Shown here piece by piece: positions 1 through 64,000 of a stretch of 64,000 nucleotides of DNA. The notes below the pieces were generated by a model. It had not been told where the DNA came from and made no database searches. It saw only the letters and a list, made by a program, of their open reading frames with translations. The translations under genes were made by a program, and so were the position numbers. Every line of letters starts with the position of its first letter. The first letter of the stretch is position 1. The DNA is from Antennarius striatus (taxonomy: Eukaryota; Chordata; Actinopteri; Lophiiformes; Antennariidae). The stretch lies in contig NC_090779.1 in the NCBI RefSeq assembly GCF_040054535.1, positions 16,861,001 through 16,925,000 of the forward strand. Direction: 5' to 3'.

Positions 1-2562
1 TTTGTTTTTTCAGTGAAATGGTATGGTAAGTGGGAGTGGGTTTTACATTAATCAGACAGACAAAGAGGACAGGACATGTGGGAGATGTCTTTAGAAAAGA
101 AATTCAGCTGTCATTACAAGCAAGTGGAGGTAAACGTTCAGGAAAATCAAGAAGAAATAGGTGGAGTAAATACAAAGTGACGGCAGAGCGCATGACAGGT
201 ACATGTTTTCATAGAAAGGGCAATCCCACCCCCCACCCCCATATAAATAACAGCTAGGACTGCTTGTATTAAAAGTGTCTAATAGATGACATATATACAC
301 GCATTGAGTTGAACAAAGGGAAAGTGAGTTAGCGAAGGTGCAGCCAGAGAAGGAGGGAACTTCTTCAAGGACGAGAGATGTGCAATTTGCCCCTCCACCA
401 GCCACAATAACATAATAAGGTGATAAAATCAAACAGCTTTACTTGTTACTGTGAGGATGACATGCATCTATCATTCTGCTTGTACCTTTGCCGCTTGCTG
501 TCATGTCAATCACTGCTGAAGATGATTCCCTCTCCCTTCCCACTGGTACCAAGACTTTCGAGAAAGTGAAATCAATTATCTTTCTGGCCCTTTTTTCCCC
601 TTCAAGCTCTTGACCCTGTTGCTTTTTAGCATTTACCATGAATATGAAATTCATGATGTAGATTACATTCCTGATTATAGAACTGCCATCTTCCTTTCAC
701 AATGTGAATAGTACATGGATGTAATCGGGGCCCAGTGGCAAAGGGGTCCTGATTTAGTTTGTGAGTGAAGATAGCAACAGGGAAATGAAAAAGCCTGTCT
801 CATTTCCTGTCTGCTACAGCTGCTATGAGGTTTCAGAGCACAAAATGTTCCTCTGGTGATACATATCGCTCAGCCTTTAGACTCCAATCGTAAACCAAAC
901 ACAAAATTGCTTTTTTTTTCTCAACGTTCTCTGTTAGCAGACGTGAAGCATGTGCTGGGAAGGGATTGTGAAGGACCACATTATGCAAGGAGCTATTTCA
1001 CAATTTCCTTTTGTCTTCAGCTTGCTTGCCAGCCCTCAAAGTCTCATTCACCGGGGTCACACTGATAGTCATGACTCCAGGATTAATTAGTTCAGAGGTA
1101 ATATAGTAGCATTTATTGCATTTTATATCATGTCTGCATCAGATACTAGCTTCATAAATATTATAAGTTCGAGTTACCCCGACACCAGATGGTTATTAAA
1201 AACGAAAGGAATGCTTGACCTCTATATACAGCATAGTCCTATTGTGCCCTGAGCTACACCTGTATGGGGCGTCCCTGGGAAAAGCAGGATGATTGAAGTT
1301 AAAGGAGCCTCAACATCACGTCAAAGATCCCTGTGTTGGTCCAACAGACACAAGTGCTGACTGTCTTGAGCCTGCAGAGAACCACCGGGGAGAAAGAGCA
1401 GAGATTAAGGCTGACAAGTCAACCCCCACTTGTGAAGAAAACGTGTGATCGACTTTCAGCAGTGTCACATTAGACTGAATCCCTGGTGTGGAAAGTGAAC
1501 ACAGAATTTTAAGGCAATCATCCTGGTTTTTATTGCCGAAGGTTGTTGGATGTCTTGTGTTACTGAAAAAGAACACAGGTCACAAATTCAGCAACTATGA
1601 AGTGAATTATTACGAAAGAAAAAATGAATCCCAAGAAGAGAAATGAGAGGGTGGAAGATGATTCAAGAAACACAGAAAAGAAAATTAATCTTTTTTACAT
1701 ACAGCCGTGATGACAAGTCTCTAATAGAGTCAGATCATCAGTAAAGACCCATTAGTCCATTGCTGTTTGTAACAGTAAGCGTTTTCTGGTTAATGGGAGT
1801 TAAACAGTCTATTTTTATACTTGTATTATACATGTCTAAGGTTGTGTTTATGGTTTAAAGTGGGTGGGTGGGAGGGAAGCTGTAACAGCCTTCATGTCAG
1901 AAGTTGCATTGTGAGCCCAATTCAATTCTCTAATGGGAGCTGTCTACTTTATTACCCCAGTATATTACCTGCTCTCACTTTTCTTTAACCTTCAATCTGG
2001 GTTTATACGTAAGTGTTATCTCACAGGAGCACGATAGTAACAGGGATTGTCACTGAATACTGTGTGGAGATAAAAATATGACCAGCTTATGAGGGCTGAA
2101 CGGATGTGAATGGCATCTAAATAAAGCGGCTACGCAAATTCCAACGTCAGGAGAAGCTAAGAGCAATTTTCTACATTTATGAGCAAAAATTATGATTCCT
2201 GAGTGAATTTTCCAGTAACCTACATATATCTGAATATAGTGAAAGCTGAAGTTGTCTAGATGTGTAAATGTACAGTTACTGATTATGATGATGATGATGT
2301 ACAGGCTTCAGCTGCCTGATGAAGGTGAAGGCAGACTGTGCAGATACTGTACAATACAATCTAATCCACCAGATTTAAAAATGTTTAATGCATTTTGATG
2401 GGATTTCAACCATTGTTCCTATTTGTCAGATTATAAACTTGTGTCAATTAATGTTTTAAATTACTGTGAGGTGTCCCAGCTGTTTTCACAGAGTAAAACA
2501 TGTGTGTTATGACATGACATGTCAGATTGTCATGTGCAAGTAGGTGTGTGTTTGTTTTTCTT
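1..2562. other. gene-free AT-rich stretch
   Basis: I see no coding exon, RNA gene or recognisable mobile element here. Open frames are short, overlap on both strands and carry no familiar motif. The stretch looks like ordinary teleost intergenic DNA on the 5' side of rag2. Confidence 0.5.
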
Positions 2563-2690
2563 TCATGTGGTCCCATGATGAATTGGCGTTTTATCCAGGG
2601 TGTATCCCACCTGTAGACATGATGATTGCAGTTGTTTGATCTATAAGAAAATGGATGGATGGATACATGAATGCATGGATGGATGGTTGT
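2563..2690 (+). repeat. decayed SINE/LINE 3' tail
   Basis: The stretch contains a 'ttatccagggtgtatcccac' segment, then a degraded body, then 'ataagaaaatggatggatgg' with an irregular ATGG tail. This resembles the 3' end shared by common fish tRNA-SINEs and their partner LINEs. The tRNA-like head is absent, so only a truncated, diverged copy remains. Confidence 0.5.
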
Positions 2691-4785
2691 TCATTATATG
2701 GTATTAGTGGATAGGTCTTTCCCTACATGTGATTAAGACCAAGCAATGGTGCTTTTGAAATTGCAGTAAAGTTAGTTGCAATTACAAAAGCACCACTGTG
2801 GACAACCTTTTACTCCAGAAGGAATGCTTGTCAAACAGCCTCAAGCTAAAGAGCAGACACCCACAACACTGAACAGAAAATGTTACTGCTTTTAGCATGA
2901 TTGTAGACCCTTCAACTAATAATCCTTTGGTTATCATTGGGTACTGGTGCAGTTTTAGCTTTGCCTCAAACCCCTTGTATCAAATGTTGTGAAAATTGCG
3001 GTCATGCACGAATGCATAAGATGAAGAAAAGGTTGTGCCATATTTCATTTTAACAACTGCCATCTTGTGCCCTTTGATCCATGTTAATGGTTACCTTATA
3101 CTTACTCAGTAAAGGTCAAGGTCTTTAAACATATTAGGTCATGGAATAAAATACCAAAAAGTTCTTATATCATTAAAATTCTATCTTTTAAATCTTCCAG
3201 CAAGCGCAAGAAACAGTTATAGAGCAGAACATTTTCAACCCAAAACCTCAACTTAAAACATCTTCTCTCCATTGCTTGTCTCCCTACAATCTCTGTCCTC
3301 ATCAGGATTCAAGCAAGTACAGTCGAAATCGGTAGAAATTGAGTTTCCGGCAGTAAACATGGAAGTGTACAGTGGCAGACTGTTTGTCCCCATAAAACCT
3401 ACTGATCTGCCACAAAATCCGGTCTAGACCACAGAGGACTCTGTCTGGAGCCCAAGGCAAACCCTTACAGATGGTGCCATCCTGAGTACTGACAAGGTGA
3501 CTGCCTGCAATAAAGGTGGGTAACTCCTGAAAACAGACCCTACATTCCAGTCGGGATTTTTCTAACATTTTTGTCTATATTTCTCCTTCTCTCCCTGTGC
3601 ATTACACTGACATGATGCCTTGCCGCCATCTGTTTTTATAACCGCATTATTATGATCTGGCATAAATCAGAGCTGCCTCCTCCACAAAATATGAACATGT
3701 TTTGAGAGAGGCCCAGTTGAAGGAAATTAATCAACGCATAGCTTTTATGCTCACATACACATCAGCAAGCATGCACTAATGAATCACAACCACCAAAATC
3801 CATTTATCAAAAGCTTATGGTTACACGACAGGCCATAAAAGACAATTATGACAATAACACAAAGCTCACTTGCACCAACAGGTCGTGTTCTCATCTATCA
3901 TCAAAGCTATGAAGTGTTTTCGCTATCTCTGCAATTTTAAATCAAGTGCTTTGCCTGTCCTCTGTTTGTCCAAGGAGCAAAAGCAAACCTGAAGTTCCAC
4001 TATCTGCTCTGCTCCTGAGTCTGCGCTACTGGGGGTGTGTATGCACACACTTTTACAGGGGTAGCGTGTATGTCTGTCCAGCCCATGTGTCTAACTGAAT
4101 GTGAATGTGTTCAGTGTTGCTGAAATTTGGTGGTCTATGTGCAGCCAACACCAAAACTCTTTGAAGCATTGGGACCGTAGGATGAGGCTTGGTGCCTCAG
4201 ATGAGGTAACAGTGACACCCACAGGAAGGCAAGTGTACTGGTCCAGCTGTCAAAAGAATGAAATTCTTCCATGGTCCATAGTCAAACTCATCCGAAATTT
4301 GAACTCAACGAACCAAAGGACAGATTTCCACTGGACTACTGTCCATTTCTGGTGATTCTCCTGTATTAATTTGCCTCCTACAGTCATTTATTTTGCAACA
4401 TTTCACCCAAGAAGTCGACTTAAGCTGTCACCTCTGAACAGTTGCTGTCAATGAAGCACATATAAGCTTTGACTTAGGTCCTCACATAAGAGTATAATTG
4501 TGAAATTCTAATGTTGGTAACATTTGCAGCAATGGCATATTTTGATCTTCCTTCCCTGGAACGTAATGTTTGATAGTTTTTGCAGAAGAATTTGAAAATC
4601 AATTCAGTATTCTTTCTTTCCAGATTATCTGAATGTCTTGTCAACTAACATCACTAATGTTGTTTTTCCTTTAGCTGAGGTTCTTGACATAATATGAATT
4701 ACTACAGTTGAACTTGCTTATACAAATGCTGCCTAGATAAATAGTTAGTTAAAGATAATTAAAGATAAGGTACAGTAAATAGTAT
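2691..4785. other. gene-free stretch
   Basis: No gene is supported. Around 4100-4370 there is text resembling a decayed fish interspersed repeat (a segment near 4315-4350 about an 'aaaggacagatttccactgg' core). I cannot classify it, and the 84-codon frame there has no recognisable domain. Confidence 0.4.
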
Positions 4786-5216
4786 GCAGTGCTGCTATCA
4801 AGGTCAAAGGTGGGTAATTTGAAGAATGTAAGGTACGTTGCTTCATCTCTGGTAGCAGAGATGAAAAGGCTGAGGTTCTCTCTGGGAGGGACCAGGAAGG
4901 ATAGGATCAGGAATGAGTACATCAGAGGTACAGCACATGTTAGAGGTTTTGGAGATAAAGTCAGAGAGGCCAGACTGAGATGGTTTGGACATGTCCAGAG
5001 GAGAGATAGTTAATATATTAGTAGACGGATGCTGAGTTTTGAACTGCCTGGCAGGAGGCCTAGAGGAAGACCAAAGAGGAGGTTTATGGATGTAGTGAAA
5101 GAGGACATGAAGGTACTTGGTGTGAGAGAAGAGGATGCAGAAGACAGGGTTAGATGGAGGCAACTGATTCGCTGTGGCGACCCATGAAGGGAAAAGCCGA
5201 AAGGAAAAGAAGAAAA
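4786..5216 (+). mobile_element. RTE-clade-like LINE 3' fragment
   Basis: This is the 3' end of a non-LTR retrotransposon. In the first part a frame reads through '...RLRWFGHVQRRDS', the motif found near the C-terminus of RTE-type reverse transcriptases. A premature stop and frame change at about 5010 interrupt it. It resumes with a G(R/K)PRGRPK-like basic stretch and a V.EDM..LGV.EEDA.DR..WR.LIRCGDP-like end. The sequence then finishes in a short A-rich tail at about 5200-5216. It is 5'-truncated and broken, hence dead. The exact clade (RTE, Rex3 or Expander) is inferred from memory of motifs. Confidence 0.7.
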
Positions 5217-6926
5217 ATAAGGTATATTGCAAAAATGTTTCACCTTAAATCTTAAATAGCCCTGGAGAAAAGTGAAATGAAAGGATATGCTTATCTGACT
5301 CTGACTGTGTGCTCCACCATGCTGCTTATATGCTCTACCTTTCAACAGTCTGTCTCTACACAAATCTGTTCTTTCATCTCTTGAAGAGAAAATTCCCATA
5401 GGATGATCCCTGTGATCTCTCTCATCACTTTACATCTGATACATTATCTTGGGAACTATTAAAATCATCAACAGCTATAAAATATTTTTGGCTTTTGGGG
5501 GGACAAGTGGGACTAGTGTGTGTGAAGTGTGTTTACCGATGTAAGCTGAGACTGAAGGCTGTAAACATGGTAAGCCAGATACTGAAAACCACCGAGCTCT
5601 GTGATTGGTACAAAGAAGAAAAAGGAAGCCTCGTTTAAGACCTATACTAAGTAGAAAATTCTTTTTTGACTTTTATATGTGCAAATCACAAATGATCATC
5701 AAATAAAAAGAATATCTTCAGATTTATTATTTTTGTCAACTTCATGAAGTTATAGATGTTTTTGTTTTGATGCTACATTATTATCTATAAATGGCAGCAA
5801 ATCGTCAAGCCAGCAATTATAGATGACTATACTTTTAAAGCTCTGGTGGAAAGTACTACCACTACTACGACTACTGCTGCTGACAGACTCAAATACATAA
5901 ATGTGTACTCATGTATTTCACTTTGCTTTCAGTGGAAAATTCTGACTTTTTTTACTCCCTCACATTTAGTTGACAACTTATTTATTCTGTCATACCCACT
6001 CTGCATCCCAATCACCTGTTGTTTGTGACTGGGTAAGATCTCCCATTAGATGTGCAGAACACTTTATAGCACTTTGTCACACACCAATTATTCATCCATG
6101 GGTGAACAGCACAATTTAGGGTGACAAAGTTTCTACTTTTCCCTGTGATGTATCCATGATGCCTTGCCTCAACTCATTCGTGATATAGCAATGTTTCTGA
6201 ACCCATTTGCCTTGGGTATGTTTCAGCATGCTGGTATCCTCGATATACAGTACGATAGGTAGCACAATAGGTAGATCACAAAACTGAAAAGTTGACACAT
6301 TTGTCATAAAATGTGTTGCTAGTAACTTTACACAAAGCCTCCAATTAATATTAATTCAATGATGTATCATTAGCTGATTTTTTTCTTTATGGGTGAAAAA
6401 GCTAACTTAGCTAGACAATCCAACATGTTGTCTCATGATTTCATATGATAAACATCGTGAAATTTGTCTTTAACAGCCAAACATATTCAGCTGGATTTTG
6501 GGTTGGTGACATATGCTGACATATATCTGTACTTCATCGTAGAATTGCTACTTCTGCAAAAAAAAAACAAAAAAAAAACAACAAAAGCAAATAAAAAAAG
6601 GAATCTGTAAAACAAAACAACAAAGGATCTGGTAGAGGATTATGCCGATAACAGCAAAGAAAGGATGAAGTAAAGTGAATCATATGTCGGTCTGGTTTCC
6701 ATCTACCCATGAAATTACTCTGCCCTCCATCAAGGCCTGAAATGTCAGTGTGGTAAATATAAAATTGAGACAAGCCAAGGTCCGTTGTTTTTCAGTGGTA
6801 GGACATTTAGATGCTGTGTTTTTTTTAAAATATGCATTTCCAGGGTCTCATAGAAATCACGGTATCAATTATATCCCAAGCCTGTTATAATCAGTTCAAC
6901 AACTTAATGTGTTCTGCATATGCCAT

Positions 6927-6930
<4 letters not shown>
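5217..6930. other. gene-free stretch
   Basis: Only short unsupported open frames, an A-rich tract near 6555-6600 and AT-rich DNA are present. Nothing is recognisable. Confidence 0.4.
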
Positions 6931-6989
<59 letters not shown>

Positions 6990-7034
6990 GCGTGTGCGTG
7001 TGCGTGCGTGCGTGCGTGTGCGTGTGTGTGAGCG
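6931..7034 (+). repeat. (TG)n microsatellite with GC-variant end
   Basis: A pure TG run of about 54 nt passes into interspersed TGTGCG and GCGTGC units. The composite structure suggests repeat expansion plus point mutation. Translations of it (CV/VR runs) are artefacts. Confidence 0.95.
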
Positions 7035-10000
7035 TGTGTCCTTATTTAATCTCTATCTAATAAACAGATATGTAGATAATATATATAAACTGGCCCTTTG
7101 AAGAAAGACAATCCCTGAACTACTAACAGCTATGTATGATTGAGGTCCCATGTCTCTTTTCTTTTTGATTTGTTTTCTCTGAGCCGTATCACCTGGATGT
7201 TTCTGTTGGTGCCCCACTAACAGTGCACCTGCACGCAGCAGTGAGGGCAGACAAGACCGAGGGGTGCCCTTTTATCTCAACCTCATCTCTCCCGGGGTAG
7301 CACCAACTGAAAGGCTGTGGTCATGGCCCCTAATTCATTGCCACCACAGGCAGCTACATCACCAGGGGGGGTGGAAGGGAATTAAGCTGTGCTGTAACGC
7401 TTCAGGGCTCCTACTGCACTAAATCATCCATGTAGTGTGGGTAACTCACGCAAACAAAAACAGGAGCATGAGTTGGATTTTTCCAAATAAATATATGTTG
7501 GTTTAAATCTAGAGAAAGCAAGTATGAATGAATGTGGTCAGATGTGTAGATGATGATCAGTTGTTGCTTCTAGCCAATTCAGAATGACACCTTTCACCAA
7601 CAAATGGTGTAAACGCAGTGAGATTTCTTCCCTCTGTGTCATTAACCAATTGAATGTGTGGTGACAGGACCAGACTTTGAGCTTGCATGACTCCAGATTG
7701 ATCACGCAAATGTGAAAACATTCTTATTAATGTTTTAAGTCAAGTAAACCGACACCCGTACAGGAAAATGTTTTCCAATTTTCTGCAACATGACCTAAAG
7801 GCAAATCCTCTCACACAAGCTTAGTTTCTCTTTCTTGAACAAACATTTCATTTATTTTCCACTCTTCCCTTCTTAGCAACACAAATACGTATATTGTACA
7901 GGTAAACATACTTCCTGGTGCATAGAAAAACAGCAAATATAAAACTGCAAGCACAGAACAGAGTCTGCAACTTACAGTCTCCTAAAGAAACTACTTCCAG
8001 ATTGTGGACAAAGGGAACTTTAAAGAAATAATTTGCAGAGGCATGTTGTTAAGAACGCACTAACATACAAATCAAACATGCATTAAATTTGCTAACAAAT
8101 ACTATTCGCAATAACCTCTCAGCCTTTGCAAGCATTTGTTTTTACAGAACAGCACAGAGACACAGATTGTAGCGACAAGAATTTAATTACAGTGCTGCTT
8201 GTTCACCCACTGGGCTACAAATAGTGAAAAGCTGACAAAAGTGCACAGCTAGAACCTTTCCCCAAACCACATAAGCACACATGTGGTTTGTTTCTATCTT
8301 CAATTTAATTTTTAGTTCAAAAGGTAGCTGAAAGACTGCTTAAACCAACCATATATTGACTGTGAATCAATAAATTTACCAAATTACCACAAACTGCGTT
8401 TTATTCAAAGCATCTACCTATCCTTGTCTGAGTTGAAAATTCACATTGAAGCAAATTTACAAACACTTGTATCAAATATTACATAAAAGAAATGTTTAAC
8501 ATACAACAATGTATTGTGTCAGTGTTGTTGGCTTCAATTTGATAAGATAAATTTGTGTTTGTTATCATTATTATCATTATTATTGTAGTGCTTGCACATT
8601 GAAAATAGTGGACTTTTCGGCATCTTTATGTACACATCAAACTCAATTAAACCAATGAAATCAGACAGATATGGAGCTGCTACTTATTTTTGTTATTTTC
8701 ATCATCATCATCATTCTATCATAAGCTCTTGGTTGCCAGGTTTTATTATTGCTATCAGATGTGCTGTGACATTTTGTCTCTGTCCTCAGAGCCTCTGGCA
8801 GTGAAGGTCAGTTACTGCTGTGTCAGGTGACAGAAGCTAGTGAGTCAACACAACATCATCTTCTTCTTCCTGGTAGGACATCACCACTGAGAACAAAACA
8901 AAATGACAAGCGAAGGACGGGTCATCCTGTTTTCTTCTCTTGTGTGACAGAACAGATGAAAGCATTATGGGTACATAATGTGTGCACAGGAATGAAAATA
9001 CTTTCACTTCAAGTCACTCTCAGCACATGGTCATGAAAGCTGCCGTTGGAGGACACTTAACTGCTTTCAAACAGTGAGATGTGGAAAGGCAAAACCATTT
9101 AATCCTTTTCCAGCTATTTCCCTTCCTTGTGTGAGATGCTTCACTGGCTCTGCCTAATTTGGAATGACAGGTTCTCTTACCTGCATGGAAAATCTCTTGT
9201 ATTCCTCAAGATTAAAATAAGTGCAGCATTGCACTGCAAATGATTATCTTATTGGGTTTGTTTTCTGTGATCATCAAAAGCAATTCAGGAGCGTGACAAT
9301 CAAATTAGTGGAAATGAGAGCTGACTTGCTGTTCAATTAAAATCAGACTCCAGTTGTTTCTGAAAGGGTCGCTTGTCAGTGTAATTGAATTGTATCACCA
9401 GGAAATCATGCATGAAAACAATAATTATTGCACCATCTCAAATTCTCAAACCAGTGGACACTGGAAGCTTTAACAATGGAAAGTGACAGAGACATTGCAT
9501 ACACAACAACTTTTGTTTGATGCAATCTGTCTATTAACTCCTCCCCCAGCCTGAGCAAACAGCTCTGTATTGCTCAGAGAAAACGCAGACTCCAGAAGCC
9601 TGACAGAGAATCCCATCAAAAAGAAAGGTCTTATTAGCAGTGTCAAATACTGAGATTCACCAAGTGCACAGAATACAGATCACATTAAAAAGAGCATGAA
9701 GCAAGTCACATCAACAGCTGAGGAAAACAGACCCCAGACAATAACTGGAGGGGTGGTGTGGTGACAGGCATATGAAAGGCATCACAGATGACATTGAATC
9801 TGAATAAGAAGATCTGGGCGTAGTTGTAATTACCTCTCCATCTCTCTGCTAATGGAACCCAAAAGCCTGTAACAGACAGAAAAGAGCAAGGAGGGTCAAA
9901 AACAGCGTAAAAAATAGAAACGTTAAAAAAAAAAAAAACAGAAAGAAAAGAAAGAAGTCATGACAGAAAGCAGAAAAAAACATCATAGAAATTGCGAAGG

Positions 10001-11217
10001 CCAAGACAGAGCAGACTGAGAGTGGAGAAAAAAAGGCAGCTGTCAAAGACAAGTCAGGATGTAAAATTACAGTATGTACTCTAGTCTTCATAAAAGAGAA
10101 TTTCAATCAATTTAAGAAGGTATGACTATAAAATATTGACTCACCTCCTCCTATTGCCTGCTAATCCCTCCTTCCTAGCTTGTACAGTCACAGACATGAG
10201 GTTGATCTCGATTAAACAGCTTGTCCCTCTTTCTGTTTTCACTAGTTTGTGTTATGATTTTACCACTGAGGTTTTCCTACAACTCAAGTTAACTCACTAG
10301 CAAAGCATTACACAACATGACTGTAGAATTAGTAGGGCCAGCAGTCCTGCCAAACATACAGTTAAAGGCTTAATTAACCCATTAGTGATGCCCCTGAAAC
10401 CTCTTGTTTGTCTTCTTGGAAAAGGCCCTTAAAGGGCAAAAAGGGCCCTTCTTGTCTCATTGTGTGAAAACATTTAGTTTTTATTGTCAAACATGATGGG
10501 AACTTTTAAGAGGCACTTGAGCTGCATAACTGCACAATAATCAGCATGGCATGATAAATGAAACGACTTCTTTGAATGAAGTCATTAAATACGCTAAATA
10601 AAAATGACATTTTGGAAAACACAAGCCAAAACTGACATCATAAACATCTGATAGCAGGGGACATCTTTGGAATACATATTTGTATATTTGATTGTTTATT
10701 TTATTTTTGAAGGAAATTTTGATGAATATACTCCGGCTTAGTTTTCTTTTTTTTACATGAAAGAATCAATGACCACTCTGTTAGATTTAATAGCTGCAGC
10801 AAGGAACCATAGCAGTCCTGAGAGAGAATTGAACCACAAACCACAGTGCCCCATCAGCATTGTTCACCTGTGAATAACATACGTGGCGTGGCGTTCATGA
10901 CAGGATCTGCACATGGGGGATGTCAACAGGGAGTCTCAGGAGGAGGCCCTGAAAACCCAGCAGTGGATCTCCCTCCTAGATCTCCAGAAAGCATCAGAAT
11001 ATATAAATGAGGAAACGGACGTTTTGGCAGGTGTGCTCAAATTGATGGATGAATAGGGTGGATTGTGTTGCAATAAGCTCAGAGCGCATGCACCTTGTCA
11101 CCTTGAAGCATTAAGTGTTTGTATCCTTTGCAAATCCTCTTAATTAGGTCTCTGCTTAAAAGGTTTCTGTATTAGGGCAGCTGCAGACTGAAGCAGAGAT
11201 GATACAAATACATTATA
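7035..11217. other. gene-free stretch
   Basis: No exon or mobile element is recognised. A moderately GC-rich block at about 7190-7440 has no coding frame. An A-rich run lies near 9925-9940. The region could hold conserved non-coding elements, which cannot be judged without alignment. Confidence 0.4.
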
Positions 11218-11655
11218 GTTCTCAACTTACAAACACAATTGGTTCCAAGAGGCTGTTTGTAAGCTAAATTGTTTGTAAGTCGTTATTTATCAAATTTCAA
11301 TCTACAGTGGTACCTCTATTTACGAATTGTCTCTACTTACGAAATTTTCTACTTACGAAATTTCTCAGCAGGAAAATATTGCCTCTATTTACGAAAGAAA
11401 TGTCGACTTACATAAGGTAAAAATACAGTATCGGCTGATACTTGTAGCTCCTATAGGTTCCTGAACGCAACATTCTCATAGCTGCTCTGCCATTGGCTAT
11501 TACCTAGTATCTTCCTGGCATCCCATTGACTAAGAGGGACCTCTGTGTGGAGCTAGATCGATGTTTGTGCAGGCTCCTCGTCATCGGCCCTCGAGCCGTG
11601 AGGTGTTCTGGTAGTTTTGCGCAAATATACTGGAATAACTTTTTGAGTATTCGCT

Positions 11656-11823
11656 ATGGACCCCAAGAAAGTGACGAAGAAAACAGGAAAAGAAAAGACG
11701 AAGAAAAAAGTTTTTTTGTCCGTACAAACAAAGCAAGAGATCATAGAAGAGCATGAAAAAGGGATGCGTTCGGTTGTTTTCCATGCAAATGCCCTATTCC
11801 GTTCCAAGTCCCCCAAAATTCAG
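11656..11823 (+). pseudogene. Tigger transposase N-terminal fragment, left arm
   Basis: The frame starts MDPKKVTKK and continues through a lysine-rich stretch into a KQEIIEEHEKG segment. That is the first helix region of the CENP-B-type N-terminal helix-turn-helix of Tigger/pogo transposases. Similarity to the other arm stops near 11778. No DDE catalytic domain follows, so this is a non-functional fragment. Confidence 0.65.
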
Positions 11824-11997
11824 ACATAAATGTTTTACAAAGCATAAAAATGATTCAAAACATGTAACAAATACATGTTACATTATTACACAATAACTGA
11901 GAGTTGTGCATAACATATAAAACAAAGAATAAAGAATAAAAATAACGGTCATTTACCTTTTAACAGCTGTCCTGATTGTTTTTTGCCCTCTTTGGTT

Positions 11998-12273
11998 CAT
12001 GCGCTCTTGCCTCACCATGCCGAACAACAGAGTGAATTCCAGTCCTCCCTTTGAACTTCTCCAACCACCCATGCAATGCCTTAAACTCCTTAAACTTCAT
12101 TTTGTTTTAACGTGGCTATTGTAGATGCATTACGGCCATATTCTTTGGCGAGATCGACCAAACACATCCATTTTTCATGTTTTACTTTTATCTCTTGCTT
12201 CCTTTGTATGGACAAAAAACTTTTCTTCTTCGTTTCTTTTCCTCTTTTCTCTTTTCACTTTCTTGGGGCCCAT
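11998..12273 (-). pseudogene. Tigger transposase N-terminal fragment, right arm
   Basis: On the minus strand from the ATG at 12273 the frame begins MGPKKVKREK. After frame disruptions it gives pieces reading DLAKEYGRNASTIA and GWLEKFKGRTGIHSVVRHGEA-like text. These match the DNA-binding N-terminus and the second CENP-B HTH of Tigger transposases. Stops and frameshifts break it and the catalytic DDE half is missing. The motif assignment comes from family knowledge; the breakage is seen directly. Confidence 0.7.
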
Positions 12274-13271
12274 AGTGAATACTCTAAAAGTTAATATATT
12301 TACATAAAACTATCAGAACACGTCATGGGTCGAGAGCCGAATGAAGAGGACGCTGCATGGACACCTATCTAGCTACACACATAGGTCCCTCTTAGCCAAT
12401 TGGATGCCAGGATGCTAGGTAATAGCCAATGGCAGAGCAGCTATTTGAATTTTGCATTCAGGAACCTGTGGGAACTGCGAGTAGCAGCCCATACTGTATT
12501 TTTACATTTCGTAACTCGAGATTTCTTTCATAACTAGAGGCAATATTTTCCTGTTGAGGCATTTTGTAAGTAGAAAATTTAGTAAGTAGAGACATTCATA
12601 AGTAGAGATACCACTGTACTTCCTAAGACTCAACAGAAACAATTACAGGACAGAAAAACAACACATTGTTGAAATAATATGCTATAGTACCGGAATGTAA
12701 CTTTTACTTCTCTATCTCTCTACCTACCTCTCAACCTTTGACATCAAATAACAAAACATTCAGAGTTCAGTGTGTGTCAGTTAATGACCAACATTGGTTA
12801 CTACATCATTTACTTCTTACAGCGGGAAACACCGTTAATATTTTTTTTTTAAATGAAATAAAATAGCAAGCAGGTTGTGACAGTGTTTTCTTACAGGTAG
12901 TCTGTATTCTTCATTGCTGGCACTGACTTTCTATCTGACCAAATTGTTGGCAGTCTCAATGCTCGTGAATGCCCCCATGTACATAAATACATTGTGGGTT
13001 CTTTCCCTGCTCAGAAGTCCGCAGATATGTGGATAAAAGAAGGATGAAGCGCAACAGATGACACACCAACAAGAAAGCCTAAAAGGCCACATGAAGTGCA
13101 ACATCAGACCAACTGCTCACTTAGTTACTTTTACATGACGTGAAATCTCAATCTATGGAGTGTTAATGTTATTCTGCTTGAGCTGCAGCAGAAAGGAGCA
13201 CTATACGTAGTTGTCGGGCATGGTGGTGTACATAGAAATCTTTGTAAGTCCAACATTTGTATCTTGAGAAC

Positions 13272-16200
13272 TACCTGTAATACAAAAACAGCTGTTTATC
13301 TTTAGATTTGTGTCTACTCTGCACTCAAAACTGCAAGTAAACCCAGCTTATTCACAGGAAAACATCCCAAAACACAAGAGCTTTACTGTCATGTTATTTA
13401 AGTCTCTTGTAGACTACACACTACTTTTCATGATTTAGAATTTTCATGATCCAAGACTAGACAGTAAGCTCTGGACATGTCTATGTGTCAAGGTCTCATT
13501 GCCTCCTGTTCTCTGTTCCTACAGGAGCCTATTGGGTGGTGAAAAGTTACTTGAATTTATGTTGTCAGGTTTCCACCTGACAAAGTAAATTCAGAGTATC
13601 ATTGAGCATACTCCCTGATGGACCTAAGTATCACAGGGCACCCCTCATTCAGTATGAGTGGTCATCCATCATTTCACACTAAAAATATTGGCATTGCTCG
13701 CAAGGATCATTGTCATTCCCAACATGTCACTCATGTACCCTTTCATCCATCTGTTAGCACAGGTAATAGGCTATATAAACCAGGTAATAACTGGTTTATA
13801 TAGCCTAAAAGGATCCAAAAATCTACATACAATATTTTCACCTTTTGTTTTTTCAAAAAGTAAAAAACTTGCCAATTATTCAGCATTATAGTTTAGACAG
13901 CAGAAATATTGTAACATAAATATTTGTCACACATGGAGAGGATCTGAAACAATATTTATTTGAGGCAACAGTGTTTATCTGTAATGACCTGAAGAATATA
14001 TTTCTATTTATGCCAATGATTATATTTATTCACAGTTTTTGACAAATTGTTGTGGATCTTCCTCTACACTTACTGTATTGTTTGATAGTATGTAAGAGCT
14101 TTAACCTGTTGTATGTTTAGTTGTTTCCTTTTTTTTTTTTTTTTTTTTTATGGAGTTGACCTGTCCTTATTGATTTTTTTTTCTTACCCCTATAGCTACA
14201 ATGTGTTTGTCTCTTCGTTCACAAGAAAATCTACATGCAGTGCCTGTGGAGTAAGGCGTAAGTTTTTGTCTTAAGTTATTGAGCTGCAAAGTACCACTTA
14301 AAAAAAAGCGACAGCCTCTTTCATCCAAATGGCAAATGCTGAGCAGTCATTGATCAAGTGGCAAAGACATTTCCAGGCCACAAAGGGATGCAAACGCCTC
14401 CTCTCACTCTGATTTTGCGCTTACTGCAGCATATTTATAATTACCCATGCTAATCAAGGTGGGAGTTCACAGTCAACATATTTGAGTGGCAACTGAGCCA
14501 CCTGCCAAATCGCTTCTGTACCATTTGGCAGGGATTACAGAGACGACTCCCACCACTCCACAGTCCTTGCCGACCACTCCACTGTGTCAAATCAACATCA
14601 AATCACAGACATACTGTTGATTGAGCAGGCCATTACACAGAACACAAGTGAGTTATAAACACACTCAGAAAAAATGAATAATGCCAGGGTTTTAAGTCAG
14701 TCATCAAGGTTAGAGCTTTCGATGCACTGAGAACAAAATGCTGAGAGCTGTAGCTGCAGCGCTGACAACAGGACAGCTGCTCAGTCTGCATGATGATTAG
14801 TCATAAGAATGTTAATATAGTCTATTTAAAAGGAAATGTACTCTTTAATCATGCACATTAAATGCAATGAATATTATCTATATCCTGCTAAATTAAAGGT
14901 TGACGCATAAATGCTTTCAAGGGCTTACTAAGGGAGTGTACTTCCATGGATTAAGAATTACTACTTTTATTGCATTTTCCAGCCTTTTTATTTTGCACAA
15001 ATTGTTAAAACTCGATGAATATAATTTACAGTCAGAAAGTTGATTAAAAGAACTATTCTCTGTGAAATACCATCATGGCTGTCTCAAAACTCACAGCAAT
15101 AAAGCATGGCCAAATTCTACCTCTCTAATTCTAGCATAATCAAAAAAGATTAGTATAAATTAAAATTAATGAATATCCAAACACATATTTAAACAAAATT
15201 ATGTTAAGATAACACAAATGTCATCACTTAGCCCCTCTTGACACCTCCCTTAATATGTTAAACTGAATTCAGATAAAATGGGGGAAAAACGTTTTAAATT
15301 TTAATGAACTTTTGAACTAATGTAGTTATTCATACTGATATCCTCTGTGACAATCATTAATACCAATACCAACATTGTTGTATATATTTATTACCTATTT
15401 ATCTATCCAACTGTAGTCTAAACATACTGTAGGCATGATATCAGTATTCACTCTCTCTTGAGTGCTGTTTTCATCTCCACTCAGTCTTTGTTCCACTATG
15501 TTCACAAGATAATTGCTAACCTTGTCTGTTTGGACAATAAGCATTGAGTTAATCAAGACTGCTGCATTAAAGAAGATTAAATTATTTGTAATAAATAGGA
15601 TCGCTTGTATAACCTGTAAATAATACCTTACCTCCGGAGGTGTAGCTTGATTTCCCACAGCTACTGCCTGACAAAGCATCAGCACCATAATTCATTACAA
15701 TAAGATAAGACTCAGTGAAAGAGAGCCACGTGAGAGGAATATCTTTCATCATACTCCTATCGTACAGTGTACAGTGTCTAGCAGCCCATAAAATTTAATC
15801 ATAATGATCAAGTGGTCTTATTGACTGAAGTTGTTGCATTCAGTGTCCGCTGTGTGTAGACAGCAAAGAACCTCTCATGCTGAACTGTTTTTAATACTAA
15901 GGGATTCTGTGTTCACTCAGCTGCCTTTTAATCTTAAAAATAATCAACAGCGTAATTAATTGAAGGCAAAATATGGGATCCTATCTGGTCCCATCAGTTT
16001 CACTGTGCAGTTCACTGATGTATGATATCGATTGCAACAGGGAGCCCTCTCATCAGAATCATGGTATAATCAATAACTGGCATTGCCTGCAGTACTGTTC
16101 ATGCTTCAGTATACACATCTGAAGTAAACTCCCCTGCACTGAAAAACTTGGGCCATTTGTTTAAAGAAAATCGAGACTTGCTGCAATAAGCAGAAGATAA

Positions 16201-19094
16201 ACTGGAAGAGACAAAGACAATGAGGAAAACCAGGAGGACAGGTGAAGGAGAGGAAGTGTTATGAAAGTGATTGAAAGGCCATTTACTTCCCAAAGTTTTA
16301 ATCCATCAAGCATCAAGAGTGCTACAGATGCTCAATGAACCGCCTGATCCACAGACATGATCCAGCAACCTTTCCCCTTTGTTGTGACTATTCTGTCTCT
16401 TGATCCCTGCATGTCCCTCTGGAACAACATAGATTTCAGGGTGGCATTGGTGTCTGTACTCACAGTATTCCCTACAGTGAGAAGGGAGCGACAGGGTAAG
16501 GGCAGACCTTTTCCTTTTAGAAAATGGATTGAGGTTGCGTGTTCAACATAAAACAGTTCAAACCCATGAACTATGGCATTGTCCTGAACACGGTTAAATG
16601 AAGCAGACCTAGAAGAGCTCAGAGGAACCACAGGAAGACACCAGGGTTTCTACCAGCATCTGGTTTGACGCCAGGTTTACTGAGGCAGGCTGCATTCCTG
16701 GCATCCCGCCATGCACCAAGGCAAACAAACCTTGCTGCTCACCTTCAAACAGGGAGGGCAACACAGGAAAAATGCATTTAGGGGAGCAGGGCATTAAAGA
16801 ACAACAGGAGCCAGAAAAAAAGAACAGGGATTCAGAACAAAGGACTGTTAAGCACTGCCGGGATACGGTGGATTCAACACTATGTCTTCCAAAATTCTTT
16901 GCATGTTAGTGATTTATTTTACTAAATATATTTGAGGAACCGCATTATGTCTGGATTGTGTTCAGTCAGTGCACTCTTTTTTAGGATGTCGGACAGGATG
17001 AGGTCAAGAAGTTCTTTGTGTAGAAATATTATAATATATAGTCTAAGGCACAGGAGTTTGAAGAATCAGAAAATTGTGTCCACAGTTCCAACTCATTAGC
17101 TAAAAAAGTTCAGCCTAGGATTTACATTTTTGGTTTAAGGTATATTGGACGTGTTTTCAAAATTTTGCTGCATTAATTTGTCTTTTGAATTCAAGGGTGC
17201 CAACAAGCTCCACGTACGGTATCATATCGTGAACTTCTGATGTTGATGTGGCTAATATCGAAGCAAGAGTTGCTCATTTAATAGTTTTAACAGCATAAAC
17301 ACCAAATGATAAACAACATTGCCCGTTATTTATTCTTCAGCTTGGTTTTAATCCACTAAACCTGGAGGTAGACGATTTGCGGGGGTGGGGGATGCTTGTT
17401 TTTTGTTTAGTTTTGCTTTTTTTCTTGTTTATGTTTTTTTGCTTTATTCATAGCTTCCTTCATTAAAAGTCCGGAGCATAGAAGCAAAACCAAGAGAGAA
17501 AAACGATGATCTGTAATGTCATCAAATCTCATGATGTGGACAGGCCAGTTGAAAGGTTTAAATGTAAAACCACAAACTGACCTCTCATATTGTTTTGAGT
17601 TAAATAGGCCAATTCCACCATTCTCCCTATGATTATGAATAAATGGTCGGGTTTAAGCAGGACTGTTGCCGTATCAATAATAATTCTGAAATCTAAAATT
17701 GCACCGTGGTGCTGTGGATGATAAACTGATGTTCACCAAAGTGCCACAGAACTATTAACTAGGGTTCGGATAAAGTGGCACACAGTGCTAATCATCACAA
17801 TGAGAATGATTAGCGTAGAATTAAAGTGCGATAAACACCACGGCTGTGATCATCACAACATCCGAGCCGTCACTGCGTCATCCATCAAAACCGGGCTTCA
17901 GGGTTGCAACAGTCAGATAGTGATACATTGTAAAGGACAGAAACAGGTGTTACCATAGATTCTAATTACTTTGTTCTATCAATTATGTACAAATCCCTGC
18001 ATGGCCTGGGGTCTGCCACACACTGCCAAACCTCCTCTGCGCCACCCCTGCTGTGGCTGCACATAAGTACTACTTTCCACCGGTGCTTTGAGGGGACGCC
18101 TAGAGCTGACTAGAAATATTTATTTATCCAAGCCTGAACTCATACCGATAGAACATGTTTCAAAAATTAAAAAGAAGAAATCCCACTGTGCATATCCCAC
18201 TGACATCTGAATTCATGCCTTATATCCTCTCTAGTAACAAGAGTAAATTCTTTTCTCTTCACTCAGCCCTGTAAGCATCAGTTTAGACACACAGGTGCTC
18301 TGCTGTTTTGTGTTTCAAGCCGTAACGGTTTTCCAGGCACTTGTGGTTTCTGTCTTTGTTTTGCACAGGTCCCAAGTTTTCTCTCAGCTGCTAAATGCAC
18401 AAAAACATTATGCTAATGAGTTGGAAGACATCTGCTTCTCGCTCACTTTTTTTCTCTAGGTGTTTTGGCATGTGTGCGTCACTCATATAGGGGATTTGCT
18501 TTTATCTACAGTAGGTCAAATCTTTAATAAGAAAAAAGTCATGAGGATTTTTAGATTTTACCAGCTGCTAAATGCATTCATTATGCTTTTAGAATGATGT
18601 TTTCTTTATCCTGTCCTTTCGTTTACTCTTCCCTTGTGAAAAACATCATACCACTATAGTGCATTAAGCTCAGTATTCTATGTGAATTAAGAATTTACAT
18701 TTTTAGCATAGCATATACTTCAGCACTGAAGTAAAGTGTTAATTCATAAGGCATTCTGCAACTTTTTGCCATATTTGTTCTAATGACCATAGAGTATTTT
18801 TTACATTTACCTATAAGAGCAAACAGACAGTGAGCAAAAGATCATATCAGATACATCCATGACAGGAGTAGTGGGAAGATAGATAGGAATTAAAGCTTTA
18901 AAGGCAAATCATGAGAAACACATGAAATGCAGAAACAAGCCTTTCTATTAATGCTACTGTCATAAAAATATGAAATACTGCACAAGATAGACATACTGAT
19001 ACTTATCATGAATGGTAACATTACAAATGTGTCTTCTTTGACATTTAGAATATTACACATATACCATATACAGTGCACACACACACACACACAC
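13272..19094. other. gene-free stretch
   Basis: No gene is supported. The longest minus-strand frame (15395-15688, 97 codons) is AT-rich, has no recognisable domain and lacks splice or promoter context. A 23-nt T run lies near 14128-14150, and a perfect hairpin at 13767-13807 is listed separately. Confidence 0.4.
13767..13807. repeat. perfect 17-bp inverted repeat, 7-nt loop
   Basis: The left arm 13767-13783 (TAGGCTATATAAACCAG) is the exact reverse complement of 13791-13807. The spacer is GTAATAA. No terminator function is implied in a eukaryote. Confidence 0.9.
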
Positions 19095-19420
19095 ACAGAC
19101 ACGCACGTGTGTAGATTTAGAAGGTTAGACATTGGCCTAACCTTCTAAACATATCGTCATTCCTACAGGGGTCACTGGCGTTGCTTTGTCTTATTGTCAG
19201 TATCAGACAAAGTCGGTTTAAGATAAATATTGCAACACTGTTACACACAACAAACGCTCACTTACCGTAAAATCCTAATACATACTTACTGAATAGCGAC
19301 CATGCTTAACACCTCAAGCGATAATACATGGACACTGGGCAGGCTGCTACTGCACTCACATGTTAAGCAATTTCCATATTAATCTGCGTACTTGCCAAAT
19401 CTGACTTTAAAAGTTTGGTC
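19095..19420 (-). repeat. copy A of ~300-bp repeat flanking the rag genes
   Basis: Read on the minus strand from 19420, this matches 31689-32000 over its whole length at roughly 80% identity by eye. The match includes long shared blocks such as GACCAAACTTTTAAAGTCAG, a TTAAGCATGGTC block and AACGCCAGTGAC. Both copies end in a TTAGAAGGTTAG...CTAACCTTCTAA-type hairpin followed by a CA/TG tract. No open frame is shared. It is either an unclassified interspersed repeat or a duplicated regulatory element. Confidence 0.8.
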
Positions 19421-19439
19421 AAAGGAAAACGTATAATGT

Positions 19440-20399
19440 CATTCATTCATTCATTCGTTTTTCTACCCCCTTCATCCGCTTGCGCAGGTCACGGGGAGCT
19501 GGAGCCTATCCCAGCTGGCATAGGGCGTGAGGCGGGGAAAACTCTGGGCGCGACGGCAGTGCACCGCAGAGCTACACAGAACTTGGTCAAACTAATCGCC
19601 TTTGTTTTTAGCCCATCCAGATTGATGTCCCATATCTCGTGTGTAATTTGAACAGTCCCAGTCGGATTTTTGCGGGACAGATTGAAACCACATTCGGGAG
19701 GTAGTTTCATGTCGGATAGGTACAGATACGTCTGTAGTCTGAACAGCCCCAACAGTCCGATCGGATACGGCAGACAACGACATCATGTTCGCAACGCGAG
19801 AGGAAGGCACCAGAAAGAAGAGTGTTGCACATTACAGAGCCGTAAAACACGGAAGAAGCAGTTGACAATGTCTGGTGTGTGTGTGTTTTCTCCAGCTCTA
19901 CCAGACAGTGATATCGCCAATACGCTAAGGTGTCAAAACTTCATCTTTGTTGTTGTTGCTGCCGCCCCAATTACTGCATATGACCTCACAAATTACGTGC
20001 ACTGAACGACGACTCTGCTCCGACGTTGTTGCTACGGCAACCTGTCAGATCAGCCGATAATGTGGCTCAGTCTGAACAGAACCAGAACTCATTTGTACAC
20101 TTGCTAAAAACAATGTGAACAGTCAGCCCTCAAAATCAGATATGGAAGGAAATCTGATATGCCTGCAGTCTGAACGGGGCCACAGAGACATACAAATACA
20201 CACACACACTCACTCCTACGGGCAATTTGGAATGGCCAATTAACCTGAAGTGCATGTTTCTGGAGGTGGGAGGGAGCTGGAGAACCCAGAGAGAACTCAC
20301 GCAGACAAAGAAAGAACATACAAACTCTGCAAGACCGGGACTCGAACCCGGACCTGTTGTCCGACGACAGCGCTACCCACTGAGCCACCATGCCGCCCA
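19440..20399 (-). mobile_element. tRNA-derived SINE, interrupted by a 600-bp insertion
   Basis: On the minus strand the head at 20399 reads GGGCGGCATGGTGGCTCAGT, an A-box-like start. A B-box (GGGTTCGAGTCCC, about 20334-20346) follows, then a body with conserved fish-SINE text, and finally a tail ending in ATTCATTCATT-type units at 19440-19455. The SINE occupies 19440-19580 and 20181-20399; positions between are foreign. Pol III origin is inferred from the boxes. Confidence 0.8.
19581..20180. mobile_element. unclassified 600-bp insertion within the SINE
   Basis: The sequence is flanked by CACAGA on both sides (19575-19580 and 20181-20186), consistent with a target-site duplication, and it interrupts an otherwise continuous SINE. 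Internally it repeats TCTGAAC(A/G)G-type words and is less AT-rich than its surroundings. I see no terminal inverted repeats and no convincing protein frame. A non-autonomous DNA element is possible; the class is unknown. Confidence 0.5.
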
Positions 20400-21405
20400 C
20401 CTATAATATCACATTTCTGAAATTATTTGACTGTAGGACTAGAAAGTTCTTTTATTATGATCCATTGTACTTTTCATATACTTATATACTTTCATATATT
20501 TCCTCCAAAATGTGGGTCATGTTTCCAGTGTGTACTGTGGGCATCTAGTTTCTAAGGTATTATAGTGATTAGGATTGTTAAACAGACATTCTTGCTATGT
20601 TTTACCTTCATTGGCATTGCTGACATCCAGCAATATCAATGAAGCCACTCGCTAAATGCATTCAGGCAGCACACCTGCTGGTGAGCAGCAGTCACAGACT
20701 GTTAACCTCAAGATCTGGAAGTGTCTCTGACTCAACGAAGCTTCGCAAACTCCATTGCCATCTGCCTTTGTCAAAGTCAGACTACATAAAAAGATTTTAA
20801 CTGATCTCATCCTGGCCCTGGTTGTAAGGTAAGCAAACGAAAAACTATTCATCTTGATCAAAAGAAGAATTAATAGTTCTCTGACTACATTAAAATCATT
20901 ATGTTGCTGTTCATTCAAGCTGACTTAGGTTAAGAGTCTATATGTAAACAACTTACTGGCTGCACAATGTGTTCAAGTGACTCATCCTTTCCCCAGCAAT
21001 ACCACTGGTGTTGAAGTCAATGACATTGTCATATGTATATTATACATGTCATTTGAAGGAATATGAAGTAGCTGGTGCTTCCTGTCTGACTCAGAATAAA
21101 GATTTAAAAATATAATATTAGTTGAGAAATGTTTTTGTAATAGATTATTGTTCCATATCAAAAATAGCTAATGAACAATGTCCATGTTGTGCCTGTTTAG
21201 TCAAGTTGTATCACAAACTGAAAATGTTTTTAGAAAGTGAATCAGTCATTTGTGCTCTGCATCCTCAAAATATATTAGTCTTAAAAGTGTTTAGTTGTTC
21301 AAAAATATCATCATCATCAACATTATCACCAATAGCAATGACAGTAGTAATAAAGCAGTGGTTGTAATAGTATCAGCAGTCAGCAATTTTTAATTTGTTT
21401 GTCCC

Positions 21406-21476
<71 letters not shown>

Positions 21477-21673
21477 ATTACTATTTAAATATTTTCAGTC
21501 CTAAAATAAAACAGTCATCTAAACAGTCATCTTTCATTAATTTAGAGAGAAAAAAACATTGATTATGCTTCTCCAGGTGTTACTGTGATAAACAGGAAGT
21601 AAAAATTTAAAGCCCTTTAATGAAAACTATCAACAGCTGTCTCTTATATTGTGTTTGTGTGCTGATTTGATGC
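20400..21673. other. rag2 upstream / 5'-UTR intron region
   Basis: No coding exon is seen. The splice acceptor at 21674-21675 implies that much of this DNA is intron between a non-coding first exon and the rag2 coding exon. The first exon and promoter could not be placed. Confidence 0.4.
21409..21474 (+). repeat. (TG)n microsatellite
   Basis: A pure TG run of about 33 units ends some 215 bp upstream of the rag2 start codon, inside the presumed 5'-UTR intron. Confidence 0.95.
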
Positions 21674-21675
21674 AG
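21674..21675 (+). promoter_or_regulatory. splice acceptor of rag2 coding exon
   Basis: The sequence GATTTGATGCAG precedes GCTCC, and the ATG lies 14 nt after the AG. A short 5'-UTR stub ahead of an intact coding exon is the usual layout of vertebrate rag2. The pyrimidine content upstream is modest, so the exact site is an inference. Confidence 0.6.
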
Positions 21676-21689
21676 GCTCCTTTTGGAAA

Positions 21690-23291
21690 ATGACCCTGCA
21701 ATCATTAACTCCAGTCAACTGTGCAAGTCTTCTACAACCCGGCTGCTCTCTGCTACAGCTGGATGGTGAAGTTCTCCTGTTTGGCCAGAAAGGTTGGCCT
21801 AAACGTTCATGTCCAACAGGAGTGTTTGGGGTTCAGTTCAAACAGGGTGACATGAAGCTGAGGGCCATCTCTTTTTCGAATGATTCATTTTATCTTCCTC
21901 CATTACGTTGTCCAGCTGTTTGCCGCCTCGACCCATATGATGGGTTTCCAGAGAGTTATGTCATCCATGGTGGGCGAACCCCAAATAATGAAATCTCATC
22001 AAGCCTGTATGTGCTGACAACGGATAGTCGAGGATGTAATCGTAAACTGACCTTGTGCTGCAAAGAAAAAGAACTGGTTGGAGAAGTACCAGGGCCCCGA
22101 TATGGTCATACACTGAGTATTGTTCAAAGCCACGGCAAGACCGCTTACGTTTTATTTGGGGGAAGATCCTACTTGCCAACAGGAGAACGAACCACAGAAA
22201 CCTGGAATAAAGTCTTTGACTGTCCACCTCAGGTGTTCCTGTTTGACTTAGAATTTGGTTGTTCCTCTGCGCATATATTACCAGAACTCAGCCATGGACA
22301 GTCCTTCCATTTGGCCTTCGCTAGAGCAGACTGTGTCTACTTTCTCGGAGGTCATTCACTTTCCTCAGACTCTCGTCCCCCTCGACTCTTTTGTCTGCAT
22401 GTTGAGCTTCTACAGGGCAGTCCTTTGATCTCATGTGAGTCTCTGAACACTGGTATGTCTATTTCTAGTGCCATTATCACTCGTACAGGTCCTACACACA
22501 GATATATCATCTTAGGTGGATATAAATTAGACTCTCAGAAGAGGCTGGAGTGCAGCACTGTTACACTAGATGAGAAAGGAATCCATATTGACCACTTGGA
22601 ACCACCTACTTGGATACCGGATATCATTCATAGTCGCACTTGGTTTGGTGGCAGTGCTGGGGAAGAAAGCATCCTACTTGGTGTACCTACTGAGGGGAGG
22701 TCATCTCAAACAGATACGCATTACTTTTACCAGGTGAGCTTCCAGAGAGAGGGAGAAAATAAAGAGGTGGATGGAAGCCAGGGCTGTATCCAGGAGTCCA
22801 ATGATTACGATAACTCCACTCCCCTTGAAGATTCTGAAGAGCTCTACTTTGGTCGTGAGCCACATGAGTTGGAGGACAGTAATGATGGAGAAAAGGATAC
22901 TTACAATGAAGAGGATGAGGAAGATGAATCACAAACCAGCTACTGGACCAAATGCTGCTTGGGGTGTCAGGTGGACCCCAACATATGGCAGCCATACTAT
23001 TCCTCAGAGCTCCTCCGTCCAGCCATGATCTTCTGCTCCAGAGGAGAAGAAGGACACTGGGTCCATGCACAGTGCATGGAACTGTCAGAGAACCTGCTGG
23101 TCAAACTATCTCAAGGAAACAAGAAGTACTTCTGCCTAAATCATGGAGGGCTTCCTTACCAGGAGATGACACCACCTCGACGGGTCATGTCTCTTAAGCG
23201 TACCACCATGAAAGTCAGGCACAGGAAAACTCTTCCAACAATTAAGATGTCTCCAGCCAAAAAACACTTTTTCAGGAGACTTTTTGATTGA
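21690..23291 (+). CDS. rag2: recombination-activating protein 2 (Rag2), intact
   Basis: The protein has 533 residues in a single uninterrupted exon, close to the usual vertebrate length (about 527-530). Rag2 is the regulatory partner of Rag1 in the nuclear V(D)J recombinase of developing lymphocytes. Residues 1 to about 350 show kelch-type blades (HGGRT, FGGRS, LGGHS and LGGYK motifs), which form a six-bladed propeller that binds Rag1. An acidic hinge follows (about 375-418, rich in E and D). A PHD finger begins at C422/C423 and includes W457, the position equivalent to the mammalian Trp that reads H3K4me3, then HAQC and the final FCLNH zinc ligands. A basic tail ends the protein. The start is the first ATG after the splice acceptor. 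It is convergent with rag1, with 2.7 kb between the stop codons. No damage is seen. Confidence 0.98.
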   Translation: MTLQSLTPVNCASLLQPGCSLLQLDGEVLLFGQKGWPKRSCPTGVFGVQFKQGDMKLRAISFSNDSFYLPPLRCPAVCRLDPYDGFPESYVIHGGRTPNNEISSSLYVLTTDSRGCNRKLTLCCKEKELVGEVPGPRYGHTLSIVQSHGKTAYVLFGGRSYLPTGERTTETWNKVFDCPPQVFLFDLEFGCSSAHILPELSHGQSFHLAFARADCVYFLGGHSLSSDSRPPRLFCLHVELLQGSPLISCESLNTGMSISSAIITRTGPTHRYIILGGYKLDSQKRLECSTVTLDEKGIHIDHLEPPTWIPDIIHSRTWFGGSAGEESILLGVPTEGRSSQTDTHYFYQVSFQREGENKEVDGSQGCIQESNDYDNSTPLEDSEELYFGREPHELEDSNDGEKDTYNEEDEEDESQTSYWTKCCLGCQVDPNIWQPYYSSELLRPAMIFCSRGEEGHWVHAQCMELSENLLVKLSQGNKKYFCLNHGGLPYQEMTPPRRVMSLKRTTMKVRHRKTLPTIKMSPAKKHFFRRLFD

Positions 23292-23714
23292 TTAGACTTT
23301 TATTTCCTTGAATATGGTAACTCTTCAGGATGTTTTCTGAGAAAAAATCCTTTGTTTTATGAGTACAGTAAATGACTCATGAAAATACAATGACTTGTTC
23401 TACATGTAAAAGAAATTTTAACACGAAAGAATATCTGAAATAAGACATATGTCATTTCCTAATAGCTGTATTTTCAATAGAATTTAAAATGTTTGAGAAA
23501 ACATACTTAAAATTTATGAGTTTCTTGTTTGTTGCTATAGTATATTGTTTATTTTACATTTTTCACATTAAGTTTGCAGGTTTTTACAACACTTTTTTCC
23601 ATAGCCATGTGGAGCTCAATTGTTGTTTTTTGTTCCACAACTAAATGAAATTTACTGAATGCAAATTATGTTACTGCCGATAATGCTATGTATTTTGAGA
23701 ATGTGTTTAAAGTT

Positions 23715-23720
23715 AATAAA
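23715..23720 (+). terminator. candidate rag2 polyadenylation signal
   Basis: AATAAA lies about 425 bp past the rag2 stop. Other AATAAA hexamers occur near 23767 and 23941, so the site used is uncertain. Confidence 0.4.
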
Positions 23721-24049
23721 TAAATTGTTGTTGAAAAATGTTCAATATACGAATCAATGAAGTCAGAAATAAACAGCCTCCATTAAATTGTATTGAGTAT
23801 TTGTGTCTTGCCCATTTATTGCTTATTTGTTTTCACAGGCTTTTATGTTTTGGGAAATCTTAATATGTTTAAGCTGACAGTAATTCTAGCTTGCATCCAC
23901 TGCCATCAGTTGTTTATCAGTTTTCAGGTATTTTAATTTTCAATAAAGAAAAAAATAAGACTTCCACTTGTAAAATGTATAAAATGATAGTTACATAGGT
24001 AATATAGAAGTATTGCTCTGTTTAATTTTTTTTTTAAATTTTATATACT

Positions 24050-24429
24050 GGTTTGATCCCCGAAGGGAAATTAAGAACTCACACTCTAGCTAATGATTCA
24101 AATGCATGCATACATATATATATATATATTTGTGAGTACAGGCCCCTGTATCACACACACACACACAGGGGGGCCTGTAGGCATGCAGGGGAGGTAGAGT
24201 GGCAGGGAGCTCCTTCTTGGTGCTCCTCAAATGAGCAATTTGTAAAGGGGACGGCACCTTGCTCAAGGGTGCCTCGGCAGTGCTCCGGATGTGAGCTGAT
24301 ACCTCCCACTGTCAGCTTACCTCTGGGTATTTTTTTGGGGGGGGAGTGGTAGCGGGAATCAAACCGCCGATCTTAAATCATAGGACGACCCGCTCTACTG
24401 CCCGCTTTACCACTGAGCCACTGCCGCCC
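24050..24429 (-). mobile_element. tRNA-derived SINE, second family
   Basis: On the minus strand the head GGGCGGCAGTGGCTCAGTGG at 24429 carries an A-box-like start. GGTTTGATTCCCGC follows as the B-box. The body then contains the characteristic 'gagcactgccgaggcaccct' block, and the element runs to about 24050 ahead of an AT-rich tail. Its body differs from the SINE at 19440-20399, so it is a separate family with a similar tRNA head. Confidence 0.75.
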
Positions 24430-25319
24430 GAGCCACATATGTTTATACATATGTGTCTGCGGTGTTTTGAACTTCTATTTTCATTAATTACAGAACATTT
24501 CTCATTCTAGGACATATGTGTCTTAAAAGTACTATTTTGAAATATCAGGCATACCTGAATTGTGCTCTAGAAATGAATTATCAATACAATACAATACAAT
24601 ATACAATATTCAATAAGATCTAATCAAAACTATTAAAATAGCAGATCTCATCCGACTGTGACTTTATTTATTCTTCAATGGAAGGACATTTCAGCAAAAA
24701 TGCAATAAATAATATCTGAAAATTATGAACTATTTAAAAAACAATAAAAAAAATAGCTCAGGAAAAATAAATGGTGGATTTTCAAATCATAGAAAAGGGC
24801 ATGATGAAAAGTGAGTTAGTGAAACATCCATCACCCATTTCTTTGGAAATGCAATTCATTATGGTTATAAAGCAAATATTGGACAAGTTACAATATAATA
24901 CACTCAAAAACATGATGCCGTTGTAGAACAGTGACAACTATCAAATGAAATGTGAATATTTCACAGCTGTCATATGGTTATATTCATGACAGTGAAATAA
25001 AATCAAGTATTCAATCAAATAAGAAAACAAAATTGCCTGTCACATTTTAAAATTGTCAGCGCAGAACAAGAAAATCTAATCAATCAATCAAACATATAAA
25101 GTGCCAAAATATCAGTTTACATTTGGTCTTTCCAGTTCCTGCTCATCCCTCTCCTCTGTCAACCGTGGCAGAGAAGAAATATCAGCAATGAAAAAGAGCC
25201 AGGTTATATACAGAACTTAAGACAAATCCATACCCACTGCTGGAGAGTCCATGGGGTATTAGGCTCCGTAATGGACCATACTGTATTTTTATGACATCAA
25301 CAAAAAGGTCACTATATGC

Positions 25320-25325
25320 TTTATT
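25320..25325 (-). terminator. candidate rag1 polyadenylation signal
   Basis: TTTATT on plus gives AATAAA on minus, about 690 bp beyond the rag1 stop. It was chosen as the first perfect hexamer noticed; usage is unproven. Confidence 0.3.
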
Positions 25326-26013
25326 TTATGTGAAGAATTCAAATAAGTATCATCTATTCTCCACTGTGAAAAAAGTAAAATATAAAAATTGGTTCAAAGT
25401 GACCTGGCATCCATTCTGCCCCTCAGGGATCCAAAGATAAAGCACTAAAGTAATCTTTTTCAGAGGGCACTCATGAAACAAAGAACATTTGTGTCTCTGT
25501 GATTGCATTTTGCTCCTGCTCAAATGATATATTAATATAGAGGCCAAAAATGTGGTCTTTTTAACACAATTTACCCACATGACTTACAGCGCTTTCATCT
25601 GTTGCCATAAATATCCTCACTATATATTCATAAATGTGTCACATCCTTACAATACAATAAACTGCTTCATATTTCACCCAAGAAAAAAAGGTTTCTGCTA
25701 AGAGCAGTGGAAAAGAAGTCTCTATTATTTCTATATTCCTCTGCTGTCTCATCTTTACACTGCAGTAACTAACAGCTAACAATCAGGCCAAGGCAAATGT
25801 ATTCATATAGAAAATTTCAAGAATAAAGCATTCCTATAAACATGTGGTGTAACGATATTATATGACTTAAGATTAATTTTAAAATTCACAAACAACTGGT
25901 ATAAAAGAACATTTGTAACAATGAATGTTTAAAAATCAAATTTTTACCAATCAAAGCAGTTATTACCCAATTATCCTGAAATCAATACGTTTGTGTTCAC
26001 ATTGCAAGACAAA

Positions 26014-29000
26014 TCAAACATCTTTATTTTCCATAGGTACATCTTCATCTTGGTTCTCTATTGGGTCGATGGTGGCCTGCAGAGCTTTAACAGAGTCTTT
26101 GTGAGCTTCCATAAATTTCTGTAGGTATTTGGAAGTGTAGAGCCAGTGGTGTTTTAACACGTCCTCTAATTCAAAGGTCTTTGACTGACGTGCATTCATC
26201 TTCCGGAAACGCCTGAAGAGTTTGTTTGCTGACTCATTCCCTTCACTGGCCCAAGCCCCTATGGATCCATCTCTGTCTATGATTTCAGGCACATGAGCCA
26301 AAGTCTTGTGCAAGTAATTGGTTATCTTCCCATTGTACCTATATTTGAACTTAGAGGAGAGGACCTCTGCAAAGCTCTGGGAGTTGAAGCTGTATCGGCA
26401 CAGCTGGTCAGGGCACTCTTTGGCTGGGCAGGTGGCGCGCCACACGGGCTTCATCTGAATGTAGAGTCTCATTAGTTCCCTAAGGGCCTCCCTTCTCTCC
26501 TCTGAGGGCACCAGCTCACACACCACCTCCAAAGCCTCCAGGGTCATTAGCCTGCGGGCATAGTTCCCATTCATCCTCATTACTGGTTTAAGCTTCATCT
26601 TCTTTCTCAGCTGTTTATCTAGGGCTGCCCTCCAGCTACGCCTCTCATCCCGGCTGGGATTGACCTTTTGGTACACCTCCCCAATCTCATCTTGGAATAT
26701 TTTGTAGAACTCAGTGGCATTGCCAATGTCACAGTGTAATGCATCCATCGTGGGATGGGTCTCCATGAAGGGCTTGGCAGAGACCCCTTTGACTCTATCT
26801 CGCAACTCCTCTACAGACTCAGAAAATGGATTGGTTCTCCAAATTTCATAACACTCAAGATTCTCTTCATGACTGCGGGTGATACAATGTAACACCATGT
26901 TTTCAGAGGCCTCTGCACGACTGGCATCACAGAGGGTGCAAATGTAGGCAGACCCAGAGGCCTCAAGGCCTTCCATCTCACGAACCATCTTCTCATCATA
27001 TCCCGTGCCCCTAAAATGAAAGCTGAAGGATCGTGGAAGTCCACCAATGGATAGGATTAATCTGCTCTCTTTCATTGCATTACGCTCTGCAATTATAGGA
27101 TGCAGGATTGCTGTGAGTGTCTCATGGTCTGATTCATCCACAAACATCAGGCAAAGGGGCTTACAGGACAGTTCTGAATTTGGCTTTGGTTCTGTGAAGA
27201 TGGTGACCTCTTCCTCCTTGCTGTCTTTTCTGAAAGACACAGACATGACGGTGAAAGAGAAACGCACAGCCTTCTCAGGGACAGCCGGTCCTCCGCCATG
27301 TTTTTCACTGACATCACCCATACCATCACAGGACTCTTTGATCATGACAGTAAAGTGGCAAGTGCTGTCTTCCATTCCATTCTCTCTCAGTCCCTCTATG
27401 ATGTCCTCCTCCAGATCCTTTAATGCTGATACCAGTGCCACATCATAGCGAAACCGACGAGTGATGGTGTCAACTGGGGACTCATCCACTGAGGAATCCC
27501 ATCCAGAGAGACCATTAATAATGCCAACACTGCAAGATGTTGACACATTCTTGAGAGCTGGCTGCCATTCAAACTGGTGAAAGCCAGGGAGAAGCTCTTT
27601 TTCTACAGCTCGCAGGGCGTGTAAGGGCTGAAAAATCTGGCGTCCACTGGTGGCTTTGACAGTTCGGTACATCTTATGGTACTGGCTGCAGCTAAGGAAA
27701 GTGTTGACCCGAATGGCCAGGCACACAGCAGGATGCAACCCAGATCCTCTGCCTGCAGAAAAAGAGAAAACAATGGAGACTTTCAATGAAAGAAATAGAA
27801 GATGCAAAAAAATAAATAAGTAAAAACGATGAAAAGGGATGAGAATTATTTAATACTAAACTGTCTTAAGGCCCATTCCCAGTGCCGCAAAAAAAAAGCT
27901 GCGATGTCTAACACTTTCTCATTTGATATCACACATTTAGACCAAGCAGAGAGAAACACAAAATTAACACCCTAATATGAATGTATCATTGTCAAAAACC
28001 CACAAGCCCATGATTACAAAATCCAATATTTCCTAATTTCAAAATGTTATAAGAGGGCAGAGGGTGAATCAGTGAAGCTGGAAAAAGTGATGTATTGGTT
28101 GCAGATGAAAACAGACACCAGCTGGCTTCTATTCCCCAGAGTGGAGGATGGTGCTGTCTGTGTAATTTGCAGATACAAGAGCTGCTGATGTTGTTTTGAT
28201 TCTAACAGTCCATTCAACAGAGTTGTTGTTGTGCATTAAAGGGATTGTGAGACAGGCAAACAGACTGAGAGAGAACAGGAGAGAGAAAAAAGAGGGTTTA
28301 GTGTGAATGGTGGCTCAATAAAAAGAAGTGGACAATAAGTAAATGCTTTCTTGCCAAAATCACAAAAAACAAAAACTTTCTTTTGAACTTTACAACTCAT
28401 TCTTATTTAGGAGATGACTGTATTCCTCACAGCTAAGTGGAAAAATTGATGAGTAAATACAATCATAATTTTAATTTGTTTGCGTCCTTCTGTCTTTGTT
28501 TTGGAGGGTTATTTTAATTGAACAAAAAAACCTCATAATAGTCTGTTACCTTGCATCATTGCTTCAAGCTCATCTGCCAGCCGGTGTTCATTCCTGGATC
28601 TCAGAGCAAGTAGAAACAAAGTCATGCACACAGACTTGAAGTCGCCACCTTCCCTTTTGTCTGCAAACATCTTCACGTGGTCCTTCAAATCCCTCAATCG
28701 TTGCTTCTGGGCACGACGGGTTAAGGATAGCAAGTGCTGACGGGGTCTTCCCCCTTTATTGATAAGGAAGTACTTGTCAGTTTCTGAAGACTGCTTGTTT
28801 GTATTCTGTCCGTGTTGCTCATGATCTAGACAATGAGTTTTAAATAATTCTAGCCTTATCTGCTTGCCACAGCCACTTCTGGGGCAGAGTAGAGGTAGGG
28901 ATTGTAGGGTGTACAAAAAGGTTTCGACAGGTGAGGTGAGATTATCAGGAGTACAGTGCAAGTTGCAGGCAGGGCAATGGGGACCTACAACACAGAAATA

Positions 29001-30070
29001 TTTTGTAATGCAGCTGCAGCAGAAGAGGTGCCCACAAGGAGACTGAACTGGATCCGAGAGTAGGTGGCTACACACAATGCAGGTGAAGGAAAAAAGGTAG
29101 TCTTTAGGGAGCTTCTTGGAGATCAGCTTGGTACTAAGATGGTCTTCACAGCAATATGATATGTCCCTTACCCACTGTTCATTCTGGTAGCTAGATTTCC
29201 TTGAAATCCTGAGCATAGGATGTTCCAGAGCCCTCCTTTCACTGGCAGCAGGATTGTCACCATGGTCATACCGAATTATTTTTGTCAAACTCTGGACACT
29301 GGGAATGGCTTTCCGCCTCTTCCTCCCAGTCCGCTGAAATGATGATTTCCTTGGAAAGCAAAGATGGCAGAGGGACGAATGAGGTTTCCAGTCAGGGACT
29401 CTTGTTCTGGTAAAGCTGCAGATGCCACCACCCCGTATGGCAGCCATCCAGCATCGATGGCAGAAGGAAAGAGGGTGAACAGATTCTGTGTCTTGGGTTA
29501 CTTCCACTTTGAAAACTTTGAGGATTACCTCTGGCCAGCATGTAACCTTGCAGCCCATTTTACGCAGAGTAACTTTGCTTGCCTCATCTAGATTCCCATG
29601 AACATCATGCACTGGTCCTTTGACTTTTCTAAATGCCACTCCACAGAGACGACACAAGCACCTTCATAGAGGAAAACCAATCAATTAGTTAGAAAGAAGC
29701 ACAAATAATGACCTGAATATAGAGTAGCAACTTTTAGTCACCTGAGGTGGTTCATATGGTTTTCCATTTCCTCTAGTTTCATATCTACCCTGCGGCCTGG
29801 ACCCTCCACATTTTCCTTGCTTTTTCCTCCAAGGCACAATTTCATAATACTCCCTTGACCCACACCATTATCTAAATCTATATTTAGAGCTGGAGGATGT
29901 GAAATCCCAAAAAAGGCTTCTTTCTCAGTCTGTGTCTCAATGGGCAGAGGCGCCTTCTCCATAGACCTCACCCTAAACAGTTTAAACTTCCACTGGGAGT
30001 ACTTAGAGTAGGGATGGTGCAACTCTGCCGGCATGGAGGATCTAGGGTCATCAAGGCTCTCCTCCTCCAT
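26014..30070 (-). CDS. rag1: recombination-activating protein 1 (Rag1), three coding exons
   Basis: Rag1 is the catalytic subunit of the V(D)J recombinase (nuclear DNA nicking and hairpin formation at recombination signals). Coding exons run 30070-29742, 29661-28550 and 27752-26014. The introns (80 and 797 bp) have GT-AG ends. The joined frame totals 3180 nt, 1059 residues. Exon 1 opens MEEESLDD and contains the conserved [19 protein letters not shown] block. Exon 2 has Cys pairs (CRLCG, FCHRC, LCHLC), a C3HC4 RING from about C304 and the GGRPR nonamer-binding motif at about 413. Exon 3 is the rest of the core. The active-site acids are D623 (SCDGMGD), D733 (GTGYDE) and E987 (GNESANKL), matching mouse D600/D708/E962. 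The start ATG at 30070 was chosen because upstream frame text is only microsatellite. The second junction falls within MQG|RGSG, giving the expected family sequence. No breaks are seen. Confidence 0.97.
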
Positions 30071-30092
30071 GATGAGACTTAGACCATTCACC

Positions 30093-30094
30093 CT
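30093..30094 (-). promoter_or_regulatory. candidate splice acceptor in rag1 5' UTR
   Basis: On the minus strand the pentanucleotide pyrimidine tract runs into CTCCCAAG followed by GGTGAATGG, with the rag1 ATG 22 nt further on. A short UTR stub just ahead of the first coding exon mirrors the rag2 layout, and a non-coding first exon is known for rag1 in vertebrates. CAAG is an acceptable but not ideal acceptor, and no donor was located. Confidence 0.4.
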
Positions 30095-30097
30095 TGG

Positions 30098-30180
30098 GAG
30101 GAGAGGAGAGGAGAGGAGAGGAGAGGAGAGGAGAGGAGAGGAGAGGAGAGGAGAGGAGAGGAGAGGAGAGGAGAGGAGAG
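30098..30180 (-). repeat. (CTCTC)n pentanucleotide microsatellite upstream of rag1
   Basis: About 16 near-perfect units read TCTCC/CTCTC on the rag1 strand, ending about 28 nt upstream of the start codon. The tract is open in all frames, so it makes false N-terminal extensions (SSPLL repeats). No in-frame ATG lies upstream, so these should not be annotated as coding. Confidence 0.95.
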
Positions 30181-31688
30181 ACAACGAGATTTGAATGTGA
30201 CCAATAACAATAGTATGAAAAAATATATATATTGGTTAAAGAGAAAACAGTTGAAGGTCCAAGTGTCAGATGTATCAAGTTCCATCTCAGCATTGAGCCC
30301 ATGACAGTCTAACAGCTTAACTTGATTCCTGTTGAATTTATACACTGAGTATCCTGAAATCCCACTGAGCAGAGAATAGTAAGCTCTGACCTAGAGCGCC
30401 GTATTATACCATAAGTGGCATTTAGATCTTCTGTAAAATGCATGAGACAAGCATTGGGGGATCGATACAGCACAAAAATCCTGATTTCTCTCAGCTCCAA
30501 TCCCATTGCTCAGGGGAGCCATTGAGACATTTCTTTGACACAGCGAGTTTGCTAAATGGGCAACCTTATACCTAAAAGGCTGTCAATCATTTATATTAGT
30601 CATCATCTTGGCTGGAGACAGAATTGGAGTCCCTTAAGCCTATGACTGGCATTATAAATTCAGGGAGGGGATAAAAATCAGAGACAGAGGAAACTTATTT
30701 TCATAATACACAGATATTGAACAAAAATGAGGAGAAAGAAAACATCATATTGAAGAAAGATCATAAAGAATAGTTCTAAGCACAAATAAGAACGAAGAGT
30801 CATATTCCTCATGATATAGCGCAGGTAAGATCAATGATACCTCTGCTGTGGCACACCTTATTTCATCTGCTCCCATGTTTTCTGGTTCCACTGCAGTTCA
30901 TTCAGACAATAAAGCGGTTAAACAATCCTACCATTGCACACCCATAGTGTGCACACATCCTCCGGCTATCCATTTTTCAGTCTTCTCACTACGTTTTCTC
31001 CCTGGGAGGTTTGAATCTGACAGTCTCCTTCATTTCCTTGCTCTCTGTGTTCTTCACATGCTGAACTCTCCTTTGAGACAAACAGCTAAGCATTTGTGCA
31101 TGTGTATCAGCTGTGCTCTTACCTTATTTTGAGTCTCAGCTGGCGTCAGCTCCCCTGGGGGTCTCCTTTGCATGAGAGCACAAGGGAAGCCCTGGAGCCA
31201 GGCACTAAACACTACCTATGCTATATGTGTCTATGTCAGTCAAAAATTGGACTGTTGGCAGGGGTTGTGACTCCACTGTGGTATCGATGTCTGTCTCCTT
31301 GTGTCTTGTATTTATATCCTTCTTTCAGTTGGATCCCAACAGTCACCTCCTGACACCTGATACTGGCGGCTGATTTTTTTTTTAAAAAACAAGGTCAGCT
31401 CCGAAGCACAGTTGCAGACATATTTGCAGACATATTGTATATGTGTTCAGAATTCAACAACATGAAGGCAACTCTCTACCATATCACCATGATCCTCAGC
31501 TTGAAGCACTTTTATTTCACCTTTATCTCTCCTCTGTCATATCCATCTGCTGGCTCACCCCATCCAGGTGGCCTCTCTCTGACAGAAAGACAGATAATGT
31601 TTATGAAACTGAGAAAAAGGCTACTAAAGTACAATGGATCATAATAAAAGAACTTTCTCATCTCACAGACAAATATTTTCAGATATGA
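30181..31688. other. rag1 5' flanking region
   Basis: No coding exon is seen. This region probably contains the rag1 promoter, the non-coding first exon and the 5'-UTR intron, but I could not place a TATA box or initiator convincingly. Confidence 0.4.
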
Positions 31689-32000
31689 GACCAAACTTTT
31701 AAAGTCAGATTTGGTAAATATGCAAATTAATATAGAAATTGCTTAATATGAGTACAGTAGGAACTTGCTCAGTTTTCATATATTATTGCTTGAGGTCTTA
31801 AGCATGGTCACTATTCAGTACATATTTGGGGTGTGTGGTAAATGAGTGGGGGGGTTTTGTGTGTAACAGAGTTGCAATATGTATCTATTGTGTCTGATGC
31901 TGACATTAAGACAAACCAACGCCAGTGACACCTGTAAGAATGAAGATACATTTAGAAGGTTAGGTTATGTCTGACCTGCTAAACATACATGTGTATGTGT
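31689..32000 (+). repeat. copy B of ~300-bp repeat flanking the rag genes
   Basis: This is the counterpart of 19095-19420 in the opposite orientation. Shared order of blocks: GACCAAAC start, an AATTGCTTAA region, TTAAGCATGGTC with CTATTCAGTA, GTGTAACAG.GTTGCAATAT, AACGCCAGTGAC.CCTGTA, then the TTAGAAGGTTAG hairpin and a TG tract. Divergence is mostly point changes with small indels. Confidence 0.8.
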
Positions 32001-32010
32001 GTGCGCGCGC

Positions 32011-32054
<44 letters not shown>

Positions 32055-32055
32055 A
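32001..32055 (+). repeat. (TG/CG)n microsatellite
   Basis: A GCGCGCGCG core sits within TG repeats. It directly follows copy B of the rag-flanking repeat, just as copy A adjoins a CA tract. Confidence 0.95.
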
Positions 32056-34286
32056 TTTGTGTAGAGGCAATAGCAATAGGGAAAAGTGTCAGTATGTGGA
32101 AGTGTGTGAACAGGCAACATGAAATATGAAAAAGACCTTAGGAAAGTGAGTCATCATTACAGAAGGGAAGAAAAAAATTGCCATGATAAATGTGTTGTTA
32201 TTGTCATGCTAATTACTTTGTCACCGTGTCACTTCACATCATCTCTCAAGAATTCAAGTGGTGGTTGATGTGACAATGGTGACTGTTTGAACCACAGTGT
32301 TCATCTGGCAATTACCATTTTGATAAGTAGGCATCAAATATGCTTTTTATCTGCAGCTGTCTTTGCAACATCAGAATGTTTAATCTATTTCTCCAAATGC
32401 TGTCGCTCTGTCGCCAGAATAAGTTTTAATTAGGCAGCATCATTTGATGGCGTGTCTCAGTAGGTATGGGGAGTATTTTCCCAAGATCATTCTTGTTTGT
32501 AATTATCCAGGGGGGTTATCAGGTGTATTCACCACAGGAGCCTGTTGCTGTTGCTCTGTATTTGCCCGCCAAGTCATTAGATACACAGTCAGTGGGCTCC
32601 AAATTACAATTGGGCCCTGTCCTCTCCTGTCAGCTTAACAGGGAGGCAAGATAAGTGTTGGCCCATATTGTTTTCATATGGTCATTGTGACCTGAAAAGG
32701 CAGTTTTTTGATTGATATTAACCAGAAATATTGATTAGAAATAATAGCAAATGTGCTCTAACCAAATCAATCAGATATAGATGGGAGATTTTAAGTATTC
32801 AACGCTTGATGCATTACTTATAACACACAAAGCAAATGATGGATTGTTGTAAGATGTTCCAAGCCTATTTATAGCTAATATTTAGATTTATGATAGCCAG
32901 CTAGTCAGATGTTTCTCAGACAAGCCAAGGTCCGTGTCAGACAGAGAAGAAGCTCCAGATGTCTGCCTGACAAACAAGCAGTGACTTCCTGAGACCCTCA
33001 TCTCTCAGCACCTGCTAATTGACTTGTTATTGATCAACTCAAAGACAGGCTGATTTATGGGAAAGAGGACTTGTGGAGACAGCCACCTGGTATGAAGCAG
33101 TGTGTTATGAATGTGAGGAGCAGATCCTTAGGGACAAAGGTTGTTGTTCAGGAGGATATACGGGAGTTTGCAATGCACCGGTGAACTGACACTTTGCACA
33201 AGGAGGGGGTGGTTTTTCTAATGTGATGAATCCACACAACATCAGTGAGCGATGTTTGCATAGACGAATGTGTTGCAGGTGTGTGCAGCAAGAGGGATTA
33301 GTGGAAACAGCAAAGACAGTACATGTGTGGAGACATTTGGGAGGAGGTTTGCATCTGTTTTCATACGTGCTGATGTGTAAGTGACACAAGGGAAACAGAC
33401 CAAACATATATAAAGCAGCTCTACTAATCCATCAGAATTACAGTATTATGTTTGTCTCTGTGTTAACACAGACATACAGACTGAGAAAAGGAATGAGAGG
33501 GAAAGTGCAAGAGGTTACAGACAGATGGAGAATGCAGTGATCTTCTGTAAAAGAGTAGCACAGGATAACAGGCTTAGTTCTGAGTGGACAACACAAATGG
33601 GCTTAAGACTGATTGTGAGCTGTGACAAGGAATTTGGCGGAAGAGATCAAGTTTTCAAGGTCGAACTATGTAAGCCAGAGTTACAGAAAAGACCCTCTGA
33701 CAGCTCAGATCATGTGGCAGCTCAAGAGAAAGTGTCACTTGCCCAAATGGCCGATGAATAAGTCCCGTAGGAGCATCAATGACTTCCTAATAGGAAATTA
33801 GAATCAGAATTGTTCACATTTGAACAGACCAAATAAAGTTTTATGTTGAAAATATCAAGATGAATTTTGGAATTCTATTCAGGGTAAAGAGGGCATTATG
33901 CACTTGCTTTTCCTGAATGTTTATGCAGTATATTGAGCATTCAGTATGGTAATTCTTAATTGCATTTTTCTGACGCATTCAGCAACTTAAGCCTCATCCA
34001 GTCAGTGAGTCGTCTCCCGTTGTCCACCTCGTTTTCTATCCCTCATCCACAGACATGATTTGATAGATTAATGCTCAAAGATGTAGGCGTCAGCACAGAG
34101 CTATTTGTCAAAACTACCTGCCAGAACAAACCTCTTACCCTACTACTCAAATCTGCCCTCATTCATCTGTCCTGCCTCTCTCTCTCACGTATTGTTTCCC
34201 ATCGTCTTTCCCTTCTTCTCTCACCCTCACCTCAGGTTTTGTCAATAATCAATTAGGTGTTATTCCAATGAAGTGATTAATTGTTT
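32056..34286. other. gene-free stretch
   Basis: No exon is recognised. The small plus-strand frame at 33525-33761 (78 codons) has no familiar motif and no supporting context. Confidence 0.4.
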
Positions 34287-34386
<100 letters not shown>

Positions 34387-34550
34387 CTCTCCCTCTTTCA
34401 CTTTATCTCCTCCCATGAGAGAAGATCACACAGTGACTATCATGAGTTCAGCTGAGTTGAGTGATGCTGTCTTGAGACACTGTGTGACCCTTTATGACTT
34501 GACTGCTTTTGGTTTGTGACTCATATTGACTGATGGGGTTTAAAAAGCAG

Positions 34551-34552
<2 letters not shown>

Positions 34553-34646
<94 letters not shown>
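34553..34646 (+). repeat. (CA)n microsatellite
   Basis: About 45 CA units with a single AACAC interruption near 34609. Confidence 0.95.
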
Positions 34647-34647
<1 letters not shown>

Positions 34648-34895
34648 CATAAGTCAATCAAATGCTGAGAATGCAGTGAATATTGTGCTGCATTTTAGAG
34701 TATGGATCTTTAAAAAAGTCAGACCTGTTTGAGCAGACAATCCAAACGGATGTCTATCCAGTCAGAGTAAACAACATGAAATTAAAGCCTAATCCCAATT
34801 CAGGAGCTCTCGAGTACAGTGGAGAATCAAGTGTAACCCAGGTGAAGAAACAATCTATTTGGCGTTTCTAGTCGTCTCCTAGCGACCGTCGGGGC

Positions 34896-34905
34896 GTCAC
34901 ATGAC
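34896..34905. promoter_or_regulatory. palindromic E-box in LTR
   Basis: GTCACATGAC is a perfect 10-bp palindrome containing TCACATGA, the core bound by MITF/TFE-type bHLH-ZIP factors. It lies 21 bp upstream of the TATA-like box and recurs at 42435-42444 in the 3' LTR. Function is inferred. Confidence 0.4.
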
Positions 34906-34926
34906 CCCACGCAGCCTATCGGTGCC

Positions 34927-34933
34927 CATAAAA
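34927..34933 (+). promoter_or_regulatory. TATA-like box of LTR promoter
   Basis: CATAAAA in a GC-rich setting, downstream of the E-box. A start about 30 bp further (near 34958) would place the U3/R boundary early in the LTR. This is a weak assignment from sequence alone. Confidence 0.35.
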
Positions 34934-35107
34934 CGGCGTCCCAGGAAGTGAGTCGGGTGATGCGAGAGGGGCCGTGAGGAGACGGACGCCGAATTCATAG
35001 TTTTCATTTCACGGTGACAACACTTGAAAGGTTTTTGACGTATTGCCTGAATGTCAACTTGTGAGAGCCAACTGCAGCGCGACTACATTCGTGAAACGGC
35101 GGAACCG

Positions 35108-35369
35108 GTGAGCTGCGCTAAGTTAGCTTTTAGGCTGTATGCATACAATGGGGTTAGCGAGCGTAACTATGCCCGTTTCTCCGAATGTGTGTATTTAAGT
35201 ATCTTTGGTTATACACTTTAAAAAAGAACAAAGTAAATATTGTACAGTATTGTGATGCAAACTGCATTATTTATTGATTTTGATTAATTGATTGATATAT
35301 ATATATACTGTGTATATATATATTTGGTGTACACCGAGCTGAAACTGGTCCTGTTCCTTTTTTATTCAG
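35108..35369 (+). other. possible intron within the LTR leader
   Basis: The donor ACCG|GTGAGCT at 35108 and an acceptor with a strong pyrimidine run (CCTTTTTTATTCAG|G) ending at 35369 would define a 262-nt intron downstream of the putative promoter. An identical pair sits at 42647-42908. No transcript evidence is available here. Confidence 0.35.
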
Positions 35370-35890
35370 GCCAGGTTTGGATGGCGAGCTAAGAAAAGAA
35401 AGAACTTGGAAAGCAAAATCCTTGTGAACTGAATTTTGCGGTCTGTCCCACACTCACATTCACACATTCCCTTCCCTCACTTTGCACACTACCCCTCTGG
35501 AAATCCTGCTCGAGTCAACACTGGTACAACCCCGTGTTGTGGACAACCTGAACTTTTGTTGTGCGTAATGCGCACATGGACTGAGACCCAATTAAGTGGG
35601 CTCATTGGACTTCAGATTTGAATGTATTACTTGAATGTATGCATTTGACGGCATTGATTTTGTTTTGTTTTCCTTGAGGCTAATTTAAGTTAGAAATGTC
35701 ATTTGTTTTTCCTTTGTGAGAATAGCCATTCTTTGTGTTCTACAATTTTTATTTTTAAATATATGGTACCAAATTCAAACCTCTGTCTCAGTCTCTTCCT
35801 CTCTCCACTCCTAGAGCCGAACCACATCTTCTGAGAAAGCCCAATTTGATATTGTTAATTTGTTAATATACACATATGTTACATAATTTG

Positions 35891-35909
35891 TGGCGAGCCA
35901 GCCAGGAGT
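35891..35909 (+). other. primer-binding site, tRNA-Arg
   Basis: TGGCGAGCCAGCCAGGAGT starts 7 nt after the 5' LTR. It is complementary to CCA plus the 3' end of vertebrate tRNA-Arg (ACG-type), whose acceptor/T-arm end I recall as ACTCCTGGCTGGCTCG. The 19-nt match is seen against that recalled sequence. Confidence 0.8.
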
Positions 35910-35968
35910 GGAGTAGATAGAGCTATTGAATGCTATTTTTGAGGCGGGTTCTTGGTGTACATTAAAAC

Positions 35969-37654
35969 ATGGAAACATTTGAGAAACGTGGCATTAAAAT
36001 CCCCAATTCAGTCTTGATTCAGGATGCGAAAAAAACTGAAACCGATGATGAAGTTGTCGACTTTTTGAAACAGTACGGTTCAATTTCTAAAGCAGACATT
36101 ATAGATGAGCCTGAGTCAGTTTTCCATCATTGTATTGTAGTTGAGTACAGTTCAGGTGCACCGTTAGTTGCACTGCGCAAACTTTTACCTTATACTTACA
36201 TTTGCAAAAGCGATAAGGTCGTCTATGAAATTTTGGACTTATCTGCCGTGTTTGCTGACGAGGTAGGTAAAATGCAGACTCAGAACTACCTAGTTGAACT
36301 ACAAAAAGTCGCCAAATTAACGGGGCAGGATTTCGCTGTGGTACTAAATGGTGTGATGTCTCTGCTTGGCCAGACTGTAACTGAGCTCCACCCCACTGCT
36401 GGAGATGTTGAAGTTACTTTTGAGGACAGGCAGAGAGAGCTGCCAAGTACTCCCCTTGGTATTGGATTGCCTTCTGCATTACCCTCGGCTGTTGACGTGG
36501 GCCATCCAGCTGTTGCAGCCTTGAGCCCAAGTGGAACCCAGTTAAAGGTAGAACCAGATCCCACTGTTCAGGATCCACCAAGACTGCCAGCTGTGACGCA
36601 TCACGATTTAAACCCACCTGAGATTCAACGCTATGTGGTTGAGCACATAGTAAAAAATGAAGAAAGCACAGGTCACTATTCAGCTCACAGAATCCGAGCC
36701 TTTTCTGGAAGATCCCCACGACCTCCGAACGAATCAGACTATGATACGTGGCGTTCCAGCATAGAACTATTACTAAAAGATCCCGCGGTGTCTGACCTTC
36801 AGCGCTCCCGCAAAATCTTTGAGAGCTTGCTGTCACCGGCTGCTGACATGGTTAAGCACTTGCAACCAGATACGTCACCCACCATCTATCTGCAGACTCT
36901 CGATTCAGCTTATGGTACTGCTCAAGATGGAGAAGAGCTTTATGCCAAATTTTTAGACACCTTTCAAGACGCTGGGGAGAAACCCTCCACCTATCTTCAA
37001 CGTCTTCAGGTTCTTTTAAACTCAGTGGTCAAGCGTGGGGGAGTAATAAACAAAGACATTGAACGACACCTGTTGACCCAATTCTGTCGAGGTTGTTGGG
37101 ATAACTCTCTGATTACTGAATTACAGCTGAAGCAAAGAAAACACAATCCACCAACATTTGCAGAGTTCTTGCTACGACTACGAACTGAGGAAGACCGTGA
37201 AGCTGCAAAGGCTATCCGAATGAAGCAACATCTCGGCTCAGCAAGACCCAAAGTTTCAGCCCATGTGCAGTATGTCTCTACAGATGGGGCCGAGAAGAAA
37301 GAAATTGCTGCTCTCACCAAAGTCACGCAGCAGCTCGCACAGCAACTGACAGACATCCAGAAACAGCTTGCATCATTTACTGCCAGCCAGTCAAGTGTCA
37401 CTAATCCTGCTGCTTTCAAGTCCATGTCTGGTGGTACGCTGCAGGAGAATCAGAGGATTGGTAAGCAAACAAAGACCCTGCCTTCGGTACTCAAGCCTGG
37501 TTACTGTTATAGGTGTGGTGAAGATGGCCATATAAAGACACATTGTGAAAATCCTCCAAACTCTGCTCTTGTGGCCGCCAAGAAAAAACAGTTTGCAGAA
37601 AGACAAGCGAAATGGCAAAAATCCAACCCCCAGTTTAAACAATCTTTAAACTAA
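35969..37654 (+). CDS. gag: Gag polyprotein of the LTR retrotransposon, PNMA-like
   Basis: The 561-residue Gag forms the particle that packages the element's RNA. Residues 1 to about 95 form an RRM-like domain as in PNMA proteins. A linker rich in Pro and acidic residues follows. The capsid region (about 240-430) opens with RAFSG and has DTW and a CRG/LQ...FLLRLRTEE pattern closely following the PNMA capsid. A Gln-rich coiled coil lies at about 447-480. A single CCHC zinc knuckle has ligands C513, C516, H521 and C526 (CX2CX4HX4C). The start is the first ATG after the primer-binding site. The TAA stop directly follows a slippery heptamer that should feed ribosomes into pol. The frame is intact. 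The PNMA relation is by recalled family sequence; no search was run. Confidence 0.92.
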   Translation: METFEKRGIKIPNSVLIQDAKKTETDDEVVDFLKQYGSISKADIIDEPESVFHHCIVVEYSSGAPLVALRKLLPYTYICKSDKVVYEILDLSAVFADEVGKMQTQNYLVELQKVAKLTGQDFAVVLNGVMSLLGQTVTELHPTAGDVEVTFEDRQRELPSTPLGIGLPSALPSAVDVGHPAVAALSPSGTQLKVEPDPTVQDPPRLPAVTHHDLNPPEIQRYVVEHIVKNEESTGHYSAHRIRAFSGRSPRPPNESDYDTWRSSIELLLKDPAVSDLQRSRKIFESLLSPAADMVKHLQPDTSPTIYLQTLDSAYGTAQDGEELYAKFLDTFQDAGEKPSTYLQRLQVLLNSVVKRGGVINKDIERHLLTQFCRGCWDNSLITELQLKQRKHNPPTFAEFLLRLRTEEDREAAKAIRMKQHLGSARPKVSAHVQYVSTDGAEKKEIAALTKVTQQLAQQLTDIQKQLASFTASQSSVTNPAAFKSMSGGTLQENQRIGKQTKTLPSVLKPGYCYRCGEDGHIKTHCENPPNSALVAAKKKQFAERQAKWQKSNPQFKQSLN

Positions 37655-37687
37655 ATCCAGTTCCTGTTGCGGGGCGAACCGGAACTG
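37645..37687 (+). promoter_or_regulatory. -1 ribosomal frameshift signal between gag and pol
   Basis: The slippery heptamer T TTA AAC (37645-37651) is in the gag frame and the gag stop TAA is the next codon. After a 6-nt spacer, CAGTTCC (37658-37664) pairs perfectly with GGAACTG (37681-37687). The 16-nt loop can add a GTT/AAC extension. Slipping back one base enters the pol frame, which is open from 37639 on. This is the canonical X XXY YYZ layout. Confidence 0.85.
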
Positions 37688-40600
37688 TTGTGGACCCAAA
37701 TTGTCCCAACAAAAAGAAAATTATGCAATGTAGAGAAATGACTCAGACAGCACCCGCCATCACATCTCAACTACCCAACGGATTAATTGGTTCCCGCTGT
37801 ACAGCCAAAGTCAAGATCGCTGAGGAAGAATGTAGTTGCCTCCTAGACACAGGGTCGCAAGTTACAACCATCCCCGTTTCATTCTATAACCAGCACTTTG
37901 CCGATCAGCCTGTGAAACCTCTGGGTGACATCCTACAAGTGGAAGGAGCAGCAGGACAAGCCGTCCCCTATATTGGATATGTGGAAATGACAATAACATT
38001 TCCTAGGGAGTTCCTAGGTGCAGATTTTGATATGGCCACACTTGCACTTGTAGTTCCTGATGTAAGATCTGATTTTCAGTCCCCAGTATTAATCGGCATG
38101 AACACTTTGGAACCACTGTACAGGCACCATAGGGAGAGTGACGTTGCAGAGTTCCAGCCTTCTGCTCATGGGTACAAAGCTGTGCTTAAACTTTTGCAGA
38201 TGCGCCACCGACAACATCACGCTGACATTGATGGAGTCGTGAAAATAGCCACTAAGTCTCCGGTCCTCATCCCTGCTGGACACACCACCGTCGTGGAAGG
38301 ATCCGTTCACTCCAGTACAACAGGTCTTGGGCAATGGGCGCTTGTGGAGCATCCCGCTTCACCCCTGCCAGGCGGGCTGTGTGTCAAAAACTCTCTTATT
38401 GCGCTTTCACGTAAATCACACATGAAGAGAATTCCGGTTGTTCTTACTAATGACTCAGATCATGACGTGACTATCCCACCTCTCTGTGCCATTGCCAAAC
38501 TTGCCATATCCCCCCAGATTCTGTCCCACCAAGTGTCCTCGAACCAGTTACCAATTGAGACATTGAATACTTTGAAGCTGGATTTTGGAGAATCACCAAT
38601 TCCTCCAGAGTGGAAGGAGAGGATTATTAATAAATTCAGCGAGATTCCTGAAGTCTTTTCACACCACGACTTGGATTTCGGATGCACTGATAAGGTGAAA
38701 CACCGGATCAAACTGCATGACGAAACCCCTTTCAAGCATCGGGCCAGACCGATTCACCCTCAAGATGTTGAGGCTGTGCGCCAACATCTACGTGATCTGC
38801 TAGACGCGGGTGTCATTAGAGAGTCCGATTCACCATTCTCATCACCTATTGTCGTGGTCCGCAAGAAGAATGGGGACATTCGGTTGTGCATCGATTACCG
38901 CAAGTTGAATTTACAGACTATAAAAGATGCCTATGCTTTACCAAATCTGGAAGAATCTTTTTCAGCCTTGACTGGTTCCCGGTGGTTTAGTGTGCTGGAC
39001 CTAAAATCCGGCTACTATCAGATCGAGATGGATGAGGCTGATAAAGCAAAGACAGCTTTTGTAACGCCAGTTGGGTTCTGGGAGTTTAATAGAATGCCCC
39101 AAGGGGTTACGAATGCTCCAAGTACATTTCAGCGGGTAATGGAGAAGTGCATGGGGGATCTCCATTTAAAAGAAGTGCTTGTTTTCATTGACGATCTTAT
39201 TGTATTTTCAAGCTCACTTGAAGAGCATGAGCAGAGGCTGCTGCGAGTGCTCAATCGTTTAAAAGAATATGGGTTGAAACTCTCTCCAGAGAAGTGCAAG
39301 TTCTGTCAGACATCCGTGCGATATCTTGGACATATTGTTTCGGAGAGAGGAGTTGAAACTGATCCCGATAAGATTCTTGCTCTTAAATCCTGGCCGGTTC
39401 CACAGACCCTGAAAGAGCTCAAGTCATTTTTAGGATTTGCTGGGTATTACCGTAGATTCATCAAAGGGTATGCTGCCATTGCTAAACCACTAAATGATCT
39501 TACGCGTGGCTATGTGTCTATGCCGAAGTCCCAGTCCAAACACCATTCAGCCAAACTTCAAGATGCAAAGCAGCCCTTTGGAGAGCGATGGTCATCTGTC
39601 TGCCAAAATGCATTTGAAACACTGATAGCAAAGCTGACAAGCTCTCCGGTCCTTGGCTTTGCTGATCCCAAGCTACCTTATATCCTCCATACTGATGCCA
39701 GCACCACTGGACTTGGAGCTGCATTGTATCAAAAGCAGGAAGGTCAGCTGAGAGTAATTGCATACGCCAGCCGTGGCTTATCGCCAAGCGAATCCAGATA
39801 CCCCGCACACAAGCTTGAATTCCTTGCTCTGAAGTGGAGTGTGACAGAGAAACTGCACGACTACCTGTATGGGGCCAGCTTTGTAGTGGTAACTGACAAC
39901 AATCCCCTAACTTACCTGTTAACATCAGCAAAGTTAGATGCTGCCAGCCACAGGTGGCTCGCTGCCCTGTCCACCTATACCTTCAAACTGCAGTATAGAT
40001 CTGGAAAGTTGAACTCTGACGCTGATGGTTTATCCCGCCGTCCTCAGAACCAATTCACTGATGTTTCATCACAGAAAGATTGGGATTTGATCAACAAATT
40101 CTCCCTGAATGAACCAAGTGAAATAGAGGAAGTGGACCCTGATGTTGTGTCTGCTATTTGTCATCGCTGCCTTGTCTCCAACCAGCCCAGCAGTTCAGTA
40201 GAGAGTCCTATCACTTTGGTTGAGTCCTTGAGCCTGTCAGCTGAAGCCATTCCTGATTGTTATTCCAGTGAAACCAACCATGGGCTACCAGTTGTTCCTT
40301 CCTTGTCACATCTGGACCTCAAAGAACAGCAACATGCTGATCCAGCTATAAGAGAGGTGATTCACCAGATGAAGACTGGAGAAAAAGTGCCTCCCACTGC
40401 AAAGCATGAGCTTCCAGACCTAGCTCTGTTATTGAGGGAGCTGAATCGCCTCGAGCTGCACGAGGACATCTTGTACCGGCGGAGGTGGGATGGGGAACGA
40501 GCCTCGTTCCAGCTGGTTCTGCCCAAGGAGCTGAGATCGGTTGTTCTAACAAGCCTGCATGATGACATGGGTCATATGGGCATTGAGCGCACTTTAGACC

Positions 40601-42333
40601 TTGTACGCTCCAGATTTTTCTGGCCTCACATGGCAGCTGATATAGAATGCAAAATCAAGACTTGTAGCCGATGTGTGAGACGCAAAGCACTACCTGAGAG
40701 ATCCGCACCTCTTGTTAATATTAAAACCACACGTCCTCTTGAGTTGGTCTGCATGGACTATCTTTCACTTGAACCAGACCAGAGCAACACAAAGGACATC
40801 CTTGTACTAACTGACCATTTTACAAAATATTCTGTTGCAATACCCACACCAAACCAAAAAGCCAGGACAGTGGCAAAGTGTTTGTGGGAGAATTTCATAG
40901 TGTGCTATGGAATACCTGAACGTCTCCACACCGATCAAGGACCAGACTTCGAGTCCAAGTTAATCAAAGAACTTTGCCAATTCACAGGGATGGAAAAGAC
41001 ACGGACAACCCCCTATCATCCTAGGGGAAACCCAGTTGAAAGGTTCAACAGGACGCTACTCGGCATGCTTGGAACTTTGGAACCAAAGCAGAAGACCAGA
41101 TGGAAAGAGTATGTGAAGCCTCTAGTGCATGCGTACAATTGCACTCGGAATGACGTCACTGGCTTTACGCCTTATGAATTAATGTTTGGTCGTTCACCAA
41201 GGCTTCCAGTAGATCTCGCCTTTGGTCTGCCTCTGCAAAGAAATCAGTCCATTTCTCATTCCCAATATGTTGAACGTCTCCGATCTCGTCTTGAAGAAAG
41301 TTTTCAGATAGCATCCAAGAATGCTGCAAAAGCAGGTGAGAGAAACAAAATGCGCTTTGACAAACAAGTTACACCCTCAAAGTTGGACGAAGGTGATAGA
41401 GTTCTTGTTCGCAATGTCAGGCTGCGCGGGAAGCACAAGCTTGAAGACAAATGGGAACAAGATATCTACATTGTCTTGAAACGGGCTGGAGAGTTGCCTG
41501 TGTACACTGTGCGCCCTGAAACAAAGGATGGGCCAATTCGTACATTGCACCGCGATTTACTTCTTCCATGTCCATTCCAAGCCGACATGAATGATTCTAA
41601 TCTTTTGCCAGACACTCCACCCCGTCGTGCGAAAACTCGAAGCCAGACTTTGGCACTTGAAGATCCCAACGAAAATCTGGATGAAGATGAAGAATGGGAG
41701 TCACCTCAACCTCATATTCCTCCAACTTCTTTTGCTTTCAGGAGTGAACATTCAGCTGTAAGTTCACTGCCTCAAGCTGACTCTACAAATGTGTCCTTGG
41801 CCAAAACGCATGAGAATCCTGTTGATGCTGAACCTTCTTCTCTGCGAACCAACTTGCCTGGAAATGAAGAACCCATCTTACCTGCAAATGAAGGAACCAA
41901 TTTATCTGCACATGAAATAAACCACTTACCTGGAGATGGGGATTCCTCTGCTGATCCTGAAGCTTCTGAACCTGTAGCTGATGACTCACCTGACCGAGTT
42001 CAATTTACCTGTGCTCCAGACAGCTTACCTGGAGAACCTGAGCTTCCTGGTCAAGCAGAGACATCACCCAACCTCAATGAGCCATTACTCATCCCAGCTG
42101 AGACCCTTGTTACAGCACAAAATACATCTGACTCTGTAGTTGAGTCTGATACGGTTGTCCGACGTTCAAGTCGTCAGCGCCAACTACCAAATCGCTTGCA
42201 GTACTCAGTGTTGGGTAACCCTCTAATTTCTGTTGTGCAGACTCTTTTCCATGGGTTAGTTGACATGTATAGTGGAGCAATTGGTACCTCTGCAGCAAAC
42301 AATCATGTGCACCCTCCTGTTTTTGAAGTTTAG
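37651..42333 (+). CDS. pol: Pol polyprotein (protease, RT, RNase H, integrase) of the LTR retrotransposon
   Basis: Pol copies the RNA to DNA and integrates it. The frame is open from 37639. No ATG occurs before 37723, so expression by frameshift from gag is expected. Numbering from 37690, the protease has DTGS at D53. RT has D437 and FIDD (D501/D502). RNase H has D669 in HTDAST. Integrase has an HHCC zinc site (H957, H962, C992, C995) and catalytic D1023, D1082 and E1117 (a D,D-35-E spacing), then a GPY/F-like module ending RTLHRDLLLP. A further tail of about 250 residues, acidic and Pro/Ser-rich, with LPG/LPA-type repeats, is unusually long. There is no chromodomain. No stop or frameshift interrupts the frame; all catalytic residues are present. 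Confidence 0.95.
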   Translation, partial: LNPVPVAGRTGTVVDPNCPNKKKIMQCREMTQTAPAITSQLPNGLIGSRCTAKVKIAEEECSCLLDTGSQVTTIPVSFYNQHFADQPVKPLGDILQVEGAAGQAVPYIGYVEMTITFPREFLGADFDMATLALVVPDVRSDFQSPVLIGMNTLEPLYRHHRESDVAEFQPSAHGYKAVLKLLQMRHRQHHADIDGVVKIATKSPVLIPAGHTTVVEGSVHSSTTGLGQWALVEHPASPLPGGLCVKNSLIALSRKSHMKRIPVVLTNDSDHDVTIPPLCAIAKLAISPQILSHQVSSNQLPIETLNTLKLDFGESPIPPEWKERIINKFSEIPEVFSHHDLDFGCTDKVKHRIKLHDETPFKHRARPIHPQDVEAVRQHLRDLLDAGVIRESDSPFSSPIVVVRKKNGDIRLCIDYRKLNLQTIKDAYALPNLEESFSALTGSRWFSVLDLKSGYYQIEMDEADKAKTAFVTPVGFWEFNRMPQGVTNAPSTFQRVMEKCMGDLHLKEVLVFIDDLIVFSSSLEEHEQRLLRVLNRLKEYGLKLSPEKCKFCQTSVRYLGHIVSERGVETDPDKILALKSWPVPQTLKELKSFLGFAGYYRRFIKGYAAIAKPLNDLTRGYVSMPKSQSKHHSAKLQDAKQPFGERWSSVCQNAFETLIAKLTSSPVLGFADPKLPYILHTDASTTGLGAALYQKQEGQLRVIAYASRGLSPSESRYPAHKLEFLALKWSVTEKLHDYLYGASFVVVTDNNPLTYLLTSAKLDAASHRWLAALSTYTFKLQYRSGKLNSDADGLSRRPQNQFTDVSSQKDWDLINKFSLNEPSEIEEVDPDVVSAICHRCLVSNQPSSSVESPITLVESLSLSAEAIPDCYSSETNHGLPVVPSLSHLDLKEQQHADPAIREVIHQMKTGEKVPPTAKHELPDLALLLRELNRLELHEDILYRRRWDGERASFQLVLPKELRSVVLTSLHDDMGHMGIERTLDLVRSRFFWPHMAADIECKIKTCSRCVRRKALPERSAPLVNIKTTRPLELVCMDYLSLEPDQSNTKDILVLTDHFTKYSVAIPTPNQKARTVAKCLWENFIVCYGIPERLHTDQGPDFESKLIKELCQFTGMEKTRTTPYHPRGNPVERFNRTLLGMLGTLEPKQKTRWKEYVKPLVHAYNCTRNDVTGFTPYELMFGRSPRLPVDLAFGLPLQRNQSISHSQYVERLRSRLEESFQIASKNAAKAGERNKMRFDKQVTPSKLDEGDRVLVRNVRLRGKHKLEDKWEQDIYIVLKRAGELPVYTVRPETKDGPIRTLHRDLLLPCPFQADMNDSNLLPDTPPRRAKTRSQTLALEDPNENLDEDEEWESPQPHIPPTSFAFRSEHSAVSSLPQADSTNVSLAKTHENPVDAEPSSLRTNLPGNEEPILPANEGTNLSAHEINHLPGDGDSSADPEASEPVADDSPDRVQFTCAPDSLPGEPELPGQAETSPNLNEPLLIPAETLVTAQNTSDSVVESDTVVRRSSRQRQLPNRLQYSVLGNPLISVVQTLFHGLVDMYSGAIGTSAANNHVHPPVFEV

Positions 42334-42357
42334 CATGCATCAGGAGTTGCATGATCT

Positions 42358-42370
42358 AAAGGGGGGAGGG
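42358..42370 (+). other. polypurine tract
   Basis: AAAGGGGGGAGGG abuts the 3' LTR start, as required for plus-strand priming. Confidence 0.9.
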
Positions 42371-43422
42371 TGTAACCCAGGTGAAGAAACAATCTATTTG
42401 GCGTTTCTAGTCGTCTCCTAGCGACCGTCGGGGCGTCACATGACCCCACGCAGCCTATCGGTGCCCATAAAACGGCGTCCCAGGAAGTGAGTCGGGTGAT
42501 GCGAGAGGGGCCGTGAGGAGACGGACGCCGAATTCATAGTTTTCATTTCACGGTGACAACACTTGAAAGGTTTTTGACGTATTGCCTGAATGTCAACTTG
42601 TGAGAGCCAACTGCAGCGCGACTACATTCGTGAAACGGCGGAACCGGTGAGCTGCGCTAAGTTAGCTTTTAGGCTGTATGCATACAATGGGGTTAGCGAG
42701 CGTAACTATGCCCGTTTCTCCGAATGTGTGTATTTAAGTATCTTTGGTTATACACTTTAAAAAAGAACAAAGTAAATATTGTACAGTATTGTGATGCAAA
42801 CTGCATTATTTATTGATTTTGATTAATTGATTGATATATATATATACTGTGTATATATATATTTGGTGTACACCGAGCTGAAACTGGTCCTGTTCCTTTT
42901 TTATTCAGGCCAGGTTTGGATGGCGAGCTAAGAAAAGAAAGAACTTGGAAAGCAAAATCCTTGTGAACTGAATTTTGCGGTCTGTCCCACACTCACATTC
43001 ACACATTCCCTTCCCTCACTTTGCACACTACCCCTCTGGAAATCCTGCTCGAGTCAACACTGGTACAACCCCGTGTTGTGGACAACCTGAACTTTTGTTG
43101 TGCGTAATGCGCACATGGACTGAGACCCAATTAAGTGGGCTCATTGGACTTCAGATTTGAATGTATTACTTGAATGTATGCATTTGACGGCATTGATTTT
43201 GTTTTGTTTTCCTTGAGGCTAATTTAAGTTAGAAATGTCATTTGTTTTTCCTTTGTGAGAATAGCCATTCTTTGTGTTCTACAATTTTTATTTTTAAATA
43301 TATGGTACCAAATTCAAACCTCTGTCTCAGTCTCTTCCTCTCTCCACTCCTAGAGCCGAACCACATCTTCTGAGAAAGCCCAATTTGATATTGTTAATTT
43401 GTTAATATACACATATGTTACA
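42371..43422 (+). repeat. 3' LTR
   Basis: The LTR is 1052 bp and reads the same as the 5' LTR (offset 7539) with no difference found. It ends GTTACA just before the CAAG target duplication. Confidence 0.95.
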
Positions 43423-45328
43423 CAAGACCAGTATCTTCAATCAGAATAACAATGCTATTTAATTTTGTGTTAATTAAATGCAGATTTCCCTGATTGAGGA
43501 GCAGGCCCATTGATGATGGGGGACCTACAGTCATATAAACACCCGCTCTCTTGATTTGTATTGTGTTGTGTTTAATCGTGTATTAGTCATCTTTTCCCAT
43601 ACTGCCTGGTGCTGGTTTACACAGAATGTCAGCTGAAGGATAATACTCGCAAACAACTCCTAAAGACTTCAAACATTCAGGATCTTGAATGGTGGTATTT
43701 CTCAGGCAGTTGTTATTAACACATCAATAAGTGCCTAACATGCACACAGTTCTCAAATTAAAATAATGATAATGCATTAATACTAAATACCGCCATTTCT
43801 CTCTCCACTAATCATTCTTTTTCTTTCTCGTTCTTGCTCCCTCTCTCAGTCCCCTCCATCAATGTAATGAGCAAATTGTAGTCCCTAGGGAAAGATGTTA
43901 GAGAGAGTTTTGTCCCATTATGTGTCAAGGACTGTGAAAAGAGCAGTGCTGTTGTCTGTCAACTCTAACCCCTGACTGTTCATGGTCTTTGCTTCCCACC
44001 AAACACAGAAATGTATTTTCCCACATGTAGGACTGCATATTATATCCACGTCTTCCAGAGTCCATTATATAAAGTGCCAGAACACCAGTGCCCTTTTCTG
44101 TTCTATCTCTGCCAGAGTTCAGACAAGAAACAATGGACCCAGTAACATACAGAGATTTAGGGCTGATTTAGAGTGACTTATAGAGTATAGTAATTATAGG
44201 AGTTGAAGGAGGGAGTGTGAGGGATGCTCTGGATAGGTAGGGGCTTGGTGAGTGAGATTATTGTCATTTGGCAGCCGGTGCAGTTGGAGAGAGAAATAAT
44301 TACAGGAGCCAGACCCTGGGTGGTGAAGCATTTATCAACCAGTCATCGCAATGATTCACACAATCCAGAGGGAAGACGGGTTTTTTTACTGCCTCATTGG
44401 CATGGGAGCAGACATATCTAGTAATTGTTTGAGAAAACTAGTTTGGAGAGACCCATCTTTTTTGAGAATTCATAGTGTCATAAGTGGTCTGTGGATTGGA
44501 CTACTATGAGAATGAATCAAGCAGTTCAGACTCAGTCAGGGGCAGATGGTCTCTTTTCACTGCAACAGAACACAGACATGCCCCAGGAAGAGACTGGTCC
44601 CTGTTGTTGGAGAGGAGAGTAACACAGAATACATAAGGTTTACAAATAAATACCCATCCACCTGCTTTGGCGAGTGCTTTGGGACCAGAAAGATCGGAAT
44701 GCGTTGCAACAGTTTTGCATTTGTCGGTCTGCCTGTACAAGCAATTGAAAGAGTTTTTGCATAAGCAAATGGAAAGGGGAACTGAATAGGGAATAACGAA
44801 AGAGCCCAGGGAGGACTGTGATGGCCTTCTCATAATAAGAATGATAAAACTGCTATTCGTCTATTCATACTCCCCTTACTCTTCCTTTACCAACTTTTCC
44901 TTCCGATTCCTGTGGGATACGTGTCATTCTTATATACACAGGTTTTCATCCCTTTGCTTTTTTGTGAGCGTCCTGCTGGAGAGTCAGAGAAAGGAGAGGG
45001 AGAGAGATGGGGACTGTTTATTCAGTCAGATGGTCCAACGTGTTTGGAATAAATTTGTGCCAAAGAGGAAGTTGTCTACATAATGTGAACTGGCATTGGT
45101 AAGTAAGTGAATGGTGCTGTGTCCAAAACCTTTATCTCAATCACTCTTTTAATTTACTCTATGTTGAAGAATAAATTCAGCATTTTGGACATTTATAAAT
45201 CATTGTCTATGATAATAAACTTTTGGCATAATGGTAATGCAAATCATTTGAGGTAAAGCGAAATGTTGGTATATGATATTTCGTTCAATCATTACTTCTC
45301 ATAAAGACAAGACTTTCCCTAATTGTCT

Positions 45329-45450
45329 CATTTCAGTTACTCATTCAAATCTGGGTCACAGGCTTATTTGGAGCCTATCCCAAGTGACGTCAGGCATAAA
45401 TCCTGGACAAGTGGTCAGTTTATCGCAGAGCCATGTACTGTTTGTGGTAT
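45329..45450 (-). repeat. SINE fragment
   Basis: The segment with GGAGCCTATCCCAAGTGACG and ATCGCAGAGCCA parallels the 3' body of the SINE at 19440-19580 in the same orientation. The tRNA-like head is missing. Confidence 0.6.
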
Positions 45451-48400
45451 TTTGCAGAATTAAATATGTACAGAGAGAATCACATCTGCTGCGATAATCG
45501 ATTGATGTGGCTAACCTGCTTACAGCCGACAACAGCACAATGCTTACATGGATTTTGACCATTAATAAACACAACAACTTCGTATGACTTCAAGCATACC
45601 TGTTTCCCATGTCAACAGCTAAGCTAGCATTTCCAAATTAAGAATAAACTCATAATACAGGTGACATGACATTAAAAACGATAATTTCTGTAGGAATTTA
45701 GTAGAAAACAGAGTATTTACAGAGTTATCATGACAAATATTTTGCAATGTATATTTCTATTCATTTATACTCATATTCTAACTGAAAATGTCTGTGCATA
45801 TCCACAGCAATCCATCCAATTATTGAATGAAACCATTGATGTCAAAATCAAAATATCAGGCCAATCTATGTAATAGACCGAAAAGAAAATTCACAGAATA
45901 CAGACTAACAGACTGACATCATATTCACCGTAGCTCCAGTGCAGCATTTTTTTCCCTCCATGTAAAGGTGCATAATACAGAATAGATTCTCATTATAATA
46001 CATAAATTGTCAAGTGAGTGACAGACTGAGTCAGGGAGTTATCAACCATGCACGGTTCTTCTCTCCAGATGGCTGCATGTCTTCATGTCTCTCTTTTATG
46101 CTCTTTTTCTTCGGTCTCATCTCGCTTCACTTTTTCATACCATTCACTGTCATTGTGAAAAGGCGTGTTTGACTCCTCTAGTGGAGCAGAGCCCATTATC
46201 GTAAATAGGCCAATAAGTAACTTCACATGGTGTGTCTCCAAAGCAAGCACACTCACTATGCAAAGCAGAAGCACACTGCTAAAGAAATTGGTGCCAAGTG
46301 ATTATATTTGTAATTTAATTTCCTTGGTCACACAGAGATAAGAGAAAGGAGTGGCTGCTGTTGGCCAGCGATGAATAGAGTGACGAGAATGGGACTACAG
46401 CTTCATTGTCTGGACTGAAATGTCCGAGTCGACACCACTTACGAACAAGGTACTGGCGGGCAGATACGGTACAGACACAGCGATTTATAATTCTTAACTC
46501 TAAGGACAAAAAAATTTTAGTTCGTGAAGCAGCAGTGAGCATTCCACTGAGCAAAAAGGACATGCACTTTCATATTGAACGCGTAGATTTTGAGTGTAGA
46601 AAAATCATGAAACTGTTTCTGCTTGCTGAAACTGTCTCCTTCCTTTCAGTCCATTTCTCTTGTACACAGTTCTGCTGAACAAACATAGTTATCACTGTGG
46701 CCCGGGTGGAATGTCGGTCACAAAGAACAATGGCTCATTGCAGATTCCACAGGCAAGATGAACTTGACCCCCGCAAAAAAACCAAAAAACAAAAACGACT
46801 GAAAGACACAAGAAATACTCTCCCCACATCTTCTCTGAAGTCTGTCCTCCCTTGCTTTTTCAAAGATTGTGAACTGCAGATTTTCTGCTGCCTGACTTTC
46901 CCATTTTCAAAGATTGTGCCCTGATGACAGTGCATTGGTGTGCACAATGCTGCAGTGGTCAGAGTCTTAGAGACTACATCAGGGGCATTACAGGACAATA
47001 GAGAGCTGGTGCTAAGTAATTGGAAGGAAGAGAAAGAAAGGTACAAAGTTCATCAAAATATTAAACCACAAATTGCTGTACAGAATTCAGGGACATTGAA
47101 AATTTGTTGTGACATTGTAAATCCTCTCTTTGCCTTTGTTCTATGTTCTTTATTTTATGGAGCAGGTTCTCCCATGTTTCTACAGATTTCATGAGCTCAG
47201 AAAAAAACATTAGATGTTACACCAGCACCACCAAAAGGAGAAGTAGTAAACAACAGGTTCTTGTGGCTCTTCCTTTATTTTTCTCTGCCTCCATAATGAA
47301 TATTTATAGCATTAAACATCAGATTCATGGCGCTTCACCTTGGCAGACAGTAGGGTTTGTTTTAGTGTATCACACAAACACAGGAGAGAGGAGAAACACA
47401 TTCCTAATTCTAAGAAATCATATACAGTAGTTGCATAATTAGTTGGACATGGTTGTATAATTGGTCTTTAATAAAAGGGAAGAGCAGCAGTTACCCTAGG
47501 TTGTATTTTTTACACATGCTGCCTGTCGCACAAATGAAACGACGACAACCCCCACATTCATGGTGCCATTTTCTGATTGATGTCTCTGTAGAAATGTCCT
47601 TCAACAATCAGTGTTCGCAATCTCTCTGTGTCTATCAGGCCAGCTGTCTATCTGTGTAAAACATCTTCCACCATTCATCTGTCATCTTTGTGCCTAAACG
47701 TCTCACTATTTTTTTTTTTTTCCATTTGTGCACTGAATCAGTCCATCTTTCTCTGAGGCATTCTCAACCTTTGGTCTCCTTCTCCATGGTAGGTGAAATA
47801 ACTGTAGCCAGAAAAGGCTGTCTTTTCACTGGCTCCAGATTTTGAAAAAGACGAAATCCATTCATGTATTTTATTTACAAAATATCATGGGTCACTTTTT
47901 TTTCTTTTTAAAACTGATAGATGCTTTTAAAGATGTTTCTTTAAAAAGATGAAAACAGGAAAAAAAAAAAAACTGCTGAAAGACCCAGCTTGACATAAGA
48001 GGACGACAGATAGTGGATGGAATGAATTTTAAGTTTGAGTGGTAACATTCTTTAGAGAAATTCCGTCCATGGATTGTGTTCTGGGGCAAGTCGACCTTCA
48101 AGGACATTACCCTCATTTACACAGCAATTAAGCAGTACCCTGTTGGTAAATTGAAAAAGAGACAAAAATCCTCTGTGGATTTAATAACAAACTCATTACC
48201 AGAGCCCAACAGGACGGAACTGCCTTTTAATTAGAGCAACACCTGATTAACGCCCAATTAACAGAGCCAGAGCCACTTAATTCTCCTTTACTTTGGCAGG
48301 TTGAGAGCATAAACATAAGCAGCCCTGCATCTGACTGCTTCCTCTCCTCCAGGGACTGTGTGAAGGAAAAGTAAATAACGACTTTGGAGCAAGTCTGTTG

Positions 48401-49039
48401 TGTGGTTGTCCAAATGCTGTGCTGAGCTGAGAAGAGAATCTTTTAAATGCATGAGTTAAAAGTTCCAAAAACTGCCCAAGTGCTGAGGCACCATGCTTTG
48501 CCACAAAATATGAACTTGTAATTTTCTCATTTTCACGTGGAATCCTTGTCATCAAGACAAAAATTGACAAAAATATTGTTGTAACTTTTATTTAATTCTG
48601 ACCAGCAGAGTCAAGTTATGTAAAGGCGAACATGTTGTAAATTCGGTACCTTAAGTAATCTCTCCAAATGGTTAACAGTAATAAGGGATTATTTAAAAAG
48701 GGGTTCAATCCTTTGACAGTTTGTTATCAGCAAATAGGATGTGTATGTAAGATATTAAGTAAAAATATACAAGTACAGTGTGTATTTCTCATTCCAACTT
48801 AACAACAATCACTGGGCTTCCGCACATACACGAAAGTAGAATAAAACATTTTCAGTTGTCTAAACATCACATGGTGTACACAAGGTTTTAACATTCATAA
48901 ACTGCATTGCACCATTTTTTAAACGTTTAAGTGGAAGATTAAGATTTTCTTTCTATTTTCACTAACAGACTACACTGGACAAACTTCAAATGCACCTGAA
49001 GACCTGGAACTTTCTGTGTGGGGTTTGTACGTTCTCCCT

Positions 49040-49182
<143 letters not shown>

Positions 49183-49439
49183 TGGGTTACCTGTGGGTTG
49201 CCCATCATCCTCCCACCACCACAACATGGAATACTGTACAGGTGAAATGTTGACTCTAAATCAACCATAGGTGTGAATAAATGACAAAATGGATGTTTGT
49301 CCAACCCTAACAAAAGTCCAAGCAGGTCAGCAATTTCTCAAGCCCACAAACAGATTAATAATCACTAGAAAGAAAAACCTCCACAAAAACACAGATATAT
49401 TAACACAACAGTAGTAGTACAATACAACAAAAACAATAC

Positions 49440-49700
49440 AAACACTATAGACATTTCACTATACCCATACTTAACTAGGCCTGTTTATTTTTTTTAATTT
49501 CTATGCCTATTTATGATTTTCTATTTATATATTCTTGATGGGTTATTTATTAATCTTTCTATTTGGTGTTGTAATACTTTCTATGTGCTGGTGCTTTCTG
49601 TGTGCTTTTTCTGTGTTTTGTGTACTCACTGTGCTGTGGGCGAAGGAGAAATTAATTTCCCTGATGGAACCTCCTTAAGAGATAAATAAAGATATACTCT
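49440..49700 (+). repeat. LINE 3'-UTR-like tail
   Basis: An AT-rich region ending in GAAATTAATTTCCCTGATGG and GAGATAAATAAAGATATACTC. Such ends are typical of 3' tails of fish L2/Rex-type LINEs. There is no coding part. Confidence 0.45.
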
Positions 49701-50349
49701 ACTCTGTACTCTCTAGTGGACCTCAGAAAAACAGTCCCTGTGAATATTGTAGCAAAGAATAGTGATCCAATTATTAAGTAAAATATGTCTTACAGCCTAA
49801 CCTTCTCCAACATGAACAGAAACTATTGTTCAGTGAAAAAATGGTAAAATTAAAATGAGTCTATTAACTGATAAATTATAAGTTAGTGGATATTCAGTAA
49901 CAGTTTTATATGTGAGTCTAATGAGAGTCCAGTCTGGTTAAAAGAAGAAAAAAAACAGAAACAAATCTGGTCTAAACTGAGTCAGTTGATTTCATCTTAA
50001 TGGTCCTGTAGTGTTTTGTGTCATTGTGTCTTTTCTGTCAGTAATGGAAGTAAACTTGATGACCAGTCCAATCAGCTGCTCAGAATGCTTTCAGGCACAT
50101 TGACTTCTAGGATTACAGATCTTAAATTGTCATGCTAAGCCCATTCTCTAGACACAGTCAATCAATATTCAGTCTGGTCACGTGGATCTATAAAGCAGAA
50201 TGGGATTATTGGGTTCTCATTGAGTCTGTGTGCAGGAATGTGTATGATTCACATTCACATTCTTTTTCTCCACCGTGTTACTTCCCAACTCCACTCAAGG
50301 TGGCATATAGCTCTGCAGAGCCATGTCATTTTTTTCTTTTTCTTTTGCT

Positions 50350-53300
50350 CTACCCAGGGTGATAACTATCACTAAAGGAGTGTTTAGCAGCCTTAGGTTG
50401 AGATGAAAGCCGCCATGACTCCACGGCTCTCTCTAAGTCTGGTAGGATTTCTGGCACAACAACTTGTTCAGCTATAAATACAATTATCTCTATCACCAAT
50501 AGCAGAACCCATCCTAAAGCCCCCAGCCAGTAGGAAGATCCAAGGCTGGAAAAGTTTTGACTGATTTCCTTCCGGTGCTGATACGTGAAGAGAGACCAAC
50601 TGAAGAGGAAGAAAAAACCTGCAGATACATAGAAAATCAAGTCAGATCATATACAATTGTAAGGAACAAGAAAACTCATTAAATTCAATTAGTGCATATC
50701 TAAATCTAAATCTTTAGATAAAAAGTCATGTGATAATGAGCTATAAAAACCACAGCCCCACTGGGTAATAAGTAACACAATACTGGTTTGACCTGAACCA
50801 CAAAATCAAACGGCAGCAGAGTAAATGGAAATGGATCTATTTTGCATCCCTTTACCAAGGATTCATGTATTTTAAAAATGTCACAATAACAAACCACTTA
50901 TTATTAGAGACAAACACAAAAACACAATTTGTTGCTCTGGTGCACAAGTGTTTCTCATGGTTCAACCAGAATAGTGACATTACCTGTGGAGCCCATGGTG
51001 AGCAGCAACAGAGTGGTGGGGTAGAGCGCTTGTCCTGCCATGAGGAGAGCTCTTGTGTTGGAGTACGAGCGCACCGTCTCAGACGTCCAGCAGAGGGCAA
51101 ACACCACACAGAGTGCGCCAGTGCTCAGGGCCATAAAGAAAGAAAGAACAGCAAATGCTCTCTCTGCTTCCATGGCTGGAATACAAAGGAACAAAAAGAA
51201 AGGATAAAGGTCAAAGACCGGTAAAAATGCTTGTTGCTGATTAACTCAGTATTTTATAAGTTAATACTTTAAATGAATATGTGGCAAAACGAAAGTGAAG
51301 CACAGTCCATGCCTAGCACTCCAATGCTTCCTTCTACCAAAAGTTCCTCCAAACAGGAAATTCCATTCAGAAAGTGTATTTCCACCATAATACAATTAAC
51401 ACTGACAAAAGAACTAATTATGTCCTGAACAAATCCTACCTTTCCAAAAATTGTCATCAACCTGACTTCATGATTTTCTGTACAATCCTGCTAACAGACA
51501 AGCAAACACAGATAGCACAATGTTATATTTGATAGTTATCTATTTGATTGACACTGATACTGGCCAAAAATTTCATCTGTCACCCCACCTTCATGCTAAA
51601 AACATATTTAGAGTGTTATTACACATCATTTTTTATTTGTAATTAATTATCTGTTTGGGGCGGCACGTTGGCGCAGTGGTTAGCGCTGCCGCCTCACAAC
51701 ACGGCGGACGAGGGTTCGAGTCCCGCTCTGAGTGGAGTTCGCATGCTTCTCCGGCTTCCTCCCACCTCCAAAAGCATGCGCTTCAGGTTGACTGGCCAGT
51801 CCCAAATTGACCATAGGAGTGAGTGTGTGTGTGTGTGTGAATGATTGTTTGTCTCTATGTGGCTCCGCGTTACAGTGGCGTTGTGCCCAGAGTGTCCCCC
51901 GCCTCACACCCTGAGACTGCCGGGATAGGCACCAGCTCCCCCGCGACCTGCGTTAGCGGATTAAGGGGGTTAGAAAATGACTGACTGACATGACTAATTA
52001 TTTGTTACTTATTCTTGTCTGTACTTTACCGTTTCTCTGAGTTCACTGACCTTGATCGCCTTCTGAGTCAAATAAGTCCATGTGTACTTTTTCCTGGAAT
52101 TGCTTTATTTTAGAATGATTAACATCATAAGCAGTGTTCTCATGTGCGTGCGTTCCTATGTCTTTGACGCACATTTTATGAGGGACGCACTCTTGAAATG
52201 CACTTACATTCAACAAAAATATTCACAATTTTTTCATTTCTTAGCTTAAATTTGGAACTCAAAATCGCCATTATGTTTTGATCTTGCGCGAGTTTCTCGT
52301 CACGAGACTCATCGGCAGGATTCTGACTTATTAAAATCGACCAAACGGTAACACAACCTCTGCTCAAATGAGACAGATGTTAACAGAGAAGGCTCTGTCA
52401 GTTTAGTGCCAGTTCCACAGGAGAATACAGTCTGTGAATTAAAGGCAAAGAAAAGTAATGAGTGAAAAGCAAAAGTGAAAAAAAAAAAAAACTTTACTAC
52501 ATCTTTCTTTATTTCTGAAACTTCTTTTTGTCATCAGCGGAAGCATTTTACATCAGATTAGTGTGCATAGAAACATGTGTAATACAGTGACGTGCGGTGA
52601 GGTCCATGGCTGGTGAGGCACTGATCTCATCACAATTAGATTTACAAACATATGAACCTACAGTGTAGCTTATTCACCATTTAATTATCAATTCATTATT
52701 TTTGAAGTCTCAGAGCAGAATTATTAGAATAATTTACACGTACAAACTGTAACACGCAAATAAGCACATTTGATTAAAAATTATGTTATGTTGTTACCTA
52801 CATGTTTGTTTATATGTTACGTTTACTTATAAATGAAGTCTATGCGCTGCTCGTTCTGAACAAAAGCTGCGAAAAAAATTATATAGTACGGCAAGGCGAG
52901 TGGAAAACAAATGAATGGCTGTACTGCAGTTTGCTGTCACTTCTTCTACGGCCGAGGAAGAAGACTCCTTGGCCGAATCCCTGGGATCACCAGCGCCCCC
53001 TACCAATGAGGCACGACATCATCGTGCCTCACGTAGTGCCTTGTCACAGCGGTTTCAGGACCCCTCAACTCAAGGAAGACGTTACAATCACGCAGTTGTT
53101 GACAAAAAACACCGTACATTATATACATTTGCTAAATTATGGAAATTTAGTTCACAGAGCAAACGTGTTTGAACATTTTAATAGCGACATATAGAGAGAA
53201 AGCATTACTGTCTCACTGTATAGCTACCAGCACAGCTAGCCGAGCCATTGCGCAATCCATGTTGAGGCTCGGCTGGCTGGTGACTCACCGCAGGTCTCTT

Positions 53301-56300
53301 CTCAGTATTCAGCGTTAAATGCGAAAATTCAGCAATTTTCAGTAAAAATAACCTAAAATTGGTGATGTTGAATATAAAATAACTTTATAATACTCATCAT
53401 CGGATAAATATAGCCATTTAATTTATTTCTTCCATTTTTCTTTTTTCCCCTCATTATGGCAGGTGAGGCCGTAATATAATGTCAACCCTTCAATATTAAA
53501 AAAGAAAAATCCTCATATATGAAAACATCTGCTGCAGTCATGCTTTCATGAGGATGTGATCATTTTTGTGATCAGGATGTGAAATATTTCCCAACTGTGG
53601 GACAATAAAGGATTATCTTATCTTATTTTTACAGCTTCTTCACAAAGAGGACTACTTCTGCTTTCAATATCATTTTGACCTCTGATAACATGTCCATTTC
53701 AATATGTTTTCATTTTGCATCCATATATAAATGCAGTAAAACACTTAAAGTAACTTGTTTTCTAATAATATTAAATAATCTGATTAAATCTAGTACAAAA
53801 AAACCCTAAATAAGGATCATTAAATCTGCATCTGAGATAAAATATAGTGTACGTAGCAAATGTGAACATTCAAAACATTTATAAAAAACATTATAAAAGT
53901 TAAAGACTGGAAAAGGACACATAATTACTTCTGGTTTTCATGAGAACTGCTCCCAGACAGTGCTTTATGTTGTGTTCCCAACAGGGAGCGCCAGTGGCCA
54001 CATAGAATGTGATCAACAGTTGGGCCTTAAGATGCTATTGAAGAAGAGGATTCAAATATTTACCCCAAAGATTTGTACGGGCTCTGAATGGACAAATAGA
54101 AAAAACAAAATAATCAGAACCAGAAGAAGAAGTTAGAAATCAGTTCATCATCTTGAGAGGCAACAACAACCATCAGAGTGGGTAAACAATATTTAGCATC
54201 CAGTAAGCTAGAATTTAAAACACATGTCAACACATGTTTTTGTTTTCCCCACAAACATTACCATGGAGACAAGACCTTTTCATAATTGAATATCTATTCT
54301 ATTATTTGCTTGAGTGTGACACCTATTTCCTACATATTAAGACAAATCTGTTTCCTTCTCCTTAAATTTCTGAAAATTATGGTCCAGTTGGACTTGCAAA
54401 AAAGAGCTGGTAGAAAAATCTATCAAAGAACCTTTTTTTTCCGCATGTATTCTCATAGTTTAACCCCATAAAAGGGGGTCAACTTTTTATGAGATCAATG
54501 CTTATTTTTGTCGTGCAGCAAAATCTTTTATATATTTTAATGTGTGCATGTGACCATCACCAGTCCTCTTAGGGAACTAAATTGTCATTCTTTATTAGAA
54601 TTTCCTATTGTGAACCAGAGAGGGAAGTGCCGCACCTCTGCATTAAGGGGGGAAGCAAAAGGAGACAGGGAGAGAAAACACAAACAAGGTAGTGGATAGA
54701 CAGGCAGTGCTGTTGGAGTGAAAAAGATTTAGGCTGTTTTATCATATCTTAGAACTGATACCTTAATACCAATTTTATAAAACACCAGATTAGTGGAGGT
54801 CCTGACAGTATAGAACAGACCACCAGAAGAAAACAGTGTAGGAGGAAGATAGAGGGCATAAGATTGTGACGGGACCCAATGGTTCTCAATAATTGGACTC
54901 GACAGTAGCTGGTAAGCCCTGAACCAACATGTATGTGTGATGGAAACCAACGCCCAGATAGGCTACTAGAACCTAACAAGGCCACGCTAGCTGAGAACTC
55001 CCAACCCTGTCAGCCAGGAGCATCCAGAAGTCATCACCCGCAGAGCCACCAGGGGCACCGAGAGCCACGCAGACCCATGGGAGGCAGTGGCTGCCACCAC
55101 CAGGGCGCACGGAACAGGCCCAAGGGGCATGGGGTAAGGAGGGGACAAGTGAGGCATATATGGTGAGGATGCAGCGCCCTAGAGCGATGCAATCCGCCCC
55201 ACAACCAAGCCCACTGTCATCGCCCCCATCCATTCCCAAAGCCCTAACTGTGCCCTGTATGTGCCTAAAAGTTATTATGTATTGTGCAGCGTGAGATATG
55301 TGAAGTGAACATTAGGAGGCAATCTGGTGTGGGCCTGGCCCACATGAACAGGGCCATAAGGGGGACCAGCATCACAGTCGCTCAACCAGCCCAAGCCCAC
55401 AACCCGGCCCGGCCATGACTACCAGGCTTTAACATTTTGATTAAACTAATATATAATTTTATTCTTTTTTTGTTCTTACTTAAACAGTTATGACATCATT
55501 ATTAATATAAACATTATAATACATTTTTTAAAAAGTTTTTATATTGCACCATTGGAAAAACTCAATCCTTGCACATCAATCCTTAAATTCTTTTATTACT
55601 TTGGGATGCACAAGTTGGGATGAAGCGCATCCCAGGCATGCTCTACTTTCTTGAGGTAAAATGAACTCTGCATAAGTGTTGTTAAATACTCCTTTCATAG
55701 TTTGAATATAGAGTACAATCTATATTCAAGGGCAACATCTTTCTTCAGCCTTTCCTCAAAGTTCTTGACCTCCCTATATTCCAGTGAAAGGGGAGAAACC
55801 TCTTGAAGTATGGCTGCATGTAAAAACAGCAACAAAAAACACCTAAGAGACACAACAGCCAAGATTTCAACATATTTTCTTTCTACCAGGTGTGAGAGCA
55901 ACACCAGTGCCAGTTCAAGCTCAGACTTGCTTACAAATGCTGAGGAGATAATTTTCTACCTGATGCTCACTCAGGGGATTTAAAGTCACACTTCAGACTG
56001 AAAACACAATTTTTACAGAAGCAACCAATATCCAACTCAACCAAGTAATCCACCCCCTTCCTAAAACTCATCCTCACCTACAATAAGAAAAAATGAAAAT
56101 TGTCAAGAAAATACAAAGCCATGGCTGGGGCAACATGACCAGCACCGTGATACTGGAATGCTAGAGGGGGTTGTAGCATTCAGACCGAGACGGCTTTGGA
56201 GTGGGAATGTAACAGCTTTGTTTTGTCTCTGTTTGCGTTACTGACCAAAAATATGATAATTTTTCAAAGAAAACAATATTAATAAGAAAAAGTACAGTCA

Positions 56301-56770
56301 TTTTGTATGATGCAATCCACCCAAAGCCACTGTTCAAGTTTTTTGTTGTTTCTTATCATTTGAGTGTATTTTCAAATGTTCCTCCTCCTGACGTTAAACT
56401 CCTCTAGAGATTCAGAAACATAAAATAGCCTCTTAAAGCTATTAGCACAACACAGCAGAGACATTCATGTTACTGCCCACGCCGTTCATTCCTTCCACCT
56501 AAACACTGAATGGTGGCTTTAGACAGGTACTTTACCTTGACAACAGAAAACCATCGAACAGGTTAATACAGCTTGTTTCTCACCATTGAAGACCACTTTA
56601 TGATTGGTCATGTCACTTGTAGTGTTATTCCAGTCTGTCCAAAGCCCCCTCTCCTTCAGCCAGAATGGTGTCCAGACTGCATACAACACACAGAGGCATC
56701 CTGCCAATCCCAGACACGACTGAGAAAACCGAAAGCGACTGATGCTGTCTCCCAGATCCAGAAACTTCAT
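50350..56770 (-). CDS. four-transmembrane claudin/PMP22-like protein, three coding exons
   Basis: Exons are 56770-56536, 51175-50984 and 50618-50350, all with GT-AG introns (5360 and 365 bp). They sum to 696 nt, 231 residues, and the phases agree. Hydrophobic segments lie at about 18-37, 86-107, 121-150 and 172-194. The first extracellular loop has the claudin-family W...GLW pattern (W33, G42-L43-W44) and NNTT glycosylation sites at 48-49, but the usual paired Cys of true claudins are not in their normal places. The segment AMEAERAF before TM2 resembles the family's 'ARA(F/L)' position. The membrane role is inferred; I cannot name the orthologue. The first coding exon is preceded by an acceptor (CTCTCTTTCAG, exon from 56782), so a non-coding exon lies upstream. 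The large intron hosts several repeats. Confidence 0.85.
51656..51994 (+). mobile_element. full-length tRNA-derived SINE with target duplication
   Basis: The element begins GGGGCGGCACGTTGGCGCAG (A-box-like), has GGGTTCGAGTCCC as B-box (51713-51725), a TG tract at about 51820-51838, and a GGGATAGGCACCAGCTCCCC 3' body with a TGACTGACTGACA end. The flanks TAATTATCTGTT (51644-51655) and TAATTATTTGTT (51995-52006) match at 11 of 12 positions. It lies in intron 1 of the claudin-like gene. Confidence 0.85.
52581..53480. repeat. likely interspersed DNA-transposon-derived repeat
   Basis: It starts CAGTGACGTGCGGTGAGGTC and ends near ATTATGGCAGGTGAGGCCG, text that I associate with a common fish repeat. 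Terminal inverted repeats are not clear and no transposase frame is intact. The frame at 52802-53194 is unsupported. Confidence 0.35.
53560..53630 (+). repeat. LINE 3' tail
   Basis: GTGGGACAATAAAGGATTAT followed by CTTATCTTATTTT is the short tandem-repeat end typical of fish L2/Rex-type elements. Confidence 0.5.
54600..55440. repeat. GC-rich island of unknown origin in an intron
   Basis: Within very AT-rich surroundings this block (densest at 54960-55260 and 55320-55430) is rich in CCACCAGGG, GCCCA and CAGACCC-type words. No sustained domain-bearing frame exists on either strand. A 5' part of a retroelement is the simplest guess. Confidence 0.3.
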
Positions 56771-57627
56771 GTTTGTGCACCACTGAAAGAGAGGCACACA
56801 GAACAATTATGGATTTAAATGACTTTATTTCAGGTTGAATAATCAAAGTTAAAGTCATCCTCATCATCATGTTTTTTTTTCTTCTTTTTCTTCCAATTTG
56901 GTTGTATTAGCAGTTAGAATGCAGAATTATAACTGAAGTACAATCTTACCTTTGTCTCAGGACAAGAACACAGCTGTGAAGCTAGTCTCTGTACAAATAA
57001 CACTCTGCTTACTTAGGAACACCTTGTGGTTGCTGTTGTACAATTCCTTCTGTACAAACATGTTTGGCATCCCGTCATTTTATTGGCTCTTCTGCACATG
57101 ACCACAAGTCGTCACTCGTAGGTCAGGGTTACTCTGCCTCTAGTTCTACGGAAACTCCCCAGCCGGCAGTTTTTCAGTAAACTCTCCACTGACACCTACC
57201 AACACATACTGTATGCAAAGTGAAAGTACCAATAGCAGCTGTTCAAGATCAGAGGAAGCAGACGTTTGTCTGTTAGAATTGGGAACAAAGACTATACACA
57301 TTAAACGGGAGTGAGAGTATTTGAAATTATTTTATACCCAAAAGAACATAATTGAAAATAAAAGGAAAATACCACTCTGACCATTTTTTTAAATGATTAA
57401 ACCACAAATTGTGTGGAGGGTGTAATCCGGAACATTTGAAGAAAACCCACTCTTGGTTTAACAGAGTGGGCTACACATGAATGTGCCAATTTTTCTTTAA
57501 CCTCAGATGTTGCTCCACTTCGTCACAAATACCTCCTCCATCACTTTCCTTTGTTGCAATGGAAGGTCACCCACAACTCACACAGTAATGTTTGAATATA
57601 AATACACCGAAAAACCTTCATAACACA

Positions 57628-57637
<10 letters not shown>

Positions 57638-57704
<67 letters not shown>
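57638..57704 (+). repeat. (CA)n microsatellite
   Basis: About 33 CA units, preceded by a TATATA stretch. Confidence 0.95.
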
Positions 57705-57707
<3 letters not shown>

Positions 57708-58661
57708 GAATGAGAACTGTTAAAATATTTCTTTCACGTTTACTCAATAAGAAAGAATGTTGATAAGCACAGACATAATAATCAAACCCTTTATTTATGG
57801 TTCAATGTTACATAAGTACATTATGTTCTGATAAAATAAGTGTGTCCTAAAAGATAAGCCTGTCAGCCTTACATACTTTAAAAACACTGTGGCTTTGGCT
57901 GATTTACTTTCAACATTCCGTAAATATTTGATATCAAAAACTATGAATGAGGGGGGTGGGCAAAATATCATATAAATTTAACCAATAGTAAATCAACAGA
58001 TGGACAGCAAAAACTGTACTGCCATCCAACCTGCAAATATAAATTAACATTCACATCTCAATAATAAAATCAATTGCTTTTGACATCAACAATGTGGCGC
58101 CATTGAGCTGCAGAAGTCAGTAATGGTTATGTTTTATCATGTGGGAGGAAGCTGATAAAACAAATATGGAGTCGGACAAAATAATCACACAAGTGCAATT
58201 CCTGTTTGGGTTGAATTGGTTGACCTAGTTTGGATTTTGTGAACAGAAGAGATGAGGGAGCTGGATAGACACCAGGGATTTGTAAGTAATGTACGAAACT
58301 AAAATAAAGCGACCATGATGTTTCACATCATAAACCATCACCTATGATAGCATTAGCCCAAGACAGAGAAGCTATGTGTAGGGCCATCAAAAAACAATTG
58401 AAAATAAACTTAGAAAATATCCCAGCATCCAAAACCTACTTGAAGTGCAAAAATGTGTCGCCACACCACTCAAATCTTATCTGATCTTAACTTATCTGTA
58501 CTTAAATGAACTATTAGCAAAATGTATCTTAACTTATCCTACCCTATCTTATTTCATTGTATCTAAAATGAAGCTTTTCATTTTATGATTAAGACTGTGT
58601 AACAAATGTATGCCACACCAGGGCTTGACTTTGTCACGTACACAGATGTACCCAAGTACAA

Positions 58662-58858
<197 letters not shown>

Positions 58859-58913
58859 ACTTGTAGGCAGTAAGATGGACTTGGTTTCAATAGCAGCTAA
58901 CCGATCCCAAACC

Positions 58914-58919
58914 TTTATT
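58914..58919 (-). terminator. candidate accs polyadenylation signal
   Basis: TTTATT on plus gives AATAAA on minus, starting 9 nt after the accs stop codon. This would make an exceptionally short 3' UTR unless a more distal signal is used. Confidence 0.45.
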
Positions 58920-58927
58920 TCCTAAAT

Positions 58928-61900
58928 TTACTTTCCGGCTTTTTGCAACAAATCCTTGAATACATTAAGAATCTCTGGATCCTCTGCTCCAGACAACTCA
59001 GGAGTGTTTTTCTCCAGCCAGTTGGAAGAGCGGATCTGGTTCCTGAGAGTCCCAATCAGAGACTCCACGCTCTCTGTGGGCTTTGCTGCTTGGTTGTTCA
59101 GCAACACAAAATCTTCAGTGGCCACTGAGACTGTGTTAAGAACAGTGTTATCCTTCTCCTTCAGACGGTCAGCTGACTTGTTCTTGGGTGATGATGTTGA
59201 ATTGACAACAGTAGCATTGTCTGAATCTGCTGCGTTTGCCATCAACGATTTTCTGTATGCCTTAATGTTGTCTTCAGTTTCTTTCAAAGCCTCCCTAATT
59301 CGCTTAAGGCCTGCAAAAAAATTAGCAAAATAACTGAATAGCAAATACAGTAGTATAGTATTTATTACATATACATATACATTGCACCAACCGATCTGAA
59401 GTTGGTCCTGCTGCACTGAAAAGACAAAGCGAAACCAGCCAGGAGTACCACAGAAGAAGGCCTGACCACAGCTCACAAGCACCTTATGTCTCAAAAACAC
59501 CTTCCACAGAGACCACTCCTCTTCAAATGACAGCACTCTGAGGTACTGCGTAACAAAAATATAAAAGTAACACTTCAAACTCAAATTCATTTCCTTTGGT
59601 GATGCACAAGTAAGAACTGAAATATCCGTGATTTTGACCTGTTACCTTTCTGAGGTCAACCCAGACAAACAATGTAGCAGGCTTGTTCAGGAAGCGGATC
59701 CCCATACTCTTCAGCTCACCTGTCAGGTAATTGTGAGCAGCTTTCACTCGAGACCTATTCTCAGGCAAAAACACCTCGTTGATCCACTCTGGTATGTGTC
59801 AGGGTGAAGAGACAGAAGAAGAGTGAAAAAAAAACATTGGGTCTTTGAGCAGCATCAAGTGCAGCAACACCTGGTATATTAAAAAACAGGCCAAAATCTT
59901 TCTGAACTGAGCTAAACTGCCAAAAGGCTTGCAATCTCAAAAGTTCGATCAATTATTATTATGAATTAACAGTCAACCAAACAACAACTTTACGTCTACA
60001 AAATGATTTATTTGCATTTGTGCAAAGTTTGACAGGTCTTCAGGAAAAAAAAAGTGTTCAATATAAAGTTTACTATCCCGATACAATGAGCAAAAGCAAA
60101 TGTGATAGGTTCATACCTCTGTCCTGAAACAGCTGTGCTACTTGGTGCTGGACGGTTCCAGGGAGACCATGGAAATTGCCCAAGCAGGCTAATGCTTCCA
60201 CAACGTCTTTGTTCTCAGTGTACAGGGTTCCAATTCTGATTCCTGACATCGCAAAGTCCTAGAAATGAAAAGATGAAGTAAATCAGACAGATCCACATAT
60301 AAAGACACATGCTGGCAGAAAAATTACATATCTCTGTGCTGTCAGCAGAAACGTTGAATGTCACAGTCTGGCACTCATACAAGATCTCAGTACTACGTAC
60401 CTTGGTTAGTCCCCAAATTACATGTGTCCTCTGTGGGTCAGGCAAACTGGGATAACAGCATATCATTAGCAGTTAGGAGGCTGTCTTCTGTCATAATAGT
60501 TGCGATTAAAGGTGTCACAGAATACTTATGCAGACAAAAGGCTCAAACATTACCTTTTCATACTGAGAACACTGTGAAAGGTGAGAGATTCATCAAACAC
60601 CGTAAGCATGTACACTTCATCTACAATGGTATGGAGTTCATTTCTAAGAAGTGAAGAAAAAGATGATAATAATATACATTGCGCCACATTAAGAAACCTT
60701 GGATTTCTTAGTGTTTAGGATTGTGAATAACAAAACAAATGCAACATTAATGTAAAATAGCTCCTTGAACATCCCACATCCTTGTAAAATCATTGTGGTT
60801 TATCGATACATGATCTCAATTCCTGCAGGGGTCATTTGGGAAAATAAATCTGGAAACAGCAATAGGAAAACAGTAGGTCATGCAGATCATTGGCACATGA
60901 CTCCACGTTATAAATTGTTAATGTTTAAGAGTGGTGATAAAACTCAAGAGCAGCAAACATTCCACCAATAGGCCAGAGAGAAGTAGACGTTATATATAAG
61001 TGCATCAAGGAGTCACAGGATTGTATATGTGGATGATTTCAGTTTCAGATTATAGCATGACGCAGTAGTGGAATAAACACACCTCTTGGCAAACTCCAAA
61101 AAGTCAGTCATCTCCTTCGGGGAATAGACATTGGCCAGAGGATTATGTGGATTCATCAGTACAACTCCTCGGATGGTCAATCCCTAAAGAAATGCAGTTT
61201 TCTATTAAATTAATGTCAAAAGAATGGTGTCTTTAATTCTTTATAGTGACAAATCTATTAAAAAAAGGACAACACCTGGAAAAGAAAAACTTCCTACATG
61301 TGTGCCTAAACTCCCTGGTATTTTTGGGTTAGGGTTAGGGGTAAGGGTTTAACCCCTAACCCTAACAAGTCCATCGTTGTCTGATTATCCATTCATTCCA
61401 TTTAATTTGATTCCATTTGTGACAAAAATGCATTTTAAATTACCTCCTGTTTAGCCCTTGTCAGACCTTCTTCTAGCTTTGATACAGTCAGGTGGAATGG
61501 GCCTAACCCTTTACCGTCCGTCTGTAAATAAATAAACAAGGAATACAAATCATCCACATCCAAACTGGAACCTGTCACCATGTGTTATGATTTGAGGCGC
61601 ATGTTAGTATTTAGACTGAACAAAAGCACAGGCAAACTGAACAATGTAAGTAAATTAGGGTTTGAGTTCCTACCTCAGAGTCAAGAGGAATGTGAAAGAG
61701 TCTCACACCACAATACAGAAAAACATCACCAGTTATAGCACCATAGAAAGGCGTGGAGATGAGTAAGGCATCTACGACATGAATAAACAAAATGACCACA
61801 TGAAATCTCAATACAATTCCTTAATGTGCACAATACATTCAAATGGAACAGAGGTGTATTCATGACAAATCATCAGGTGATATAATTTCTGGGTACTTTT

Positions 61901-63943
61901 AGGGTTATTAGTGGTCATTGAGGAGAATTTTCTGATTTCTGTTGTTATACAGCTATAACAAATGTACTGCACTGGTAATTTAAGTCTCAACCTGGAAGTT
62001 TTGGTACTATCATTATTAACACATCTGTATTCATTCGTTCCTTCATTTGTTTGTTTTTTTATTCATCTTCATCCACTTAGACACAATACTTGTCACATGT
62101 TTACCGTAGCTTATTCCAGCAGGGCATAGACAAACATTCACACACACTTTTACACCAATAGTCAGTTTACAGTGACCAATTCACCAAAGCTGCATGTTTT
62201 TGGTGGTAGGAGGAAGGAGAAGAACTTGAAGAGAACCCACCTAGACACAGGGAGACCATACAAACACACACAGAAAAACACCCAAGGTGGAACTGAACAA
62301 TACATATTGTATTGCCTCATATTGTAAATCAATGAGGCAATAGCCTCATTGATTGTATATTGTAAATCATATTGTCATATTGTAAATCAATGAGGCAATA
62401 GCGCACATGTATTGTATTCGCAATCATCAATGTGGATTTATCGTTTATTTATGATAATGCACTATTAACATACCTTCAGGATCACAAATGACAGCAGCAA
62501 TACATGAAAAGAGAGACGCACAGCCATTGACCACCACAACCTAGACAAACATACACACCAAATCGTGTTGTGAAAGACCTAATCATGGAGAAGGTCAAAT
62601 CCATTCACCTGCTAAGACATCAATTCATTATAGCTTTAATTTTAAGCATATCAAATTAATTTGTATATCCTACCTTACCTTCATGATTCACCTACACATT
62701 TAAGTTAATTCAGCTTCAGAATTTGGATTACTTTTTACTTAATTACAAAAAAAAATAAATTAATTGAATCCATTGACTTCATGTTTGTTAAGAGTTACTC
62801 TCAGGCATATCCTCCTGACACCCCTCCCAAAGAATTTAACAAATTGAGCAACATCTGATGAATTTTCCATTCATTTGATTATCTTACAAAAGCAATTACT
62901 GTCAGGAATAAGCATCATGGCAAGATGATGTCTAGTCCTTGATTATTCATGTTTAGTCCTTTCCATTAAAAGGGTTAGAACCCTTTTTAATGAAAATAAA
63001 TGAAAAATAAAAGCTCAACAAATAAAAGTTTGCAAAAAAATCTCAACATTGAAAAGCAAAACTACTTGTCATGTTTACCTCCGCCACAGAGACTAGGAGT
63101 AGGTTATGTAATTGTGTAATTAATAACTAAGTCATTAGATTCATTCCTTCATCTTGAGTACCCACTTCCTCCGCCCCAGCGGGGCGTGAGGCAGGGGATT
63201 CACCTCAGAGAGACATGAACGAGACAGACATGCATGAACACTCACACCTACCGACAATTTGAGAGCGGTCAATTCACGTGAGGTGCATGTTTTTGGTGGG
63301 TGGGAGGAAGTCGAAGAACCCGGAGAGAACCCACGCAGACACGGGGAGAACATGCAAAACACCGCAAAGAGTGGGGCACGAACCCGGAACCGCCTTGCTG
63401 TGCAGCGTAAGCGCTACCCACTGCGCCTCCCTAATTAATACTATCAATCCAGTTTCTTGTAGACAAGACAACCGTAATCATCTCATCTAAACCCTGTTTT
63501 AGAAGTAACATGTAATTTGGATTCATTGTGAATTTAAAATAATTGATAAAACAATGTTAACACAGAATTGTGGTTCTGTGTGGTACAGTTGTTTAATCTC
63601 ACAGATATATCTCTTGTATGGATTGCAACAGACTCTACATGCCAGAAAAACGTTTTCCAAAGTTTTATATTATAAAGTCAAACGGGTGTTTAAACATTGC
63701 CAGCATTAACCTTTACTCACATTTTCAGCTTTTAGAGGATTTGGAGAACAGCAGTAATAGGTTAAGAATTTCGCAGTTTCCTCTCTCAAGCTGCAAAAAA
63801 GTACAATGCAAATTTAAAGGTCTGGTCATAATTTATCGGTGAGGTACCTGGTAAATTTAATTAATTACTCACAACAGATGTCCCCTCCAGTCTCCATATT
63901 CCAACAAATGTGGTTCAACATGCAACATGTCAGGCTTGGTCAG
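58928..63943 (-). CDS. accs: ACC-synthase-like PLP aminotransferase-fold protein, 5' end beyond window
   Basis: Twelve exons, 5' to 3': 63943-63873, 63790-63721, 62540-62474, 61771-61674, 61521-61444, 61183-61083, 60643-60554, 60446-60401, 60258-60117, 59788-59646, 59545-59392, 59310-58928. All have GT-AG sites and matching phases, giving 480 codons plus stop. Fold-type I PLP motifs appear in order: EYGDWRGHL, VVVVNGCASLFS, STPFYGAI, NPHNPLANVYS, VDEVYML (Asp binding the pyridine nitrogen), WGLTKDFAMSG (PLP lysine) and PGWFRFVFS (substrate-carboxylate Arg). Order and wording follow vertebrate ACCS (1-aminocyclopropane-1-carboxylate synthase homologue); ethylene-precursor activity is not established for animal members. 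After LKRIREALKE comes a Ser/Asn-rich tail of about 115 residues absent from human ACCS as I recall it. An accs-like paralogue is the alternative. The first exons lie past 64000. Confidence 0.92.
61328..61366. repeat. telomere-like palindrome
   Basis: GTTAGGGTTAGGGGT (61328-61342) is the exact reverse complement of 61352-61366, with a 9-nt spacer AAGGGTTTA. It lies in an accs intron. Confidence 0.9.
62020..62300 (-). repeat. decayed SINE
   Basis: In minus-strand orientation, text parallel to the other SINE copies is recognisable, including a 'gcatgtttttggtgg' segment and a GAACCCAC(..)AGACACAGGGAGA block. The head is degraded. Confidence 0.55.
62318..62401. repeat. 26-bp direct repeats with internal hairpin
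   Basis: CATATTGTAAATCAATGAGG continues identically for 26 bp at 62318-62343 and 62376-62401. Arms 62327-62338 and 62343-62354 (AATCAATGAGGC and its complement) form a perfect 12-bp hairpin with a 4-nt loop. It lies in an accs intron. Confidence 0.85.
63126..63431 (-). mobile_element. tRNA-derived SINE with exact target duplication
   Basis: The minus-strand head near 63430 reads GGGAGGCGCAGTGGGTAGCG. A B-box-like GGTTCCGGGTTCGTGCCCC region follows, then the shared SINE body and a tail to about 63130. The flanks TAATTAATA at 63117-63125 and 63432-63440 are identical. It sits in an accs intron. Confidence 0.85.
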
Positions 63944-64000
63944 CTGTAAACACAAAGCAGTTAAATAAAAAAAATAAAAAAATCAATGAATGTAAGACGA

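Follow-up and report, generated by a model that had tools for sequence, protein, structure and literature searches.

The window examined here, a 64,000-nucleotide stretch of the Antennarius striatus genome, contains at positions 34832-43422 a complete Ty3/gypsy (Metaviridae) element with both gag and pol, which lies about 4.8 kb from RAG1, on the upstream side of this gene. Its features, in window coordinates, are the following:

34828-34831, unstranded: left target-site duplication (TSD) CAAG, partner of the right copy at 43423-43426
34832-35883, plus strand: 5' LTR, 1052 bp, same sequence as the 3' LTR
35891-35909, plus strand: primer-binding site (PBS), able to pair with the 3' terminus of tRNA-Arg(ACG): 16 nt encoded by the gene, then CCA
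35969-37654, plus strand: gag, an open frame of 561 aa
36002-36238, plus strand: Gag N-terminal domain, weakly RRM-like, with approximate borders (RRM_1, E-value 0.035, below cut-off)
36701-37168, plus strand: PNMA-type capsid (PF14893, 88.1 bits; PNMA2 match with E-value 9.6e-18)
37505-37546, plus strand: CCHC zinc knuckle, recognized by motif (zf-CCHC, E-value 0.013, below cut-off)
37639-42333, plus strand: pol open reading frame, in the -1 register with respect to gag
37645-37651, plus strand: slippery heptamer T TTA AAC, immediately 5' of the gag stop
37658-37687, plus strand: stem 1, a proposed frameshift stimulator (37658-37664 pairing with 37681-37687)
37671-37707, plus strand: possible pseudoknot stem 2 (37671-37675 with 37703-37707), for which conserved codons are an alternative explanation
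37840-38103, plus strand: protease motifs LLDTGS ... VLIGMN (Pfam aspartyl protease, E-value 0.015, below cut-off)
38857-39339, plus strand: reverse transcriptase (PF00078), Pfam match
39664-39978, plus strand: RNase H (PF17917), Pfam match
40522-41022, plus strand: integrase, H2C2 zinc domain and core (domain match and motif)
42358-42370, plus strand: polypurine tract (PPT) AAAGGGGGGAGGG, directly before the 3' LTR
42371-43422, plus strand: 3' LTR, same sequence as the 5' LTR
43423-43426, unstranded: right TSD CAAG, partner of the left copy at 34828-34831

The hallmarks of Ty3/gypsy elements (LTRs, PBS, PPT and TSD) are all present, and the domains encoded after gag follow the order protease, reverse transcriptase (RT), RNase H and integrase. 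The termini read TGTAAC...GTTACA, and the PBS begins 7 nt past the 5' LTR. The 16-nt tRNA end matching the PBS occurs 17 times in the genome, twice inside copies of the element itself, and all four sampled members of the remaining 15 occurrences are tRNA-Arg(ACG) genes. A check for an alternative haplotype of the site found one place in the assembly that matches the 800 bp to the right of the element. An initial annotation of this DNA had reported equal LTRs without any difference, a CAAG duplication, a PBS and PPT in place, and open gag and pol frames with their catalytic and zinc residues. All of these observations are borne out, with 0 differences in 1052 bp in a base-by-base comparison of the LTRs and with CCHC, DTG, FIDD, RNase H D/E/D, HHCC and D..D..E motifs in gag and pol. 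Searches of IMG/VR with Gag and with a 966-aa piece of pol returned no relatives, and an Rfam search of positions 34800-43450 at E-values up to 1 gave no match. The capsid family includes domesticated genes (PMC11011659), but the reading of this locus as a domesticated host gene is contradicted by the structure of the element, whose LTRs are complete and which has a pol, a PBS and a PPT; solo LTRs and further copies scattered over the genome speak against it as well, leaving it a negligible probability.

Seven full-length copies with paired LTRs, chosen for their near-identical Gag and including the window element, show 0-7 differences between their two LTRs (0/1052, 1/1051, 0/1049, 7/1019, 3/791, 4/791 and 3/791 substitutions), and older, diverged copies are also present (78-93% in the LTR search). 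The copy on chromosome 2 has two identical LTRs that nevertheless deviate from those of the window element at 10 of 1049 sites, which suggests that two or more source variants were recently mobile. Gag is open in six of the seven paired copies, the 1564-aa pol frame in four and both frames together in three. Gene conversion and assembly collapse both occur, and the LTRs of an older insertion could have been made identical in either way. We regard such a history as improbable, given that the chromosome-2 copy also carries an identical pair of a different sequence variant, that five more paired copies show just 1-7 LTR differences, and that the ORFs are intact and the TSD is perfect. A very recent insertion is the preferred reading, and the identical LTRs, together with six further copies showing 0-7 differences, give good support to the earlier description of the element as living or very recently active. 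Motifs and covariation (see below) suggest that the element may be active at present.

The capsid clearly exceeds the 25-bit cut-off of PF14893 and is followed by a CCHC motif, in agreement with the proposal that Gag combines a PNMA capsid with a zinc knuckle; judged by sequence, this capsid and the mammalian PNMA capsids are cousins. The N-terminal domain, previously described as RRM-like, is a less clear-cut case. A weak match to RRM domains is seen, as it is in four of five N-terminal domains of related loci, but the matches stay below threshold (E-value 0.054 with the whole Gag, 0.035 with the domain alone), and the PNMA_N model (PF20846) does not match the window Gag. A single-sequence AlphaFold model of Gag residues 1-125 was too poor to use (mean pLDDT 51.9). 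The window element represents family A; families A-D form one clade here, with family E as another branch, and all four PNMA_N matches in the genome fall within family E. Profile comparisons joined the N-terminal domains of A and B with those of C and loci L034 and L035 at 99.8% and those of E with PNMA2 at 97.2%, whereas window-type and PNMA_N-type domains reached 0.2%, no better than 20 shuffles. The N-terminal domain may bind RNA.

The gag-pol junction bears a signature of -1 ribosomal frameshifting, as indicated by motifs and covariation: a slippery heptamer in the gag/pol overlap and a downstream stem. Families A, C and D have T TTA AAC as the heptamer at the gag stop, except for L027 and L046, and family B has G TTA AAC. 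All 19 open-gag copies examined have pol in the -1 frame. Within stem 1, three of the seven pairs show compensatory changes on both sides among four diverged families, a covariation signal that comprises four lineages, and 93.9% of cells are paired, compared with 18-53% when the stem is slid. Two of five measures of this stem showed no gain over shuffles (116/500 and 500/500), and the junction does not fold unusually well (z -1.26, with 18 of 200 shuffles doing as well). The frameshift signature was not seen in the four E copies.

In an RT tree of 13 rows (the window element plus 12 RT matches out of 111 listed), families A-E form a clade (support 100/99), and the window RT clusters with those of the genome's other PNMA-capsid elements. 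In the capsid tree, A-D form a clade without PNMA2 and MOAP1 (95/100), and the best tree places E and A-D together, leaving PNMA outside, at an unstarred node (49/97). The capsids of family E share 43% and 35% identity with human PNMA2, compared with only 27% for the window capsid, and E is also nearer PNMA2 than A-D in path length; for MOAP1 the gap is small (36-38% for E versus 30-34% for A-D, over about 87 columns). Of the two, family E rather than the window element looks like the closer relative of the mammalian PNMA genes. A first approximately unbiased (AU) test rejected a grouping of PNMA with two E rows (p 0.0069), but it omitted three E-like fragments (L006-L008). With these included, PNMA plus E was not rejected (p-AU 0.49), nor was PNMA plus A-D (p-AU 0.25).

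These results bear on the earlier proposal that the element belongs to the lineage that gave rise to the PNMA genes. The PNMA-type capsid stands, but the gag tree suggested at the time yields an A-D clade that excludes PNMA, although a joint clade is not rejected. With both groupings unrejected, the proposal is weakened rather than refuted, and its wording is too strong. In its full form, it would place the window element within the very lineage domesticated as PNMA, with a diverged PNMA_N as its N-terminal domain. The shared order of N-terminal domain, PNMA capsid and CCHC motif, the unrejected clade of PNMA with A-D and the failure of PNMA to join E in the best tree are all compatible with this idea, as is the -1 frameshifting with an H-type pseudoknot described for PNMA3 (PMC5009743), apparently as in A-D and not as in E. 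We nevertheless consider it unlikely in view of the A-D capsid clade that excludes PNMA (95/100), the closeness of E to PNMA2, the confinement of the PNMA_N matches in this genome to family E and the contrasting outcomes of the same profile comparison for the two types of N-terminal domain.

Our preferred interpretation, to which we assign a probability of roughly 0.85, is that of an autonomous-looking, very recent bony-fish Ty3/gypsy insertion of the A-D clade, with a PNMA-type capsid and a Gag-Pol made by -1 frameshifting. The structure of the element, its copies, its LTR identity, the RT clade and the A-D capsid clade are direct readings of the DNA. Gag, with its PNMA-type capsid, zinc knuckle and possibly RNA-binding N-terminal domain, would form particles, as motifs and covariation suggest. 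Slippage at U UUA AAC, aided by the downstream stem or pseudoknot, would produce protease, RT, RNase H and integrase as a Gag-Pol fusion. Reverse transcription would be primed by tRNA-Arg(ACG), and integration would generate the 4-bp duplication. More tentatively, A-D may be a distinct PNMA-capsid branch with an RRM-like domain of its own, either strongly diverged or independently gained, that kept an ancestral -1 frameshift and pseudoknot, of which PNMA3 and PNMA5 would retain a relic and which E, seemingly nearest to PNMA, would have lost.

Published work already describes fish metaviruses that carry a capsid, a zinc knuckle and an RNA-binding-like domain (PMC11011659). Such RBD-CA-NC metaviruses are described from reptiles, amphibians and fish, with Gypsy-30_Ami as a proxy, and the vertebrate ones are thought to be active (Henriques et al., 2024, PMC11011659). 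Like them, the window element combines a putative RNA-binding N-terminal domain, a PNMA-type capsid and a zinc knuckle; a difference is that the Pfam model PNMA_N does not recognize its N-terminal domain, and family E appears to fit their description better. The teleost gypsy lineage Barthez, compared by size alone, is similar (Barthez3: 8756 bp, LTR 1114 bp, pol 1563 aa; PMC11117352, Table 2). The mammalian PNMA genes (PNMA2, MOAP1/PNMA4 and PNMA3) have capsids homologous to that of the window element, and PNMA3 and PNMA5 are described as lacking a Pol domain (PMC5009743).

One well-assembled fish genome contains both an intact, young element related to the PNMA capsid genes and a second, seemingly closer relative. 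If the two-branch reading of A-D and E is true, both branches coexist in this genome, with family A recently mobile. Together, the window element and family E make it possible to test which retrotransposon branch became domesticated as PNMA, whether PNMA frameshifting is an inheritance from a gag-pol junction, and what role the N-terminal domain plays in a mobile element.

The Ty3/gypsy element at 34832-43422 carries two identical LTRs of 1052 bp each, together with a CAAG duplication, a primer-binding site and a polypurine tract. The primer-binding site fits tRNA-Arg(ACG), whose 16-nt end is found at 17 places in the host genome; two lie inside element copies, and all four sampled from the remaining 15 are tRNA-Arg(ACG) genes. 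Gag (561 aa) combines, as initially annotated, a PNMA capsid (here PF14893, 88.1 bits) with a CCHC zinc knuckle. In Pol, reverse transcriptase (RT), RNase H and integrase exceed their Pfam cut-offs; within the integrase, 34 residues separate the second D from the E. The protease and the knuckle fall short of their cut-offs, yet the motifs are present in both. Pfam gives no match for a C-terminal extension of Pol, ~300 residues long, past the integrase (41430-42333), nor for the protease-to-RT stretch (38104-38750), possibly a linker or a dUTPase-like domain.

The assembly (548 Mb, 42 contigs) and the RAG genes beside the element suggest a teleost host. Searching this genome with the LTR yielded at least 60 matching pieces (40 of 68 candidates scored), those at 78-93% identity revealing older copies. 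LTR pairing covered the seven copies whose Gag is almost identical to that of the window element. The claim of very recent activity is well supported by this set, in which the paired LTRs differ by 0 to 7 substitutions: 0/1052 in the window, 1/1051 on contig C14, 0/1049 and 7/1019 in two copies on chromosome 2 and, among shorter pairs, 3/791 and 4/791 on C22 and 3/791 on C1. The two C22 copies, inverted and ~290 kb apart, represent a single duplicated insertion, since their flanks are common to both. The C1 and C22 copies carry a short LTR variant (L069-L074; 791-792 bp) lacking LTR positions 278-537. The 4-bp duplications read CAAT on C14, TATG and TAAG in the first and second chromosome 2 copies, and AAAG on C22; the C1 flanks mismatch (CTGG vs CTGT). 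Five additional LTRs at ≥95% were inspected: those at C3:20524831 (AACA) and on C15 (CATA) have flanking duplications and look solo, C3:29639152 is flanked by TACT vs TACC, the C9 LTR showed no duplication at its flanks, and C3:850742 continues into internal sequence. Gag is open in 6/7 copies and the pol frame full in 4/7, with both in 3/7, counting as broken one C22 copy with a full pol frame plus one stop. For the window element, 0/1052 changes set a 95% bound of 0.29% on LTR divergence. With the 1e-8 per site and year applied in PMC11117352, which also gives Barthez element sizes, the insertion would be younger than 0.14 My; with an assumed 3e-9 it would be younger than 0.48 My.

The host genome has 63 listed PNMA-capsid matches, including five element families, A-E, with A that of the window element. 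Gag identity to the window element falls from 98-99.8% (A) through ~50% (B), ~42% (C) and ~35% (D) to ~30% (E). Among 110 of 4244 candidates scored, RT identity ranks them alike, at 82-83% for B, 75-76% for C, 71% for D and 59-61% for E; one place without family has 63%, and further families have ≤56%. In an RT tree of 13 rows (the window plus 12 of 111 listed matches), A-E form one clade (support 100/99). The element had been assigned to the lineage that gave rise to PNMA genes, of which the PNMA-type capsid stands, but the narrower placement is weakened: in a capsid tree of 21 rows (18 of 63 places plus three PDB chains, one near-identical copy dropped), A-D and five related fragments form a clade (95/100) with PNMA2, MOAP1 and E outside. 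The best tree unites E with A-D, leaving PNMA apart (49/97, unstarred); neither PNMA joining E (p-AU 0.49) nor PNMA joining A-D (0.25) is rejected. E shares 43% and 35% identity with human PNMA2, the window element 27%; with MOAP1 the values over 87 columns are 38% and 36% for E and 31% for the window element. The PNMA N-terminal model, PNMA_N, matched four places genome-wide, all family E; these loci (L001-L004, on C7, C10, C5 and C7) join PNMA_N to the PNMA capsid, and their protease is read in the gag frame. A family E copy (L003) matches PNMA2 over N-domain and capsid (1.5e-36), the window element in the capsid only (9.6e-18). By these sequence comparisons, PNMA2 resembles family E more than it resembles the window element.

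Gag had also been credited with an RRM-like N-terminus. An RRM-type model is the sole Pfam match of the N-domains in the window, B, C, L034 and L035 (E 0.0014-0.18, all under cut-off), and that of L031 has no Pfam match. Profile comparison of A-C with E plus PNMA2 gave 0.2%, within the 0.0-0.3% of 20 column shuffles; positive controls by the same method reached 97.2% for E with PNMA2 and 99.8% for A+B with C+L034+L035. These matches make "RRM-like" plausible; the shuffle-level value does not establish "the PNMA RRM". RBD-CA-NC metaviruses have already been published for fish, reptiles and amphibians, with 217 RBD-like ORFs across seven genomes, zebrafish and fugu among them (PMC11011659).

The gag-pol junction bears the signature of -1 frameshifting. 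The pol frame is -1 in 19/19 open-gag copies examined, and the heptamer at the gag stop reads T TTA AAC in A, C and D and G TTA AAC in B; the exceptions are TTTAAAG in L027 (C) and TTTAATT in L046 (D), a broken copy. Codon shuffles of gag placed a heptamer within the last six codons in 202/20000 trials; a correctly spaced, fully paired 7-bp stem arose in 71/20000 shuffles and at 58/6275 gag-pol positions. The first stem of the putative stimulatory structure (37658-37664 with 37681-37687) pairs 7/7 in A and D and 6/7 in B and C, with both sides changed in three pairs. In two of these, amino acids (Val, Thr or Ala) change on both sides (codons by eye), so synonymous drift does not account for them. 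The second stem (37671-37675 with 37703-37707) pairs 5/5 in each of A-D, weaker evidence because it is built of conserved codons. Against the structure, the junction has a folding z of -1.26, and two of five measures of the stem fail to beat shuffles. No such heptamer occurs from knuckle to protease in 4/4 copies of family E, where gag and protease share one frame. Frameshifting with an H-type pseudoknot is described for PNMA3 (PMC5009743); among the listed titles and abstract openings on PNMA with pseudoknot and gypsy, none concerns this junction.

To the left of the element lie the RAG genes:

21690-23291, plus strand, RAG2
26017-27807 and 28536-29657, minus strand, Pfam matches to RAG1
29738-30184, RAG1-upstream frame, ATG at 30070

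We take the last frame to be the RAG1 N-terminus. Long CT and CA microsatellites (34285-34650) stand immediately left of the insertion site. The listed titles and abstract openings on RAG with retrotransposon insertion contain none on this insertion. The element lies upstream of RAG1 in divergent orientation, 4762 bp from that ATG, and a young element ~4.8 kb upstream might affect RAG1 expression.
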